A DNA stretch of 64,000 bases from contig NZ_JAGHQX010000008.1 of assembly GCF_017744095.1 (NCBI RefSeq), forward strand, positions 1-64,000, read 5' to 3'. The notes below the pieces were generated by a model. That model saw nothing but the letters and a program-made list of their open reading frames with translations, made no database searches and had not been told where the DNA came from. Positions 1 to 64,000 of the stretch are shown here, piece after piece. The position numbers and the translations under genes were made by a program. Source of the stretch: Shimia sp. R10_1 (GTDB lineage: Bacteria > Pseudomonadota > Alphaproteobacteria > Rhodobacterales > Rhodobacteraceae). Positions within the stretch are counted from its first letter, which is position 1, and each line of letters opens with the position of its first letter.

Positions 1-131
1 CATAGAATAGCGACGCCTGCGCTTCCTGCCTCGGTCCCAACATCGCTCTATCCTCCCACTCATTGGAAGAATTGAATCAGCAGTTCATGCACCGATCAAG
101 GATGAGTTTTTCAACAAAATACGCCCTTAAC

Positions 132-761
132 TCACGGCGTTTTGGCTTTTGTACCCCAAGCAGTTGTAAGCCAGGCGGGTAGTATCAGGAAAAATGCGGT
201 CAACAGAGACGCTGCCAGCAACATGTCGTGGTACAATTGATGCGTCTGCCAGCCACCGATTGAGCGTTGAAACAGCTCGATTGCGATTACGGCAGTTGCG
301 GTAAAGTAGGCGGTAGAGATCGTGTTCTCAACTGCCCGACGTGCAGGCGTAAGCTCGTTCCTAAGCCTTTCTCGGCTTGCAACTCGAAAGCGTTTTAGTC
401 TCGCGAGCAGGCTTTCTTGCACGGGACTTTGATCGGGGATCGCCGTCAGCTCTACCGCCTTGTGCATTTCACGATACCGAGCTGTGATCAAATACGGATC
501 CTCTTCTGGGTCGGATGGGTTGACATCAAGGCCGCTTAACTCGCGAATAAATCGACGCAGATGCAATGGCATCTGGGTAATCGCATTTTCGTAGTTATGT
601 ATCGTTTTTCCTGTGCATCCAAGAAGACTGCCCATCTCCTTCTGATTAAGCTTCATACTCTTCCTCAATCTAAAGAGCCTTTCACCATCCTTTGGGTGAG
701 CTTTCGAATCATGCTTGTTTCTCACGTCGGTCCCGCCTTGCCCTGTCGCTGAGTTTTGCAC
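132..761 (-). CDS. XRE-family HTH regulator with C-terminal membrane segments
   Basis: The N-terminal third carries a Cro/C1-type helix-turn-helix (around residues 30-75, with LNQKEMGSLLGCTGKTIHNYE). The C-terminal part holds two hydrophobic stretches (about residues 150-170 and 180-200), so this is probably a membrane-tethered DNA-binding protein. The start used is a GTG at 761; a second GTG at 725 is possible and neither has a strong ribosome binding site. It is transcribed away from the small Ner-like gene and the transposition operon, and the roughly 250-base gap between them is the likely shared operator region. I infer that it represses the Tn7-like operon, as phage Mu c repressor does for Mu early genes. 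The target is not shown by sequence. Confidence 0.72.
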   Translation of the reverse strand: MQNSATGQGGTDVRNKHDSKAHPKDGERLFRLRKSMKLNQKEMGSLLGCTGKTIHNYENAITQMPLHLRRFIRELSGLDVNPSDPEEDPYLITARYREMHKAVELTAIPDQSPVQESLLARLKRFRVASRERLRNELTPARRAVENTISTAYFTATAVIAIELFQRSIGGWQTHQLYHDMLLAASLLTAFFLILPAWLTTAWGTKAKTP

Positions 762-975
762 ACCCAGTTTTGCATTTTTCGAGCGGACGGTTCCAAAAAA
801 GTTTTCTGGTCATAGACCAATGCGTCAAAAGCTGGCTTGGTTGAATTCACACGAAGAAATCCCCCTAACCGGAAAAAAATTTCCCCCAAACCGCTGGGGA
901 TGTCGTCGCCCGGCAATAAGTTAGACTTCTCAAAGGCTTGCGGGGGCACTCGGTTTACATGCAAAGTCCGCAAAG

Positions 976-995
976 GTTCGCACCTAAAAGCGAAC
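976..995. promoter_or_regulatory. Inverted repeat GTTCGC-N8-GCGAAC ahead of Ner-like gene
   Basis: A perfect 6-base inverted repeat with an 8-base centre lies just upstream of the Shine-Dalgarno and GTG of the Ner-like gene, inside the divergent regulator gap (762-1015). Its position fits an operator for one of the two flanking DNA-binding proteins. A second, weaker CCCCA/TGGGG pair lies at 884-899. Operator function is inferred only from symmetry and position. Confidence 0.4.
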
Positions 996-1015
996 GGTGA
1001 TGAGAGGACAAGCGA

Positions 1016-1255
1016 GTGACAGACCAAGAGCGGACCAGGCTGGAAGCCCACGAACGTCTGAAAATGTCCCTTAGACTGAATGGGACAAGCCTAGCCGCCG
1101 AAGCCCGCAAACTTAAAGTTTCCCGTACAACTCTGTCACTTGTGGGTCTTAGAAAATTAAAAAATGAGAGGATTGAGCAGGCTCTGGCAGAGGCCATTGG
1201 TGTACCTGTTTCCGAGCTGTTTGAGCCAACTGAACCACAGGAGGTCAAAAAATGA
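1016..1255 (+). CDS. Small Ner/Nlp-like helix-turn-helix DNA-binding protein
   Basis: This 79-residue protein has the pattern of Ner/Nlp DNA-binding proteins of transposable phages: a helix with LRLNGTSLAAEARKLKVS, a turn, a recognition segment, then AEAIGVPVSELFEP, which resembles the typical 'ADALGVxPxEIWP' end. The GTG start at 1016 is preceded by AGAGGA at a good distance. It lies divergent to the XRE gene and about 165 bases upstream of the tnsA-like gene. In phage Mu, Ner sits between the c repressor and transposase A and damps early transcription. The same arrangement here suggests control of the transposition operon. Function is inferred from similarity and context. Confidence 0.68.
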   Translation: MTDQERTRLEAHERLKMSLRLNGTSLAAEARKLKVSRTTLSLVGLRKLKNERIEQALAEAIGVPVSELFEPTEPQEVKK

Positions 1256-1421
1256 GCGAGTAAAGCTATGACATTAAAAATATGAGCCCTTCGAGAGCAG
1301 GGCTCCTGAAAGGCTCGTGCAAGAGATTAGGACCCCTTTGCACATCCTTCATGACCCAATTCTGGTGATCCGTCAACCGCGCTGATCGTTTCAGCGGGCG
1401 GGTCACCTTTTGTCTTAAAAA

Positions 1422-2162
1422 ATGAAGAGGAGCCGAACGGCACGGGTACTATCCGCTGCCACGGCTAGAGATATGTCTAAAGATTACGACGACGATTTCT
1501 ATCGTCCTCCCGCACCCACCACGGCAGGACTCATGTTTCCTGCGCGCTCAAAATTCACTGTGCGCGGTTTTACTTTGGCCAAGACGCCCGCCGAAATGTA
1601 CTGGCGGCAGATTATTTCGGCCAGTCAACTTGAGCGGGTAACCTGCCTACTCGCACTGGCGGATCCCAAACTTTGGAACCTGCATGATCAGCCACGCCCC
1701 GTCAGCTATATTGACGGTTCAGGACGACAGCGTACTCATCGCTTCGATTATCTGGCAGAGCTCCGGGATGGATCGAGCGTGGCGATGGCGGTCAAGCCAG
1801 AAGAACGCGTCGAAAGGTTGAACTTCCGGGAAACGCTCGTCGCGATCCGCCGTGATCTGCCGATGGGATTTGCCGACAAAGTCTGCCTCATCACAGAGCA
1901 TAATCATCATCCAAAAGAAGTACAAAATGCGGAGCTTCTGAATTTCTTTCGGCGCTGTCCGGACGAGGAAGCCGATCTTTTGGTCGCTGAGCTTGTTTCG
2001 GGCCTCACAGGCGAACTCTCGATTAGTGAACTCACAAAGCCGCTGGGACTTGGTGCGCGCGGGTTCCGCGCGGCATTCCGAGCCATCTACGCGGGGCTTC
2101 TAAAGGCCAATACGCGTGAACTCATCTCTATCAACACAATCATTTTCCCAGGAAAGGGCTGA
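1422..2162 (+). CDS. tnsA: TnsA-like transposon end-cleaving endonuclease
   Basis: TnsA cuts the 5' ends of Tn7-type elements, complementing TnsB, so that transposition is cut-and-paste. The 246-residue protein has the TnsA signature: SQLER with E71 (equivalent of TnsA E63), then a 'QP..v.Y.d..g..r.hrFDYL' block with D109 (equivalent of D114), then AVKP with K125 (equivalent of K132). All three metal/active-site positions are therefore kept. The residue two before the lysine, Q in TnsA and usually E or Q in relatives, is A here. The C-terminal half has a helical, winged-helix-like look. The ATG at 1422 lacks a clear ribosome site; ATG 1473 (MSKDYDD) is the alternative. It ends two bases before the tnsB-like ATG, giving tight coupling. 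Confidence 0.8.
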   Translation: MKRSRTARVLSAATARDMSKDYDDDFYRPPAPTTAGLMFPARSKFTVRGFTLAKTPAEMYWRQIISASQLERVTCLLALADPKLWNLHDQPRPVSYIDGSGRQRTHRFDYLAELRDGSSVAMAVKPEERVERLNFRETLVAIRRDLPMGFADKVCLITEHNHHPKEVQNAELLNFFRRCPDEEADLLVAELVSGLTGELSISELTKPLGLGARGFRAAFRAIYAGLLKANTRELISINTIIFPGKG

Positions 2163-2164
2163 TC

Positions 2165-4375
2165 ATGAAAGATATCCAGTTTCAACTCAACATCAGTCCT
2201 GAAGATGCCGTGCTTGGCAAGGGTGAGCTTCACTTTGTTCAAAAGGTCACAGACAGCACGGTGACTCTGCTTGCAAAGCAAGCGGGTGCTGTACCTCTGA
2301 CGTTTGCCCATGCGGAGCTCGCGAGGTTACTCGAGGATGGACATTTCTCCGTCGAGTATGGCTATTTCTCGGATCGCCAAGCCTCCCGACGCGCGCGGGA
2401 CGGACGGGCACTGCTTTCGCGTTTATCTTTGAAAACACAGGTAAAGGCCTTTGTTGCCGAAGCCTGGTGCGAGGCGATGAGTGAAGGGGAAGACGAAGAG
2501 TGGTTCAATAGATCATCCAAACGGTGGTTTGAGTTTCTGCCGAAGCTTCAAGATCGTGTGCAACAAAAGCTTCAGGATGGGTTGTTCAAGGCCTTGAACG
2601 GGGAAGAGATCGACCCGGGACTTCTGTCTTTCGTGCCCGGTCGCACTGGCATCATGGAAAAGTACCGCGAGTGGGAAAAGACCAAAGATCCGATGATTTT
2701 TGTGAAGAAATCCATCTTCAATGGCCAGAACGGTAAGCGCATCGACCCACGGGTCGAAGGAATTATTCAGATGGAGTTCACGAACTATCTCCATCCCAAC
2801 GAAATCTATCCTTCGCAGGTATTGGATGCCGTAAATGGGGAAGTACGACGAAGGAACATTTCACTTGGCATCGCAGGTGAGGATCTTCTTCCTGAGGTCT
2901 CGTTGACCACAATCGGGCGCCGCATCAATGAGTTGGACCGGTTTGAGGTGTTGGCTGCCCGCAAAGGCGTTGCATATGCCAAGAACAAGCTGGGTGCCCA
3001 TGTCGGCGGCATTAAGCTTCAAGCCCCATTACACCGCGTCGAAATGGATGAATGGGAAATCGATCTCATTGCAATCCTGCAGGGTGCCGGTATCGATATT
3101 ACACATTCGAGCCTACGTGATCTTGCACTTGGCCGCTATTGGGTGTGCGTTGCCATGGACTCGGCAAGCCGCTCGATCCTGGGTCTCAAGCTGTCGACTA
3201 AGCCAAGTGCAGAAGACGCAAAAGCAGTCATCTGGATGGCATTGCGTAATAAGACTGCGCTAGCAGCCGGACTGGGATGTGAAACGGCTTGGGCGCAGCA
3301 TGGTCACATCTATCAGGTTGCGGTCGACAATGGACCTGCCTTTGTGAACGTTGATTTTAAGTCCGCTCTCTCAGATTTGGCAATCGACTATTCGGTGTTG
3401 GCTGCTGGAGCTCCCAGGTTGAGAGGGAAGGTTGAGCGTGTGTTTGGCAGCCTTGCAACTTTGTTGATGCCCTATCTGACCGGGCGCACCTTTTCCAGTC
3501 CACAAGAACGAGGGGATTACCCGTCAGAAAAATACGCTGTGCATACCGCAGAAAGCATCTTGGAGTTGATGGTGCGGTTCACAGTTGATGTCTACCACAA
3601 CCGTAAGCATCGCGGCTTGGAGTACGCTACGCCCAACAACATGTGGGATAAATTGGTAGCTGAGTTCGGCTGGTCCCCACCAATGAGCATGCACAAAATC
3701 CGACATATCTTGGGACTAAAATTCAAACGAAATACAGGTCCGCACGGCGTTCTGATGAACGGTGTGAACTACCATTCCGAACGGCTCGCAATGCACGTTC
3801 AAAAGTACGGTCCACAACTGGTCGAGGTCAGTATCGACCCCGAAGATATGGGGTACATTTCCGTGTGGCTTGAGCGCGGTGAAGACAGCGGTTGGTCGAC
3901 TTTGCGGGCGACCATCGATGGGCTTGACGGAATATCGTTCGCGTCCTGGGAGCGTACGATCTTTGAGCTGCGCAAAAACAATCGCGCGGCCGCCAGCCTG
4001 ACACAAGGTGTGGTAGACCGAGCTATTCGGCGGATCAAAGAGATTGATGCTGAGCAACGGGCGATGCGCCAGCTTGGCCCGATCAACCTTACCAGGGATG
4101 AAATCAAACGTGCCCAACGAGAAACGTTCTGGGGCCTGTCCCTAGGGGCAGATCCAAACATAGCCACCGGCGAAAGCGCGGCACTCCCGGAGCAAGAATT
4201 CGACCTCCTTTCCGATGAAATCCCCTACCAGCCAGGCCCGCCTCGTGAAGAACAGCCGGTATTGTCGGAGCCCAGCGAAGGCGAATGGCTCTTCAGCGAT
4301 GAGTTGGACGACGAAGGCGGCGATCAGACGAGTTCAAACAACACAGATTCAGACGAGGAGAAGGGTGATGAATAA
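2165..4375 (+). CDS. tnsB: TnsB/TniA-like DDE transposase
   Basis: A 736-residue integrase-core (rve, Mu-type C-terminus) transposase that would cleave and join the 3' transposon ends. The catalytic triad is readable: D295 in VEMDEWEID, D388 in VAVDNGPAF and E424 in GKVERVFGSL, with exactly 35 residues between the last two, so a DD35E enzyme. The N-terminal 250 residues should contain end-binding HTH domains, and the Mu-transposase-C-like barrel follows the core. The tail is very acidic (from about residue 690 to the end) and may contact the TnsC-like ATPase. The stop overlaps the next gene's ATG by 8 bases (4368-4375). TnsA plus TnsB points to a Tn7-like rather than Tn5053-like (TniA-only) element. 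Confidence 0.9.
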   Translation: MKDIQFQLNISPEDAVLGKGELHFVQKVTDSTVTLLAKQAGAVPLTFAHAELARLLEDGHFSVEYGYFSDRQASRRARDGRALLSRLSLKTQVKAFVAEAWCEAMSEGEDEEWFNRSSKRWFEFLPKLQDRVQQKLQDGLFKALNGEEIDPGLLSFVPGRTGIMEKYREWEKTKDPMIFVKKSIFNGQNGKRIDPRVEGIIQMEFTNYLHPNEIYPSQVLDAVNGEVRRRNISLGIAGEDLLPEVSLTTIGRRINELDRFEVLAARKGVAYAKNKLGAHVGGIKLQAPLHRVEMDEWEIDLIAILQGAGIDITHSSLRDLALGRYWVCVAMDSASRSILGLKLSTKPSAEDAKAVIWMALRNKTALAAGLGCETAWAQHGHIYQVAVDNGPAFVNVDFKSALSDLAIDYSVLAAGAPRLRGKVERVFGSLATLLMPYLTGRTFSSPQERGDYPSEKYAVHTAESILELMVRFTVDVYHNRKHRGLEYATPNNMWDKLVAEFGWSPPMSMHKIRHILGLKFKRNTGPHGVLMNGVNYHSERLAMHVQKYGPQLVEVSIDPEDMGYISVWLERGEDSGWSTLRATIDGLDGISFASWERTIFELRKNNRAAASLTQGVVDRAIRRIKEIDAEQRAMRQLGPINLTRDEIKRAQRETFWGLSLGADPNIATGESAALPEQEFDLLSDEIPYQPGPPREEQPVLSEPSEGEWLFSDELDDEGGDQTSSNNTDSDEEKGDE

Positions 4376-5363
4376 ACACAGCAGGAAGTTCCAGTCTGAC
4401 AAAGACGTCCGGAAAAAGGTGCAGAGCTTAAGAAAGCTCTACATCCCACGGCCAGAATTTGACAAGCTTGATGCGCGCTTTGGCAGCATCCTTGAGCAGC
4501 GTCGGGCAGATGAGGCTGATGGCGTCGTGTTCAAAGCCCGAAGCATAATGCTGGTGGGGCCATCCGGCAGCGGAAAAACCACCGCAGTTAGACAGCTCGT
4601 CCACAAATACGCACATCTGATGGCCGCGGACCCGGAGAAGGATATCTGTGAGTTTATTGGCCTACAGGTGCCCAGCCCGGCCACGATGAAGTTTGTTGGT
4701 GCCGCAACGCTGCGTGCGCTGGGATACCCGTATTCAGGCAACAAACAAGGCCCGGCAATCTGGGACCAAGTCAAAGAGCAACTCAAGCTTCGCCGGACGC
4801 TTTTTCTTGGGTTCGACGAGGCGCAGGATTTGGCCCGTTTCCAAACTGACAAAGAAAGACAATCTGTCGTCAATACTCTTAAATCGATGATGGAAAACTC
4901 CGTTTGGCCGGTTGGATTGCTGCTGTCCGGGATGCCAGACCTCAAGAAAATCGTAAATCAAGATGCACAGCTGGCGCGACGGGTTGATCCAATCCAAATC
5001 GGACGGCTGCATTCTCTGCGTGATGTCGAGCATGTCATCAAGATCGTACAAAGATATGCCGATCGGGCGCAGATCGATGTCGTGGCTTCGGTTAAGAATG
5101 AAGCCTTTGCCATGAGGCTCATGCACGCGGCGGACTATCAGTTTGGGCTCATGGCCGAGATCATTGTTTTGTCGGTGTCGCATGCATTGTTCACAGAAGG
5201 CTTCGAGGCAAAGCTGAGCATTCGGCATTTTGCAGAAGTCTATCGCGAGCGAAATGGCGCAGATGACTGGATGAACATCTTTGTCGCTGAGGACTATGGG
5301 CGCCTTAACCCGAGAAAACTCCTGGACGATAACGACAGTCCTGAAGATGGAGAAGATCCATGA
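4368..5363 (+). CDS. tnsC: TnsC/TniB-like AAA+ ATPase, transposition regulator
   Basis: This AAA+ ATPase links target selection to the transposase. Walker A is GPSGSGKTT (about residues 62-70) and Walker B is LFLGFDEAQD (about 145-154), followed by a sensor-like MENSVWPVGLLLSGMPDL segment, as in TniB/TnsC proteins. I use ATG 4368, preceded by GAGGAGAAGGG, giving 331 residues. The reading frame stays open to 4215 but that part lies inside tnsB and is not convincing protein. The stop overlaps the tniQ ATG as ATGA. TnsC proteins form ATP-dependent filaments on DNA that recruit TnsA/TnsB; here TniQ would nucleate them. Confidence 0.88.
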   Translation: MNKHSRKFQSDKDVRKKVQSLRKLYIPRPEFDKLDARFGSILEQRRADEADGVVFKARSIMLVGPSGSGKTTAVRQLVHKYAHLMAADPEKDICEFIGLQVPSPATMKFVGAATLRALGYPYSGNKQGPAIWDQVKEQLKLRRTLFLGFDEAQDLARFQTDKERQSVVNTLKSMMENSVWPVGLLLSGMPDLKKIVNQDAQLARRVDPIQIGRLHSLRDVEHVIKIVQRYADRAQIDVVASVKNEAFAMRLMHAADYQFGLMAEIIVLSVSHALFTEGFEAKLSIRHFAEVYRERNGADDWMNIFVAEDYGRLNPRKLLDDNDSPEDGEDP

Positions 5364-7150
5364 GTGTCCCGTTAACCCTTAGTCTTCCCCTCATCGAGGG
5401 GGAGACCCCGACAGGTTATGTCTCTCGATCGGCGCATTTCTATCGGACCACACCACGTGACTTCTGTTCAGACCTTGGTATGCGGTGGCCCTTTCTTTGC
5501 AGCGGTCGAGACGATCAAATTGAACGTTTGGCGTGGCTCATCGATGTTACGCCGTCGCGCCTGCAAGACTGGATCACACGAAAGATTGCCGTTGGCCGCT
5601 ATCAGGTCGCAAAAGCTTTCGCTAGCACGGGGGTGTTGCGGCGTACGGCGGTAAGGCTTTGTCCCCAATGCGTCGTTGAGGCATTAGATGAAAACGGGCC
5701 GTCTGGCATTTACCAGAGACTGGAATGGTCAGTGCTCTGTATCGAACGATGTGACCGGCACGGGTGCGCGCTCATATCGGTGCCTTCAACGCAGTATTCA
5801 CATTCCACATATGATTTTGTGTCTCGGGTCCTGGAGCACAAGGAAGTGGTTCTCAGAGCCAGTCAGAATGCACCCACGTTGCCAGCTTCGGCCTTTGAAA
5901 CCTACGTGCGTCGACGTCTGTCTCATGGGGCTGAGAAGGATTGGCTTCAGGACCTCGATTTAACCTATCTGCATCGCGCCAGCCTTTCCCTTGGCGCTGC
6001 GCTGTGTGGACAGACCAAAAATCGCTTGCGTGATCTTGACCCCAAAGACATGCACGAACTCGCAGGCGTTGGTTTTGACCGTTTGATCGCTGGGCCAGAG
6101 GGCTACAAGACGGCTTTGGAAGAACTTCTGCGGGCGAGTTCTGCGGAAAAGCCTTTTTATACAACTGACCTTGGTCCTCACTATTTTTGGCTCCGGGAAG
6201 TCTTCAAGGACCCTGAAATGGGGACCATGATCGACATAATGAGAGACCATGTGTTTGCAGTGTACCCGGTGCCCACCGACAAACAGGTGTTTGGAAAAAG
6301 TCCGCAGAAACGGGAATTGCTTACCATCGAGGAGGCACGCAAGCGCACAGGGCTGGGGGCGGTCACGCTCAAATTGATGCTTGGGTATCTTGAAGGCATA
6401 CCGAAAGAAGAGGTTTTGAAACGCACCGAAATTTCTGCAGAGGAGACCCAAAGGGTGCGCGTATTTAAGGCCAAGTTAGCCACATTTGCCGAAGTGACGA
6501 AACAACTTGGTATTTTTCCTGAGCAGTTGAAAGCGCTGCAGAACCTGGGCGCTCTCACCACGCTCAAGCTGTTGTCATCCCGACGCTATCTCTTTCGTGC
6601 AGAAGTGGCTCAGTTGCTTGCTGATGTCGCGGCCTTGCCAGCGTCTCTTCCAGGCAAGTCTACGGCGCCCTTGAGAGAGTTTTGCCGTGTCAGGGGGATT
6701 CCTTTGGCGCGTGTTATCTCCATGTGGAAACAGGGCGAACTGAACGGGGCTCTCTGTGCCGGAATGGGAGACGGTTTGCATGCTATTGAAATTGACTGGG
6801 ATGCGGTGTGCGACAGCAAAGCTGTTGACCAAGCGCGCGACCTGACGTTGCCCGAAACCGCGCGCCACCTTCAGATCAATGTAGGCTCCATTCGTTCGCT
6901 AAGAGACAACGGCTATTTGCGCGAGGTTTTGCATCAAAACCCCGACACCAATCGTGCAAAAACCTACATTGCCTTGTCGAGCATTCAGCAGTTCCAATCA
7001 AGATATGTTACGCTTGGGCAGATGGCGCTACGCCAGAAGATGGCAGCGATCCATTTGGCGCGACGGCTGGATCGTGAGGATGTGCCTCCGGTCAATTGTG
7101 GTGAGAGGCTGGTCCGCGTTTACGACAAGCGCTTGGTGCATTGGGAGTGA
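5360..7150 (+). CDS. tniQ: TniQ/TnsD-like target-site selector
   Basis: The N-terminus has the TniQ pattern (LPLIEGETPTGYVSRSAHFY) and a zinc-binding CPQC (about residues 96-99) followed by a second pair in CDRHGC (about 131-136). At 596 residues it is long for TniQ and closer to the TnsD type, which carries extra C-terminal DNA-binding domains and reads a fixed attachment sequence. Two HTH-like stretches are visible, one starting near TIEEARKRTGLGAVTL and one at LPETARHLQINVGSIRSL. I infer sequence-specific targeting to a chromosomal site. No Cascade or Cas12 genes are near, so there is no sign of guide-RNA targeting. It overlaps tnsC by ATGA. Confidence 0.85.
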   Translation: MSVPLTLSLPLIEGETPTGYVSRSAHFYRTTPRDFCSDLGMRWPFLCSGRDDQIERLAWLIDVTPSRLQDWITRKIAVGRYQVAKAFASTGVLRRTAVRLCPQCVVEALDENGPSGIYQRLEWSVLCIERCDRHGCALISVPSTQYSHSTYDFVSRVLEHKEVVLRASQNAPTLPASAFETYVRRRLSHGAEKDWLQDLDLTYLHRASLSLGAALCGQTKNRLRDLDPKDMHELAGVGFDRLIAGPEGYKTALEELLRASSAEKPFYTTDLGPHYFWLREVFKDPEMGTMIDIMRDHVFAVYPVPTDKQVFGKSPQKRELLTIEEARKRTGLGAVTLKLMLGYLEGIPKEEVLKRTEISAEETQRVRVFKAKLATFAEVTKQLGIFPEQLKALQNLGALTTLKLLSSRRYLFRAEVAQLLADVAALPASLPGKSTAPLREFCRVRGIPLARVISMWKQGELNGALCAGMGDGLHAIEIDWDAVCDSKAVDQARDLTLPETARHLQINVGSIRSLRDNGYLREVLHQNPDTNRAKTYIALSSIQQFQSRYVTLGQMALRQKMAAIHLARRLDREDVPPVNCGERLVRVYDKRLVHWE

Positions 7151-7156
7151 GTTGGC

Positions 7157-7363
7157 ATGAGCGACAAAGAAGATATCGAGGAAGCAAGCCCACGGGAATC
7201 CGCTCGAGCAACTGAGCCGCGCGATACGTCTGACATCGGTTATGAGGAGCTGTTGGCCAGAATGCGGGCGCTTCAAAAAAAGGTTAAGTTGATGGGCACG
7301 ATAGATCCGGATTTCGACATGAAGCACTTTTCTGATGAGCTATCTGATGAATTAGAAAAATAG
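7157..7363 (+). CDS. Small hypothetical protein ending the tns-like operon
   Basis: A 68-residue, strongly acidic protein (MSDKEDIEEASPRE at the start and SDELSDELEK at the end) with a short central helix (EELLARMRALQKKVKL). It starts six bases after the tniQ stop, with GGGAG as ribosome site, so it belongs to the transposition operon. I recognise no family. A small acidic accessory protein could act as a regulator or partner of TniQ or TnsC, but nothing in the sequence proves it. Confidence 0.55.
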   Translation: MSDKEDIEEASPRESARATEPRDTSDIGYEELLARMRALQKKVKLMGTIDPDFDMKHFSDELSDELEK

Positions 7364-7485
7364 CTGGGCTGGATTTGGGGCCAACGTTTTGGAACTTGAG
7401 GACTCAAATGCCGAAGACAGATTGTAGACAGCACCAGCTTTATCCGGCTGTCCTGCACTATGAGGGCGGGGTTTGAGGGTATTTT

Positions 7486-7683
7486 GTGCCTGAGATTGGC
7501 GGTGGAGGTGCTGGCAGCCGCAAAGCAGCGCTACGCGGTGCCCAAGAGCTTATAGAGTTGGGCCTGGCGAATCTGATTGCGCGCGGAGAGGTTGTTTCTC
7601 CCTCAGAGCTGTCAGATCAACTTAGCGCGGATGGCGGGCCGATCGTGTGGTTGCCTGTTGATGCGATAGGATCGGCCCTGTGA
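7486..7683 (+). CDS. Possible small hypothetical protein
   Basis: A 65-codon frame from GTG 7486, preceded by GAGGG at seven bases. The translation (PEIGGGGAGSRKAALRGAQELIELGL...) has a plausible helix and balanced composition. I recognise no family, and it stands alone between the tns-like operon and the biosynthetic operon. It could be a real small gene or a chance frame. Confidence 0.32.
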   Translation: MPEIGGGGAGSRKAALRGAQELIELGLANLIARGEVVSPSELSDQLSADGGPIVWLPVDAIGSAL

Positions 7684-8095
7684 GGATGGCTCAACTGCCA
7701 GCATAAATAGGTAGCGTACTCAACCAGAGATCGCTTCACATAAAACCCGTTCAGAGACGTTCTCGGTTTGTTACAAAACCGACAAACATCCAGTGGTTGC
7801 AGAAATTTGCAATTGGAGATTCTTGGCGGATGGTATCAACAAACTGCATCCCCCAAACGCATAGCATTTCAACCTGTCATAACTCTGTGACAATCTCTTC
7901 CGGCTCGCGTCGCTTGAAGCACTCGTTCGATCCTTCGTTTCCTGACTTTAGGGCCGGATGAACTCAAAGAGGTAGGATTGCTCACAATCGCCAACTGGAT
8001 GTATTCGCTGGTTATTGCTTTCTTTCTTGTTAGGGTGCAGCCGTTGCAGAATTAAATCTGCATTTGTTTTACACAGCGTTTGTTGGAGCTGACTT
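7684..8095. other. Gene-free gap ahead of the biosynthetic operon
   Basis: These 412 bases hold no convincing frame. They separate the lower-GC transposition module from the GC-rich operon and must carry the operon promoter, since all seven genes downstream are coupled. The only structured site I see is the inverted repeat at 7875-7892. Confidence 0.6.
7875..7892. promoter_or_regulatory. Inverted repeat TGTCA-N8-TGACA, candidate operator
   Basis: A perfect 5-base inverted repeat with an 8-base centre, about 200 bases upstream of the HMG-CoA-reductase-like start. The size and symmetry fit a dimeric repressor or activator site. No matching regulator is encoded in the operon. TGTCA/TGACA is also typical of Tn7/Tn5053-type transposon termini, so a relic of an end is an alternative. 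Confidence 0.3.
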
Positions 8096-9361
8096 TTGAT
8101 TATTCCATTTCATGTGCGAGAGATGCTTCGGCGCATAAAGGCGCGGTATGATGTTGAACGCACGCCCCAACAGATGGCCCCGAATGACGAAGGGTTTTCG
8201 CCTTTGCGCCCGTCTCGCACCGCAGACAACAAGACGGTGGCGCGGTTCTGGGATCATCTGAAACCCACGGCAAGCGATGCGGATCAGGCGCTGATCGCGG
8301 ATCCGGCGGCGGTTGACGCTTCTGAAACCTACAGCGCGAATATCGAAAACTATATCGGCACCGTGAAAGTGCCGGTTGGCGTCGTTGGACCATTGCGGTT
8401 GAACGGTATGAACGCCAACGGGGATTTCTATGTGCCTCTGGCAACGACCGAGGCTGCTCTGGTCGCCTCTTACGCGCGCGGGGCCTATGCTGCGGGTCGC
8501 TCGGGAGGGGTCAGCACCGCCGTGCTGTACGAAGGTGTCCTGCGCACGCCCGCCTTTGTGTTCGAAGGCCTGTTGCAGGCCGGACAGTTCGTTGATTGGG
8601 TGGTCAGCAATATCGAGGATTTGCGCGCCGCGGCCGAGGCCACGACCCGGCACGGCAAGCTTGTCTCGGTCGAGCCATTCATCGACACCAATATCGTGTT
8701 CCTGATTTGCCGCTACACGACCGGGGACGCAGCGGGCCAGAATATGGTGACCATTGCCACGGATGCCCTGTGCTATGCGATCGTCGATCATTGCCCGATA
8801 CCCATGGAAAACTGGTATATCGAGGGAAATTTTTCAGGCGACAAAAAGGCCTCGGCGCTTGGGTTGGTGACAGGGCGTGGCCGGAAGGTCAGCGCGTCGG
8901 TCACCTTGCCTGCAGATGTCGTTGAAAAGTCGCTTGGAACGAGTGTAGACGCCATGCTGGCCTATGGGCGGGTCGCCAATCTGGGCGCGCATCTGTCGGG
9001 TCAGCTGGGGGCGCAGGCCCATTATGCCAACGGGCTTGCGGCCTTTTACATCGCCACCGGGCAGGACGCGGCCTGCGTCGCCGAAAGCGCGATGGGCGTT
9101 ACGCGGATGGAGCCCAAAGGGGATGATCTTTTCTGCTCGGTCACGCTGCCGAACATTCTGGTGGGGTCCGTGGGCGGCGGCACCGGTCTGCCCAGCCAGA
9201 GTGCAGCGCTGAACATCCTGGGGCTCAAGGGCGCGGGCCATGGGACGGCGTTGGCCGAAGTGGCCGCAGCCATTTGCCTGTGCGGAGAGATTTCGATTGT
9301 CGCCGCAATCGCTGCGGGCCATTTCACCCGCGCCCATGAAAGCCTGGCCCGCCAAAGATGA
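8096..9361 (+). CDS. HMG-CoA reductase-like enzyme (orphan, first gene of biosynthetic operon)
   Basis: HMG-CoA reductase family: four-electron NAD(P)H reduction of an acyl-CoA thioester to an alcohol. All four catalytic positions of the family are present: E119 (LATTEAALVAS), K250 (SGDKKA), D324 (ATGQDAA) and H414 (AGHFTRAH). Other signatures are ENYIG...VPVGVVGPL (84-100) and GGGTGLPSQ (360-368). The usual DAMGMNM loop is DAAGQNM here. At 421 residues without membrane domains it is a soluble enzyme. I use a TTG start at 8096 because GGAG lies 9 bases before it; ATG 8123 is the alternative. No HMG-CoA synthase or mevalonate kinase is in the window, so the substrate may not be HMG-CoA. It overlaps the next gene by ATGA. 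Confidence 0.85.
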   Translation: MIIPFHVREMLRRIKARYDVERTPQQMAPNDEGFSPLRPSRTADNKTVARFWDHLKPTASDADQALIADPAAVDASETYSANIENYIGTVKVPVGVVGPLRLNGMNANGDFYVPLATTEAALVASYARGAYAAGRSGGVSTAVLYEGVLRTPAFVFEGLLQAGQFVDWVVSNIEDLRAAAEATTRHGKLVSVEPFIDTNIVFLICRYTTGDAAGQNMVTIATDALCYAIVDHCPIPMENWYIEGNFSGDKKASALGLVTGRGRKVSASVTLPADVVEKSLGTSVDAMLAYGRVANLGAHLSGQLGAQAHYANGLAAFYIATGQDAACVAESAMGVTRMEPKGDDLFCSVTLPNILVGSVGGGTGLPSQSAALNILGLKGAGHGTALAEVAAAICLCGEISIVAAIAAGHFTRAHESLARQR

Positions 9362-10269
9362 ATGTGCTGGCGCGATTGTGGATCTATCAGGCCGAACGGT
9401 TTCCGTTGAAAAAGACCGTTCCGCTGTTGCTGGTGTTTTCGGCGGCCAGCATCTGTGTCTCGGCCCGGCTTTCGGATCGCCCGTTACCCGAATGGCCCGG
9501 GTTTCTGGTTGGATTTGTGCTGGCCATGGCGCTGTTTTTCCAGATGCGCGTTTGCGACGAGTTCAAGGATGCCGAAGACGACCGCCGCTATCGGCCCGAA
9601 CGTCCCATTCCTCGCGGGCTGGTTTCCCCGACCGAGGTTCTGGTGCTGGGCCTGCTGACCCTGCCGGTGGCTGCCGCCGCTGCATGGCTCTGGTCCCCGC
9701 TGGTTCTGTGGTGCCTTGTGGGGGTTTGGGTCTGGCTGGCGGCGATGACTGCTGAATTCGGCGCGCCCGCATGGCTCAAGGCGCGGCCGGTGCTTTATCT
9801 GGTCAGCCATATGGCCATCATGCCGCTGATCGACCTGCTGCTGACCAGCATCGAATGGCTTCCCGCCGGAGGGGCCGCGCCACAGCTTTGGTTGTTCCTG
9901 GTGCTGTCCTTCGTCAATGGCTGCGTTCTTGAGATCGGGCGCAAGCTCTGGTCGCCCGAAAACGAAATTGATGGGGTCGATACCTATTCGGGCCTGTGGG
10001 GATACCGCCGCGCTGCCCTGATTTGGCTGTGTTGTGTTGGCCTGTCTTTTGTCTTTCTGGTGGGGACAGGGTTTGCGACGGGCGTGGGCTGGTTCACGGT
10101 TGCGGTTGGGGCCGTTGCGCTGTTGCCCTGCGGTCTGGCCGCGCGCAGCTATGTCAAGGCGCCGACCCCCGGTGCGCAGGACAGAATGGATACGATCGCC
10201 GGGCTTTGGGTGTTCTTTTGCTATGCCACAGCGGGCTTTTTGCCGTTTCTGATTGGAGCTTTCAGATGA
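9358..10269 (+). CDS. UbiA-family prenyltransferase-like membrane protein
   Basis: A polytopic 303-residue protein with the two UbiA signatures. The first Asp-rich motif is CDEFKDAEDD followed by PERPIPRG (about residues 64-84). The second region is EIGRKLWSP...EIDGVDTYSGLWGY (about 185-215). Such proteins transfer a prenyl chain from a polyprenyl diphosphate to an acceptor at the inner membrane. The acceptor cannot be read from sequence; the motif style is that of the UbiA family at large, not of a single known enzyme. It overlaps both neighbours by ATGA. Confidence 0.82.
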   Translation: MNVLARLWIYQAERFPLKKTVPLLLVFSAASICVSARLSDRPLPEWPGFLVGFVLAMALFFQMRVCDEFKDAEDDRRYRPERPIPRGLVSPTEVLVLGLLTLPVAAAAAWLWSPLVLWCLVGVWVWLAAMTAEFGAPAWLKARPVLYLVSHMAIMPLIDLLLTSIEWLPAGGAAPQLWLFLVLSFVNGCVLEIGRKLWSPENEIDGVDTYSGLWGYRRAALIWLCCVGLSFVFLVGTGFATGVGWFTVAVGAVALLPCGLAARSYVKAPTPGAQDRMDTIAGLWVFFCYATAGFLPFLIGAFR

Positions 10270-12728
10270 CCCTTATCGTCAGCCAATCCGATGCCACGGA
10301 CCCGAGCCAGGTCGGAGGCAAAGCCGCCGCGCTGTCGAATCTGGCCCGCCATGGCTTCAACTCGCCTGCGTTTTTTGTCATCACCGACGCCGCGTTTCGC
10401 AAAGGCAAGTCGGGGCCGGTCGCGGCCCGTGGGCTGAAAGGCGCGCTGGATGCTGCGTTGGATGCGCTGGGTCCGGGGCCGTATGCGGTGCGCAGTTCCG
10501 GTCGGGCCGAAGACGGGGCAGACCACAGCCATGCAGGTCAGTTCGACACGGTTCTGAACGTCTCAGGCGGAAACGTGTTGGGGGCGGCGAAACGGGTATG
10601 GCAATCCGGGTTCGCAGAGACAGTCGCCACCTATCGCGCCGTCAAAACCGGGGGCGCGGCAGAGGCCCCGGCGATCATTGTTCAGCGCATGATTGATGCA
10701 ACGGCGGCTGGTGTCGCGTTCTCGGCTGATCCCGTGACCGGGCAACGGAACACGGTGATTGTGTCCGCCGTCAAAGGTCTGGGCGATGCGCTGGTGGCGG
10801 GGGAGGTTGATGGGGAGGATTGGACCATTGGCCAAAATGGGCGCCCCGAATGCGCGCATGCGACGCCTCAGATCCTGACCCCGGATCATGCGCTTCGGGT
10901 CGCAGCGCTGGCGCGACAGGCAGAAGAGGCTTGTGGCACACCGCAAGACATCGAATGGGCGTTTGATGCGGATGGTCTGCATATTCTTCAGACGCGGCCG
11001 ATCACAACCGCATTGCGGCCCGCGGCATTGCCGGATGAGTCGCTGACCATTTTCGACAATTCCAACATCGTCGAAAGCTATCCGGGCATGGTCAGCCCGC
11101 TGACCTATTCCTTTGCCGTGCATGTCTACGGGCGGGTCTATCGTGCCTTTGTGCGGCTGTTGGGCGTGTCAGACAAAGCCGTCGCGCGGCACGGGGCCCT
11201 TTTCGACAACTTCCTGGGGCGCATTGACGGGCGGGTTTATTACAATCTGGTCAATTGGTACCGCGCGTTGGCGTTGTTGCCAGGGTTTTCGCTGAATCGC
11301 GACTATATGGAGACGATGATGGGTGTGTCCGAACCCATGCCGTCTGAAATCACCGATCAGATCGGGCCGCCGCCCGCCAAAGGGGCGCGCAAGATATGGG
11401 AATACGCGAAACTGGCTGGGGTTGCGTGCGGCCTGATATGGCAGGCCCTGCGTTTGCCGCGCACCCGGCGCAATTTCTACAACAGGCTGAATGATGTTCT
11501 GGATCGTGATCTGGACATCGAAACGGCGAATGCGACCGAGTTGGCCGCTGAATACCGCGAAATCGAAAGCACTTTGCTGGATCGCTGGGACGCCCCGCTG
11601 GTCAACGATTTCCTGTGCATGATCGCCTTTGGCGCATCGCGCAACCTGCTGCACAAGTGGCTGGGGGAAGATGGGCTGGCGCTGCATAACGATGTCATGA
11701 TTGGTCAGGGGGACATCGTCTCGGCGGAACCGGCGCAGCGTATTGCCCGGATGGCGCATATGGTCCGCGACGCAGGGATTGCGGATCATCTCAGCGCTGA
11801 TTGCCGGTTGGAAACCCTGGACCCTTACCCCCCGATCAAAGACGAGGTCCAATCTTATCTGGATAAATTCGGCGACCGATGCACCGAAGAGCTGAAGCTG
11901 GAAAGCATACCGCTGCGCGACGACCCCTCGAGCCTGTTGATGGCGGTTGCAGCCAGTGCTGCCCGACCCGAAAGCGCACGGCACACGGGCCGTGAACCGG
12001 ACTGGACATCCCTGTTCCCCGCCAACCCTGTGAAACGCCATCTGTCCAAATGGATCGTGGGCTGGGCCAAAGCCCGTGTCCGGGACCGAGAGAACCTGCG
12101 GTTTGAACGCACGCGCATCTTTGGCCATGCCCGACGTGTTTTCCTAGGGATCGGGCGCGAGTTTGCGGCACGGGGGCTGTTGGCCGAACCCCGTGATGTG
12201 TTTCACCTGACAACGCATGAGGTTCTGGGGGCCGTCGAAGGGTTCAGCCTGTCCCCGGACCTCAAAGCCATTGTCGCGCAACGCCAACGCGAAGATCGTG
12301 CATCGTCGGAACGCCCCGACCCGCCGGAACGCATCGAAATCCGGGGGCCTGCCATTGCGCCGATCTGGGCGGCTGCCGAACTACCCGAGGGCGATGGGGA
12401 ACGGGTGAAGACCGGCACGGGCTGTTCGGCCGGACAGGTTACCGCCAAGGCCCGCGTGATCCGTGACCCACGCACCGAGGCATTGCAGCTCGGCGACATC
12501 CTTGTTGCAAGGCACACAGACCCGGGCTGGATTGCGGTGTTTTCGAATGCCTCGGCCATCGTTGTTGAACGGGGCTCCTTGCTGTCTCATTCCGCCATTG
12601 TGGCGCGAGAGTTGGGCATTCCCTGTGTCGTCGGCCTGAAAGGCGCGACGCAGTGGATCAGGGATGGCGAAACGCTTTCGGTTGATGGGGTGAGCGGCAA
12701 AGTGGAACGGTGCGATGAGGCAGAGTGA
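10266..12728 (+). CDS. PEP-synthase/rifampin-phosphotransferase-like dikinase
   Basis: An 820-residue protein with the N-terminal ATP-grasp domain of PEP synthase/PPDK (GGKAAALSNLARHGF at the start, AVRSSGRAEDG, then IEWAFD...LHILQTRPI near residue 240). A long unassigned middle is followed by a C-terminal swivelling phosphohistidine domain (GSLLSHSAIVARELGIP, H775). The PEP/pyruvate TIM barrel is not evident. The order resembles rifampin phosphotransferase, where ATP's beta-phosphate is passed via the histidine to a hydroxyl of a small molecule. I infer phosphorylation of a pathway intermediate. The true start is ATG 10266 (ATGA overlap with the UbiA gene); the longer open frame from 9996 lies in the UbiA gene and is a shadow. 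It overlaps the next gene by 14 bases. Confidence 0.83.
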   Translation: MTLIVSQSDATDPSQVGGKAAALSNLARHGFNSPAFFVITDAAFRKGKSGPVAARGLKGALDAALDALGPGPYAVRSSGRAEDGADHSHAGQFDTVLNVSGGNVLGAAKRVWQSGFAETVATYRAVKTGGAAEAPAIIVQRMIDATAAGVAFSADPVTGQRNTVIVSAVKGLGDALVAGEVDGEDWTIGQNGRPECAHATPQILTPDHALRVAALARQAEEACGTPQDIEWAFDADGLHILQTRPITTALRPAALPDESLTIFDNSNIVESYPGMVSPLTYSFAVHVYGRVYRAFVRLLGVSDKAVARHGALFDNFLGRIDGRVYYNLVNWYRALALLPGFSLNRDYMETMMGVSEPMPSEITDQIGPPPAKGARKIWEYAKLAGVACGLIWQALRLPRTRRNFYNRLNDVLDRDLDIETANATELAAEYREIESTLLDRWDAPLVNDFLCMIAFGASRNLLHKWLGEDGLALHNDVMIGQGDIVSAEPAQRIARMAHMVRDAGIADHLSADCRLETLDPYPPIKDEVQSYLDKFGDRCTEELKLESIPLRDDPSSLLMAVAASAARPESARHTGREPDWTSLFPANPVKRHLSKWIVGWAKARVRDRENLRFERTRIFGHARRVFLGIGREFAARGLLAEPRDVFHLTTHEVLGAVEGFSLSPDLKAIVAQRQREDRASSERPDPPERIEIRGPAIAPIWAAAELPEGDGERVKTGTGCSAGQVTAKARVIRDPRTEALQLGDILVARHTDPGWIAVFSNASAIVVERGSLLSHSAIVARELGIPCVVGLKGATQWIRDGETLSVDGVSGKVERCDEAE

Positions 12729-13815
12729 AATCGAATCCAAGGCAGATTTCGACCACATCCGATACGCGCAATTGTGGGAGGACGCGGATGTTCTGACCGC
12801 ATCGCTGGGCGATTGTGCGGGTGGCACGCTGGTTTCCATCTGTTCAGCCGGGGATAACGCGCTGGCGATGCTGACGCTGGACCCGGCCAAAGTTGTGGTT
12901 GTCGATTTGTCCCCGGCGCAGATCGCCTGTTTGAAGCTGAGGATAGGCGCGTACCAGACCCTGACACACCCTGAATTTCTGGAACTGACCGGCTCGCGCT
13001 CCAGCAGCCGGCGCGCTGATTTGCTGTCACGCGCGCTGGGGGAGACCGACCCGGATACGCGCGCCTTTTGGATCGCGCTTACCCCTGAGGTCGTGCGCTA
13101 TGGGATCGGTGGGGTCGGCAAGTTCGAACGGTATTTCCGCATCTTCCGTACCCGGCTATTGCCGTTCGTTCATTCCAGAAAAACGATTGACGATGTCTTT
13201 GCGCCGCGCTCCCCCAAGGCGCGCGAAGTCTTCTTTGACACGCGCTTTGATACCTTCCGGTGGCGGTTGCTGTTGAACCTGTTCTTCTCTCGGTTCGTCA
13301 TGGGCCGCATGGGGCGGGACAAGGCGTTTTTTGATCACGTAGAAGGCAGCCCGGCCCAGCATGTGGCGCGTCGTATTCGCCATGCGGGCGTTGATACGGA
13401 CCCGTCGCAAAACCCCTATCTGCACTGGATTTTGAAAGGCACGCATGGCGATGCCTTGCCGATGGCCTGGCGGCCCGAACACTATGACACGATCCGCGAC
13501 CGTTTGGATCGTCTGGATATCCGTCCGGGATCGCTGGAGGCATTTGTCTCGACCGGTGAAAAGGCCAACGGGTTCAACCTGTCTGACATTTTTGAATATA
13601 TGTCGCCTGACATGTTTGAAACGGTTTACGGCTCGATCCTGTCCGCCGCCGCGCCCAATGCCCGCCTGGTCTATTGGAACATGATGGCCCCGCGCCGTGT
13701 GCCAGCCCGTTACCAGAGCAAAGTGGAAACCCTTCGGGCGGTTGAGGATAAGCAGAAAACCCGCGATATGGCCTTTTTCTATTCGGACTTCGTTGTGGAA
13801 CAGGTGCGTGCATGA
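12715..13815 (+). CDS. BtaA/DUF3419-like SAM:3-amino-3-carboxypropyl transferase
   Basis: DUF3419/BtaA family: BtaA moves the 3-amino-3-carboxypropyl group of S-adenosylmethionine onto diacylglycerol to make diacylglyceryl-homoserine, the first step of betaine lipids. Visible signatures are IRYAQLWEDADVL near the N-terminus and the nucleotide-binding SICSAGDNALAML (about residues 40-52), then VDLSPAQ. The 366 residues are close to usual BtaA length. No BtaB-type N-methyltransferase accompanies it, so a betaine lipid is not the obvious product. Here it may alkylate another hydroxyl, such as one made by the reductase-like enzyme. It overlaps the next gene by ATGA. Confidence 0.82.
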   Translation: MRQSEIESKADFDHIRYAQLWEDADVLTASLGDCAGGTLVSICSAGDNALAMLTLDPAKVVVVDLSPAQIACLKLRIGAYQTLTHPEFLELTGSRSSSRRADLLSRALGETDPDTRAFWIALTPEVVRYGIGGVGKFERYFRIFRTRLLPFVHSRKTIDDVFAPRSPKAREVFFDTRFDTFRWRLLLNLFFSRFVMGRMGRDKAFFDHVEGSPAQHVARRIRHAGVDTDPSQNPYLHWILKGTHGDALPMAWRPEHYDTIRDRLDRLDIRPGSLEAFVSTGEKANGFNLSDIFEYMSPDMFETVYGSILSAAAPNARLVYWNMMAPRRVPARYQSKVETLRAVEDKQKTRDMAFFYSDFVVEQVRA

Positions 13816-15143
13816 GCGTTGCGGCCCAGATCCTGTTGGCTGTGATGTCCGTTCTGACCTTGCTGGGGTTGATGGCAGTAGTCCGGCGGCTGGCGCAAAA
13901 GGTCGGACTCAGCGGCGAAGTGCAACGGAAACTGATGCACGTCGGCACCGGGCTGTTTGCCATGCTGCTGCCGTGGATTTTCCCGGATCGCTGGCCGGTC
14001 TACATGCTGATCGGGGCGACAATGATCGTGATGCTGGTCTTGCGTTTGCCCCGTTTCTCAAAAGGTCTGGGGGCCGCCATTCACAGCGTCGAGCGGACGT
14101 CATACGGGGATTTCCTGTTGGCGCTTTCGGTGGGGCTTTGTTTCTTGCTGGCCGGTGAAAATACGCTCTACTACGTGCTGCCGATCGCTGTTCTGACGCT
14201 GGCCGATGCCGCAGCCGCATTGGCCGGGACCACCTATGGCACCAAACGCTATGTGGTCGAAGATGGCGACAAAAGCCTGGAAGGTTCGGTGGTGTTTTTC
14301 GTCGTAGCGTTGTTGGTTGCGATCATCTGTTTCCTGTTTTTGTCAAAACTGCCGCCGTCCAACATTATGATGCTGTGCCTGATGATTGCCGGTTTCGGCA
14401 CCCTGGTCGAGGCGCAAAGCTGGCGTGGCTTTGACAACCTGTTCCTGCCGCTTGGCTTGTTGATTTTCCTGAAAACCCACTATCACAGCTCCTTGGCGGA
14501 ACTGGCGGTGCTTGCCATTTTGTTCTTTGCCGCGTTGGTCAGTTTTGGCGTGGTGGGAACCCGGCTGGGCCTCAGCAAACACACGACCCGCGTGTATGTC
14601 GTTGCGGTTTTTCTGATGCTGGCCGCCGCAAAAATGCAAAACACGGTCCTGCCAATCCTGGTGCTTGCCGCACATGGCTGGGCGCGCACTGCGTCTCCGT
14701 GTGACAGCAAGTATCCTGATCTGGATATCGTGGCTGCCTTGGGCATTTTGGGTTTTGGTTGGCTTGCGGTGGGCAATGCGACGGGCTGGGATGCGATATC
14801 CATTTTCGGCCTCAGCGCCATGGGGTTGGCCATGGGGCTTTGCGCTGTGGCGTTGCGGGGCATACCTGTTGCGATACCGCTTGCGGCCGCTGTCCTGTTT
14901 CTGATCCGTATCTGGGTCGTTTCGCTGAACGCGGACCATTCGAACTGGGCCGAGCCTTTGACGGCTTTGTCGCTTGTCACTCTTGCCGTGACGGCGATTG
15001 TTCCTTTGGCGTTTCCGGATGTGTTTCAAAAGAACCGGGTGTCGCGGCTCACGCTCTTGGCGCTGCTGCTGCCGCTGACCTATTACATCTGGTCCATAGC
15101 CGGGGGTATCAGCGCCCGGATCGCTGACGGAGTTATTTCATGA
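13812..15143 (+). CDS. Polyprenol/phytol kinase-like (CDP-alcohol/dolichol kinase superfamily) membrane protein
   Basis: A very hydrophobic 443-residue protein. Its N-terminal half has the dolichol/phytol-kinase signatures RKLMHVGTG, LTLADAAAALAGTTYG and KSLEGS; members use CTP to phosphorylate lipid alcohols such as dolichol, phytol or diacylglycerol. The C-terminal half adds another block of roughly seven to eight membrane segments of unknown role, making it about twice the size of a simple phytol kinase. In this operon it would phosphorylate an isoprenoid or lipid alcohol, perhaps to feed the UbiA-like enzyme. It overlaps both neighbours by ATGA. Confidence 0.75.
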   Translation: MSVAAQILLAVMSVLTLLGLMAVVRRLAQKVGLSGEVQRKLMHVGTGLFAMLLPWIFPDRWPVYMLIGATMIVMLVLRLPRFSKGLGAAIHSVERTSYGDFLLALSVGLCFLLAGENTLYYVLPIAVLTLADAAAALAGTTYGTKRYVVEDGDKSLEGSVVFFVVALLVAIICFLFLSKLPPSNIMMLCLMIAGFGTLVEAQSWRGFDNLFLPLGLLIFLKTHYHSSLAELAVLAILFFAALVSFGVVGTRLGLSKHTTRVYVVAVFLMLAAAKMQNTVLPILVLAAHGWARTASPCDSKYPDLDIVAALGILGFGWLAVGNATGWDAISIFGLSAMGLAMGLCAVALRGIPVAIPLAAAVLFLIRIWVVSLNADHSNWAEPLTALSLVTLAVTAIVPLAFPDVFQKNRVSRLTLLALLLPLTYYIWSIAGGISARIADGVIS

Positions 15144-15985
15144 CGCAGGAAAGCATTCGTACCGACGGTGCCAAACTGGCCCTGTATCTGCAGGGCCCTG
15201 AATGGGATGGTGTGCCCGCGGCAACCATCGGTGACTTCTCATGCAAAACGCCCGAGGCCGGTTTGCACGCCCTGCATCAGGCCATCGAACGGGTCCGCAG
15301 CGCGGGGATTGACCGGATCATCGGTCCGATGTCCGGGGATACCTGGCACAGCTACCGGTTTGTCTCGGAAAGCGACGGATCGGCCCCGTTTCTGATGGAG
15401 CCGACGAACAAGTCACATGATCCCGACGTGTTCAAGGGGGCGGGTTTTGCGCCCATCAGCAGCTATTTCTCGGCGCGCGTTCCTTTGGCACAAACGGCCA
15501 GTTCGTCCTTGGCGGCAAGTGATGCGTTCACGGTCGAACCCTGGGACGGGACTGATCCCGAAGGTTTGTTCCGGCAGGTCTATCATCTGTCGGTCGAGGC
15601 GTTCGCGCAAAACGCGTTCTACAAACCCATCTCTGAAAGCGACTTTCTGGCGATGTACATGCCCGTCGTTCCGATGCTGAAGCGCGAGTTGATCTTTTTC
15701 GCGCGCCGCACGGACGGGTCATTGGCGGGTTTTCTGTTTGGCATCCCGAACTATGCAGAAGGCCCGAAACCCAAAGCCGCGATCCTGAAAACCTATGCCA
15801 GCCTTGAGCGGGGCGCAGGGCGCCACTTGGCCAGTCATTTCCATCAATCCGCCTTGGATCTGGGTTTTGACACGGCAATCCACGCGTTGATTCACGATGA
15901 CAACCAATCAGCAGAGCGCAGCAGTGTTGAAGGGGGCACTGTGTTCCGGCGATATGCTCTGTATGGGCTGCGTCTGGATGGCTAA
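15140..15985 (+). CDS. GNAT-superfamily-like acyltransferase
   Basis: A 281-residue protein with the fold features of GNAT proteins: an N-terminal segment with GPMSGDTWHSYRF, a substrate side with MEPTNKSHD, and a C-terminal stretch KTYASLERGAGRHLASHFHQ that looks like the acetyl-CoA pyrophosphate loop region, then LDLGFDTAIHALIHDDN. I infer N-acylation of an amine. In this operon the amine could be the one placed by the BtaA-like enzyme. The start overlaps the previous stop by ATGA, and the end overlaps the ligase start by 8 bases. Family assignment is less certain than for the neighbours. Confidence 0.65.
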   Translation: MTQESIRTDGAKLALYLQGPEWDGVPAATIGDFSCKTPEAGLHALHQAIERVRSAGIDRIIGPMSGDTWHSYRFVSESDGSAPFLMEPTNKSHDPDVFKGAGFAPISSYFSARVPLAQTASSSLAASDAFTVEPWDGTDPEGLFRQVYHLSVEAFAQNAFYKPISESDFLAMYMPVVPMLKRELIFFARRTDGSLAGFLFGIPNYAEGPKPKAAILKTYASLERGAGRHLASHFHQSALDLGFDTAIHALIHDDNQSAERSSVEGGTVFRRYALYGLRLDG

Positions 15986-17399
15986 CCTGCTGGACCATTT
16001 TGCCGACGCGGTCGCGCGGCACCCGGACCGGACGGCCATTGTTGAGGGCAATGGTCGCGAGGTTAGATTCCGGGACGTGCAGACACGCGTGCAGCAATTG
16101 GCCAGCAAGTGGGCGCGCAAAGGTCTGCGCCATGGCGACCGGGTTCTGCTGGCCATGCCCGTCAACGCGGATCTTTATGCCAGCCTTGCCGCCTTGTGGT
16201 CCTTGGGGGTCACGGTCGTTCTGCCCGAGCCTGCGATGGGTCTGGCCGGGTTGCGTCACGCGGCAAGAACAACCTTGCCCAAGGCGTTCTGCGCATCGGG
16301 TTACTTTGCGCTGCTCAGCTTTGTGGTGCCGGAGCTTTGGGGGCTGCCGCTGTTACGGCCGGGCCAAGGGCAAGGCGAACCCGATGTCGTGGATGTCCAA
16401 GACAGTGATGTAGCGCTTATATCCTTTACATCCGGAACCACAGGTCAGGCCAAGGCCATCCCGCGCAGCCACGCGTTTCTGATGGCCCAGCATGACGCCA
16501 TCGCACCGCTTCTGGACAGTGACACGGCCGAGCGCGATCTGGTCGCGTTTCCGGTCTTTACCCTGATCAACCTAGCGGCCGGACGCACGACAGTTTTGCC
16601 GAACTGGAAGATGACCAAGCTGGATCACCTATCGCCCGATGGGTTGGCGGGCTGGATAACGAAGCAAAAGGTCACGCGGCTTTTGATCCCGCCGTCCCTG
16701 TGTGAAAAGCTCACGCAGTGCCAAGATACCGGCCAATTGCATACCGTCTTTACCGGCGGCGGTCCTGTCTTTCCCGACCTGACCCAAAGGCTGCTCAAAC
16801 GGCCCGGCCTGGATGTAGTCTGCGTTTATGGCTCTACCGAGGCGGAACCGATTGCGCATCTTGATGCGCGCGACATCTCGGACCTTGATCATCGTGACAT
16901 GGCGGCGGGCAGGGGGCTTTTGGTCGGACGCCCCGTTTCGCACATCAACCTCCGAATCCGAGACGACGAGGTTCAGGTGGCAGGAAATCACGTCAATGAC
17001 GGCTATCTTGATCCAGCGCATTCCAGGGAAAACAAAATCAAGGACGGCACGACGATCTGGCATCGAACCGGCGACGCGGGTCAGTTGGATGAACAGGGGC
17101 GTTTGTGGCTGTTGGGACGATTGGGAAGTGATGTGAAAACCCCAACCAGACGCATCTTTCCCTTTGCCATTGAAATCGCTGCCAGCCAATGGCCGGGTGT
17201 GACGAACAGCGCGCTGATGAGCCTGAACGAGCGCCCCGTTTTGTGCGTCGAAGGGGATGCGGACAAGTTGCCAAACTGGAATAGGCTGGCGCAGGAGTTC
17301 GGCGTTGCCAAAGTGACCCACGTGAAAAAAATCCCCTTGGACAAACGCCACAGATCCAAGATTGACCGAGTGGAACTTGCTCACTTCTTGGGGTATTGA
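15978..17399 (+). CDS. AMP-forming acyl-CoA/acyl-AMP ligase (OleC-like)
   Basis: ANL-superfamily adenylating enzyme, 473 residues from ATG 15978 (the overlapping ATGGCTAA is the start/stop junction with the previous gene; an open frame back to 15897 lies inside it). The core P-loop is FTSGTTGQAKA (150-160). Later motifs are VYGSTEAEP, WHRTGDAGQLDEQGRLWLLGR and a C-terminal lysine in KIPLDKRHRSKID. The region FPVFTLINLAAG after the P-loop resembles OleC-type ligases acting on long-chain hydroxy acids. It would activate a carboxylate for the pathway, for instance to supply the reductase-like enzyme with a thioester. It is the last gene of the operon; no terminator is evident after it. Confidence 0.82.
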   Translation: MANLLDHFADAVARHPDRTAIVEGNGREVRFRDVQTRVQQLASKWARKGLRHGDRVLLAMPVNADLYASLAALWSLGVTVVLPEPAMGLAGLRHAARTTLPKAFCASGYFALLSFVVPELWGLPLLRPGQGQGEPDVVDVQDSDVALISFTSGTTGQAKAIPRSHAFLMAQHDAIAPLLDSDTAERDLVAFPVFTLINLAAGRTTVLPNWKMTKLDHLSPDGLAGWITKQKVTRLLIPPSLCEKLTQCQDTGQLHTVFTGGGPVFPDLTQRLLKRPGLDVVCVYGSTEAEPIAHLDARDISDLDHRDMAAGRGLLVGRPVSHINLRIRDDEVQVAGNHVNDGYLDPAHSRENKIKDGTTIWHRTGDAGQLDEQGRLWLLGRLGSDVKTPTRRIFPFAIEIAASQWPGVTNSALMSLNERPVLCVEGDADKLPNWNRLAQEFGVAKVTHVKKIPLDKRHRSKIDRVELAHFLGY

Positions 17400-18251
17400 T
17401 CTACAGTACTTTTCCCTTGAGTGTTCTCACGGAAAACCACAATTGAGTACGGTGTTGTTTTTGCCCGCTGGCCAAGCAGCAGAAAAGTCCGGCAACCTGT
17501 GGAAAGCAATTGCCAGCATAGCTGCGCGCCACATGAATGACCATTTCTCCCGCTGCAAGCTGGCAATCTAAGCTGCGAGAAAAAATCCAAGGGCAGTTTG
17601 GGCTCGTCAAATTTTTTTTGGGTGGATGAGAGGCTGATCGACCTGGGTCAGAAATGCTTGACGTTTGGGTCAGAATTGAATGACGCGATTTGCAGATTTA
17701 TTGAGGTTTTGGCTGTCAATTGAGTTAAACATTAGTGACGTTCCACACAACTTGTTGTGAGACGACACATAGTTCTGTCATTTGCGACAGCACCTTTCCA
17801 TTCTTATTGCTCGATGTTGAACCTCACATGACGTTGACCTTTGTGTCATAAACTGACGCAACATCTCCATTTTGCTCCCGCAGACTGTTTCGATTGATCT
17901 GACTTCCCTTTTCGGAAAATCAGGGCTGATTTGTAGGTTCAGTCGGCGCGCGCAAATTGGGGGACGTGGGCACTGTGTCTCTCGTCGTTCAATGATGCGA
18001 TGGAGGATCTGCCCTCATGTTTTTGCGACTTATGGTTGCGTGGGGTGATGAGCAGTTGCTGCTTGGGTTTTGGAGAGCAAATTCCGGGTCCTTTCTCCGC
18101 TGGCTGAGCAACCGTAAAGCCCCGCCATTTTGAACCGAATTTTGCCCGACTGAGTGCGGTGCGGGGGGCGTTTCTTTAGGTTTTGTTAGCGTGTCAAACC
18201 TAGGTGCAGCGCTGGATTAACCAATCATTCGGTCAAAAAGAAAGCAAAGAC
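17400..18251. other. Long gene-free gap; possible far end of the Tn7-like element
   Basis: These 852 bases hold no convincing gene. The first half contains the TGACG-ended repeats described separately. Composition changes here from the GC-rich operon to AT-richer DNA and then to backbone. It is where a Tn7-like element with the 8.1-17.4 kb operon as cargo would be expected to end. Confidence 0.5.
17645..17858 (+). repeat. Cluster of same-orientation TGACG-ended repeats
   Basis: GGGTCAGAAATGCTTGACG (17645-17663) and GGGTCAGAATTGAATGACG (17667-17685) match at 16 of 19 positions with a 22-base period. A degenerate third copy is at 17722-17740 (12 of 19). Two further TGACG cores lie at 17829 and 17854, so five TGACG fall in about 200 bases, all on the same strand. 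Arrays of roughly 20-22-base transposase sites are typical of Tn7-like ends. IS21-family ends also have internal repeats, so an IS remnant is possible. No terminus or target duplication was found. Confidence 0.45.
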
Positions 18252-18986
18252 ATGAAAACCATTCTTGCAGCCGGCAGCCTCGCGCTGGCTAGCCTGTCTG
18301 GCACCGCCAGCGTTGCAGAAACCCTTGTCGTGGGCGTTGAGAACATCGACTATCTGCCTCACTACAAATGGGACGGAGAGTCCTACACTGGCTTTGCAGC
18401 TGATGTGCTGTCTGCCTTTGCGGCAGATGAGGGGCATGAGTTGCAGTTCAAAGCGCTTCCGATCAACCGTTTGATGCAGGCTGTGGTGTCCGGGGATGTG
18501 GATTTGAAGTATCCGGACAATGCCTATTGGTCAGCGGATCTGAAAAGCGGTGTTGAGATGCACTATTCCACTGTGGTGGAGACGACTGTGGAAGGGGTGA
18601 TGGTGCCCCCCGCAAAGCTTGGTACACCGGTGGATGACATCACGCAGATCGGCACGGTTTTGGGCTTCACCGCCTTCTCTTGGCTCGACCGTATCGAGGT
18701 AGGTCAGGTGACGTTGACGGAGAACCCAAACTTCAGTGGCTTGGTGCGCCAAGCGCTGGCCGGGCGTATCGATGGCGCCTATGCGAATGTGCATGTTTTG
18801 AACCGGGTTCTGAGCGACATGGGTGAAGAAGCAGGGGCGCTGGTCTTTGATGAGAGCCTGCCGCATTCGCAAGCGGATTATCATCTGTCTTCCAGCACCC
18901 GCGCCGACATTGTTCAGTCGTTCAATGCGTGGCTTGCCGCCCATCAGGACACGGTTGCTGTTTTGAAAGAGAAGCACGGCTTCTGA
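18252..18986 (+). CDS. Periplasmic solute-binding protein, SBP_bac_3-like, orphan
   Basis: A 244-residue secreted protein: a signal peptide with the hydrophobic run ILAAGSLALASLSG ends at about VAE, then ETLVVGVENIDYLPHYKWDGE and YTGFAADVLSAFA, which follow the start of family 3 (amino-acid type) binding proteins. The ATG at 18252 gives a clean signal peptide; the frame is open to 18204 but the added residues spoil it. No permease or ATPase gene is adjacent, so the ligand and transporter are unknown, or it may act as a sensor partner. The gene faces the P450 gene, with a hairpin between them. Confidence 0.75.
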   Translation: MKTILAAGSLALASLSGTASVAETLVVGVENIDYLPHYKWDGESYTGFAADVLSAFAADEGHELQFKALPINRLMQAVVSGDVDLKYPDNAYWSADLKSGVEMHYSTVVETTVEGVMVPPAKLGTPVDDITQIGTVLGFTAFSWLDRIEVGQVTLTENPNFSGLVRQALAGRIDGAYANVHVLNRVLSDMGEEAGALVFDESLPHSQADYHLSSSTRADIVQSFNAWLAAHQDTVAVLKEKHGF

Positions 18987-19010
18987 TCTGTCTGAACAAG
19001 AAAAACATGT

Positions 19011-19041
19011 GAAACGCCGATCATGGAATGGTTGGCGTTTC
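19011..19041. terminator. Hairpin between convergent genes (GAAACGCC/GGCGTTTC)
   Basis: A perfect 8-base stem with a loop of about 15 bases lies in the short gap between the binding-protein stop (18986) and the P450 stop (19061). The stem ends in TTTC on one strand and its complement on the other, so it may serve both convergent transcripts. The T-run is short, so confidence is moderate. Confidence 0.5.
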
Positions 19042-19060
19042 CTACTTTGTGGGCTGTGGT

Positions 19061-20464
19061 TTAAGGCATCTGCGAGATCTCTTTGGCCTGCAGCCAGACG
19101 CCGCCTTCTGGGCGCAGGGTCAGGATCATCACGGGTTTGGGGGCGCGCCCCGGGATGGGGGCGAAGTGAAACCGGCGCAGTAGGCTGGCGAGGATGATCA
19201 CCGCCTCCTGAATGGCAAAGCTGGCCCCGATGCAAATGCGCGGCCCATCGCCAAAGGGCAGATAGGCATAGCGGTCTATGGTCTTGCGGTCGACAAAGCG
19301 GTCTGGATCAAAGGCGTCCGGATTGTCCCACAGTTGGTGGTGGCGCCCCAACGCATAGATCGGGATCATGACGGTGTCGCCGGGGCGGATCTCGCGGGCG
19401 CAGAGCGTGTCATGCCGCTGTGCCGTGCGGGAAATGATCCCGGCAGGCGGATAGAGGCGCAGCGTTTCATCGACGATCTGTCGGATATAGGTGAGTTGGG
19501 GTACATGATCGCCGGTGATCGGGGTATCTCCGCAGATTTTTGCGATCTCTGCGCGGGCTTTGGTCTGCACGTCTTGGTCGAAGGCGCAAAGATAGAGCGC
19601 CCAAGCCAGCGTCAAGGCGGTGGTTTCATGGCCCGCGACGATGAAGGTCAGCAGGTTGTCGCGAAGCTCGGCTGTGTTCATACGTTTGCGGGTTTCGGGA
19701 TCTTCGCCCGCCAGAAGCAGATCCAGCAGGTCGGGCGTGTCTTTGGCGCCTCGGATGCGGCGCGCCTCAATGGCGTCATCGGCGACCTGTTTCATGTCTT
19801 TCATGGCATGGCCGGTGCGCAGGCGGCTGGGGCGGGGCACCCAATCGGGCACCCCCAACATGTCGAGCAGAGAGATTTTGCCAGCTTCGGCGATATAGGC
19901 GTCTATCGCATTGTGCACGGCGCCGCTGTCAAAGCTGCCATCGCCGGAGAAGGTGACTTCTGAGATCACGTCAAAGGTGGTTTTGACCATCTCATCCATC
20001 AGATCGACGGCGCGGCCAGAGGCGGATTGGATGCGATCGCCAGCACGGTCAGCCGCGTCTGCCATGACGGGTGCGAGGTTGGCGATATTGCGATGGGTGA
20101 ACACAGGGGCCGCGGCGCGGCGTTGCCAGCGCCAATGGGCGCCTTCGGCAATAAACAGGCTGTCGCCAATCGCGGGGCGCAGGATGTTTTTGGTGGCTTT
20201 GGACTTGGGGTAATCGTCGACCTTTTCCAAAAGCATCTGCCGGATGGCACCGGGATCCATCACCATATGCCAGCGCAGGCCGGTGCGGCCCGTCAACATG
20301 GGCTGGCGCGTGGCGATGTCTGGGATGATGGAGAGCAGGTTGCTGCGCGCAGCTTTCAGGGAGCGCCACAGGCCGAGGGGCTCTGTCACCAACGGGGCCC
20401 GTACGGGCAGGGCAGGCGCGGAGGCGGGCTTGGCCCGCGCAGAAGGGGGGATATCATCAGGCAT
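19061..20464 (-). CDS. Cytochrome P450
   Basis: Haem-thiolate monooxygenase, 467 residues. The I-helix oxygen-binding motif AGHETT is at 277-282, the K-helix ExxR is ETLR at 333-336, and the haem loop FGDGPRICIG is at 404-413 with ligand C411. No membrane anchor or fused reductase is visible, so it needs separate electron carriers, none of which lie nearby. I start at ATG 20464, preceded by AAGGAT; the frame is open to 20539 but the extra residues look unlike a P450. It is divergent from the lipoprotein gene. The substrate is unknown; the general shape is of the CYP102/CYP4-like bacterial group with PERF-like FDPDRF. Confidence 0.9.
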   Translation of the reverse strand: MPDDIPPSARAKPASAPALPVRAPLVTEPLGLWRSLKAARSNLLSIIPDIATRQPMLTGRTGLRWHMVMDPGAIRQMLLEKVDDYPKSKATKNILRPAIGDSLFIAEGAHWRWQRRAAAPVFTHRNIANLAPVMADAADRAGDRIQSASGRAVDLMDEMVKTTFDVISEVTFSGDGSFDSGAVHNAIDAYIAEAGKISLLDMLGVPDWVPRPSRLRTGHAMKDMKQVADDAIEARRIRGAKDTPDLLDLLLAGEDPETRKRMNTAELRDNLLTFIVAGHETTALTLAWALYLCAFDQDVQTKARAEIAKICGDTPITGDHVPQLTYIRQIVDETLRLYPPAGIISRTAQRHDTLCAREIRPGDTVMIPIYALGRHHQLWDNPDAFDPDRFVDRKTIDRYAYLPFGDGPRICIGASFAIQEAVIILASLLRRFHFAPIPGRAPKPVMILTLRPEGGVWLQAKEISQMP

Positions 20465-20588
20465 CTTGATCCTTATACGCAGAAGAGTAGGCGCAGGATC
20501 AGTGCAAAGAAAGGCCAAGATTGCGCGGGCGCTGGGCATGGGCTATGTCATCACCCAATCAGAATGAAGAGCAGTGGGAACAGCTTAC

Positions 20589-21212
20589 ATGGGCAGGATT
20601 GGGGTGTGTTTGGCGGCGTTGGCCGTGCTGGTGTCTTGTGGTGCCAAGAGCACAGAGGTGACCAGCGAGAAGCTCGATCTTGGTGACTTCACCATGGGGC
20701 ACAACATTGTCGTTGCGCCGGATCTGCAAAAAGGCCCGCTGTCGCGTGAATTGCCCAAGGAGCAGTGGATCGCGTCGATGAAAGACGCCGTGGACAAACG
20801 CTTTGGCCGCTATGAAGGTGAGCGGTTGGTGCATTTTGGCATTAACCTGTCAGGCTATATGCTGGCGCAACGGGGCGTGCCGCTGCTGTTGTCCACGAAA
20901 TCCGCGTTGATCCTGACGGTGACCGCCTGGGATGACCGGGCGGGCGGTAAATTCAATGCGGAGCCTCGCGAGATCATTGTGCTGGAGAGCTTTGGCAGTG
21001 GCACGGTTGTGACCTCCAGCGGCTTTACCATGAGCGCAGAGGAGCAGATGGCCAATCTGACGTTCAATGCGGCGCGCGAGATTGAGCAGTGGCTGCATGA
21101 GAATCGCGCCTGTCTGGTGGACAATGTGCCCCCTGAGGTGCTCGCAGAATGCTGGCCCACAGAACAGGATGAGCGCAAACGCGCAGAGTTGGAACGCGAG
21201 CTGCGTCGATAA
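20589..21212 (+). CDS. Predicted lipoprotein, conserved hypothetical
   Basis: A 207-residue protein with a lipoprotein signal: the hydrophobic run IGVCLAALAVLVSCGAKS with lipobox LVSC. After the acylated cysteine there is a soluble domain with alternating strands (STKSALILTVTAWDD, EIIVLESFGSGTVVTSSG), then a helical, charged C-terminus. ATG 20589 gives the proper signal; a GTG at 20574 adds five residues. I recognise no named family. It lies upstream of tuf but is separated from it by about 100 bases. Confidence 0.7.
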   Translation: MGRIGVCLAALAVLVSCGAKSTEVTSEKLDLGDFTMGHNIVVAPDLQKGPLSRELPKEQWIASMKDAVDKRFGRYEGERLVHFGINLSGYMLAQRGVPLLLSTKSALILTVTAWDDRAGGKFNAEPREIIVLESFGSGTVVTSSGFTMSAEEQMANLTFNAAREIEQWLHENRACLVDNVPPEVLAECWPTEQDERKRAELERELRR

Positions 21213-21225
21213 AGAGCAAAGCGGC

Positions 21226-21254
21226 TTGATTTTTGGTGCGTAACCCAATATGTC
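21226..21254 (+). promoter_or_regulatory. Candidate sigma-70 promoter of tuf
   Basis: TTGATT at 21226-21231 and TATGTC at 21249-21254 are separated by 17 bases, about 60 bases before the tuf ATG. The -10 element is a weak match, so this is only the best candidate in the gap. Confidence 0.3.
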
Positions 21255-21313
21255 GCGCGCGGTAGAGGAAATTGGGCCAAGTCCGGCCCCCCACAAAGTA
21301 GAAGGCGCCCGAG

Positions 21314-22489
<1,176 letters not shown>

Positions 22490-22512
22490 TCAGAGCCTCT
22501 GATTTTTGATGG

Positions 22513-22540
22513 AAAGGCCGTCCCTCGGGGCGGCCTTTTT
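22513..22540 (+). terminator. Intrinsic terminator of tuf
   Basis: AAGGCCG(T)CCC pairs with GGG(G)CGGCCTT and is followed by a T-run, 24 bases after the tuf stop. A smaller hairpin (TCAGAG/CTCTGA) precedes it. This separates tuf from the tRNA-Trp transcript. Confidence 0.85.
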
Positions 22541-22651
22541 GCTTGGGGAAGGGGCGGTTCCGCCAAGGTAAGAAAGCCGCCGAGAGAACGCATTTTGCGC
22601 GTTTTCCCTCTTGCCCTTCCCGCAGCACTGCACTACGAACCATCTCACGTT

Positions 22652-22727
22652 AGGGGTATAGCTCAGTTGGTAGAGCGACGGTCTCCAAAACCGTAGGTCC
22701 CGGGTTCGAGCCCTGGTGCCCCTGCCA
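22652..22727 (+). tRNA. tRNA-Trp (CCA)
   Basis: A 76-base cloverleaf: acceptor AGGGGTA pairs with TGCCCCT, D-arm around AGCTCAGTTGGTAGAGC, anticodon loop CTCCAAA with anticodon CCA, T-arm GGGTTCGAGCCC, and an encoded 3' CCA. In many alphaproteobacteria tRNA-Trp after tuf leads into secE-nusG; here no such genes follow. Confidence 0.96.
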
Positions 22728-23235
22728 TTTCACAGAAATATTGATCACCCGTGGTCGCCGTCTTTGTCGGTGTATTCTGGCAATATGGTATCGCAGTTTG
22801 TTGTGGGCCCACGTGATAAACAGAAGCCCCTGCCCATCGCTTGAACGGGCTTGGCGATGCCTTTGCGGAGCAGAGTTCTTCCTAGTCATCACTGCTTTTT
22901 GGTTTGCGCCGATTGGTCACTGCCGCCGCTCATGAGGCGCGTTGACGCAAATCGGGCGCGGGATCCAAGCTGAGACGTTCCGCGCATTTGTCACAGCCTG
23001 AGAACTCCTGTGAAAGGGGCGAAGTGAGCCTTGATCAGGAGAGATTTTTCCCTTTATTATCGCTAAAATTGAAAAGGTCCGGCACGTACCAGGATCAGAG
23101 GTTTCAGGGCTCTACACCGTAAAATGCTGAAAAATGACCTAAAACTTTCAAAGTCCCAACTTGCGTGGATTAGGTAATGTTAACCTTTTCAGCCGTTAAA
23201 CTGGGGGTTGAGAAAAGCGCGGTTTTGTCAGCATT
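22728..23235. other. Gene-free gap between tRNA-Trp and the hybrid kinase
   Basis: About 500 bases without a convincing gene. Two TTAA half-sites near 23176 and 23194 lie close to the kinase start, but their 12-base spacing does not match a CtrA box. No clear repeat or remnant of secE/nusG is seen. Confidence 0.55.
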
Positions 23236-25482
23236 ATGAGAGTCCTTCAGGCCAACGCACCAGTAGAACGGCTGAGTGATCGTAAGATCGCGCATGCGCG
23301 CCGCAGTCGATTGCTGTGTGAGTATGTGAGTGATCGCGTGACGCAATTGCGCACGCGCCTGTTTCTGTACACATTTGGCTGTATTGTCTCGGCTTTTGCT
23401 GTCACGCCCACCTTGGCCGCGATCGGTTTTACGCTTGTGGTGACAGGGGACTTGATTGATTGCTTTGTCTTGCATCGTTTCGCATGTCGTTGGGCAAAGT
23501 CGGGACGTTTGAAGAAAGCGCAGCGGCTTGCTGGCGTTACGGGCTCGATGCAGGCTTTGACGCTTGTCGGGGGGGTGGCGCTTTATTTCTTTGGACTTGG
23601 GCAGGACGCCGATGTTCTGTTTGTGTTTGGTGCGCTTGGCATTGGTGCGGTGAATGCGGCGATTGCGCTCCCCAAAAAACCATCGGTGGCAATACCGCGC
23701 TTGTTTATCTATGGCTGTGCGCCTTTTGTCTTTATTGCGATACAAGCGCATCAAACCGGAGAGATCGCGCCCTTCTTGGTGGGCGATGCGGCTGGTTTGA
23801 TTCTGGCGCTGTGCATTGGGTATGTTTTTGTCGCCTTTACCATGTCAGGCTTGGATAATTTTCGCATACGTGAGGATCTGGAAGCGCAGCGGTCTGAAAC
23901 GCAAGCGGTTGCGGCGCGACTTGAAGCCCAACAGACGGAGCTTCGGCGGTTGTCACTGGTCGCGCGAAACGCCAACGACAGTGTGATTTTCACAGACAAG
24001 CAGCGCCGCATTCTTTGGGTCAATCATGCGTTCGTCCGGGTGACCGGGTATTCATTTGCCGAAGCGATCGGGCAACATATCGGTGAGCTTTTGGCGCGGG
24101 ACGACCCAGACCAGCCAAAAGAGCATCCGATTGAAGTAGCGGTTGCGCGCGGGGAGGGGTTTCGGGGCGATTTTGAAAACATCCGCAAAGATGGACGGCC
24201 AATCTGGGTGGATGTGAACCTGTTTCCAATTCACGATGACACCGGTGAGGTGGAGTTTTTTATTTCCATCGAACGGGACGTGACAGACGCCCGCAAACTC
24301 GCAGAAGATATGATTCAGGCGCGCGAGGCGGCGGAGCAGGGCGCGCGGGCCAAGGCAGAATTTCTGGCCAACATGAGCCATGAAATACGCACCCCCCTTA
24401 CGGGGGTTGTTGGCATGGCAGATCTGTTGGCGGAAACCGAACTTGACGCGGAACAGCAACGCTACACCGAAACCATTCGCGGGTCTTCCATGTCTTTGAT
24501 GGCAATCATCAATGATATCCTGGATCTGTCCAAGCTTGACGCGGGCCGCATGGAATTGCATCCGGTGACATTCTCCCCGCATGCCTGCATCAAAGAAACG
24601 CTGGACCTGTTGAGCCCGTCAGCACACGACAAGGGGCTGTCGATCACTTTGGACGTAAGCCAGGCAACACCGGACTATGTCAAAGCGGATGATGGACGGA
24701 TCCGGCAAATTCTGACCAACATTTTGGGGAATGCGATTAAGTTCACGGATGTCGGCGGTGTCGATGTCACGCTTTGTCATGAAGACACAGAAGATGGCCA
24801 GAGGTTGGTGTGGGTCATTCGCGACACGGGGATTGGCATTCCAAAGGAACAGCAGGACCAGATTTTTGACCATTTCACCCAAGCGGAGGCGGCGACGACG
24901 CGCAAGTTTGGCGGGACCGGTCTTGGCCTCTCGATCACGCGACATATTCTGGATGTGATGGGCGGCTGTATCTCGGTGCAGTCAGATCCGGGGCAGGGCG
25001 CGACCTTCCGCATCGAAATACCTTATGAAGACGCTGAGGCCTCTGAATTGGCGAAGCTGGCGACGGCCAGTGCGGATGCGCCTGAAGCCATTGCGCCGGG
25101 GTTGCGTGTTTTGGTGGCTGAGGACAACCAAACCAACCGCTACCTGCTTAAAAAGTTCTTGAAAGACCAGCCCATCGAGCTCGCGTTTGCGCACGACGGC
25201 TTAGAAGCTGTGGAAGCTGTTGAGGGCTTTGCGCCCGACTTGATCTTTATGGATATGTCGATGCCACGCATGAACGGTGTGGATGCGACACGTGCTATTA
25301 GAAAGATGGCGATCGCGCAGCCAACCATTGTGGCGCTGACGGCGCATGCGTTTGACGGGGAGATGCAGGCCTGTTTGGATGCGGGCATGGATGACTTTCT
25401 GACCAAACCCCTGCGCAAGGCGACGTTGCTGAACTGGATTGCGAGCCATCAGCAAAATGGGTTCATCACGGGCGCTGCTTAG
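23236..25482 (+). CDS. Hybrid sensor histidine kinase with PAS and receiver domains
   Basis: A 748-residue membrane sensor. The N-terminal 220 residues hold about six membrane segments, then a coiled linker ([21 protein letters not shown] split over about 215-235). A PAS domain follows ([18 protein letters not shown]...), then HisKA with [13 protein letters not shown] and phospho-acceptor H382. HATPase_c has N- and G-boxes ([25 protein letters not shown]). The C-terminal receiver has the acceptor D673 ([11 protein letters not shown]) and the conserved K in FLTKPL. It has no cognate output regulator beside it, so phosphorelay to a distant Hpt protein is likely. The signal is unknown. Confidence 0.9.
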
Positions 25483-25636
25483 TTGTGTGTCAGCGATCGC
25501 GCGCAAGAGTGGCGTTGCTTGTTTCCGAGAGGGTGTGCCGCTAGCGTGAAGCGCAATACTGAAGAAGATCGAAATGCCTGTTCGTGATCATGTGGCCTAT
25601 GGCTCGCCATGGATACAAGGCTGACTGGGGGCCTGT

Positions 25637-26368
25637 TTGTTTCAGAAGTTGAGGCAGTTGTTTGTGCGCGACAGCGCTTTCCCGGTGCCAAAGCCTGACG
25701 CACCAATTTGTGTGGTTGGGGATGTTCATGGGTGTTTGTCCCTTTTTGAGCAGCTGTTGCAAAAGATTCCGCAGGATCATCAGGTGATATTGGCTGGAGA
25801 CTACATCGACCGGGGTGAGCAGAGCGCCGGGGTGTTGCGAGAATTGAGCGCACGCACGGATGTGATGTGTCTGATGGGCAATCACGAAGAAATGCTGTTG
25901 CGATTTTTGCTAAAGGGCGCTGAAGAAGGTGGGCGCTGGATCCACAATGGTGGATTGGAGACTTTGGTGTCCTTTGGTCTTGGGTCGGCCAAATTGCACA
26001 TGAGCAATGAAGAGCTGAATGCGTGCCGCGATGCTCTGATGGCGGAAATGGGGGCGCCTATGGTGACGTGGCTGGCAGAGTTGGAGAGTGCGGCCCTAAC
26101 AGGTAATGTTCTTGTGTCTCATGCAGGAGCCAATCCTCATAAGGCGCCAAACGTGCAATCCAAAGACGCGTTGAGATGGGGGCACCCTGACTTTTTGCGG
26201 TCTCCGCGCAAAGACGGCATTTGGGTTGTTCATGGCCATACGATTGTAAAACAGGCGCGCGCGGAACGCGGCCGGATTGCGGTTGATACGGGAGCTTATG
26301 CGTCTGGCGTGTTGTCGGCTGTTTGTCTGGATGGAGGTCCGCCCCGGTTTATCACGGCGCAGCTGTGA
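25637..26368 (+). CDS. PPP-family metallophosphatase (Ser/Thr protein phosphatase-like)
   Basis: A 243-residue phosphoesterase with the metal-binding signatures of the PPP/bis(5'-nucleosyl)-tetraphosphatase family: GDVHGC (about 29-34), GDYIDRG (about 54-60), GNHEEM (about 80-85) and a late VHGHT. It would dephosphorylate proteins or cleave dinucleotides. The TTG start at 25637 is preceded by GGGG. The gene lies between the hybrid kinase and the polysaccharide locus and may belong to either; no overlap ties it to them. Confidence 0.82.
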   Translation: MFQKLRQLFVRDSAFPVPKPDAPICVVGDVHGCLSLFEQLLQKIPQDHQVILAGDYIDRGEQSAGVLRELSARTDVMCLMGNHEEMLLRFLLKGAEEGGRWIHNGGLETLVSFGLGSAKLHMSNEELNACRDALMAEMGAPMVTWLAELESAALTGNVLVSHAGANPHKAPNVQSKDALRWGHPDFLRSPRKDGIWVVHGHTIVKQARAERGRIAVDTGAYASGVLSAVCLDGGPPRFITAQL

Positions 26369-26686
26369 CGCTTTGGGCACAAGGCGGATGCGGGATGAAA
26401 TGGCCTTTGAAAGGACACAATTGCTCGGCAGGCTGGTTTTGTTAGAACGATGGGCTATCTCGGCCCCATTATTGTGTGAGAGGTATGCGTGAGCCAATTA
26501 AAATATGGATATATGGGTCACACTGCTGACTTTGTAAAAGTTGGTCAGCGTGTTGGCGCGGCAAGCGCAAAATGCTGGCACTTACGCCGCAGCTGCGAAG
26601 TTTTGGTGACATGCCGCCGGGAAAACTTGCCTCGTATTTCGCGAAGCGCTAACACAAAAGACGTTGTTGTTCCTAGGATTTTTTAA
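26369..26686. other. Gap ahead of manC, no gene supported
   Basis: About 320 bases that separate the phosphatase from the polysaccharide locus. A 65-codon frame (from 26489) has cysteine- and arginine-rich composition unlike a protein. The sequence probably holds the manC promoter, but I see no distinctive box. Confidence 0.5.
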
Positions 26687-28120
26687 ATGCTTATTACACC
26701 AGTCCTTTTATGCGGTGGCTCTGGAACCCGACTTTGGCCATTGTCGCGCAAAAGCTATCCCAAACAATTTGTGCCTCTCGTGGGGGAGGAGACGCTGTTT
26801 CAGGCATCTGCCAAGCGCCTGTCGGGCGCGGACGGTGCATTGAGTTTTGCAGCACCTATTGTGGTGACCAACTCTGATTTTCGTTTCATTGTGCCAGAGC
26901 AACTGCAGGCGGTTGGCATCGATCCGGGGGCAATTCTGATTGAGCCTGCGGCGCGCAACACAGCGCCAGCGGTGCTCGCAGCGGCGCTGAAGGCGCATGA
27001 TGACAACCCGGAAGCTGTGCTTCTGGTGGCGCCCTCTGATCACCTGATCCCGGATGTTGCAGCCTTTCATGAGGCGGTTGTGCGCGGACTTGCGGCTGTG
27101 CAGGAGGGCCAGCTTGTGACCTTTGGCATCACGCCGACCCACCCAGAGACGGCTTATGGCTATCTGGAGCTCGCGGGCGCAGCTGCCGAAGATGGTTCCC
27201 CGATTGCGCTGAAGCAATTTGTGGAAAAACCAGATGCGGAGCGCGCTGCAGAGATGTTGGCGGCGGGCACATTCAAGTGGAACGCAGGGATTTTCCTTTT
27301 TGCGGCCAAAGATATCATTGCTGCCTTTAAGACGCATGCTCCCGAACTTGTGGCCCCTGTGAGCACCGCTTTCTCGACAGCTGAACCCGATCTTGGGTTT
27401 TTACGCCTGGCGGCGGACCCGTGGGGCGAAGCCGACGACATTTCCATCGACTTTGCGGTGATGGAGAAAGCCGACAATCTGTCTGTGGTGCCTTTTGACA
27501 GTGCCTGGTCAGATTTGGGCGGTTGGGATGCCGTTTGGCGCGAAGCCGGCCCGGATGAGAACGGGGTTGTGGTGACGGGTGCAGCGACGGCGATTGACTG
27601 TTCTGACACTTTGTTGCGCTCTGACAGTGAGCGGCTGGAAGTTGTTGGGATTGGTCTGGACAATATCATGGCCGTGGCGATGAATGATGCCGTTTTGGTG
27701 GCTGACAAGTCCCGCGCTCAGGACGTGAAGAAAGCCGTCTCTGCCCTCAAGGCCAAAGGATCTAGCCAGGCGACCCATTTTCCGAAGGACCACCGGCCTT
27801 GGGGATGGTTTGAGAGTTTGGTCGTAGGAGACCGGTTTCAGGTGAAGCGCATTCTTGTGCATCCCGGCGCATCGTTGTCTTTGCAGAGCCATTTCCACCG
27901 TTCTGAACATTGGATTGTGGTGGAAGGCACCGCACGTGTGACGGTTGATGAGGATGTCAAACTCGTGACCGAAAACCAGAGTGTTTATATTCCGCTCGGG
28001 GCTGTGCACCGGATGGAAAACCCTGGCAAGGTGCCAATGGTCCTGATTGAGGTGCAAACCGGGGCTTATGTCGGTGAAGATGACATTGTGCGCTATGAGG
28101 ATATTTACGCGCGCAGTTAG
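26687..28120 (+). CDS. manC: Mannose-1-phosphate guanylyltransferase / mannose-6-phosphate isomerase
   Basis: A bifunctional 477-residue enzyme of the ManC/AlgA type that makes GDP-mannose. The N-terminal nucleotidyltransferase has the start VLLCGGSGTRLWPLSRKSYPK and the sugar-binding FVEKPD. The C-terminal cupin isomerase domain starts near RPWGWFESL and contains VHPGASLSLQSHFHRSEHW with metal-binding histidines. GDP-mannose feeds the glycosyltransferases of the following locus. The ATG at 26687 is preceded by AGGA at nine bases. It opens the exopolysaccharide region. Confidence 0.95.
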   Translation: MLITPVLLCGGSGTRLWPLSRKSYPKQFVPLVGEETLFQASAKRLSGADGALSFAAPIVVTNSDFRFIVPEQLQAVGIDPGAILIEPAARNTAPAVLAAALKAHDDNPEAVLLVAPSDHLIPDVAAFHEAVVRGLAAVQEGQLVTFGITPTHPETAYGYLELAGAAAEDGSPIALKQFVEKPDAERAAEMLAAGTFKWNAGIFLFAAKDIIAAFKTHAPELVAPVSTAFSTAEPDLGFLRLAADPWGEADDISIDFAVMEKADNLSVVPFDSAWSDLGGWDAVWREAGPDENGVVVTGAATAIDCSDTLLRSDSERLEVVGIGLDNIMAVAMNDAVLVADKSRAQDVKKAVSALKAKGSSQATHFPKDHRPWGWFESLVVGDRFQVKRILVHPGASLSLQSHFHRSEHWIVVEGTARVTVDEDVKLVTENQSVYIPLGAVHRMENPGKVPMVLIEVQTGAYVGEDDIVRYEDIYARS

Positions 28121-28250
28121 GGGCATCGCGTGCCTTCTATAGCTGGCCGGACCGCTTTTCCTTTTAGATGAAAGGCACACAATCTTTGTGTGGGATCTGC
28201 GAGGGCTTTGGGTTCGGCTTGCCAAGTGTTTAGTTTTGGGTGATGCGCTG

Positions 28251-29477
28251 ATGAGACGAGTTGTCGTTTTGAACGATGCAAGTGTGGCGCGGGGCGGTGC
28301 GACGGGCCTTGCGATGAAGCAGGCGCGCCTGCTGTGTGAGCGCGGCGTTCAGGTGCTGTATGTGGCAGGAGATCGCGCGCCTGAGCATGCCCTTTTCCCC
28401 GACCATGACATAGATGTGCGCCACGTGGGGGGCATGGCCCTGATGAAGCGTGGCAAGGTCGCTGCGGCAACGCAGGGACTTTACAGCGGGGCCGCGCGCG
28501 ATTTCGTGGCGCATTTGATTGCCGAGGAAGACACGCCTGACACGGTGTATCATGTGCACAGTTTTTCAAAGGCGCTGACGCCGTCTATTTTCTCTGCGTT
28601 GCAAACCGTGGCGGAGCGGGTGTTCATACATGGGCACGATTTTTTTCTGGCCTGCCCCAATGGTGGGTTTATGGACTATCAAAAGGAGCAGGCTTGTGAG
28701 CGCCGGCCTTTGTCCATGGGCTGCCTGAGCACACAGTGTGACAAACGCAACGGGGCACAGAAAGCCTGGCGCGTGGCGCGCCAGTTGGCGCTGCATCGTG
28801 CCATGCCGCGCACGTCGGCATGGGGGGGCATTTTGATGATCCACCCTGCGATGCGCCGCTTTTTTGAGATGGCGGGCTACGACGCGGAGGCCCTGCATAC
28901 GGTGCGCAACCCCGCGCAGGCGTTGACCGCTGGGCGGGTGCCTGTAGAAGAAAACGACCGCTTCTTCTTTATTGGCCGTGTCGAAGCGGAAAAGGGCATT
29001 GAAGATCTCATTGCCGCGGCACAACTGGCACAGGCACCCCTGAGCGTTGTTGGCACCGGGCCACTGGAGGACAGTCTGCGCAAAGCCCATCCGGAGGTGA
29101 CATTTTACGGATGGCAGGAGCGGGCGGAGATCGGGCGCGCCCTGATGGGGGCACGTGCGCTGGTTATGCCATCGCGGTATCCTGAGCCATTTGGGCTGGT
29201 CGCTGCGGAGGCATCGCTGTCTGGCTTGCCTGTTGTTTTGTCTGAGAGCGCCCTTTTGGGGCCAGAGATGGCGCAAAAGGGGTTGGGTTTTACATGCAAT
29301 CCGCTGGACCACTCCGGATTGGCTGCGACCCTGAGGTCGGTCGCAGAGATGCCGCGAGACGAGATCATCGAAATGAGCACGGCAGGCGCGGCTGGGGACG
29401 GCGCACTTTGCACGTCGCCAGACAGTTGGATTGACACGCAGCTGGCGCATTACGACCGCGCCACAAAGCGGGGCTGA
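28251..29477 (+). CDS. Glycosyltransferase family 4-like
   Basis: A GT-B fold transferase of about 408 residues. The N-terminal domain starts VVVLNDASVARGGATGLA, and the C-terminal donor domain has FFFIGRVEAEKGIEDLI, VVGTGP, FYGWQ and then MPSRYPEPFGLVAAEASLSG (split motif), the E-x7-E region typical of GT4. A cysteine-containing insert around residues 140-170 (FFLACPNGG, MGCLSTQCDKR) is known in some roseobacter GT4 proteins. I start at ATG 28251; the frame is open to 28188. It follows manC by about 130 bases, so it may use mannose, but the donor cannot be read. Confidence 0.85.
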   Translation: MRRVVVLNDASVARGGATGLAMKQARLLCERGVQVLYVAGDRAPEHALFPDHDIDVRHVGGMALMKRGKVAAATQGLYSGAARDFVAHLIAEEDTPDTVYHVHSFSKALTPSIFSALQTVAERVFIHGHDFFLACPNGGFMDYQKEQACERRPLSMGCLSTQCDKRNGAQKAWRVARQLALHRAMPRTSAWGGILMIHPAMRRFFEMAGYDAEALHTVRNPAQALTAGRVPVEENDRFFFIGRVEAEKGIEDLIAAAQLAQAPLSVVGTGPLEDSLRKAHPEVTFYGWQERAEIGRALMGARALVMPSRYPEPFGLVAAEASLSGLPVVLSESALLGPEMAQKGLGFTCNPLDHSGLAATLRSVAEMPRDEIIEMSTAGAAGDGALCTSPDSWIDTQLAHYDRATKRG

Positions 29478-30055
29478 ACGCCCATTTTGGTGCTGACAGC
29501 CGGGTGCCACTACCGCCTTTTTCAGCGCGATACGTTAACCAGAGATTCGAAATCGACTTGCGAAGCAGAGGTTTTGCCAAAAGCGAACCCTGCGTCAATT
29601 TGAGCGGTTTTCTTTTTGTTAATTTGTTGGGCAATTATTCGCTGAAGTTATTCGTAATTCCGCCTATTTCAATAAGCGGGGTGAAAACCCCTATTGTGGT
29701 TTTTTTATGGCATTTCGCAATTTTTGCGAGTGCATATGTTTTGTGAGTTTGAAGGGGGTGTTTCTGTTTTCTTAACGGGCAGGCCTGCGTGATAATGATT
29801 TTAATTTCAGCGTGTTGTTGCAGTTGGTCGCGTTGGGAGCGTGTGTTGAGGGGCGCAATAAGCACTATTATTTCCGCTGCGTGACCCGTCGAATTCTAAA
29901 TCAGACAATTTCTTATTTCTATTCTGTCTAAGAAAATTGTCGGGAGTCTTCTTACTTTCGCCTAAGTTCGCCAATTTTTGGCCTTACCTTTTCTTTAGCA
30001 GTTTCTAATTAGTGAGCGCCGCTATGGCACCTGAAACTCTGTGAGAGACAGTAAT
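29478..30055. other. AT-rich gap and leader ahead of the secreted protease
   Basis: About 580 bases with no supported gene, markedly AT-richer than the flanks. It includes the hairpin at 29904-29941, about 115 bases before the protease start. Probably a regulated promoter and 5' leader. Confidence 0.55.
29904..29941. promoter_or_regulatory. Long imperfect inverted repeat in the protease leader
   Basis: GACAATTTCTTA at 29904-29915 pairs with TAAGAAAATTGTC at 29929-29941, with one bulged base and a 13-base loop. It has no T-run after it, so an operator or leader structure is more likely than a terminator. Confidence 0.45.
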
Positions 30056-32884
30056 ATGAAGTACAAAGTTATCGAGCAGGCATCGGCAGAAGATCACTCT
30101 ATTGCCGCGTCTGAGACTCCTTACTACCGGGATTCAGAATCACGAAAGAGCTGGTATCTGGAAGGGTCATATCGTTCGGATCTAAGAATTGATGTCGAGT
30201 CCGTTTGGGACGACTATACGGGCAGTGGCGTTTCCGTTGCCGTTCTGGATTCTCAAATTGATGCGTCTCATGAGGAGCTGAAAGCGGCCTATGATGATAC
30301 GCGGGACTATGACTTTGATGCGGACACGGGGAAGTTCGACGCAGAGTCAGTGAATATCACCAATGGGCATGGCACGATGGTTGCTGGTGTCATTGCCGCA
30401 GAAGCGAATAATGGCGAGGGCTCTGCAGGTATCGCGCATGGGGCGGACCTGATTGGTCTTGCGATGAACTACAACAGCAGCGACGTAATCGACCAAGCTT
30501 TGGCGGGCATCCGAGCTGGCGCAAATTTTGACGTGTTGAACAACTCCTGGAGTTTCACCGCGAATTTTGGCGACAACTTCTCTCGCAATGATATGGAAGA
30601 TGCGTTGATCCATACGGCGTCTGAAGGGCGCGACGGTCTGGGCACGTCTATGGTGTTCGCGGCCGGCAATATGGGGACTGACGGGACTTCGAACTACCAC
30701 AACTTCCAGAACTCGCCTTACACCATTGCGGTGGGGGCAATTGCGCGGGATGGGGATGCCGCGAAGTTTACCTCGATCGGCTCCAACGTGCTGTTGTCTG
30801 CTGCAGGGGATGATGTTTTCACCACGTTGCCAAACCAGAGCTACAGCTCTGTTGACGGAACCTCCTTTGCTGCGCCCGCCGTTTCGGCTGTGATTGCGCT
30901 GATGCTGGAGGCGAATTCCGACCTCGGTTATCGCGACATTCAACAGATTCTGGCGCTGTCGGCGCGCAAAGACGGGCTGGCGCAGCACTCCTCCCATGGG
31001 GATGGATGGATCACGAATGGGGCGGACAACTTCAACGGCGGGGGCATGCATTTCTCTGATAGCTTCGGCTACGGCATGTTGAATGCCCACGACGCGGTGC
31101 GCCTTGCGGAAACCTGGACCGAGCAACAGACTTTGGCCAATCGCTCCACCGTGAGTGAGACCGTAAAGCTTGATGAGATGCTGGTGGCTGGCCAGAACGA
31201 TCGCATTGAGGTTGAGATTGACATCAACAAGGCAATCCAGGCTGAGCATGTTCAGCTGTCAATGGATCTGTCGTGGTCTTTGACGGGTGATTTGAATGTC
31301 TGGCTGATCTCACCGGAGGGCACCTCCGTGCGTCTTGTTCATGACCTTCCTGAGCTTGAACGGGTTGGTAACGTCAAGAACTTCGAATTTGGCTCTGTTG
31401 CAAGCATGGGCGAGCTGTCCGCAGGAACCTGGACGCTGGTGATCGAAAACAACAACACCACGGCCACAGACAAAGATGGTGACCCGGTCGTCGGCCGTTT
31501 GCGCGGCGTGACGCTTGAAGTGCACGGCGACAAGCAAACGACCAACGATACATATGTCTACACCGATGAGTTTGGCATTCTGTATGATGGATCTGATCTG
31601 AAAGAGCGCGCTGTGCTGTCAGACACGGATGGTGGGATCGACTCTCTGAATGCGTCTGCTGTGACTTCTGGCAGCCAGATCGACCTGAGCGGTGCGCGCA
31701 AGTCTGTGATTGCCGGTCAGGACCTGAAGATTGCCAAAGCCAATATCGAAAACGCCTATGGAGGCGACGGTGCCGACACGTTGTGGGGCAACCAGCTTGA
31801 CAACCTGCTGGACGCGGGGCGTGGCAACGACACAGTCCATCTTGGCGCAGGCGAAGATACGCTGGAAGGCGGTGCAGGGAACGACCAACTGGTTGTTGAT
31901 GCCAAGGTTGGCAGTGTGCATGGGACTGTGCTGAACGCAGGCTCCTTTATGCTGGGCTTCGTGGCGAATACACTTTCGTTTGTGTCTGGCTTTGAAAGCT
32001 ATCGTTTCATCGATGTGACCTACACCGTGAGCGAATTGAAAGCCTTCTTGTCTGGCGATTTGACGGGTCCGGGTGACTCAGATGGATCGAACGGCGGCGG
32101 CGAGCCGGATACCGGCGGCGACACTGGCAACGGTGGAGATACCGATACCGGAGGTGATACAGATACTGGCGGCGATACGCCTGACAACGGCGGCGACACT
32201 GACAATGGCGGTGACACCGGCAGCGGCGGCGATGGTGGCAATGACGGTGCCGGAGATGACACGGATGGGCTGCCGATCGACAGCGACCCAGATCACTATG
32301 AGATTGTTCTGGAGGGCTCTACGTCGGGTGAAACCCTGCGCGCGGGCTCCGGTGACACCTATTTGTCGGGTGAAGGTGGCGACGACTATCTGGTCGGCAA
32401 AGGTGGCGCGGACTACTTTGAAGGCGGCGAAGGCGCGGACAAGGTACGTGCCGGTGCGGGTGATGACGCAATCCTTGGTGGCATCGGTGAAGACACACTG
32501 CTGGGGCAAGATGGGGATGACATGCTTGTCGGTGGCGATGGCGCCGATGTGCTGCGCGGCGACGCAGGTAACGATACACTCCGTGGTGGAGATGGGGACG
32601 ATGCATTGCAAGGGGGCGACGGGGCGGATGTCTTTGTCTTCTCAGCATCTGACGATATCGGGACGGACCGTATTTCCGACTTTGACCGGTCTGAAGGCGA
32701 TGTGTTGATGGTTGTGGGGGTCGCTTCGAGCGACGCATCATTCCACTTGGTGGATCACGGCCGTGGCGCGCAATTGCAAATGCATGTGGATGGCGACATC
32801 GCTGTGTTGGCGGATATCTTGGGTATTGGTCTGACCGAGTTGAGCATTTCGCAGCAGGGCAGTGACAGCCTGTTGATTGCTTAA
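30056..32884 (+). CDS. Secreted subtilisin-like (S8) protease with P-domain and RTX repeats
   Basis: A 942-residue exoprotein. The S8 catalytic domain has D65 (VAVLDSQID), H105 (NGHGTMVAG), oxyanion N205 (FAAGNMG) and S270 (GTSFAAPA). A proprotein-convertase P-domain follows (about 370-490, with [19 protein letters not shown]). A Gly/Asp/Thr low-complexity linker (about 670-740) leads to RTX nonapeptides such as [11 protein letters not shown] and GNDTLRGGD near the C-terminus. There is no N-terminal signal peptide, which with the RTX tail indicates type I secretion through an ABC/TolC channel. I use ATG 30056 with GAGAG before it; GTG 30041 is the alternative. Sitting inside the polysaccharide locus, it may act in matrix processing. 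Confidence 0.92.
32065..32270 (+). repeat. Low-complexity Gly-Asp-Thr repeat inside the protease gene
   Basis: Imperfect repeats of GGCGATAC-like units encode a [10 protein letters not shown]-type linker between the P-domain side and the RTX tail. Such repeats expand and contract easily and may vary in length between strains. Confidence 0.8.
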
Positions 32885-32957
32885 GGCGTTGAAAGCCGTC
32901 TCATCGGGTCTGGCAAATTAGACCTGATGCACGATTTGCAGATCAAAAACACCATTG

Positions 32958-32997
32958 GCAGCGTCCGGAGCTTTGAGCTTTGGGCGCTGCGTTTTTT
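32958..32997 (+). terminator. Intrinsic terminator after the S8/RTX protease gene
   Basis: GCAGCG (32958-32963) pairs with CGCTGC (32985-32990), followed by GTTTTTT, about 75 bases after the stop. Confidence 0.7.
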
Positions 32998-32999
32998 GA

Positions 33000-33350
33000 A
33001 TGGTCAGCGCGTAGATTTTTTGCGCTTTGGGTAAATGAGTGAAGTGCAATTCCGCTGTTTATTTAAGTATTTTCAATATGTTAAATGGATTAGTTTTGAT
33101 TATAAAGTGCGTCGAAAAGTGTATTTCGTTCTTCAAGTATTGGGTTTCGCCCATGAGGAAAAATTGAACGAGAAAAATCAATCGATACTTGCGGTGCGCG
33201 CGATACAAAAGTGACGTCTTTGCCTCAATTTCAGGCTTGTGGAAAAAGTGCTGTACTTTCACCTAGAAACAAGTTGCTCTGATGTGGGGCGGAGTGCATA
33301 CGTTGAGTGCATTTTAAAAAATTAGACTCATATAAAGTTAAAGGTGAACC
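33000..33350. other. AT-rich gap ahead of the Wzc-like gene
   Basis: About 350 bases without a supported gene between the protease terminator and the start of the open frame of the co-polymerase. AT-rich, likely a promoter region. No clear operator. Confidence 0.5.
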
Positions 33351-33485
33351 CTGGCTTTTCAAACTCAAAATGACCTCAGCGTCAAAGCGCATCCTGGTCA
33401 CAAAGTTTCACCATCGGGTTTTGACCCGGACGGAATAGAAATACGCCGCCTTTTCTCCGCGATTTGGCGACGCAAGTGGCTGATT

Positions 33486-35588
33486 GTGGCATCCACTCTT
33501 ATTGTTTCTATTTTATTTTTTGCCGCAGTGAGCCGGGTGGTCCCGCTATATACAGCGCGAGCCAGTCTGATGTTGGATTCGCGCTCTGTGCAGGTGCTCA
33601 ATTCCGATAACGTTGTTTCAGATCTCAATTTGAACAATCCGGTTATGGATACGGAAACCGCGGTGCTGAGGTCGAACTTGCTACTTGAGCGGGTGGTGCA
33701 GGAGATCGGCCCTGCGGCGCTTGCGCCAATTGATCCTGCGCTGCAACCTCCGGGACTTTTGGATCGTTTAAAAGGGCAGATCAAATCGACGATTGGCACT
33801 GTTCTTGGCATTGACGCCACGGAGACGGTTCAGATCGCAGCGGAGGATGCGCAGACCCGCCGATTGGTCGGGGCGATGCGCAGGTCAATGACCGTATGGC
33901 GTGAGGGGCAGTCTTATTTGATCGCGGTCTCTGTTGAGACGCCGGATCCCGAACTCTCCGCGCTGATCGCACAGACTGTTGTTGATACGTACATCATTCG
34001 CCAAGTTGAAATGCGCAACGATGTGATCCGCAGTGCAACCGCGTTTTTGACGGGCCGTATTGAAGAAACGCGCAAGAGTGTTGAAGCGGCGGAAGCGAGA
34101 ATCGCAGACTTCCGTAGTGAACAGCTGGCGGAGCTTGGGATTTCTTCTGAAACGGTGGAGCGCCAGCTTCTGGAGCTGTCGACACAATTGGGCCTTGCAC
34201 AGGCTGACCTTGCTCAAATTGATGCGCGCTACAACCGGATCATAAAGGTCATTTCGACAGACGGATTTGAGAGAGCTGCGGATCTGCTGACCACCGTGGA
34301 CTTGCAAACCTCGTCGTTTGTTTTGTCGTTGCGTCAGCGCCTTTCGGAGGCAAATCGCCGCGAAGCTGAACTGGCGACTCGTTTTTCTGAGGACTATCCA
34401 GAGCGGGCAGTGATCCGTGCTGAAATTGATCAGTTACGTGAAGAACTGGCCCAAGAAGTGCGCAAAACGTTGGCAAGCTTGGAGAATGAGGCTGCGGTGG
34501 CGGCGGCGCGTGTTGCCTCTATCAGAGCCAGCGTGGTTGAGGTCGAAGAACGATCAAGCGGCATCTCCCGCGCGAATATCGAGATGCGGCAACTTGAGCG
34601 GGAAGCGGAAGCTTTGCGTGAAAACTATGAGAATATGCTGAATCGCCTGAGCGAAACGCGGTCAACTGAGCTGCTGCAGCGGGCCGATGCCCGCCGCGTG
34701 GAAAAGGCTACCGTGCCGGGGGCTCCGTCATCCCCGCGTGTTATGCTGTTTACGATCTTTGGTGCGGCACTCGGCTTTGCCATTGGTCTGATCGCGACGT
34801 TCATTTTGGCTGTCTCTCACATTGGCTTTGCCACGCCCAATGAAATCGAACGGGCACTCGGATTGCCAGTGCGGGCTTCGTTGCTGCAGGGCAAGCTACG
34901 CTCACGGCGAGCGCTGTTTCGGCTGCTGCATTCCGCGCCGTTCAGCCCCTATCTGGAGCGGCTGCGCCAGTTGCGCGCCATGTTGTTGGTGCTCAATCAG
35001 AATCCAGGGTCCGGATATTGTGTGCAGGTGACTTCTTCGATTGCGAATGAGAGCAAGACTTCCACGGTTATTTCGCTGGCCTGTCTGGAGGCCAGAGCGC
35101 AAAGGCGCTGTATTGTGTTGGATTTTGATTTTCGCCGGTCCAGCCTGTCGCGTGACTTGCGATTCAATGCGCCGTTTGACCTAGAAGATGTGTTGCAAAA
35201 CCGCTGTCAGCCGGAAGAAGCCATTCGTCATAGTCGCGAGCTGGGGTTTGATCTGCTGACATTGAAAAAGGCGTCACCGCAGTTGGGCGAGCAGGTCGAA
35301 GTGCATCAGGTGAAGGCGCTGATCGATCATCTGAAAAAAACCTATGATCTGGTGCTAATTGATAGTGCGCCTGTTTTGCTTGTTGCGGATAGCATAAAAA
35401 TTTCAACCCTGGCCGATACAGTTGTGTTGTTGGTGCGCCAGTACAAGACACCGCGTAAGGCAGCCATTCAAGCGGCACGCATGTTGAATGAGGTGGGCGT
35501 GAAATCCGTGCAGGTCGCGATGACCTTTGCCGACCGCGCCTCTGAGCAAGAGCTGTACGGCTCGTATTCGGGATACAATTACAAATAG
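33486..35588 (+). CDS. Polysaccharide co-polymerase / BY-kinase (Wzc-like)
   Basis: Wzz domain plus cytoplasmic tyrosine autokinase, controlling chain length and export. TM1 is IVSILFFAAVS; a long coiled-coil periplasmic part runs to a second segment LFTIFGAALGFAIGLIATFI. The kinase domain has A'-like VLDFDFRRS, Walker B VLIDSAP and a Tyr-rich tail (LYGSYSGYNYK). The Walker A loop is degenerate, ANESKTS instead of the G-x-G-K-T form. The only standard start is GTG 33486 without a ribosome site, and it cuts into the usual N-terminus. The frame stays open to 33348 and encodes a typical Wzz lead-in (FDPDGIEIRRLFSAIWRRKWLI), but contains no ATG, GTG or TTG; CTG 33351 after GGTGA is the likely real start. 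Confidence 0.85.
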   Translation: MASTLIVSILFFAAVSRVVPLYTARASLMLDSRSVQVLNSDNVVSDLNLNNPVMDTETAVLRSNLLLERVVQEIGPAALAPIDPALQPPGLLDRLKGQIKSTIGTVLGIDATETVQIAAEDAQTRRLVGAMRRSMTVWREGQSYLIAVSVETPDPELSALIAQTVVDTYIIRQVEMRNDVIRSATAFLTGRIEETRKSVEAAEARIADFRSEQLAELGISSETVERQLLELSTQLGLAQADLAQIDARYNRIIKVISTDGFERAADLLTTVDLQTSSFVLSLRQRLSEANRREAELATRFSEDYPERAVIRAEIDQLREELAQEVRKTLASLENEAAVAAARVASIRASVVEVEERSSGISRANIEMRQLEREAEALRENYENMLNRLSETRSTELLQRADARRVEKATVPGAPSSPRVMLFTIFGAALGFAIGLIATFILAVSHIGFATPNEIERALGLPVRASLLQGKLRSRRALFRLLHSAPFSPYLERLRQLRAMLLVLNQNPGSGYCVQVTSSIANESKTSTVISLACLEARAQRRCIVLDFDFRRSSLSRDLRFNAPFDLEDVLQNRCQPEEAIRHSRELGFDLLTLKKASPQLGEQVEVHQVKALIDHLKKTYDLVLIDSAPVLLVADSIKISTLADTVVLLVRQYKTPRKAAIQAARMLNEVGVKSVQVAMTFADRASEQELYGSYSGYNYK

Positions 35589-35733
35589 GGGCGGTAGGGA
35601 GACGTTTCAGCGCGTTACATTTTTGTGTGTTTGCTGTGTTGAAAAGAGCGCAAGATCCCTGACGAAAATTGAACATTTGCCGCATTGCAGTACAGATTTT
35701 GTGATTGCGGGGAACAACATAAGATCATTTTAG

Positions 35734-36933
35734 ATGAACGCACTTTCTCAAAAGCCGCATGTAAGCTGTTTCAACGTCAAGTATAGCCCCAACCTTGGGG
35801 ATGGGCTTTTGTCGGAGTGTTTGGAGCACGCGCTGATTTCTTGCGGGGCCGCGCCAGACAGCACATCCATCGATCTGGCGGCACGGAAGCAATACGGGGA
35901 TGGAATGGCTGGGCGCGGCGCGATCATGGCCTTTCTCAGCGCTTTGCCTGGCCCGGTTCGAGCGTCTGTTGTGCGCCTGCCTTTGTTTGTGCAGGGCGCG
36001 CGCAAATGGCGGCCGCATTACCGTACGGAGCTGACGGGATCGGATGCCATGGTAATCGGTGGTGGTAACCTGCTGGCAGATCTGGATCTGAACTTTCCGA
36101 CCAAGCTGTCGTTGGCATTACAAGAGACCGCCGCACAGGATATCCCTGCAGCCATTTATGCCTGTGGTATGTCTTCTGGCTGGTCAGACACTGGATTGCG
36201 CATTGCGCGCGCGGCGTTTTCTGTGCCCAACTTGCGCGCTGTTTTTTTACGCGATGCGGCCTCTGTGGATCTGTGGAACGCGACATTTGCGGAGGCTTCC
36301 GGTCAAGAGGCACGCTTGGCGCGAGATCCCGGCTTGATGGCGTGTGATGTGTATCCGGCTGCGTCTCGACCGGCGCGGCAGCGGCCCGTTGTCGGGCTGG
36401 GGCTGATGAGCCCCTTGGCGATCCGCTATCACTCTGACGAGACAACCACAGAGACTTTCCTGGCCAATTGGTACATTGCTTTGGCGCGGGCGCTTATTCA
36501 GCGTGGATGTGAAGTGCATGTGTTTACCAATGGCAGCCCCGAAGACCGCGCTTTTGCAGAAACTGTGGAGGCGCCATTGCGTGCGCTGGGCGGGGAAGAA
36601 GATATTCGATTTGTCACGCAGGCTGACCCCAAAGGGCTGTGCGCCAATATTGCCAATTTCGACGTGATGATTGCGTATCGAATGCACGCGATTATTGCGG
36701 CCTATTCCTATGCCATTCCTGCGATTGCATTGGCGTGGGACCAGAAAGTTCTTTCGTTTATGCAGTCAGTTGAGCGGGATGACTGGTTGGTGAACCCCGA
36801 ACAGCTGTCGCCAGAAGAATGTGCAACCCTGGCCGAATGTGCGCTTCGGGATGGGGTGGACCGCAAGACGCATGAGCGGGTGCTGGGTGAAGCGCGGGCT
36901 GATGTGGAAACACTGTTTTCTGTATTGAGGTGA
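35734..36933 (+). CDS. Polysaccharide pyruvyltransferase family protein
   Basis: A 399-residue member of the PS_pyruv_trans family, which transfers pyruvate from PEP onto sugars as a ketal, adding negative charge to exopolysaccharides. Visible signatures are CFNVKYSPNLGDGLLSECLE at the start, VIGGGNLLAD, then DVMIAYRMHAIIAAYSYAIP near the C-terminus, which carries the conserved RxH motif of the family. It precedes a glycosyltransferase by only four bases, so the two are co-transcribed. Its place in this locus supports a pyruvylated polymer. Confidence 0.87.
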   Translation: MNALSQKPHVSCFNVKYSPNLGDGLLSECLEHALISCGAAPDSTSIDLAARKQYGDGMAGRGAIMAFLSALPGPVRASVVRLPLFVQGARKWRPHYRTELTGSDAMVIGGGNLLADLDLNFPTKLSLALQETAAQDIPAAIYACGMSSGWSDTGLRIARAAFSVPNLRAVFLRDAASVDLWNATFAEASGQEARLARDPGLMACDVYPAASRPARQRPVVGLGLMSPLAIRYHSDETTTETFLANWYIALARALIQRGCEVHVFTNGSPEDRAFAETVEAPLRALGGEEDIRFVTQADPKGLCANIANFDVMIAYRMHAIIAAYSYAIPAIALAWDQKVLSFMQSVERDDWLVNPEQLSPEECATLAECALRDGVDRKTHERVLGEARADVETLFSVLR

Positions 36934-36937
36934 AGAG

Positions 36938-38149
36938 ATGCTGGCGTCAGAGGTGAACGACATGTCGGCTTTTCCGGCGGACTTTCGAGAGCGGACCAAA
37001 GACCTGAAAGTGGCGATTGTTCACTATTGGCTGGTGAATATGCGGGGCGGGGAAAAGGTGGTGGAGGCCTTGCTTGATCTGTTCCCACAAGCGGTCATAA
37101 TCACCCATGTCTATGACCGAGACAAAATTAGCGACAAGATCAATGCGCAAGAGATTCGCGAGACGTTTGTTTCCCGCCTGCCGGGCGCGCGCAAACATTA
37201 TCAGAAGTATCTGCCCTTTATGCCACGTGCCTTGGAGCAAATGGATTTGCAGGAATTTGATCTGGTGATTTCCTCAGAAAGTGGCCCGGCCAAAGGCATT
37301 ATCCCGCGGCCTGACGCGACCCATTTGTGCTATTGTCACTCTCCGATGCGCTACATTTGGGATCACTACCATGCCTACCGCAGCTCTGCAGGACGTCTGG
37401 CGCGCATGGCGATGCCAAGTTTGGCACATCGGCTGCGGATTTGGGATGTCACGACGGCGATGCGGGTGGATCGATTTGCAGCCAATTCAGGATTTGTGTC
37501 CCAAAGGATCAAGTCCTTTTATCGCCGTGAGGCGGATGTGATTTTCCCGCCCGTTGCCTGTGCGGAGTTTGCACCTGTCCCTGCTGAGGAAGTGGGCGAT
37601 CATTACCTGCTGGCCGGTGAGCTTGTGGCCTACAAACGGCCAGATCTGGCGGTGGATGCGTTTACCCAAAGCGGGCGTAAGCTTGTGGTGGTTGGCGACG
37701 GAGAGATGCGTGCATCGCTTGAGGCGCGGGCGGGATCGAACGTGACGTTTATGGGGCGTGTGCCGTTTGCTGAATTGAAGCGACAGTTCGCTTCGTGCCG
37801 CGCGCTTGTGTTTCCAGGAGAGGAGGACTTCGGCATCGTGCCGGTGGAGGTCATGGCCTCTGGTCGCCCTGTGGTGGCTTATGCTAGCGGAGGAGCGTTG
37901 GACACCGTTATTCCGGGTGTCAGTGGCGTGTATTTTGAGGGTCAGACCGTGTCTGATTTGAATGCGGCCATTGAGCAGATCGAAGCGAGCCCACTGTTGG
38001 AAGCATCCAGTGATATTCGCGCGCATGCATTGAAATTTGACGAGGCTGTGTTTCAAGCACAGTTTGCGCAATTTGCGCTGTCTGCGCTTGATGAGAAAGG
38101 CACTTGCAGGCGTTTTGACGGGGCGGGTGCGCATGCCGATCAAACGTGA
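36938..38149 (+). CDS. Glycosyltransferase family 4
   Basis: A roughly 400-residue GT-B glycosyltransferase of the WbaZ/mannosyltransferase-like group: IVHYWLVNMRGGEKVVEALL at the N-terminus, CYCHSPMRYIWDHYH in the acceptor half, and LLAGELVAYKRPDLAVDAF then FPGEEDFGIVPVEVMASGRP in the donor half (E-x7-E type). ATG 36938 and ATG 36962 both have AGGTGA ahead; 36962 has the better spacing. It would add a hexose, possibly mannose from GDP-mannose made by ManC. It is coupled to the pyruvyltransferase upstream and to the FAD protein downstream. Confidence 0.88.
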   Translation: MLASEVNDMSAFPADFRERTKDLKVAIVHYWLVNMRGGEKVVEALLDLFPQAVIITHVYDRDKISDKINAQEIRETFVSRLPGARKHYQKYLPFMPRALEQMDLQEFDLVISSESGPAKGIIPRPDATHLCYCHSPMRYIWDHYHAYRSSAGRLARMAMPSLAHRLRIWDVTTAMRVDRFAANSGFVSQRIKSFYRREADVIFPPVACAEFAPVPAEEVGDHYLLAGELVAYKRPDLAVDAFTQSGRKLVVVGDGEMRASLEARAGSNVTFMGRVPFAELKRQFASCRALVFPGEEDFGIVPVEVMASGRPVVAYASGGALDTVIPGVSGVYFEGQTVSDLNAAIEQIEASPLLEASSDIRAHALKFDEAVFQAQFAQFALSALDEKGTCRRFDGAGAHADQT

Positions 38150-38157
38150 GCTGAGCG

Positions 38158-39477
38158 ATGGCAGCTGAAGGGCACGAAGATGGCGACCAAATCCTGATTT
38201 TGGGAGGCGGCATTGCTGGATTGGCAGCGGCAAATTCGTTGTCACTGGCTGGTCGAAAAGTCTTGGTGATTGAGGCGAGCGACCAGCTGGGCGGAATGCA
38301 CGCGTCAAGAGATATTGGGCCATATACGTTTGATTTGGGAAGCATCTTCTATGAAGATACGGCGTCACTCCTGAATTTGGCGCCGGGCCTGCGTGACCTT
38401 TGTCTGCAGAAAAAGCGCACACAGCGACGCATTTTGCCAGACGGGACGCTTCGCCATTACCCGATCGAGCCTAGGGACGTTTTGGGGTGGCCCATTGGCA
38501 AATTGATGTGCGCTGGATTTTCCATGGCATGGGCGCGCCTTTTCAAACGCCTGGATGGCTCATTACAAGGGATTTGCGCCGCGCGGCTCGGGCCTGTCCT
38601 GTTCCGAGAAACTGGCTTGCGCGACTACACGGTGCATTTTAACCGACTGCCACCTGAAGAGATCGCCGAAGCATTTTATCATGAGCGCATGAAGTTTGTG
38701 CATCAAGCCACCGAAGTTCGCCGTGTGTTCAGATCTGCGTGGCGCGCTTTGCTGGGCCGTCCGTTTCGGGCCAAGCCCCGCGCCCCGCTCTATTATCGCC
38801 CGCGATCTGGCTATGGGACGCTTTTTGAGCGCATTGAAAACGTGCTTCGGGCGCGTGGTGTGGCGTTTGTGATGGGGGCAGAGGTGACACGGATCGTTCA
38901 GGATGGCGACGGTGCGATTGTCGAAACCTCTGCTGGGTCTTTCTCTGGAGCCGGGGTCGTGGGGGCGATGTCCGTTGATGCGTTGCATGAAGCCTGTTTT
39001 GGAGAGCGCAGCGGCTTGGAAAGTCTTGATCTGTTGTCTTTGTTTGTTTCTGCGGAGACGCTGTCTGAGGAGGCGGGGGATGTCCTGTTCAATTTCCACA
39101 GCGGGGGGGGATGGAAACGTGCAACGATCTATTCGCGCCTTTACCCGGATGCGGATGTTACGCGAGAGTATTTTACCGTTGAGTTGACCGTACCGAGGGA
39201 CGAGGTGCCCGACGCGCAGGGTGCTTTCGACCGGCTCACTGAGCACCTTTCAGAGCTTGGGATTGCGACTGGTTTGCGCCTGGAAGGATCACATGTATCC
39301 GCGGGCGCCTATCCGCTGCTGTTGCGGGGCAAAGGGGCGCAGGCGCAAACCGTTATCAAACGTTTGCAGGATGCTGGGGTGCATCTTGTTGGGCGGCAGG
39401 GGCGTTTTGAATACCTGCCAACCTCCAGCAAAGTTATTGCGCGCACCGAAGAGGAACTTGAAAATTCAGGCTTGTGA
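38158..39477 (+). CDS. FAD-dependent amine-oxidase/protoporphyrinogen-oxidase-like protein
   Basis: A 439-residue flavoprotein: the dinucleotide-binding motif ILGGGIAGLAAANSLSLAG then VLVIEAS is followed by GGMHASRDIGPYTFDLG, as in protoporphyrinogen oxidase, phytoene desaturase and UDP-galactopyranose mutase relatives. The C-terminus has the second FAD contact (LVGRQGRFEYLPT). In polysaccharide loci such proteins are often sugar-nucleotide or lipid-linked sugar modifying oxidoreductases. Exact reaction unknown. It sits eight bases after the glycosyltransferase, so it belongs to the same operon. Confidence 0.78.
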   Translation: MAAEGHEDGDQILILGGGIAGLAAANSLSLAGRKVLVIEASDQLGGMHASRDIGPYTFDLGSIFYEDTASLLNLAPGLRDLCLQKKRTQRRILPDGTLRHYPIEPRDVLGWPIGKLMCAGFSMAWARLFKRLDGSLQGICAARLGPVLFRETGLRDYTVHFNRLPPEEIAEAFYHERMKFVHQATEVRRVFRSAWRALLGRPFRAKPRAPLYYRPRSGYGTLFERIENVLRARGVAFVMGAEVTRIVQDGDGAIVETSAGSFSGAGVVGAMSVDALHEACFGERSGLESLDLLSLFVSAETLSEEAGDVLFNFHSGGGWKRATIYSRLYPDADVTREYFTVELTVPRDEVPDAQGAFDRLTEHLSELGIATGLRLEGSHVSAGAYPLLLRGKGAQAQTVIKRLQDAGVHLVGRQGRFEYLPTSSKVIARTEEELENSGL

Positions 39478-39557
39478 GGCGGAACAGTGCATTAAGTCTT
39501 GCGATATTGCAGGCGGTTCGAGGTAGAGTGTTCGTAGATTTTGAAAAGGATTATAAA

Positions 39558-40769
39558 ATGGCGAGCTTTGTCATGCGTGTTGCGCGCTTTTTGAGTGTTG
39601 CTGTGTTGGCAGTTGGTGCACAGCAAGGCCAGGCGGAGTCTTATCGCATGGTTCCCGGCGATCGTGTGCTGATGACGTATTCTGCACAGGGTGTTTCTTC
39701 TGAGATGACTGTAAACATCGACGGTGAGTTGCGGCTGTTGGGCATTGGCGGGGTCAAGGTCGTTGGAGATACGTTGGATGAAGCCGAAGCGCGGCTTGGG
39801 GAAAAGATTGCGGCCGAAGGTGTTTTTCTAGACCCTAAAGTGTCTTTGCAGGTTTTGTCCTATGCTCCGGTGATTGTGTCGGGGGATGTGACGTCGCCGG
39901 GGCAATACCCTTATATTCCCGGGATGACGATCGCATCAGCGTTGGCGCTTGCGGGGGGGAGCGAGTTTTCCGGAGTTAACCGGTATGAGCTTGAGCGGGC
40001 GCGGATTGAAACCACCGGCGCGATCAGAGCGATCAATCTGGAAATCGCCGGATCCGTTTTGCGGATTGCACGATTGGAAGCTTTGCTGGCAGGGCAGCCG
40101 GAGATTGTTGTTTCGGATGCGCTGAATGCACGTATTCCTGCACCAAATGCCGTGGCAATGGATCAGCTGCGGGACGCGGAGGAAGGTTTGTTTGTGACCA
40201 CGAGCCAACTGGTGACGGAAGCATTGGAAAATTACGATCAAGAGATCGAGCTGCTGGGGCGGCAACTCGCTTTGTTTGAGAACCGGATCGCAGTGCAGCA
40301 GGACATTGTTACGACCACAGAACGTGAGCTGAAAAAGGCACAAGATTTGCAGACCCGCGGCCTTCAAACAGCGACCAGATTGGCCTCTGTGGAACAGCGA
40401 GATGCGGACGCACGTGCCCGTGTTCTGGAGTTGGAAGCCGCACGGATTGGGGCGGTGCAGGCCCTGGCTGAAGCGCATCGCGCGCGTAACCTATTTGAGA
40501 GCCGCCGCCGGGAGGGCTGGCTGGAGGAGCTGCAGACAGCGCGGCTCAGCCTAAGTGACAGCGAAATTGACTACGCTCGCAGGCTTGAGCATCAGGCCGC
40601 ACTGTCTGGCAATGTCGTGAGTGCAATCATGGCCAGTGAACTGCTGACGCCTGAATTTCAGATCGTATCATCGCGCGAAGGGCGTGAGGCAGAGACCACA
40701 AGCGATCTGAACGATATTCTGTTGCCGGGGGAGCTTCTCATTGTACGGTTGCAGCACTCTGGAAACTAA
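39558..40769 (+). CDS. Outer-membrane polysaccharide export protein (Wza/Poly_export-SLBB type)
   Basis: Polysaccharide export channel component. A signal peptide (MRVARFLSVAVLAVGAQ...QA) ends before ESYRMVPGDRVLMTY, which opens the Poly_export domain. An SLBB-like segment follows (APVIVSGDVTSPGQYPYIPG). The C-terminal half is a long coiled-coil (about 190-370), as in the larger exopolysaccharide exporters. No lipobox, so it is not a Wza lipoprotein of the E. coli kind. ATG 39558 has AAGGA ahead; an open frame back to 39474 lacks a ribosome site. Works with the Wzc-like protein 4 kb upstream. Confidence 0.87.
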   Translation: MASFVMRVARFLSVAVLAVGAQQGQAESYRMVPGDRVLMTYSAQGVSSEMTVNIDGELRLLGIGGVKVVGDTLDEAEARLGEKIAAEGVFLDPKVSLQVLSYAPVIVSGDVTSPGQYPYIPGMTIASALALAGGSEFSGVNRYELERARIETTGAIRAINLEIAGSVLRIARLEALLAGQPEIVVSDALNARIPAPNAVAMDQLRDAEEGLFVTTSQLVTEALENYDQEIELLGRQLALFENRIAVQQDIVTTTERELKKAQDLQTRGLQTATRLASVEQRDADARARVLELEAARIGAVQALAEAHRARNLFESRRREGWLEELQTARLSLSDSEIDYARRLEHQAALSGNVVSAIMASELLTPEFQIVSSREGREAETTSDLNDILLPGELLIVRLQHSGN

Positions 40770-40862
40770 GAGGGGCCCACGGGTGAGTTGACGCCGCAGG
40801 CAGGTGATGCGCATGGTTTGCGCACACCTGATTTTGTGTGAAAACGACGGTTGCCAGCAGGT

Positions 40863-42539
40863 CTATTGGGTTTGGGTCGTGGCCCGCTCTAAGGTGATGC
40901 GGTACCGAGTAAGGTCCCCGCGCTGACTTTTGCCTGCAGCAACAACAATCTCCAGTGTGTCGCCAGATTTCATGCTTAGGGGTTTGCGCTGTATTTCTAC
41001 CGGATTGTCGTGGGAAGCGCGTTCCTCCAGAAGTGGTTCGCCATTCCGCGAGAGGCGGACGATGACGCCATCTTCGGATTTTTTGCCCGGTTTGAAATGC
41101 GCGGTGAGGGTGATATCCTGAGGATGTTCGGCCGTGAAGACGTGTACAATGTCTTTGGAGGTTGAGGGCAGCAACGTTTCAGCAGTGAGGCGAATGCCCT
41201 TGTGATCTGGATGGCCGCGCCAAGGGACCCAGGGCACGTTGGGGCGATCTTGACCAGGCATAGTGAGCAGTGGGACGGTTTTTTTGCCTTCTTTCGCGAA
41301 GCGGTCAAATCCGTCACCTTCTGCTTTGTGCGCGTTTTTTTCTGGATAGGAAAACTGATAATAGCTGTCTGCGATCAAGGGCAGTTCTCCGAGCGTGAAC
41401 GGCGTATCGCTGTCTGAAATGACAATGATCGGCGTCTCGGGATCCAGAGACTCTGGGGGAGAGGAGACAGGTTTGCCGCTGAGATCAAACACCTGCGCTG
41501 CGTCGCCTAGCTTGAAGGGGCGCGCGGCCCCCCAAATGACATATGTGTTGTTGCCAAACTTACATCCGTACGTGAACTGGTCTTCGGAGATGTCCGTGAC
41601 CACTTTGCCTTCCATGTGTTTGGCCACCGTGCGGTAGGCCAGGCCTGCGGAGGTGAGGCGGCCATTTGGCGTGAAGAGGGGGACAGTGCGTCTGCCCCGC
41701 AGGTTGGCAGGAAACCACATGGCTTTGGTGACGCCAGCAAGTGCAAATTGACAATAGTTTTTGACGAGATGGTTGCCCGCCGATTTCACGCTGTCGGTCC
41801 CAAATTCGGTCACTTCAAACGGCATGTCTTTCAAACTGGGGTGCCAGCGCAAAACGGCCATCTGGCGCGTGAATTGCTCCGCAGGGGTGCTGTAGGGATG
41901 GATTGCAACAGCATCCATCCATTTTCCGCCACCTGAATCCATGATCTTCCAGAGCCAGCTGCCTGGAAGGGAGTGGGTTGCACCACCAAGAATGCGAATG
42001 TCTGCGCGGCCGGCACGTGCGCCCTGTGAGGCCGCCTTAAGCATTTTCAAATAGGCCTGAGATCTTTCAAGTGGTGCCATTTTTTCCAAAGGACCACGCA
42101 CGAAATTGCGGCCGTTAAACTCATTTCCCACTTCGAGTGTCTCAATTACTGGAAAGCGGCCAATGACTTCTTTGGTGTATGCTTCCAATGCGTTGAGCGC
42201 TTTTTTGGACTGGGGTGTATGACCATTGTCGTAAAGGGGGTTTCCCCAATTGATGACGAGCGTCAGTTTATTTTTGTCTTCATCCAGTAAGTCTTTGTAT
42301 GCGCGTCGCGGGCCTGAGAACTCATAAAAGCCGGGCTTTTTTTCAACGCGTGCCCAATTCATACCGTCACGCAAATGTTGCACCCCAAGACTGCGCACAA
42401 ACCCAAGTGTCTGTGGCTGAATTCCCTGAGAAAAATTTGTGACTGCGCCCAGGGTCGGGGCTTTTTGTTGCGCATGAACAATTGGCGCGGCCAAAAATAT
42501 TGTCGCGATAACGCTAAAGCACTGTTGGGCAATGGGTAA
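40863..42539 (-). CDS. Secreted glycoside hydrolase-like protein (clan GH-A type)
   Basis: A 558-residue exported protein. Signal peptide is FSVIATIFLAAPIVHAQQ. The catalytic barrel has an acid/base candidate in LEVGNEFNG and a nucleophile candidate in FEVTEFGTD, the two-glutamate pattern of clan GH-A (GH39/GH5-like). A C-terminal beta-rich part (about 400-558) is likely a binding or sandwich domain. Such enzymes in exopolysaccharide loci often trim or release the polymer. I use ATG 42539; a GTG at 42569 extends it by ten residues. It is transcribed against its neighbours, so it has its own promoter. Confidence 0.75.
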   Translation of the reverse strand, partial: LPIAQQCFSVIATIFLAAPIVHAQQKAPTLGAVTNFSQGIQPQTLGFVRSLGVQHLRDGMNWARVEKKPGFYEFSGPRRAYKDLLDEDKNKLTLVINWGNPLYDNGHTPQSKKALNALEAYTKEVIGRFPVIETLEVGNEFNGRNFVRGPLEKMAPLERSQAYLKMLKAASQGARAGRADIRILGGATHSLPGSWLWKIMDSGGGKWMDAVAIHPYSTPAEQFTRQMAVLRWHPSLKDMPFEVTEFGTDSVKSAGNHLVKNYCQFALAGVTKAMWFPANLRGRRTVPLFTPNGRLTSAGLAYRTVAKHMEGKVVTDISEDQFTYGCKFGNNTYVIWGAARPFKLGDAAQVFDLSGKPVSSPPESLDPETPIIVISDSDTPFTLGELPLIADSYYQFSYPEKNAHKAEGDGFDRFAKEGKKTVPLLTMPGQDRPNVPWVPWRGHPDHKGIRLTAETLLPSTSKDIVHVFTAEHPQDITLTAHFKPGKKSEDGVIVRLSRNGEPLLEERASHDNPVEIQRKPLSMKSGDTLEIVVAAGKSQRGDLTRYRITLERATTQTQ

Positions 42540-42771
42540 CATATAACAATCCGTACATTTTCTACGCACAGTTTGGCAAATCCAACGTAAATTTCCATGA
42601 AAAAGACGTGCCCACCAATAGGAAACGCTTTGTTTGTCAAAACTTTGTTAGAAAAGAGGATAATGGCAGTAAGTAATTTTCGGTATATTGACCTTGAAGG
42701 CGTATTTGCGCAGAAATCGATTTATTGATGTTTGTGAATTTGGCTTAAGGTTTTGGGCAAAGGAATGTTTC

Positions 42772-43674
42772 GTGCGGGATCTAGATAATCGCATTGCTGT
42801 TGTGATTTGTTCGGTCGGCAGGCCAGATGAGCTGGCGGATTTGGTGCCGCATCTTACAAAACAGACGCGTATGCCCGACCGCGTGGTATTTGTTGTCACC
42901 AAGCCAGAAGACGCACCACAAGATCTGACAGCGCCCTTTTCAGAGGGGACAGAGGCGGTTGTGCTTTATTCGGACAAAGGGCTGACCAAGCAGCGCAACA
43001 TGGGGCTGGATGCAGTCCAGAATGACTGCGATCTGGTTGTGTTCTTTGATGATGATTTTGTTCCATCGCGCTATGCTCTTGAGGGCATAGAAGGTGCTTT
43101 CGCCGCCTGGCCGGATGTCAATGGCATGACCGGTCATCTGATTGCCGATGGTATCAATGGTGGCGGGTATGAGGCTGCTCAGGCTGCGGATATGGTCGCG
43201 CAATATGATACGACGCCAAGGTCTGAGCCGACTGTGCTGCGGAGCGGGCTGGTGGGGCTTTATGGGTGCAATATGGCCTATCGGTTGTCCGCGGTGGGGG
43301 AAACGCGCTTTGACCCCGCACTGCCGCTGTATGGATGGCAGGAAGACATCGATTTTGCGGCACAGATTCCGGGGGAGCGCATCAAAACCGATGCATTTAG
43401 CGGCGTTCATTGCGGCACGAAAAATGGCCGTGAGACCGCGGGTGCGCGCCTTGGCTATAGCCAGTTGGTGAACACTTGGTATCTGTGGCGCAAGGGCACA
43501 ATGAGCGGACGCTTTGCGTTCAAATTGGCGGCGCGCAATATGATCGCAAACCATGTGAAGCTGCTGCGCCCGGAGCCGTGGATTGACCGTAAGGCGCGCG
43601 CTATTGGAAATTGGCGCGCTGTTAAAGATATACTGACCGGAATTGCGCATCCAGAACGTATCCTGGAGTTCTAA
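42772..43674 (+). CDS. Glycosyltransferase family 2
   Basis: GT-A fold transferase: AVVICSVGRPDELADLVPHL at the N-terminus, then VVFFDDDF with the metal-binding Asp motif, and a later GWQEDIDFAAQIPG region (ED motif). I start at GTG 42772, which has AAGGA eight bases ahead; the frame runs back to a TTG at 42688 but without a ribosome site. About 300 residues. It adds a sugar to the lipid-linked repeat unit; donor unknown. Divergent from the glycoside hydrolase. Confidence 0.85.
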   Translation: MRDLDNRIAVVICSVGRPDELADLVPHLTKQTRMPDRVVFVVTKPEDAPQDLTAPFSEGTEAVVLYSDKGLTKQRNMGLDAVQNDCDLVVFFDDDFVPSRYALEGIEGAFAAWPDVNGMTGHLIADGINGGGYEAAQAADMVAQYDTTPRSEPTVLRSGLVGLYGCNMAYRLSAVGETRFDPALPLYGWQEDIDFAAQIPGERIKTDAFSGVHCGTKNGRETAGARLGYSQLVNTWYLWRKGTMSGRFAFKLAARNMIANHVKLLRPEPWIDRKARAIGNWRAVKDILTGIAHPERILEF

Positions 43675-43970
43675 CGGATCTCTCTTTTTGACGGCGGTTA
43701 GCGCACTGAGCGCTGAATGCAAATTGTCAGCAAATTATTGCCTCTTTAATTGGAGCTCTGTCGAGCGGCAGATCTCTGGTTTGGATCGCGTATGACGGTT
43801 GTGTGTTTTCCTTGTGGGATAATTCTTGAAATTATTAGTTGATTTCCTTTGTTGATGGATTTGTCTCCTCCGGGAGTGGCCAGGAGGCGTTACTTTGTAA
43901 TCACTGAATTTTTTGAGATATTTGGTGCGCCCGAGCCATGAGCTAATTCTTTTCGTGGCATTTTGTATGC

Positions 43971-43988
43971 CTTGGCGAATCACCTTTG
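43971..43988 (+). repeat. 18-base direct repeat, copy 1
   Basis: CTTGGCGAATCACCTTTG, identical to the copy at 44162-44179, 191 bases apart on the same strand. An exact 18-mer pair is not expected by chance in this gap, and a related core, GGCGAATCTTTGCC, occurs upstream of the priming glycosyltransferase at 53244. Confidence 0.7.
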
Positions 43989-44161
43989 AAAGAGTCGTTT
44001 TGAGTGCTGAAAATCAAAGTGATTTGCAGTTCTTTCATGCCTGTTTTTTGAGAAATTGGCCCGTGAAACGGCAATGTTTGCGTGGTGTAGATCGGCAAAA
44101 AATGGCTAAGTCCTCAAAATTGCTTGAATTGTTTCTAAATTATAAACTAATTCTTCATTTT

Positions 44162-44179
44162 CTTGGCGAATCACCTTTG
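44162..44179 (+). repeat. 18-base direct repeat, copy 2
   Basis: Second exact copy of CTTGGCGAATCACCTTTG, followed here by CC so that GGC...GCC ends are symmetric. It lies about 170 bases before the RTX gene start. Confidence 0.7.
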
Positions 44180-44345
44180 CCATGGTAAATATTAATGGAC
44201 AGCTCTTTTCAAAACTTGGGCTGCGTTTTTATAAAAACGACAGGTTTGAGTGGGCTGCTAGGACTAATTCGATTGATGGTCACGCAAAGAAATTTTAATC
44301 AAATTTGTTTGACCGCGAGCAAGAAATTCTATTTGGGAAGGTAAT

Positions 44346-45026
44346 ATGGCTACTGTAATCAATGGTGACGGGGGCGACAACGCGCTCGGTGGTGGTGCGG
44401 GTCCTCTCGTACTTAATGGCCTTGAAGGTAACGACACGCTTACCGGCAGCGCTCAGGAAGATACGCTAAGAGGCGGCATCGGGAATGACAGCCTTGATGG
44501 CGGCGATAGTGTAGACGTGTTGAATGGCGGTGGCGGTCTGGACCGCATGGACGGTGGAGCTGGTAACGACCGTATGCGCGGCGACGGCGGCAATGACCGC
44601 ATGGATGGCGGCGAAGGCAACGACAAGATGTACGGCGGGAAAGGCAACGACCGCATGGAAGGCGGCGAAGGCAATGACCGTGTCTATGGCCAGGATGGCA
44701 GCGACGCTGTATCCGGTGGCGATGGCGATGACGTCATTTTCGGCGACAGCGCGGGCGACGGCAACGATGACGAAGGCTTTGCGGACTTCTTTGTCTTCGA
44801 CAACGACGATGGCAACGACCGTGTGTTCGACTTTGAAGAAGGCATTGACCAAGTATACCTGTCCGACGCGGTCGATACGTCCGGCGTGACCGTGAACTTT
44901 GATGGTAACAACACTGTCATGACTTACGGCGCAACCACTGTGACCTTCTTTGACTCTGAAGTGACTTTGGCTGATATCATTACTTCCGCCGATTTCGCGA
45001 CAGTTGAGGATCTTCCATTTGCGTAA
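44346..45026 (+). CDS. Small RTX calcium-binding secreted protein
   Basis: A 226-residue protein built around RTX nonapeptides: repeated GNDRMDGG, GNDKMYGG and GNDRVYGQ units from about residue 25 to 140, each binding calcium in a parallel beta-roll. A beta-rich C-terminus (FVFDNDDGNDRVFDFEEGIDQVYL...) follows, like type I secretion tails. No signal peptide. The ATG is preceded by GGGAAGG. Within this locus it may be a matrix or surface protein that binds the acidic polysaccharide through calcium, as I infer. A strong terminator follows. Confidence 0.85.
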   Translation: MATVINGDGGDNALGGGAGPLVLNGLEGNDTLTGSAQEDTLRGGIGNDSLDGGDSVDVLNGGGGLDRMDGGAGNDRMRGDGGNDRMDGGEGNDKMYGGKGNDRMEGGEGNDRVYGQDGSDAVSGGDGDDVIFGDSAGDGNDDEGFADFFVFDNDDGNDRVFDFEEGIDQVYLSDAVDTSGVTVNFDGNNTVMTYGATTVTFFDSEVTLADIITSADFATVEDLPFA

Positions 45027-45056
45027 GACTGCGTAAAACGGAGAGTGAAAATCAAA

Positions 45057-45086
45057 AGAGCCGAGGGATACCTCGGCTCTTTTTTT
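45057..45086. terminator. Strong bidirectional terminator
   Basis: AGAGCCGAGG, loop GATA and CCTCGGCTCT form a perfect 10-base stem followed by seven Ts; the reverse strand also ends in Ts. It separates the RTX gene from the convergent glycosyltransferase that ends at 45090. Confidence 0.92.
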
Positions 45087-45089
45087 GTT

Positions 45090-46166
45090 TCAAAGCAGTG
45101 GCTTGATGCATCGCCACAGGCGGTTGCCAGCATTGGCCCAAGTGAGATCCTGCGCGCGAGATTTTCCGTTGTTGCGCAGAGTGTTGGCCAGTTCAGGATC
45201 TTGCAAAACCTTAAGCAAAGCTGATCGCCATTCCGCGGTATCTTCTGGGTCGATCAAAAGCGCGGCGTCGGCGCATACTTCAGGCATTGCGCCTGCATTG
45301 GCTGCCACCACAGGTGTGCCACAGTGCATGGCTTCAACAGGTGGGAGACCGAACCCTTCTGTTCGGGAGGGGAAAGCGAAAACGGCGGCATGGGAATAGA
45401 GCGTTTTGAGTTCGCTATCGGATACGAATCCTGTAAACACAGTGCCTTCAGGTGCGTGCCATCCCTGTGCCGCATAGGCTTCTGGGCCGGGGCCTCCGGC
45501 AACCACCAGTTTAATGTCGCCCGGGAGCGCAGGAGTCATGGCCTCAAAGACACGAGCGATGTTTTTGTAGCCTTTGGCCGTGCCCAGAACCATCACGTAA
45601 GGCTGTGCGTTGAGTTGGTGCTTGTCCAAGATCGCCGGGTCGTGCTCTGCGTCGATGATATGGTCGGTTCCATTGTGAACCACGTCAATTTTGTTGAGAT
45701 GTCCGACACGATGACGCGCCAAAGACTGGCGTGAAAACTCAGAGACGGTCAGCACCCGCCGTGCCCTTGCGCCAATCAGAGGGAGCAGCGCACGATATGC
45801 AGTGGCCTGGCGACCGGTGTAATCTGATGGGAACAGATAGGTTTGCGCATCATGGATCATGACAACTGAGTTGCCGTGCAAAACAGGGGCGAGATTGCAA
45901 AAGTTGACAAGCAGGCTTTTGCGCGCAAGGCGGGGCAAAGTGAGCATTTCCCAACCCTGACCTGCACCAATTTTACCGGGGCAAACTTCAGGAACCAAGA
46001 GTGGGAAATGTGGATCCGTGTCTACGCTGCGCGGTGTGAGGAGCCTGACGTGGTGCCCCTCTGATCGTGCCCGCTCAATCAAGAGGGAGGCATAGTGAGC
46101 CGCTGTGCGGTGCACCCCATTCAAAGACGCCCCCAGAAATTTGCCGTTTATAACGATTTCAGTCAT
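45090..46166 (-). CDS. Glycosyltransferase family 4 (mannosyltransferase-like)
   Basis: A 358-residue GT-B transferase. N-terminus INGKFLGASLNGVHRTAAHYA; donor half with VMVLGTAKGYKNIARVFEAM, FTGFVSDSELKTLYSHAAVF and FPSRTEGFGLPPVEAMHCGTP (split motif, E-x7-E type). ATG 46166 is used; TTG 46181 adds five residues. It is transcribed against the RTX gene and shares the terminator with it. It is one of four family 4 or family 2 transferases in the locus, which suggests a repeat unit of several sugars. Confidence 0.87.
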   Translation of the reverse strand: MTEIVINGKFLGASLNGVHRTAAHYASLLIERARSEGHHVRLLTPRSVDTDPHFPLLVPEVCPGKIGAGQGWEMLTLPRLARKSLLVNFCNLAPVLHGNSVVMIHDAQTYLFPSDYTGRQATAYRALLPLIGARARRVLTVSEFSRQSLARHRVGHLNKIDVVHNGTDHIIDAEHDPAILDKHQLNAQPYVMVLGTAKGYKNIARVFEAMTPALPGDIKLVVAGGPGPEAYAAQGWHAPEGTVFTGFVSDSELKTLYSHAAVFAFPSRTEGFGLPPVEAMHCGTPVVAANAGAMPEVCADAALLIDPEDTAEWRSALLKVLQDPELANTLRNNGKSRAQDLTWANAGNRLWRCIKPLL

Positions 46167-46366
46167 AAAATTATTTACCAAGTTTATAATTGGCTTCCTA
46201 AATTACAATTGTTGGGCATTCCGCCCAAAATAACCAGCGCGACAACGGCTTAGCGTTGCATAGGTTTCGCAAAGCCGTATGCTATTGAGTGTTTGCTGGC
46301 GCAGCAAATGTATTTTTTTTGAAGGGGCGTTTCTGTAGGGAATGCCTGATTACGTGGATTAAAAAT

Positions 46367-47311
46367 ATGGATGTTTCTGTTTCCGCTCTACCGCCTTTGC
46401 CAAAGGATGAGGCGCTTCTGAAACTCATGCCGAATCTGTTTGTGATTGGCGCTTCTAAATCGGGATCTAGTGCGCTTCATGCCTATCTAAAGGCTCTGCC
46501 AGGGGTGCAGATGAGCCTGGAAAAAGAGCCCTGTTTTTTTGTGGATCAGTCGGAGTTGGAATCTGCTTGGCCAATTATGGCGCGCGAATCCTGTAGCCAC
46601 GAATGGGAGGCTTACCTCAGGCTTTGGCAGGGGGGCGAAGATGCAACATATCGTGGCGAAGGCTCTGTCTATTACAGTCAGTGGCCGCATAGATCCGGTA
46701 TTGCTGCGCGTATTGCGAAAGCCGCACCTGACGCGCGCATTATTTATACGGTGCGCGAGCCTGTTTCCCGTGCAATTGGCCATTATTGGCAAAGATTCAA
46801 AGAGTTTCAGGAAACCCGCTCAATAGAAGAGGCAATCCGGGAAGATCCGCTTTACCGGGATACTTCTGACTATGTTCTGCAAATGGAGGAGTATCTGCAT
46901 CATTTTGATCGCTCGCAGATAATGGTTGTTGTTGCGGAAGATCTACGCGCGAAACGCCGCGAGACTTTGGCCGAAGTGATCGATTGGCTTGGATTGCCGC
47001 CTTATGAGTTTGAGGAGGCCGAGATTACAGAGCGGCATAAGTCGCCACCGACATCGCGGCGCGAACGTTTGCCTTTTGTCAGTACCATTCGCAATTCGGG
47101 TGCTTGGCGGACTATGCGGCAGATGCTGCCAACAAGTGCGGTCAATTTCTTGCGGTCTCAAGCCACTGTGACATTTGACAAAAAAGATGTGGATGAAACG
47201 GCTGCGCGGGCTTATTTGGCGGCTTATTTTGAGCCAAAGATGGCTGGCTTTGAAGAAGCGATTGGTCGCCCATTGCCGGAGTGGCGCAGCGCGATCGCAT
47301 CCTACACATAG
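46367..47311 (+). CDS. Sulfotransferase family protein (first of three)
   Basis: A PAPS-dependent sulfotransferase of 314 residues. The 5'-phosphosulfate loop is IGASKSGSSALHAYL near residue 25, and the 3'-phosphate site is TVREPVSRAIGHY, with the conserved Arg and Ser. It moves sulfate from PAPS to a hydroxyl of a sugar or lipid. I start at ATG 46367; the frame extends back to 46289 without a better start. Its place among glycosyltransferases points to sulfation of the polysaccharide. Confidence 0.87.
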   Translation: MDVSVSALPPLPKDEALLKLMPNLFVIGASKSGSSALHAYLKALPGVQMSLEKEPCFFVDQSELESAWPIMARESCSHEWEAYLRLWQGGEDATYRGEGSVYYSQWPHRSGIAARIAKAAPDARIIYTVREPVSRAIGHYWQRFKEFQETRSIEEAIREDPLYRDTSDYVLQMEEYLHHFDRSQIMVVVAEDLRAKRRETLAEVIDWLGLPPYEFEEAEITERHKSPPTSRRERLPFVSTIRNSGAWRTMRQMLPTSAVNFLRSQATVTFDKKDVDETAARAYLAAYFEPKMAGFEEAIGRPLPEWRSAIASYT

Positions 47312-47334
47312 CAACGGCGCTGCTGCGTCCGCTT

Positions 47335-48201
47335 TCAATGAGCCGCGATTTCTGCGGATGCGATCGCGGACGTGGCTGCCCCATCCAGAGCTTCGTTGTG
47401 TAAGCGATAGTCTGCCGCGTAGTAGTTTTGGATGAAATTCTCTACATCGTTGCCGAGGTCTACAGCTGCATAGCTGCTTGAGGCAGATGTAAAGAGGCCG
47501 CTGTTCATCCAAAGAGGGTGAAGCGCTTTCTTGACGCTGCGCGGCATCAACGTGCGGCCGGCAAAGCGCGCCATGGGCTGGATGGTTTTTGCCCATTTCT
47601 TTGGCTGTTTGCGTGCGTGATCGTGGCCGATGTCAATAGACAGGCCGGTGGTTGTCTTCACCCAGTCACAAAGCATTGCCGTGTCTTTTACCGCAAAAAT
47701 GCCTGTCACCATTCGTTGACCATCCAGGTGGGTGAAGTCGACCTGTCGAACGAAGTGTATGTAGGTTTCATCATAAAAGCGGTCGCGCGCAGACAGCCAA
47801 TCGCAAACATTACGGGCCTCTTCAATAACGGCGGGATCATCGGCGCGAATGGCACCCGCGTCATGAAACTCTTTCATGCGTTGCATCAAAGCGGATAAAA
47901 ATCTGGAGCGCGGCTCTCGGGTGAGTGCGAAAGTGGTGGCGCCTTTAAAGGCGGACCAGGTGTTTGGCAGATGCTCTGCAATCAGCCACAATGGCATGTG
48001 AGACGGCTTAAATTGCCCGAGCTGCGTGTGATGAAAATCGCTTTCTACAGCCTCTTCCGCGGCTTGTTCGGAGATATTCAGATCTTCCGCCAAGGCTGTG
48101 TAGGACAAGCCGCCACTTGCTTTCAGAGCTTTGACGACGCTCATGCCGCCGTTTTTGGGAATATGAACAAAATAAGCATTTGAAGAAGGGATATGGCGCA
48201 T
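47335..48201 (-). CDS. Sulfotransferase family 2-like protein (second of three)
   Basis: A 288-residue carbohydrate-sulfotransferase-like protein: FVHIPKNGGMSVVKAL is the typical 5'-PSB loop of the Sulfotransfer_2 family, and ALTREPRSRFLSAL is the 3'-PB motif. ATG 48201 has AGAGG six bases ahead; a longer frame to 48306 lacks support. It is followed on the same strand upstream by the flippase gene, so the two may form one transcript. Sulfation of a galactose or uronic-type residue is the inference; the acceptor is not readable. Confidence 0.83.
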   Translation of the reverse strand: MRHIPSSNAYFVHIPKNGGMSVVKALKASGGLSYTALAEDLNISEQAAEEAVESDFHHTQLGQFKPSHMPLWLIAEHLPNTWSAFKGATTFALTREPRSRFLSALMQRMKEFHDAGAIRADDPAVIEEARNVCDWLSARDRFYDETYIHFVRQVDFTHLDGQRMVTGIFAVKDTAMLCDWVKTTTGLSIDIGHDHARKQPKKWAKTIQPMARFAGRTLMPRSVKKALHPLWMNSGLFTSASSSYAAVDLGNDVENFIQNYYAADYRLHNEALDGAATSAIASAEIAAH

Positions 48202-48238
48202 GTTTGGCCTCTGACTGATTATAGATTTACGTTGGATT

Positions 48239-49705
48239 TCATCCAGAAAATACACTGAGCGTGAACACACGCAGCTTTGAGGAAATATAGAGAACAACCC
48301 CGCCAAGCGCAGCCGCCAGCATCAAACCGACCGACAAGGCGGTGAGCTCGGCTGTGAAAAGGTCTTGTAGATTGGACCAGAGTGCTGTGAGCAACAGGTA
48401 GTACAGCCCCACGATGGCGAGGGCTGTTGCGAAGCTTTGAAAAGCGGGGCGGGTTTCGATGCCTGCGCGATGTAGGACCATAAGCGCAGACAAGGAATTG
48501 AGCATCATGATGGCCGCTTGGCTCCATGCCAGGGCCGCGAGGCCAAATGGCGACGCAATGAGCACCGATGCAATCGTCAGTATGGTCCATACCAAGTTAA
48601 AAAGCGCCACCAAGCCAGTGCGATCGCGTGCAGCAAGAGCTGGCTCTAAAATCAAGCTTCCGACGTTGAGGACCGAGCGTACCGCGATGGCGGCTGTGAC
48701 CGTCAAGGCTGCAAGGTAAGCGGGATCGAAGAAGAATTCGACCACAGTTGGCGCCATGACGACCACGACCGCAGCGACAATTCCTGTGAGCAGTACGATT
48801 GAGCCGGTGAATTTTTTAAGCGGTGTGCTGAGCTCGGCGTCTTTGCGTGCCGCCGCGCCGAACTGGGTTAAGGCAAAGCTGCGCAAGGGCTGTGCGACGA
48901 TGTCGGTCGCACCAGAGGCAAGCCGGTTTCCGAACCGGTATAGGCCCGCCTCTGCGGTGGTGAACATCAAGCCAAGCATAAGGTCGCCAGAGTATCGGGA
49001 CAGGAAGTTCAAGAACCTTGCCCCATAAAGGCCGCCTGAGAATTTTGTGGCCTGCCGCGCCAGATCCCGGCGAAACACAAAGCTGGGCCGATCTGGAGAA
49101 AAGAGCAGGTACAGCAGGATCGCCGTCAAGACGCGCAGATAGCGAAACGCGACGAGGGCAAACAAAGACTGCCAGGTCCACAACAAGATTGCGCCGCCGA
49201 CCAAAGCGACAAGATTTTGCGCAAACATGATTGAAAAGTGGGTGTTGACGGCGCCCCTACGCAACAGGACTGCGGAAAACCAGGCGCCAGCGCCGGCCAC
49301 TGGTTGAATGGCGGCAAGGAGAACAAGCACCGGAAAAAGATCGGGCGCATCAAAGACCCAAGCCAATGGCCAGGCAAATAATGCCAGCAAAGAAGCCGCC
49401 AACGTTGCCAGGCCGGTGATCATCCAGAAGGCGGTGCCCAATACCAGTTTGTCATCTTCTTTGGCATTCACGATCCATTGGTAGAACCCTGAATAGGTCA
49501 TCGTCTGGATCAAGGTGATGAACACGATGGCCAGTGCATAAACGCCATATTCAGCAGGCGCCAGAAAGCGGGCGGCCAAAAGAGTGATTACGAAAGTGGC
49601 GACTTGCTGGAGTGATCTGGCAATGAGAGCAAAAAGCGCAAGCCCGATGCGTTTCATGCGGTTCGGACTCGCATCCGCGGTTCCGGAGGGGGAGTTTTTA
49701 GTCAT
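48239..49705 (-). CDS. Oligosaccharide flippase, Wzx-like (polysaccharide_synt family)
   Basis: A polytopic 488-residue protein of the MOP/PST flippase type with 12-14 membrane segments. It opens with LALFALIARSLQQVATFVITLLAARFLAPAEYG (split), the usual N-terminus of Wzx and lipid-III flippases. It would flip the undecaprenyl-linked repeat unit to the periplasm for polymerisation. ATG 49705 is used; ATG 49657 (MKRIGLALF) is possible. It lies next to the Wzy-like polymerase gene on the opposite strand. Confidence 0.87.
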   Translation of the reverse strand: MTKNSPSGTADASPNRMKRIGLALFALIARSLQQVATFVITLLAARFLAPAEYGVYALAIVFITLIQTMTYSGFYQWIVNAKEDDKLVLGTAFWMITGLATLAASLLALFAWPLAWVFDAPDLFPVLVLLAAIQPVAGAGAWFSAVLLRRGAVNTHFSIMFAQNLVALVGGAILLWTWQSLFALVAFRYLRVLTAILLYLLFSPDRPSFVFRRDLARQATKFSGGLYGARFLNFLSRYSGDLMLGLMFTTAEAGLYRFGNRLASGATDIVAQPLRSFALTQFGAAARKDAELSTPLKKFTGSIVLLTGIVAAVVVVMAPTVVEFFFDPAYLAALTVTAAIAVRSVLNVGSLILEPALAARDRTGLVALFNLVWTILTIASVLIASPFGLAALAWSQAAIMMLNSLSALMVLHRAGIETRPAFQSFATALAIVGLYYLLLTALWSNLQDLFTAELTALSVGLMLAAALGGVVLYISSKLRVFTLSVFSG

Positions 49706-49837
49706 GATATAAAAATGCTATATAAATAATGCTTTTGGAGCATTTAATTGTCACTACTCAAAAAATAAAATCTGCAGAGCACGCTGCCATGCCTTACGCG
49801 TTGCATACAACATAAGGGGCGCGTATTCCTACAATTA

Positions 49838-51286
49838 ATGCAGATTGTTGAAAGCACATTTATATCGTTGATTGTCCTTGCTGCGGTTTTAAGCAGAGGC
49901 CCCTTTGTTGGGATCAACTATTTTTTTGCAGTCATTCCTTTTGGAATGATGGCGGCAATCAACCTGCCTGCGATTGGCGGTACATCTTTGATGACCTACG
50001 ATCTTGTTTTGTTAAGTTTGGGTGCAATGCTGATTTTGCGGCGTGGGATTGCCGATGACATCATGCGCCTTATGGCGCCGGGGCAGCCGGGTCTGACGCT
50101 ATTGCTTTTTTATATTTATGCCGTTTTCGCCACGATGTTTTTTCCCAGGATTTTTGCGGGAGAAACTGAGGTTTTCGCAATTGGGCGGGTGGCCGGGCAG
50201 GTGGGAATTGTGTCCCGACCTTTGGCGCCCAATGGCGGGAACCTTTCCCAATTGGTGCGCATGACACTGGCGGTTATGGCGTTTCTGATCCCAGCAATTG
50301 TTGTGATGCGCCAGGGCGGCGTGAAGGTCATTTATCGCGCAATGCTGATTGTTTCGCTTGTGCATGCGGGGCTGGGCGTATTGGATTTGCTCACGCAGGC
50401 GACAGGCACATCTTTCTTACTGGAGCCGATCCGCACCGCAAACTACGCGCTGACCCTAGGCCAGCGGATGGCGGGGCTTGACCGGATGATTGGAGGATTT
50501 CCTGAAGCCTCTTCATATGGCTATGTGTCGTTGGGGCTCTGGGGCTATTGGTTGGGCTATTGGTTCCACAACAAGGGCAGATCCAAACTTCCTGGCATTA
50601 TGGTCTTGGTTTTTGCCTTCCTTGTGATCCGTGGCACGTCATCTTCGGCCTACGTCGGGGGAATGCTGTTGATTGTGGTGTTTGCTGTGATGCGCTTGCG
50701 CGAGATGGGGCTTTCGCAAAACGGTTTGATTGATCGGCGGCTGGCGGCCGTTGGGGTCTGTGTCGTTGCGGTGCTGCCACTCATGATTATGAGTCTGTAT
50801 ATGGCCTATGCGCTTTCTCAAGGATTTGCGGATTTCATCGATCGCTCTTTGCTCAACAAGCTGGAAAGTGACTCCGGAACGGAGCGTATGGGGTTCAATC
50901 TGCAAGCTTTGCGGAACTTTATGGATACTTGGATGCTTGGGGCTGGGTTGGGATCTGTGCGTGCGTCCAACTGGATTGCTGCGGTTTTGGGCACCACAGG
51001 GCTGATTGGGCTGGGGCTGTTGGTGACCTATTTGGCACAATTGTTTTCAATGTCTGCACGCGGCGCATCTGACGAAGCCAAGCATATGATGATCGCTCTA
51101 AAGATGGGGATGGCGGGATGCTTGGCGCGTGCGCTTGTGGTGAAGGGAACGCCCAATTTAGATTTCATATTTTTCGCGATGGCGGGTTTTCTTTCGGGTT
51201 TGGCGATTAATTTAATGGCCAAGTCTCGCGGTCCTGTATCTGAGACAGGAGGGACGGATGGAGGGCTCTTCGCTCCCGGGGCATAA
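49838..51286 (+). CDS. O-antigen/exopolysaccharide polymerase-like (Wzy-type) membrane protein
   Basis: A 482-residue polytopic protein with about 10-11 membrane segments and one larger loop (about 100-145 and around 340), as in Wzy/ExoQ-type polymerases. Sequence conservation in this family is poor, so the call rests on topology and on the neighbouring wzx-like gene. It would join repeat units on the periplasmic side. The last 29 bases overlap the acyltransferase start. A start at ATG 49838 lacks a strong ribosome site. Confidence 0.75.
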   Translation: MQIVESTFISLIVLAAVLSRGPFVGINYFFAVIPFGMMAAINLPAIGGTSLMTYDLVLLSLGAMLILRRGIADDIMRLMAPGQPGLTLLLFYIYAVFATMFFPRIFAGETEVFAIGRVAGQVGIVSRPLAPNGGNLSQLVRMTLAVMAFLIPAIVVMRQGGVKVIYRAMLIVSLVHAGLGVLDLLTQATGTSFLLEPIRTANYALTLGQRMAGLDRMIGGFPEASSYGYVSLGLWGYWLGYWFHNKGRSKLPGIMVLVFAFLVIRGTSSSAYVGGMLLIVVFAVMRLREMGLSQNGLIDRRLAAVGVCVVAVLPLMIMSLYMAYALSQGFADFIDRSLLNKLESDSGTERMGFNLQALRNFMDTWMLGAGLGSVRASNWIAAVLGTTGLIGLGLLVTYLAQLFSMSARGASDEAKHMMIALKMGMAGCLARALVVKGTPNLDFIFFAMAGFLSGLAINLMAKSRGPVSETGGTDGGLFAPGA

Positions 51287-52313
51287 GTCCGGACGCTTGC
51301 ATTTCATTCAATATCTGCGGGGCGTCGCGGCGATTATGGTGTTGGTGCACCATGCGCTCAATGCGAGAAGAGGGGTGTCTCTACCTTTTGAAAGTGATGT
51401 GAACGTCGGTCGCTTGGGGGTGCTGATTTTTTTTGTCATCAGTGGGTTTGTGATGATGCATGCCTGCCGAAACGAGGCCGTTGGAGACTTTCTCAAACGG
51501 CGTTTCATTCGTATCGTGCCTTTGTACTGGTTGCTTACTTTGGTCTACCTCGCGGTTCTTTTGCCCAATGATCTTGCTGCGGGTGACCCGTTCAGGCGAG
51601 CTGGCGCATTGGTGCAGTCTTTCTTTTTTATCCCGCATTGGCACACCGGGGTGCCGACCGAAATATGGCCAGTTTTAACACCGGGGTGGACGCTCAATTA
51701 TGAGATGTTTTTCTTTTTTATCTTCGCCATAGGCATCGGGGCGGGGCGACCGGCTCAGGTCAGTACTGCGATTCTGTGTGCGTTGGTTGCGGTCGGCTGG
51801 CTTGTGCCGATGAGCTCACCCATCTTGATGACCTGGACCAGTGCGTTTCTTTTGCTATTCGTCGCTGGGATGTTTTTGGCATTGCTCTGGCAGCAGTTTG
51901 ATTTTTCGATTGTGCGCTGGGGGCTGCCCGTTGGGCTGTTGATCGTTTTATTGGAGGCGATAGATTGGGTGCCGCAGGAATGGGGTGTATTTGCATATTT
52001 TCTAGCAGCGATAATGGTTGTTGCTGGTACCTTGAGTTGTGAAGAACGTTATCCAGAAACGAGACTTAAGTTTCTGGGGCTTCTGGGGGATTCCAGTTAT
52101 TCGATTTATTTGTCACATACGATCCTTATGATCCCCTTATACAAGGTGTTGCAATTTTTGCCTTTGTCGGGCTGGCCACAGTTTTTGGTGGTTTTTTGTA
52201 TTGCGCTGGCAATCTGCACAGGATGTGGGATCTTGCTATATCGGACCGTGGAGCGCCCGGTAACGCGTCGTTTGAGAATTGTATTTGATAAGCCTCATTC
52301 GAAAGGGAGGTAG
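51258..52313 (+). CDS. Acyltransferase family 3 (O-acetyltransferase) membrane protein
   Basis: A 351-residue multi-pass protein with the acyltransferase 3 hallmarks: LHFIQYLRGVAAIMVLVHHALN (split) at the start, with the conserved R and H, ISGFVM, then KRRFIRIVPLYWLLT and W-x-LNYEMFFF. It O-acetylates (or otherwise acylates) sugar residues at the membrane. The start overlaps the wzy-like gene by 29 bases and the sulfotransferase start follows by two bases, so these three genes form one operon. It supports a decorated polymer. Confidence 0.9.
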   Translation: MEGSSLPGHKSGRLHFIQYLRGVAAIMVLVHHALNARRGVSLPFESDVNVGRLGVLIFFVISGFVMMHACRNEAVGDFLKRRFIRIVPLYWLLTLVYLAVLLPNDLAAGDPFRRAGALVQSFFFIPHWHTGVPTEIWPVLTPGWTLNYEMFFFFIFAIGIGAGRPAQVSTAILCALVAVGWLVPMSSPILMTWTSAFLLLFVAGMFLALLWQQFDFSIVRWGLPVGLLIVLLEAIDWVPQEWGVFAYFLAAIMVVAGTLSCEERYPETRLKFLGLLGDSSYSIYLSHTILMIPLYKVLQFLPLSGWPQFLVVFCIALAICTGCGILLYRTVERPVTRRLRIVFDKPHSKGR

Positions 52314-52315
52314 AC

Positions 52316-53119
52316 TTGATAAGAGAAGTGATCAAAGGCGTTGCTGGTTCGAGTGCCGCAAGACTTTCGCCGCAGTGTGATTTTTCGAAATCGATTTTCA
52401 TTCTGGCGCATATGAGATGCGGATCAACGGCCCTTTCCAATATCCTGTGCTCACGCCCGGAGATTAGCGGGTATGGAGAGGCGCATATACGCTACGATAA
52501 AGAAGCATCTCTTGGTCGATTGGTTGTAAACCAGACGCTTCGCCGCGCCTGGAAACCCAGGGCGCCGTACCTTTTTGATAAGATCTTGCACAATCGTCAT
52601 GATGCAAACGCTCCAGACGCATTCTATCAAGGGCGCGCAATTTTTGTGATCCGCCCGCCAGGTGCGGCGATTGCTTCTATACGGAAGCTATATGCAGACC
52701 TCGGACGTGACGAGTATGGCTCTGACGCGCTGGCAGCGGACTACTATCTGGCGCGGGTTGGTATGATGGCGCACCACTGGGCGCGGTTTGACGACGCGCA
52801 CAAAATTGGAATCACGCATCGCGTATTGCTGACAGAACCGGAACGCGTATTGGCCCAGATTTCAGAACGCTTTTCTTTTTCGCCAAAACTTGAAAATCGG
52901 TATGAGAGTCCGGCAGCGTCGCGCAAAGGTGGTGGAGGTGATCCCACCGTAAGCGGCAAATATACACGCATTCAGGCGATCACAGCCGCGCCCAAAGCCG
53001 ATCCGATTGATGATTTGCAGATTTCGGACCGATTGCGCAGCGATGTCGTGGCTGCCCACGAGAACTTTGTTGACCTTATAAGCGCCAAAGAAATGGCAGA
53101 GGATGAATGCGTGGGTTAG
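52316..53119 (+). CDS. Sulfotransferase family protein (third of three)
   Basis: A 267-residue PAPS-sulfotransferase-like protein: ILAHMRCGSTALSNIL gives the 5'-PSB loop and FVIRPPGAAIASIRKL the 3'-PB region. The start is TTG 52316, decided by a strong AAGGGAGG five bases ahead. It follows the acyltransferase in the same operon. It is shorter than the first sulfotransferase and more like the Stf0/sulfotransfer_3-like group. It probably adds a second sulfate to the polymer. Confidence 0.8.
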   Translation: MIREVIKGVAGSSAARLSPQCDFSKSIFILAHMRCGSTALSNILCSRPEISGYGEAHIRYDKEASLGRLVVNQTLRRAWKPRAPYLFDKILHNRHDANAPDAFYQGRAIFVIRPPGAAIASIRKLYADLGRDEYGSDALAADYYLARVGMMAHHWARFDDAHKIGITHRVLLTEPERVLAQISERFSFSPKLENRYESPAASRKGGGGDPTVSGKYTRIQAITAAPKADPIDDLQISDRLRSDVVAAHENFVDLISAKEMAEDECVG

Positions 53120-53240
53120 CGCCTGCCCAGAGTCATTTCTGAGCGCGATTGTCGCTATAACGATTTTTGGCGGCTTGCGTTTTGGTCGCATTTAAACATC
53201 TCACCAACGTCTTTAGAGCCGTGTTTTTCAGTGGTGAGTG

Positions 53241-53260
53241 TTCGGCGAATCTTTGCCGAA
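53241..53260. promoter_or_regulatory. Inverted repeat TTCGGC-N8-GCCGAA
   Basis: A perfect 6-base inverted repeat whose core GGCGAATCTTTGCC resembles the GGCGAATCACCTTTGCC of the direct repeat upstream of the RTX gene. A common operator is possible. Confidence 0.4.
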
Positions 53261-53755
53261 AAAGTCTCGATTGGGTGGTTTATGGTGGTCTATTGGGGGC
53301 AGGGATTGTTTCCGATTTTTAGTGTAGTTCATCTGATTGCTTTTGAGTGTTGATCTTTGTGATGCTGCAAGTGCTCGGTTTTTGTGCGGATGCCTTGTGG
53401 AATAGTTGCAAAATATTCAACTAGTGATTGCTTTTTCGCTCGTGACATTATGCGTATTCTTGTTCCAGCTATGCTGTGTATTCCGCTATTGGAAGTGTTC
53501 TAATCCGCAGTTTCGGTCCTTTTACGATGGGTCAATTTCGGCGTATTTGCAGTAGATTTCATTGAGTACCTATTTGATTAATAATAATTTTCATTTTTGA
53601 TTGAGCGTTGAGTGAGTTGCGAGCAGAGACGTTTTTCGGTCTGAAGTTTACATTTTGACAAAATGAGAATGGCTCCAATTTCTTCTTTTAAATGAACGGA
53701 GGGTGGGTGGCTTGTCGCTCTCTGCGGTGCAGAAAAAAATCTCGATTTTGAGAAG

Positions 53756-53770
53756 TTAAAATTTACTTAA
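53756..53770. promoter_or_regulatory. CtrA-type box TTAA-N7-TTAA
   Basis: TTAA-AATTTAC-TTAA matches the full CtrA recognition sequence of alphaproteobacteria exactly, 77 bases before the ATG of the priming transferase. It suggests control of polysaccharide initiation by the CtrA phosphorelay. In AT-rich DNA a chance match cannot be ruled out. Confidence 0.5.
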
Positions 53771-53847
53771 AGCGAGAATCGGAATAGCTTCAAAAGCACT
53801 ACAAAAGACTTTTCGTAAAATCCCTGAGTTCTATTTGAGTTTTGGTC

Positions 53848-54564
53848 ATGAAAGATATTGTGGAAGAACGCCTATTGTTCGCAAACCAGAGCTTTTCTGG
53901 TACTCAAGAACACAAACGAACATCCGGCACCGCGCTTCGCAATTCGGCGAACTATTTTTATCGCCGCTATGGAAAACGGGCCTGTGATATTATTCTGGCC
54001 GTTTCCCTGCTGCCCGTTTTGGTTCCGGTTATTTGCGTTTTGTGGGCTGTCACCGCGCGTGATGGCGGGAGCGGGTTTTTCGGACATGTGCGCGTCGGTC
54101 AGAATGGGCGCAAATTTAAGTGCTGGAAAGTCCGGACGATGGTTGTGGGCGCCGAAGAGAAATTGAAAGCCTATTTGGCTGAGAATCCTGAAGCCGCAAA
54201 AGAGTGGGCTGAAAACCACAAACTGGCTGATGATCCCCGGATCACGAAGTTTGGAAATTTTCTTCGGAAAACCAGTTTGGATGAATTGCCGCAGATTTGG
54301 AATGTTCTGACGGGTGAGATGGGGTTTGTCGGGCCGCGCCCAGTTGTTGAAGATGAGCTGAGTAAGTACGGGAGCGGTGCACGTTTCTACCTTGCGCAGA
54401 AGCCCGGTATCACTGGGTTGTGGCAGGTATCTGGCAGAAACAGTGTTTCCTATGATGAGCGTGTTGCCATGGACTTCGAATATCTGCAGCGAACAAGCTT
54501 TAAGTTTGATGTCAGCATTTTGCTCAAGACTTGGCAAGCTGTGGTGAAGCGCACTGGCTGCTGA
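53848..54564 (+). CDS. Priming sugar-phosphate transferase (ExoY/WcaJ-like)
   Basis: Undecaprenyl-phosphate sugar phosphotransferase, 238 residues: one membrane segment (ILAVSLLPVLVPVICVLW), then FKCWKVRTM, DDPRITKFGNFLRKTSLDE and GEMGFVGPRPVVEDE, the hallmark of the bacterial sugar transferase domain, and GITGLWQVSGR. It moves hexose-1-phosphate onto undecaprenyl phosphate, the committed first step of the repeat unit. ATG 53848 is used; a TTG at 53842 adds two residues. It is the right edge of the locus and has its own long promoter region. Confidence 0.93.
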   Translation: MKDIVEERLLFANQSFSGTQEHKRTSGTALRNSANYFYRRYGKRACDIILAVSLLPVLVPVICVLWAVTARDGGSGFFGHVRVGQNGRKFKCWKVRTMVVGAEEKLKAYLAENPEAAKEWAENHKLADDPRITKFGNFLRKTSLDELPQIWNVLTGEMGFVGPRPVVEDELSKYGSGARFYLAQKPGITGLWQVSGRNSVSYDERVAMDFEYLQRTSFKFDVSILLKTWQAVVKRTGC

Positions 54565-54590
54565 GTATCGGCACAAGTGTTATTTTGTGA

Positions 54591-54615
54591 AGGCGCTCGT
54601 TTGAGCGCCTTTTTC
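54591..54615 (+). terminator. Intrinsic terminator after the priming transferase
   Basis: AGGCGCTC and GAGCGCCT form an 8-base stem with a 4-base loop (GTTT), followed by TTTTTC, 27 bases after the stop. Confidence 0.85.
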
Positions 54616-54692
54616 TATTGAAAGTGAGCGTTAAAACTGGCGCACGCCCAACTAACTTAACTTGCGAACAGTGTTCTGCGAATCTGGGAAAT

Positions 54693-54766
54693 TGGAGGCG
54701 AGTACCGGAATCGAACCGGTGTACACGGATTTGCAATCCGCTGCGTCACCACTCCGCCAACTCGCC
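54693..54766 (-). tRNA. tRNA-Cys (GCA)
   Basis: Reverse strand reads GGCGAGT...ACTCGCC acceptor with TCCA end. Anticodon stem-loop GGATTGCAAATCC gives anticodon GCA, and the T-arm is GGTTCGATTCC. 74 bases with encoded CCA. Confidence 0.95.
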
Positions 54767-55012
54767 ATCCGTGGTGTTTCGAGTGTGTCTCGAAAGTGGC
54801 GCATACATGGGCCGAATCTTGGGTGGGTGCAAGCCCCTTTTTGAGAATGACGAGAAACATGAAGCGAAAAAAACGTTGTTAGCATCGGATGATGCCAACG
54901 GGAGCGGAGGCAGACTTGTCACATACCACGGAAAAGACACGTTGATTCCGTTGCCGCGCCTTCTCTGTTGTGGCAAGACTGCTTTAGCGACGCAGCAGTG
55001 CATGAGAGTACA

Positions 55013-55666
55013 ATGGCCGATTTTGCCCAGCTTCGCACGACGATGGTGGATACGCAGGTGCGGCCATCCGACGTGACAAAATACACGGTTATCGACGCTT
55101 TGCTGTCGGTGCCCCGGGAAGCCTATGTGCCCTCAGGTCAGCGGGCAGCTGCGTATGTTGATGGCTGTGTGCCATTGGGGGCGGAGCGTGTTGTTCTGGA
55201 TGCACGTACTTTGGCGAAGATGCTTGATGCCCTTGATGTTCAGAAAGACGATCTGGTGCTCGATGTGGGGGCTGGTTTGGGGTACTCTTCAGCCGTCGTC
55301 GCGCATATGGCGGAAGTGGTCATCGCTGTGGAAGATGACACTGATCGGGCAGCTGAGGCGCAGAGCAATTTCAACGAACAAGGTGTGGACAATGCGATTG
55401 TTCACTGCGGACCTCTGTCAGAGGGGGCCATGGCGCATGGGCCCTATGATGTGATTTTGGTGCAAGGCGGTGTGCAACAATTGCCTGACGGGCTTCTGGG
55501 GCAGTTGAAAGACGGAGGCCGGATCTGTGCGTTGTTCGTAGAGGGCGCTCTTGGCATTGCGCGTATCGGATACAAGTTAGATGGCAAGGTGAACTGGCGT
55601 TTCGCGTTCAATGCGAGCGCTCCGGTGATGCCTGATTTTGAGAAACATCGTGCGTTTGAATTATAA
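55013..55666 (+). CDS. Protein-L-isoaspartate O-methyltransferase family
   Basis: A 217-residue SAM-dependent methyltransferase of the PCMT family, which repairs isoaspartyl residues. Signatures: MVDTQVRPSDVTKYTVIDAL at the N-terminus, VPLGAERVVLDARTLAKML, and the SAM loop VLDVGAGLGYSSAV then VIAVEDD. ATG 55013 gives the usual length; the frame extends to 54968. The pcm - tolC - PopZ-like order is common in this order of bacteria. The stop lies 43 bases ahead of the tolC start. Confidence 0.9.
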   Translation: MADFAQLRTTMVDTQVRPSDVTKYTVIDALLSVPREAYVPSGQRAAAYVDGCVPLGAERVVLDARTLAKMLDALDVQKDDLVLDVGAGLGYSSAVVAHMAEVVIAVEDDTDRAAEAQSNFNEQGVDNAIVHCGPLSEGAMAHGPYDVILVQGGVQQLPDGLLGQLKDGGRICALFVEGALGIARIGYKLDGKVNWRFAFNASAPVMPDFEKHRAFEL

Positions 55667-55709
55667 ACAGAACAGGCAAACAGCGCGGATACGGAAAGAG
55701 GCAGTTACT

Positions 55710-57125
55710 ATGTTTCACTTTTTGAAGAAGACAGCCAGACGTGGCGTTGCTGCATTGGCGCTCAGCACCAGCTTGGCAGGTTTGGCAAGTGCAGAGACGC
55801 TTTCAGATGCGCTCGCAGCTGCGTATGAACACAGTGGCTTGCTGGAGCAGAACCGTGCGCTTTTGCGTGCGGCCGATGAAGACGTCGCGGCCACGACGGC
55901 TCTGCTACGCCCAATCGTGGATTGGTTTGGCAGTGTAAACTATGACTATGTGGGAACACGGTCTGCCGCCACAGGAACGCGGACGACCGGCTGGACGCCT
56001 GACGCGACCTTGGGCATCTCCGCAAGTATCCTGCTTTATGACAATGGCGCTTCAAAGTTCGCTGTCGAATCTTCCAAAGAAACGGTGCTGGCCACCCGTC
56101 AGGGACTTGTGTCGGTCGAACAACAGGTTTTGTTTGACGCCGTGCAGTCGTTCATGAATGTGGTGCGTGACGATGAGATTGTTGATCTTCGCATCAACAA
56201 CTTACGTCTCTTGGAGCGAGAATTGCAGGCCGCGCAAGACCGCTTTGAAGTGGGTGAAGTGACCCGAACCGACGTGGCCTTGGCAGAAGCGCGTCTCGCA
56301 GGGGCGCGTGCGTCTTTGGCTGCGGCGCAGGGTGATCTGGCTGCGAGCGAAGAATTTTATGCGGCAGCCATTGGCACCCGGCCTGGAAACCTTGTGACCC
56401 CCACGAGCCTGCCGAGCGCGGCGAACTCAATCGAAGAGGCAAAGGCGGTTGCGATCCGGTCCCATCCCGACATGCTGCGCGTTCAGCATGAAATCCTCGC
56501 ATCGGAGTTTCTGGTCAACCGTGCGCGTGCCGCATTGGGGCCGACAGTGCGATTTGATTCCCGTGTTTCCACTCGCCGGGTGCTTGACGAGAACACGTTC
56601 CAAGATGGGATTGATCTCGGGGTTACACTGAGTGGGCCAATTTATCGCGGCGGTCAGCTGTCGGCTTTGTTGCGTCAATCCATGGCGCGTCGCGATGCAG
56701 TGCGGGCGTCGCTGCATTTGACACGGCACAACATTCGCCAGCAGGCCGGGACAGCTTGGTCGCGTTTCATCGCGTCAGGGTCACAGATTCAGGCCAGTGT
56801 TCGACAGGTTGAAGCTGCGCGTATTGCCTTTGAAGGTGTGCGCGAAGAGGCCAAGCTTGGCGCGCGTACCACGCTTGATGTTTTGACTGCTGAACAAGAC
56901 CTGCTTGATGCGGAAGCAGATAGAATCACTGCACAGGCGACACAAATTGTGGCGGCTTACGGTGTTTTGTCTTCGATGGGTTTGCTGACGGTTGATCACT
57001 TGAACCTGCGAGTCGAACGCTATGATCCCGAGGCCTATTATAACTTGGTCAAGAACGCGCCTGCTTTGAGATCTGAGCAGGGGCAGAAGCTCGACCGTGT
57101 ACTTAAGGCAATTGGTAAACAATAA
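55710..57125 (+). CDS. tolC: TolC-family outer-membrane efflux/secretion protein
   Basis: A 471-residue TolC-like protein. Signal peptide (RRGVAALALSTSLAGLASAE), then two repeats of a helical hairpin plus beta-strand, as in TolC: ETLSDALAAAYEHSGLLEQNRALLRA opens the first (split) and NSIEEAKAVAIRSHPDM opens the second. It would form the outer-membrane tunnel for type I secretion and drug efflux, and could serve the RTX proteins encoded in the polysaccharide locus. ATG 55710 has GAGG ahead. Confidence 0.92.
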   Translation: MFHFLKKTARRGVAALALSTSLAGLASAETLSDALAAAYEHSGLLEQNRALLRAADEDVAATTALLRPIVDWFGSVNYDYVGTRSAATGTRTTGWTPDATLGISASILLYDNGASKFAVESSKETVLATRQGLVSVEQQVLFDAVQSFMNVVRDDEIVDLRINNLRLLERELQAAQDRFEVGEVTRTDVALAEARLAGARASLAAAQGDLAASEEFYAAAIGTRPGNLVTPTSLPSAANSIEEAKAVAIRSHPDMLRVQHEILASEFLVNRARAALGPTVRFDSRVSTRRVLDENTFQDGIDLGVTLSGPIYRGGQLSALLRQSMARRDAVRASLHLTRHNIRQQAGTAWSRFIASGSQIQASVRQVEAARIAFEGVREEAKLGARTTLDVLTAEQDLLDAEADRITAQATQIVAAYGVLSSMGLLTVDHLNLRVERYDPEAYYNLVKNAPALRSEQGQKLDRVLKAIGKQ

Positions 57126-57197
57126 CATTTTTCCTATCGGTTGTGCGGTGGTTCGCCGCTCGCTACACTTCCTGCGGGGTAAGAGCGGTGATCACGT

Positions 57198-58169
57198 ATG
57201 TCTGACGCGGTAACGAATACGGAAATAGAAGACGTGCTGACATCAATCCGACGATTGGTGTCAGACAATAAGGGTGCTGAGGAGCGCGCAGATGGCTCTG
57301 CGGTCGATCAATCAGAAACCCCTGTTGAAACACAGACTGTAGCTGAAGAAGCTGTTGAAGAAGATGCGCCAGAAGCGTTGATGCTGGTTTTGACACCAGC
57401 TTTACGTGTGGCTGATGCGGAAGATGCGGGTTCTGACACGCTGAGTGGTGCGATTGACAGCGCTGATGAGTTTAGCTTCGAGGAGGCGCTTGCCGAGGAG
57501 CTTAGGGCTGACATTCATGAAGCAGCTGAAGAGGCGGGTGATGTCGCTTCTGGCGATGCGTTTTCTGATGACGATCCGTTGGATGCAGAAAACGTTAGCG
57601 ATGCGTTGCCTGAAGAAAGCGATGCTCATGAAGCGCGAGAGTGGCTTGATGCAGACAGTACAGATCATGGATCGGATGAGGGGGCGTTCGAGCCTCCGTC
57701 TTGGCAAGAAGAGCCTGACGTGAGTGAGGGCACGTCTGAGATCGAAGACGCCAGCCCACATGAAGACGTAGACGAAGAACAGCCGTTTGATTTTCAGCAG
57801 GTGCTTGAGCAGCGTATCCGGCGGTTCCAGCATGTGGAGGACATGCAAGGCGTTGAGGACGTGGTTGCCGAGGTCGAAGAGTCTGATGCTGAAGAGTTCA
57901 GTGCAGCTGTATCTGGCGCTGCGATCGATGCGCTTGAAGACACGGTTCAGGAACAAGTTGTGCGTGCGATCCACGCCCCGGCAGAAGACGCTCCGTTGGA
58001 AGATCTGCAGGAGCCAGCTGAAATTGACGAGGCAATGTTGCGGGATATGGTTGCAGATATTGTGCGTCAAGAATTGCAAGGGGCGCTTGGCGAGCGGATC
58101 ACACGGAACGTGCGCAAACTGGTGCGCAGAGAAATTCACCGTGCTCTTGCAGCTCATGATCTTGGATAA
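57198..58169 (+). CDS. PopZ-like / DUF2497-type acidic protein
   Basis: A 323-residue protein with a short conserved N-terminal helix (EIEDVLTSIRRLVSD), a very acidic, low-complexity middle (about residues 30-260) and a conserved basic C-terminal helix (LRDMVADIVRQELQGAL...VRKLVRREIHRAL). This three-part layout is that of the PopZ/DUF2497 family, polar scaffold proteins of alphaproteobacteria, although it is longer than Caulobacter PopZ. It follows tolC, as PopZ does in relatives. Polar scaffold function is inferred. Confidence 0.65.
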   Translation: MSDAVTNTEIEDVLTSIRRLVSDNKGAEERADGSAVDQSETPVETQTVAEEAVEEDAPEALMLVLTPALRVADAEDAGSDTLSGAIDSADEFSFEEALAEELRADIHEAAEEAGDVASGDAFSDDDPLDAENVSDALPEESDAHEAREWLDADSTDHGSDEGAFEPPSWQEEPDVSEGTSEIEDASPHEDVDEEQPFDFQQVLEQRIRRFQHVEDMQGVEDVVAEVEESDAEEFSAAVSGAAIDALEDTVQEQVVRAIHAPAEDAPLEDLQEPAEIDEAMLRDMVADIVRQELQGALGERITRNVRKLVRREIHRALAAHDLG

Positions 58170-58211
58170 TACATCCGCTGCTGATTTTCAGTTGAATTGA
58201 GAAACAAAAAA

Positions 58212-58235
58212 CGCGCCCTTTTAGGCGCGCTTTTT
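58212..58235. terminator. Bidirectional terminator
   Basis: CGCGCC and GGCGCG form a 6-base stem followed by TTTTT, with an A-run before it. It lies between the convergent PopZ-like and DUF6280-like genes. Confidence 0.8.
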
Positions 58236-58257
58236 GTTTGGCAGCATGGCGCGTGCT

Positions 58258-58578
58258 TCAGGCAGCTTCGGCCTGAGCAGCCGCATTGCGGCGTTCGCTT
58301 TCTTCGCGCGACAGCGCGACGGAGGTGCGGATACCTTTGCCGACAAATTCCATCAGCCCTTCGACCACTCGTTCATTGGGGTCAATCCCGGCGCAGGACA
58401 GCACTTCGCGACCGTCGCGAGATCGCGCCCAGCGCGCGATTTGTTCCGGCCCATTGCCGTACTTTTTGTCATCCGCAATGGCATCATCCAACGCAGCCAA
58501 AACAACTGCCGCAAAGAGTTTGCGGGCACGGTTGCCTTGTTCATTGTTGTAAGCCGCTGCATCAACGAAATCGGTCAT
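58258..58578 (-). CDS. DUF6280-like conserved small protein
   Basis: A 106-residue protein (MTDFVDAAAYNNEQGNRARK at the start, helical throughout, with NGPEQIARWARSRDGREVL in the middle and an Ala-rich end). This is a conserved small protein of Rhodobacterales; the DUF number is from memory. Function is unknown. The plus-strand frames over the same bases look like shadows. It is convergent to the PopZ-like gene and divergent from efp. Confidence 0.75.
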   Translation of the reverse strand: MTDFVDAAAYNNEQGNRARKLFAAVVLAALDDAIADDKKYGNGPEQIARWARSRDGREVLSCAGIDPNERVVEGLMEFVGKGIRTSVALSREESERRNAAAQAEAA

Positions 58579-58797
58579 CTCGTCGTCCTTGTGTTATTGC
58601 TCTTGTGTTTTTCGGCGTGCCGCTCCTTATGAAGCATTCCGCGCGATTCGGGTAGCCTGTTTTTGCATAGCTTCCATGCGCTTGACGCATATCGCCTGAA
58701 AATTGGGCTTCGGACTTGGGCTCCTTGCCAGCTGCCGACTGGCCAGATATAGGATGCAAAACAACCCAATCAACCTTTTTTCTATCGGTTTCTGAAC

Positions 58798-59361
58798 ATG
58801 CCCAAGATCAACGGAAATGAAATTCGCCCTGGCAACGTGCTGGAGCACAACGGCGGTCTTTGGGCCGCCGTCAAGGTCGACCACGTCAAACCCGGTAAGG
58901 GTGGCGCGTTTGCACAGGTGGAGATGAAAAATCTCCGCAATGGGTCCAAACTGAACGAACGGTTCCGGTCCGCTGACAAAGTGGAGCGCGTGCGTCTGGA
59001 GCAGAAGGACCAGCAGTTTCTCTATGAAGATGACGGCATGCTGATCTTCATGGACACCGAAACTTATGAGCAAAATCAGATCTCTGCGGAGCTTCTGGGC
59101 GAGCGTCGTCCGTTCCTTCAGGACGGAATGACCATTGTTGTGGAATTCTATGACGCAGAGGCGTTGAACGCGACGCTGCCGCAGAAAGTGATCTGCAAAA
59201 TTGTCGAGACTGAGCCGGTTGTGAAGGGTCAGACTGCGGCGAACTCCTTCAAGCCGGCGGTGCTGGACAATGGTGTGCGCGTGATGGTGCCACCGTTTGT
59301 TGGGCAGGACGAAGACATCGTCGTGAACACCGAAACCATGGAATATTCCGAGCGCGCATAA
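58798..59361 (+). CDS. efp: Elongation factor P
   Basis: A 187-residue EF-P with three beta-barrel domains. [11 protein letters not shown] at about 31-41 carries the lysine position that is modified in many bacteria, and the C-terminus has the usual [23 protein letters not shown] rescues ribosomes stalled at polyproline runs. ATG 58798 opens the frame directly. A hairpin follows and also carries the ribosome site of the next gene. Confidence 0.97.
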
Positions 59362-59411
59362 GCCGCGTCAGGACCTTTCCCCCAGCGCGATCTGCCGGGG
59401 GCAAAACCCAA

Positions 59412-59440
59412 AAACCTCCGGCCAACAACCGGAGGTTTTT
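59412..59440 (+). terminator. efp terminator that also carries the next gene's ribosome site
   Basis: AAACCTCCGG and CCGGAGGTTT pair around a 7-base loop and are followed by Ts. The right arm contains GGAGG (59431-59435), six bases before the ATG at 59442, so hairpin formation would hide the ribosome site of the acetyltransferase. Confidence 0.85.
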
Positions 59441-59441
59441 T

Positions 59442-59915
59442 ATGATCCGCATTTTAGCACTAGATGAGATCGGCATGATCCTGCCGCTTTCGGCGCAGGT
59501 ACAAGCGATTCATGCGGCCCAACACCCAGAACAATACTGCGCGGAGGTGCCGGAGGCTGCGGCCAGGGTGTTTTTTGAGGAAAAGATTCGCGACGGTGCG
59601 CAGCTTTTTGTGGCTGAAGATGACGCTGGCGCTGTCTGTGGGTTCTTACTCGCGGTGCCAAACCGCCGAGAAGGCAATCCGTTTGTGCATGCCAGTGCGC
59701 TCGTGGAGCTGGACCAGATCTGCGTGGATGAGCGCTGTCGCGGGCAGGGCGTCGGCGCGGCCCTGATTGGCGCGATGGAGCACTGGATGCAGAATGAGGG
59801 TTTGGGGGAATGGAGATCGGTCGTGCATGACTTCAACACCCATTCCCAGAACCTGATGCGCGGGCAGGGGGCAAATGTGTTGGCGTTCAGGTTTCAGAAA
59901 ACCCTTGCGACATAG
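59442..59915 (+). CDS. GNAT acetyltransferase
   Basis: A 157-residue GNAT protein: LVELDQICVDERCRGQGVGAALIGA contains the acetyl-CoA loop R-G-Q-G-V-G-A, and the C-terminus (MRGQGANVLAFRFQKTL) completes the fold. It resembles the RimI-like class. Substrate unknown. The ribosome site lies inside the efp terminator, so expression may depend on read-through or hairpin opening. Confidence 0.82.
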   Translation: MIRILALDEIGMILPLSAQVQAIHAAQHPEQYCAEVPEAAARVFFEEKIRDGAQLFVAEDDAGAVCGFLLAVPNRREGNPFVHASALVELDQICVDERCRGQGVGAALIGAMEHWMQNEGLGEWRSVVHDFNTHSQNLMRGQGANVLAFRFQKTLAT

Positions 59916-59920
59916 TAGGT

Positions 59921-60664
59921 TTAGCCTTTGTAGGTGACGGTGGCCTCTCCGGCGGTCATGCCGTCTCCTGCGCGATCAAACCGCAGATAGGCCAGTGCTT
60001 TGTCGCCGGACTGACTGTAGAGTTTGCCGACCTCGCGTCCGTCGCGCAGGATCGGTGTGCCCACAGGCGCTTGGCCCTCGATCTCGACCAGAGCGAGGCC
60101 TTTGCGCAGCTCAGTTTTGTGTTTCATGCGGGCGGTGACCTCCTGACCCACATAGCATCCTTTGCGGAAGTCCACGCCGTTGAGGCGTTCAAACCCCATC
60201 TCCAGTATGTAGCTGTCGCCATCAAGCTCAATGCCGGTGGTGGGCACTTGATGGGCCACGGTCAGCGCGGTCCAGTCTACGGTGTCATTGCCTTGCGGAG
60301 CATCCCGATAGGCACGCCAGCCAAGCTCGGTGTCACGCGGGTCGGGAGCGCCATCCTCTGGCGTGTTGCCAAGACCGCGATGCAGGTGCAGTTCGGTTTC
60401 AGAAATCGCCACATCCGCGCGCAGTTTGTACATGCTGAGACGTTGGATCAGCGCGGGGGCCTGATCTGCGTCTGCGTCCAGCAGAATGTCTGCGCCGTCG
60501 CGTTTCAGAAAGAAATCCGCGATGTACTTGCCCTGAGGCGTGAGCAGCGCGGCATAGAGCAGACCATCGCTCAGATGGTCCAGATCGTTGGTCACAAGCC
60601 CTTGCAGGAAGCTTTCGGTGTCAGCCCCGCTGAGGCGGAGGATCTTACGTGCGGGCGTGGTCAT
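59921..60664 (-). CDS. ygfZ: YgfZ/GcvT-like folate-binding Fe-S maintenance protein
   Basis: A 247-residue protein of the YgfZ/IBA57 family, needed for some Fe-S enzymes. The hallmark KGCYVGQEV lies near residue 170 (FRKGCYVGQEVTARM). The N-terminus is ILRLSGADTESFLQGLVTNDL, as in the family. ATG 60664 has AGGAC ahead; the frame continues to 60763 but only by chance. Divergent from the following glycosyltransferase. Confidence 0.9.
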   Translation of the reverse strand: MTTPARKILRLSGADTESFLQGLVTNDLDHLSDGLLYAALLTPQGKYIADFFLKRDGADILLDADADQAPALIQRLSMYKLRADVAISETELHLHRGLGNTPEDGAPDPRDTELGWRAYRDAPQGNDTVDWTALTVAHQVPTTGIELDGDSYILEMGFERLNGVDFRKGCYVGQEVTARMKHKTELRKGLALVEIEGQAPVGTPILRDGREVGKLYSQSGDKALAYLRFDRAGDGMTAGEATVTYKG

Positions 60665-60737
60665 GCGGTTCGTCCTGTTCTTGCGTACCCTTCTCATATA
60701 GAAGCGCTTCTGCCGTGCAACAGGGCAGGACAAAGAA

Positions 60738-61427
60738 ATGCGCGCTCCACTTAGTGTGATCATCCCAACGCTTAACGCTGAACAGGCGCTGCCTGCCTGT
60801 CTTGGCGCGCTCTATGCCGGTGTGTCCGCGGGGGTTTTGCGCGAGTTGATTGTGGTCGATGGCGGCTCTGAAGATCAGACGCTGGCCATTGCCGATGAGG
60901 TCGGGGCGAAGATTATCCGCACCACACCTTCTCGTGGTGGGCAGTTGCGCCAGGGCGGGGAACTTGCCACGGGCGACTGGCTTCTATTCGTTCATGCCGA
61001 CACTGTGCTGTCTGAAAACTGGGTGGAAGCGGTGGAGGCCAGACTGGGACAGCCTGACAAAGCCGGATGGTTCACGCTGGCCTTTGATACGCCAGGTCTT
61101 GCGGGGCGGTTTGTGGCCGGGTGGGCCAATCTGCGCAGCCGGGTGTTTGGTCTGCCTTATGGCGATCAGGCGCTGTTGATTTCGCGGCGGCTTTACGGGC
61201 AGCTTGGCGGCTATGACGACATCCCCTTGATGGAAGATGTGGCCTTGGCGCGGCGCTTGGGGCGCAAGCGGCTGGTGCATCTTGATGCTGTCGCCACGAC
61301 CAGCGCAGAGAAATACCGCCAGCAGGGTTGGCTGCGCCGCGGGCGGCGCAACCTATTGACGTTGTTGAGATATTTTTTAGGTGCCAAACCGGAGACGCTG
61401 GCGGCGTCTTACCGGAAGGGACGCTGA
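60738..61427 (+). CDS. TIGR04283-type glycosyltransferase family 2
   Basis: A 229-residue GT2 protein: LSVIIPTLNAEQALPACLGAL, IVVDGGSEDQT, LLFVHADT, then GLPYGDQALLISRRLYGQLGGYDDIPLMEDV (split), as in the TIGR04283 family, some of which are linked to arsenosugar formation. No arsenic genes lie nearby, so the role is open. ATG 60738 has AGGA ahead. Its stop abuts the stop of the ABC transporter gene. Confidence 0.85.
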   Translation: MRAPLSVIIPTLNAEQALPACLGALYAGVSAGVLRELIVVDGGSEDQTLAIADEVGAKIIRTTPSRGGQLRQGGELATGDWLLFVHADTVLSENWVEAVEARLGQPDKAGWFTLAFDTPGLAGRFVAGWANLRSRVFGLPYGDQALLISRRLYGQLGGYDDIPLMEDVALARRLGRKRLVHLDAVATTSAEKYRQQGWLRRGRRNLLTLLRYFLGAKPETLAASYRKGR

Positions 61428-63338
61428 TCAGCGCCGGAACGCGAGACGGTCAAACAGCCGCCCGACAAAGGTTTTCTGTTCTGCCGCATGATCTTGACCG
61501 ATCGATTTCACAGGCTTGAGCGCGCGCGCCTCAGCGGTTTCGCCGCTGGTTTTGAACTGCAACTCATGCAGCTCCGCATAGACCCCGCCACGGGCCAAAA
61601 GCTCGTCATGGGTGCCTTCATCGACCACAATCCCTTTGTCCATCACCACGATCTTATCCGCCTCGCGCACAGTGGAGAGACGGTGGGCGATGACCAGCGT
61701 AGTGCGGCCGGAGGAGAGCTTGTCCAGCGCGGCCTGCACGATGGTTTCAGAGCGCGTGTCGAGCGCGGAGGTGGCCTCATCCAGCAGGAGGATTGGCGTG
61801 TTGCGCAAAAGCGCGCGGGCAATCACCACCCGCTGGCGCTGTCCACCGGAGAGGTTGGAGCCGCGCGGGCCAACCTGCGTGTTGAGCCCGTCAGCGAGCT
61901 TGGGCAGGAAATCCGCCACATGCGCCGCTTTCAGCACCTCTTCCAGCCGGGCATCATCGACGTTTTGCTGATCCAGCACGATGTTTTCGCGCAGCGTGTC
62001 GTCAAACAAAACCGCTTCCTGAGAGACCACAGAGAACAGGCTGCGCAGATCCGCCAGGGTCATGGCGCGGTTGTCGACCGTGCCGATCAGGCTGTGGCCG
62101 TTCTGAGGGTCCACAAGGCGTGTCAGCACGTTAAAGAGCGTGGATTTACCCGCGCCTGAGGCGCCGACAATGGCGGTGGTCTTGCCGGCCTCGGCCACAA
62201 AGCTGGTGCCGTTGAGCACTTTCACATCGCCATAGGAGAGATGCACATCTTTGAGTTCAATGGCGGGAACGCCTGTCGGGGCGGCAACCGGTGTGGTGGG
62301 CGACTGGATGGTGGGCTCCGCTTCAACCAGCTCCTTGAGCCGTTCAATGGCGGCAGCAGCCACCTGCCAGCGTCCGGACAGACCTGCAAGGCGGCGCAGC
62401 GGTTCAAACATCATGCCTAGGGCGGTGAAGAAGGCCATGAACTGGCCCACGGTCTTTTCACCCGCCACGATCTCCCCACCGCCATAAAGTAACACGCAGA
62501 AAAAGCCGATTCCGGCGGTGATATCGATCATCCCGGCGATGGAAGAGGTGCCAAAGGTGGAGCGCACTTCGGCGCGCACAAGCTGTTTGGTCCACCCTCG
62601 AAATTTGCCGTTCTGGTAGCGTTCCAGCAGGTTGAGTTTGACGGGCACGATGCCGTGGAAGATCTCATCAAGCAAGGTTGCAATCTTGGCGCCGTGATCA
62701 CGCGCTTCGCGGGCACGACGACGCACAAAACGCTGTGCAGCAAGAGAGGGCATCACGAGGAGTGGCGTGCCGACGCAGGCCACCAATGTCCAACGCCAAT
62801 CCACGTTTACGGCCACTGCTACAAGCGCGATCATTGACATGAAATCACGCCCGGCGCCCATGATGAAACTCGACCAAACGCCGTTTATGGCGTTTACATC
62901 TGCCTGCACACGCTGGATCAGGTAGCCGGGTGGGTGGGTCTGATGAAAGGCGTTGTCTTGAATCATCATCCGCCCCAACAAATCGCCGCGTAGATCCGCA
63001 GCCGAGCGTTGGGTGGCCGCTGTCATCATCGTTTTGTGGGCCACGCTGGTGACGCCGCGCAAAAAGAAGATAAACGCAAAAACAAGCCCGACACTCCAGA
63101 GAGCGTCGGCGTTTTCACCGGCAAAGGCGCTGTCAAACATCGGCTCCATCATCCAGGCCATGAGGCCCAGAGAGGATCCTTCGATTGCCATCAGAAAAGC
63201 CGAGGCGATCAGGAGCCATTTGTGCTTCTTAAGGTATTTGCGCCAGAGCCAGGAAAGCAAATAGCCGTTGTCTTTTGGCGGTTGGCTGTCGGTGTTGGTC
63301 ACGTGTGTCGCCCTTGTCGGCTGTGATCTGTCTGTCAT
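61428..63338 (-). CDS. MsbA-like ABC exporter (fused permease-ATPase)
   Basis: A 636-residue type IV ABC half-transporter: six membrane segments (about 35-330), then Walker A GASGAGKST, Q-loop VSQEAVLFDDTL, signature LSGGQRQRV and Walker B ILLLDEATSALD, then the H-loop IAHRLST. Such exporters move lipids, lipid A or drugs. ATG 63338 has AAAGG ahead. It runs convergent with the TIGR04283-type gene, the two stops adjacent. Not obviously tied to the polysaccharide locus. Confidence 0.93.
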   Translation of the reverse strand: MTDRSQPTRATHVTNTDSQPPKDNGYLLSWLWRKYLKKHKWLLIASAFLMAIEGSSLGLMAWMMEPMFDSAFAGENADALWSVGLVFAFIFFLRGVTSVAHKTMMTAATQRSAADLRGDLLGRMMIQDNAFHQTHPPGYLIQRVQADVNAINGVWSSFIMGAGRDFMSMIALVAVAVNVDWRWTLVACVGTPLLVMPSLAAQRFVRRRAREARDHGAKIATLLDEIFHGIVPVKLNLLERYQNGKFRGWTKQLVRAEVRSTFGTSSIAGMIDITAGIGFFCVLLYGGGEIVAGEKTVGQFMAFFTALGMMFEPLRRLAGLSGRWQVAAAAIERLKELVEAEPTIQSPTTPVAAPTGVPAIELKDVHLSYGDVKVLNGTSFVAEAGKTTAIVGASGAGKSTLFNVLTRLVDPQNGHSLIGTVDNRAMTLADLRSLFSVVSQEAVLFDDTLRENIVLDQQNVDDARLEEVLKAAHVADFLPKLADGLNTQVGPRGSNLSGGQRQRVVIARALLRNTPILLLDEATSALDTRSETIVQAALDKLSSGRTTLVIAHRLSTVREADKIVVMDKGIVVDEGTHDELLARGGVYAELHELQFKTSGETAEARALKPVKSIGQDHAAEQKTFVGRLFDRLAFRR

Positions 63339-63502
63339 GACCTTTACAGGGCAGCGCGGCCTGAAACCAGTGGGAATAGAGGTGACGTTTCTTTGAGCGC
63401 ATCACCAAATGCGAAGGGGCATCGCACAAACTGTGATGGTGCAGGAATTGACGCAGCAGGACTTCAAGATACTGTTTCCGCTGAATCTATTCGGAGAGCC
63501 CC

Positions 63503-64000
63503 ATGCAACTCACTCAAGGACAGACCTATCTTGCGATTCCCGGACCATCGGTGATGCCGGAGGCTGTTTTGCGGGCCATGCACCGAACGGCCCCCAACAT
63601 CTATGAGGGAGAGCTGATCGAGCTGACAGCGGGTGTGTTGCGCGATCTGAAGAAAGTGGCCCGCACAGAGCATCACGCGGCAATCTACATCGGCAACGGC
63701 CATGCTGTCTGGGAAGCGTCGCTGGCCAATGTTGTGGAGCCGGGTGACAAGGTTCTGGTGCCTGCGGCAGGGACTTTCGGCCATGGCTGGGGCGAAATGG
63801 CGGTTGGCCTTGGGGTAGATACCGAGGTGATCGACTTTGGCCGCCAAAGCCCGATTGATCCGGCCCGTGTTGCCGAGGCGCTGACCGCTGATGCCAATCA
63901 TGAAATCAAAGCGGTGTTGGTCACCCATGTGGACACATCTACATCGCTGAAATGCGACGTGCCTGCGCTGCGCAAAGCCATGGACGCGACCGGGCATCCG
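63503..64000 (+). CDS. Class V aminotransferase (alanine/serine-glyoxylate type), 3' part outside window
   Basis: The first 166 codons of a PLP-dependent aminotransferase, cut by the window edge. ATG 63503 is preceded by GGAGA. LAIPGPSVMPEAVLRAMH and IYIGNGHAVWEASLANVVEPGDKVLVP match the start of the alanine-glyoxylate/serine-glyoxylate aminotransferase family, and LVTHVDTSTS follows in the expected place. The PLP lysine lies beyond the window. It is divergent from the ABC exporter. Confidence 0.85.
   Translation, partial: MQLTQGQTYLAIPGPSVMPEAVLRAMHRTAPNIYEGELIELTAGVLRDLKKVARTEHHAAIYIGNGHAVWEASLANVVEPGDKVLVPAAGTFGHGWGEMAVGLGVDTEVIDFGRQSPIDPARVAEALTADANHEIKAVLVTHVDTSTSLKCDVPALRKAMDATGHP

What the first reader, a model, noticed from the sequence alone, without database searches (positions are those of the whole stretch)
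8096..17399. Seven-gene operon combining HMG-CoA reductase, UbiA, PEP-synthase-like, BtaA-like, polyprenol kinase-like, GNAT and OleC-like enzymes
Every junction overlaps by 4-29 bases or less, so the seven genes are one unit. The families together suggest an isoprenoid or lipid alcohol that is reduced, prenylated, phosphorylated, aminocarboxypropylated and acylated. I know no described pathway with this set. It is GC-richer than the flanks, and it sits directly behind a Tn7-like module. It may be a new class of natural product or membrane lipid.
Basis: partly seen in the sequence, partly recalled or inferred. Interest (0 to 1): 0.9.

Follow-up and report, generated by a model that had tools for sequence, protein, structure and literature searches.

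The report
Mobile seven-enzyme operon with altered HMGR
A mobile block of seven enzyme genes, found in the same order in every complete copy examined from scattered marine and soil bacteria, probably builds an unidentified lipid-like molecule, and its first enzyme is a relative of the statin target HMG-CoA reductase whose substrate pocket has changed, so it may do a different job.

Summary
Seven overlapping same-strand genes (8096-17399) form one unit. Of 81 related loci found with the DUF3419 gene, 77 match all seven in the same order and four are cut by contig ends. With the kinase-like gene as bait, 14 of 17 match all seven and three are cut. The unit is patchy: 18 of 295 genomes of the family, 1 of 25 of the genus.

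The HMG-CoA reductase gene apparently does not serve the mevalonate pathway: 35 of 36 hosts tested lack mevalonate-diphosphate decarboxylase and 31 of 36 have Dxr. In 76 of 76 orthologs the catalytic residues are kept, but two HMG-carboxylate contacts are replaced (Ser684 by Glu, Lys735 by Ala).

Best reading: a lipid-like product. Ligase and altered reductase turn an acid into an alcohol, kinase-like proteins phosphorylate it, UbiA prenylates, the BtaA-like enzyme adds aminocarboxypropyl, a tandem GNAT acylates. The operon is well supported, the changed reductase fairly, the step order is inference. Ten open-access literature searches showed no such gene set in their listings.

The parts
7717..17747 (.). 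Mobile unit: stretch shared at 91% DNA identity with Ruegeria arenilitoris locus L011, with no further similarity on either side
   Evidence: blastn of window 1-24000; flanking ORFs of L011
8096..9361 (+). Gene 1: class I HMG-CoA reductase paralog with changed HMG-binding residues
   Evidence: TTG start (38 ATG, 21 TTG, 16 GTG chosen by my script among 75 orthologs)
8822..8824 (+). Codon of Glu243, at the position of human Ser684 (AtHMG1 Ser390), an HMG contact
   Evidence: Glu in 76 of 76
8975..8977 (+). Codon of Ala294, at the position of human Lys735 (AtHMG1 Lys441), the HMG carboxylate salt bridge
   Evidence: Ala in 76 of 76
9358..10269 (+). Gene 2: UbiA-family membrane prenyltransferase
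   Evidence: acidic motif DE.KD...[DE] in 79 of 79
10263..12728 (+). Gene 3: ATP-grasp plus phosphohistidine enzyme, architecture like Rph/RedH/PigC (no PEP-binding C-terminal domain found)
   Evidence: motif LLSHSAI in 77 of 79
12715..13815 (+). Gene 4: DUF3419 / BtaA-like, presumed SAM 3-amino-3-carboxypropyltransferase
13812..15143 (+). Gene 5: all-helical membrane protein with an N-terminal polyprenol/phytol-kinase-like core
15140..15985 (+). Gene 6: tandem GNAT acyltransferase
15978..17399 (+). Gene 7: AMP-binding acyl ligase, nearest model PRK09274, OleC-like; ORF opens at 15897

Best explanation
A horizontally mobile biosynthetic operon, inherited as a complete set, that makes a small lipid-like specialised metabolite or membrane lipid. 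Most likely logic: the AMP ligase (gene 7) turns a carboxylic acid other than HMG into its CoA ester. The HMGR paralog (gene 1) reduces that thioester with two NAD(P)H to a primary alcohol. The membrane kinase-like protein (gene 5), perhaps with the ATP-grasp/phosphohistidine enzyme (gene 3), turns the alcohol into a phosphate or diphosphate, as VTE5 and VTE6 do with phytol. UbiA (gene 2) uses it, or host prenyl diphosphate, in a prenyl transfer. The BtaA-like enzyme (gene 4) adds 3-amino-3-carboxypropyl from SAM. The GNAT (gene 6) N-acylates the amine. In some hosts a P450 and a sulfotransferase decorate the product. Shown here: the gene set and its conservation, absence of the mevalonate pathway in 35 of 36 hosts tested, kept catalytic and changed substrate residues in the HMGR, family or fold of six of the seven genes, motif resemblance for gene 5. 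Inferred: co-transcription, substrates, order of steps, product. My step estimates: one biosynthetic unit 0.93; HMGR substrate is not HMG-CoA 0.7; the exact chain acid, CoA ester, alcohol, phosphate, UbiA 0.35.
For: Complete-set synteny: 77 of 81 loci match all seven in order, 4 cut by contig ends; with gene 5 as bait 14 of 17 match all seven, 3 cut. HMGR uncoupled from the mevalonate pathway: mevalonate-diphosphate decarboxylase in 1 of 36 hosts, Dxr in 31 of 36, a single HMGR in 34 of 36, which must be the operon copy. Pocket: Glu at Ser684 and Ala at Lys735 in 76 of 76, while Glu559, Asp690, Lys691, Lys692, Asp767 and His866 are kept in 76 of 76; the five solved chains whose alignments I printed keep Ser and Lys. 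Lys735 makes the salt bridge to the HMG carboxylate and Ser684 a polar contact (PMC9500038, passages). A ligase in the same operon could supply acyl-CoA. Two-step phytol phosphorylation before prenyl transfer is a precedent (PMC9515888, passages). A sulfotransferase with a P450 adjoins 17 loci and a second P450 group adjoins six, on either side of the operon.
Against: No substrate or product is shown. Residue changes do not prove a changed substrate: orphan HMGRs of two other groups also lack Lys735 and their substrates are unknown, and Arg590 and Lys692, also named as contacts, are kept. Gene 5 has no named family and no structural match, so its kinase role rests on recalled motifs. Gene 3 could be a ligase like PigC/RedH and not a kinase. 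The UbiA acceptor is unknown. The window's own genome does have a mevalonate pathway.
Confidence: 0.45

Rival explanations
1. Mevalonate is itself the building block, as in fungal fusarinine siderophores: HMGR makes mevalonate, the AMP ligase makes mevalonyl-CoA or mevalonyl-AMP, and the GNAT attaches it to the amine that the BtaA-like enzyme has put on a prenylated or lipid scaffold.
For: Ligase plus acyltransferase plus mevalonate is a known trio: SidI mevalonyl-CoA ligase, SidH hydratase, SidF transferase (PMC3709128, start of abstract in the listing; that SidF is GNAT-like is recalled). It explains an HMGR without a mevalonate pathway. Among named enzymes gene 7 comes near OleC, which I recall as acting on beta-hydroxy acids; mevalonate is one.
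Against: Ser684 to Glu and Lys735 to Ala in 76 of 76 remove or repel the HMG carboxylate. No hydratase among the seven genes. Leaves genes 2, 3 and 5 unexplained.
Confidence: 0.2
2. A sphingoid-like amino alcohol lipid: the aminocarboxypropyl carboxylate is activated by the AMP ligase and reduced by the HMGR paralog (Glu243 binding the ammonium), then N-acylated by the GNAT and phosphorylated.
For: Gives genes 1, 4, 6 and 7 linked roles; an acidic residue replaces Ser684; GNAT by fold.
Against: Purely inferred; the geometry of Glu243 and the alpha-amine was not modelled; the role of UbiA stays open.
Confidence: 0.12
3. The operon feeds mevalonate into ordinary isoprenoid synthesis.
For: Gene 1 scores 368 bits to PF00368, and the window's own genome has a mevalonate gene cluster and no Dxr.
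Against: 35 of 36 hosts lack the decarboxylase and 31 of 36 have Dxr; the own genome's cluster has its own HMGR on another contig.
Confidence: 0.03

Closest known systems
Betaine-lipid synthesis BtaA/BtaB (DUF3419 family)
   Same: Gene 4 has the Pfam family and an alignable SAM-site region
   Different: 22-26% identical to the two valid second copies compared (L211, L214); in L211 that copy precedes a methyltransferase-like ORF (my reading of the sequence), which the operon lacks
Phytol salvage to tocopherol: VTE5, VTE6 and a UbiA-type transferase
   Same: Alcohol phosphorylation feeding a prenyl transfer (PMC9515888, passages; motif resemblance of gene 5)
   Different: No VTE6-like gene identified; reductase, ligase, BtaA-like and GNAT genes added
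Rph / RedH / PigC type phosphohistidine enzymes
   Same: Gene 3 has ATP-grasp and phosphohistidine domains without a C-terminal PEP-binding domain; NCBIfam RedH 280, PigC 269, rifamycin phosphotransferase 261 bits
   Different: All far below the curated cut-offs of those models; the best match is a PRK06241 group named PEP synthase (658 bits, cut-off 883)
Fungal fusarinine pathway (SidI, SidH, SidF with mevalonate)
   Same: Mevalonate-type precursor, AMP ligase and acyltransferase together (abstract start)
   Different: No hydratase among the seven genes; HMGR pocket changed; membrane enzymes added
Class I HMG-CoA reductase
   Same: Family and all catalytic residues
   Different: Two HMG carboxylate contacts replaced in 76 of 76

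Membership tests
HMG-CoA reductase acting on HMG-CoA | Catalytic Glu559, Lys691, Asp767, His866 | tested here: met
   76 of 76
HMG-CoA reductase acting on HMG-CoA | HMG contacts Ser684 and Lys735 | tested here: not met
   Glu and Ala in 76 of 76; the five printed solved chains keep Ser and Lys
HMG-CoA reductase acting on HMG-CoA | Host has a mevalonate pathway | tested here: not met
   35 of 36 hosts have no TIGR01240 match; the window's genome has one
HMG-CoA reductase acting on HMG-CoA | Activity on HMG-CoA | not testable with these tools
   needs an enzyme assay
BtaA (diacylglycerol homoserine lipid synthase) | DUF3419 domain with SAM-site region | tested here: met
   PF11899 180 bits; aligned region
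BtaA (diacylglycerol homoserine lipid synthase) | Close to canonical BtaA and paired with BtaB | tested here: not met
   22-26% identity to the two valid comparison rows; no methyltransferase family among the seven genes
PEP synthase | C-terminal PEP/pyruvate-binding domain | tested here: not met
   only PF01326 and PF00391 found; PF00391 match ends at residue 901 of 910
UbiA prenyltransferase | Pfam UbiA domain and first acidic motif | tested here: met
   79 of 79
Polyprenol/phytol kinase | Named family profile or solved fold | tested here: inconclusive
   no Pfam/NCBIfam or PDB fold match; shared core motifs with short proteins, signature recalled
GNAT acyltransferase | GNAT fold | tested here: met
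   Foldseek E 8.7e-13 to tandem GNAT 7q3a
OleC beta-lactone synthetase | Score above curated OleC models | tested here: not met
   147 and 145 bits against cut-offs 850 and 900; best is PRK09274, 282 against 478

The most novel reading that the evidence does not exclude
A new class of natural product or membrane lipid built by a pathway in which an HMG-CoA reductase fold has been recruited to reduce a different acyl-CoA, the resulting alcohol is phosphorylated and used by a UbiA enzyme, and the molecule carries an N-acylated aminocarboxypropyl group. To my knowledge (recalled; one search was aimed at it) this would be the first HMGR-fold enzyme with a non-HMG substrate.
Probability: 0.4. Interest if true: 0.88.

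Novelty: new variant of a known kind. Interest (0 to 1): 0.7.

Why it matters
HMG-CoA reductase is among the best-studied enzymes, and I recall no HMGR-fold enzyme with another substrate. Here is a family in which all catalytic residues are kept and two carboxylate contacts are swapped in all 76 members aligned, in an operon that makes the change testable with one assay. The operon occurs in named Ruegeria, Roseovarius and Yoonia strains and in soil genera, and was found as a complete unit wherever the contig allowed, which points to a single product worth having. It would also give the BtaA and UbiA families a new kind of partner.

Tried and rejected
Window P450 (19064-20539, minus) as a tailoring gene: rejected. 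It is at most 31% identical to the operon-linked P450s, and its stretch matches in 25 of 25 genomes of the genus, 24 of which have no operon HMGR. Tn7-like module as a functional part: rejected; one short TniQ-like stretch in one of 81 loci, with no long open frame on that strand. Terminal inverted repeats enclosing the operon: I saw none convincing among the 25 longest listed. Distant versions of the operon: the HMGR profile matched 34 of 398 genomes of the phylum; I fetched the surroundings of 18 hits in 17 of the 33 other genomes, one of them only 4.6 kb, and none holds the operon; the other 16 genomes (three at 230-238 bits, one at 35 bits or less) were not looked at. The GNAT profile matched 9 of 349, eight of them weakly (contexts not fetched). 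A Streptomyces clavuligerus plasmid with a gene-3 homolog (33.6%) has a different neighbourhood. Solved structures for gene 4 and gene 5: nothing useful. Published description: ten library searches, of which some were aimed at this gene set. I saw only their listings (20 of 84 papers, 20 of 841, all 3, none, all 4); none of the titles or abstract starts describes it. The library is open access only and there was no web search.

Limits: the 80 loci are the best 80 of 139 relatives, and that search reaches close relatives only; relatedness is not corrected for. Of the 77 loci that match all seven, four have a gene covered below 70%: L010, L035 and L041 at ends of the stretch, L087 fragmented. 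Several of the 17 loci lie in genomes already, and one of the queries (L090) is itself among them (L180, 100%), so that check is independent in bait, not in genomes. In one search partial orthologs were left out (75 of 79 HMGR kept, plus the window = 76). In one search two of four comparison rows (L210, L212) were wrong-frame ORFs and are ignored. The counts use the window's genome and 35 of the 81 host loci, chosen by me for range; completeness of those 35 is not told. Human residue numbers were assigned through the Arabidopsis chain 7uli, whose numbering agrees with PMC9500038 at Ser390 and Lys441.
Full report
Observation. Seven ORFs run on the + strand from 8096 to 17399 with overlaps of 4 to 14 bases. 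Pfam gives HMG-CoA reductase, UbiA, ATP-grasp plus phosphohistidine domains, DUF3419 and an AMP-binding enzyme; genes 5 and 6 have no named family. Gene 6 is a tandem GNAT by predicted fold. Gene 5 is predicted as an all-helical protein with 16 helices of 16 or more residues. Its N-terminal part shares the core E..RK..H, D.AAAL.G...G, KS.EG...FF, DNL..P with short proteins found. I recognise this from memory as the phytol/dolichol kinase signature, but no library confirmed it.

Conservation. A scan of genome contigs with the DUF3419 protein found 139 relatives and kept 80; with the Roseinatronobacter plasmid copy this makes 81 loci. Matches to all seven genes in the same order and strand are found in 77 of 81; L027, L060, L078 and L082 are cut by contig ends. 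Genera include Ruegeria, Roseovarius, Yoonia, Paracoccus, Roseinatronobacter, Bosea, Rhizobium, Devosia, Chelativorans and Hyphomicrobium. With gene 5 as bait in 295 genomes of the family, 18 had it, the window's among them; of the other 17, 14 match all seven genes and 3 are cut by contig ends. Several of these genomes were already. Neighbouring genes overlap in most loci, for example in 71 of 79 for genes 1-2 and 76 of 80 for genes 4-5.

Mobility. Within the genus only the window's genome has the operon-type HMGR (1 of 25; two others have an HMGR that scores like the mevalonate-cluster copy). DNA similarity to Ruegeria arenilitoris locus L011 (91%) covers 7717-17747 and stops there on both sides, and the flanks of L011 carry other genes. 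One copy lies on a 137-kb plasmid. The window copy sits 0.9 kb behind Tn7-like genes; among 81 other loci only L012 shows a short TniQ-like stretch nearby.

The HMGR and the mevalonate pathway. Of 36 host genomes (the window's and 35 that I chose), one, the window's own, has mevalonate-diphosphate decarboxylase. That gene lies in a cluster on contig 3 with a second HMGR and with ORFs that I read by eye as two kinases, HMG-CoA synthase and type 2 isomerase. Dxr is present in 31 of 36; the five without are the window's genome and the hosts of L075, L076, L080 and L089. These last four may use DXR-II, which I know only from the start of the abstract of PMC3847144. In 34 of 36 hosts there is only one HMGR, hence the operon copy.

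The pocket. Alignment to solved HMGRs and of 75 orthologs plus the window gives Glu559, Ser565, Arg568, Arg590, Asn686, Asp690, Lys691, Lys692, His752, Asn755, Asp767 and His866 conserved in 76 of 76, but Glu at Ser684 and Ala at Lys735, each in 76 of 76. In passages of PMC9500038 the HMG carboxylate forms a salt bridge to Lys735 (AtHMG1 Lys441), and Ser684 (Ser390) makes a polar contact; the numbering of chain 7uli agrees. The window genome's mevalonate-cluster HMGR keeps Ser and Lys. Against a simple reading, two other groups of orphan HMGRs also lack Lys735, and Lys692 and Arg590 are kept here. My conclusion, that the substrate is not HMG-CoA, is an inference of about 0.7.

Other genes. In gene 3 no domain follows the phosphohistidine domain, as in Rph, RedH and PigC, so it is not a complete PEP synthase; the motif around the phosphohistidine is in 77 of 79. 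Gene 4 and its orthologs score 164-202 bits to PF11899, while a second DUF3419 in 6 of 19 hosts scores 367-380. That second copy in L211 is followed by an ORF that I read as a methyltransferase, as expected of BtaA-BtaB, and is 23 and 26% identical to the two operon proteins compared. Gene 7 is closest to PRK09274 and far below the OleC cut-offs.

Accessory genes. A sulfotransferase (PF13469) adjoins 17 loci, and each of these 17 also has a P450 of one group beside it (15 found by ORF clustering, L023 and L034 added by tblastn). A second P450 group (77-88% identical among themselves) adjoins six loci, upstream in four and downstream in two. High identity with a change of side suggests functional linkage. 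The window's own P450 belongs to neither group.

Mechanism. The pairing of an AMP ligase with an acyl-CoA reductase fold, then alcohol-kinase-like proteins, then UbiA, reads as acid to CoA ester to alcohol to phosphate(s) to prenyl donor or scaffold, with aminocarboxypropylation and N-acylation added. VTE5 and VTE6 before prenyl transfer is the precedent (PMC9515888, passages). The rival with mevalonate as building block has its precedent in SidI/SidH/SidF (PMC3709128, abstract start). No data here fix the order of steps.

Novelty. The listings of ten library searches (see Tried and rejected) show no description of this gene set; the library is open access only and the longer lists were seen in part. 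The individual families are known; the combination and the altered HMGR are, as far as I could check, not described. I file it as a new variant of a known kind (a biosynthetic gene cluster), with a categorically new product class as the bolder reading.

Noticed in passing
Several genomes look two-chromosome, Vibrio-like (my inference)..
   Followed up: partly
L140-L149: Further orphan HMGRs of other Pseudomonadota, some in ORFs of about 514 aa with an extra N-terminal stretch; Lys735 lost in the nine rows aligned (L146 not aligned), position Ser684 variable; I saw no shared neighbourhood apart from similar genes beside L144 and L146..
   Followed up: partly
L091 303-6801 (window genome, contig 3): Mevalonate gene cluster (decarboxylase and HMGR by family search; kinases, HMG-CoA synthase and isomerase by eye) in a genome without a Dxr match, unlike 31 of the 36 operon hosts tested..
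   Followed up: partly
window 1-128 and 17644-17948: Short stretches repeated elsewhere in the same genome, several near contig ends (87-100% identity), perhaps parts of a multicopy element or rRNA surroundings..
   Followed up: no
window 1422-7150: Tn7-like genes: weak TnsA-like N-terminus (PF08722, below cut-off), integrase-core transposase, TniB, TniQ..
   Followed up: partly
window 19064-20539 (-): Cytochrome P450 whose stretch matches in 25 of 25 genomes of the genus; nearest NCBIfam models are terpene monooxygenases, far below cut-off..
   Followed up: partly
L150 13030-18407 (Streptomyces clavuligerus pSCL4): Gene-3 homolog in a different small cluster with an AfsA-related protein and an isoprenylcysteine methyltransferase family protein..
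   Followed up: no
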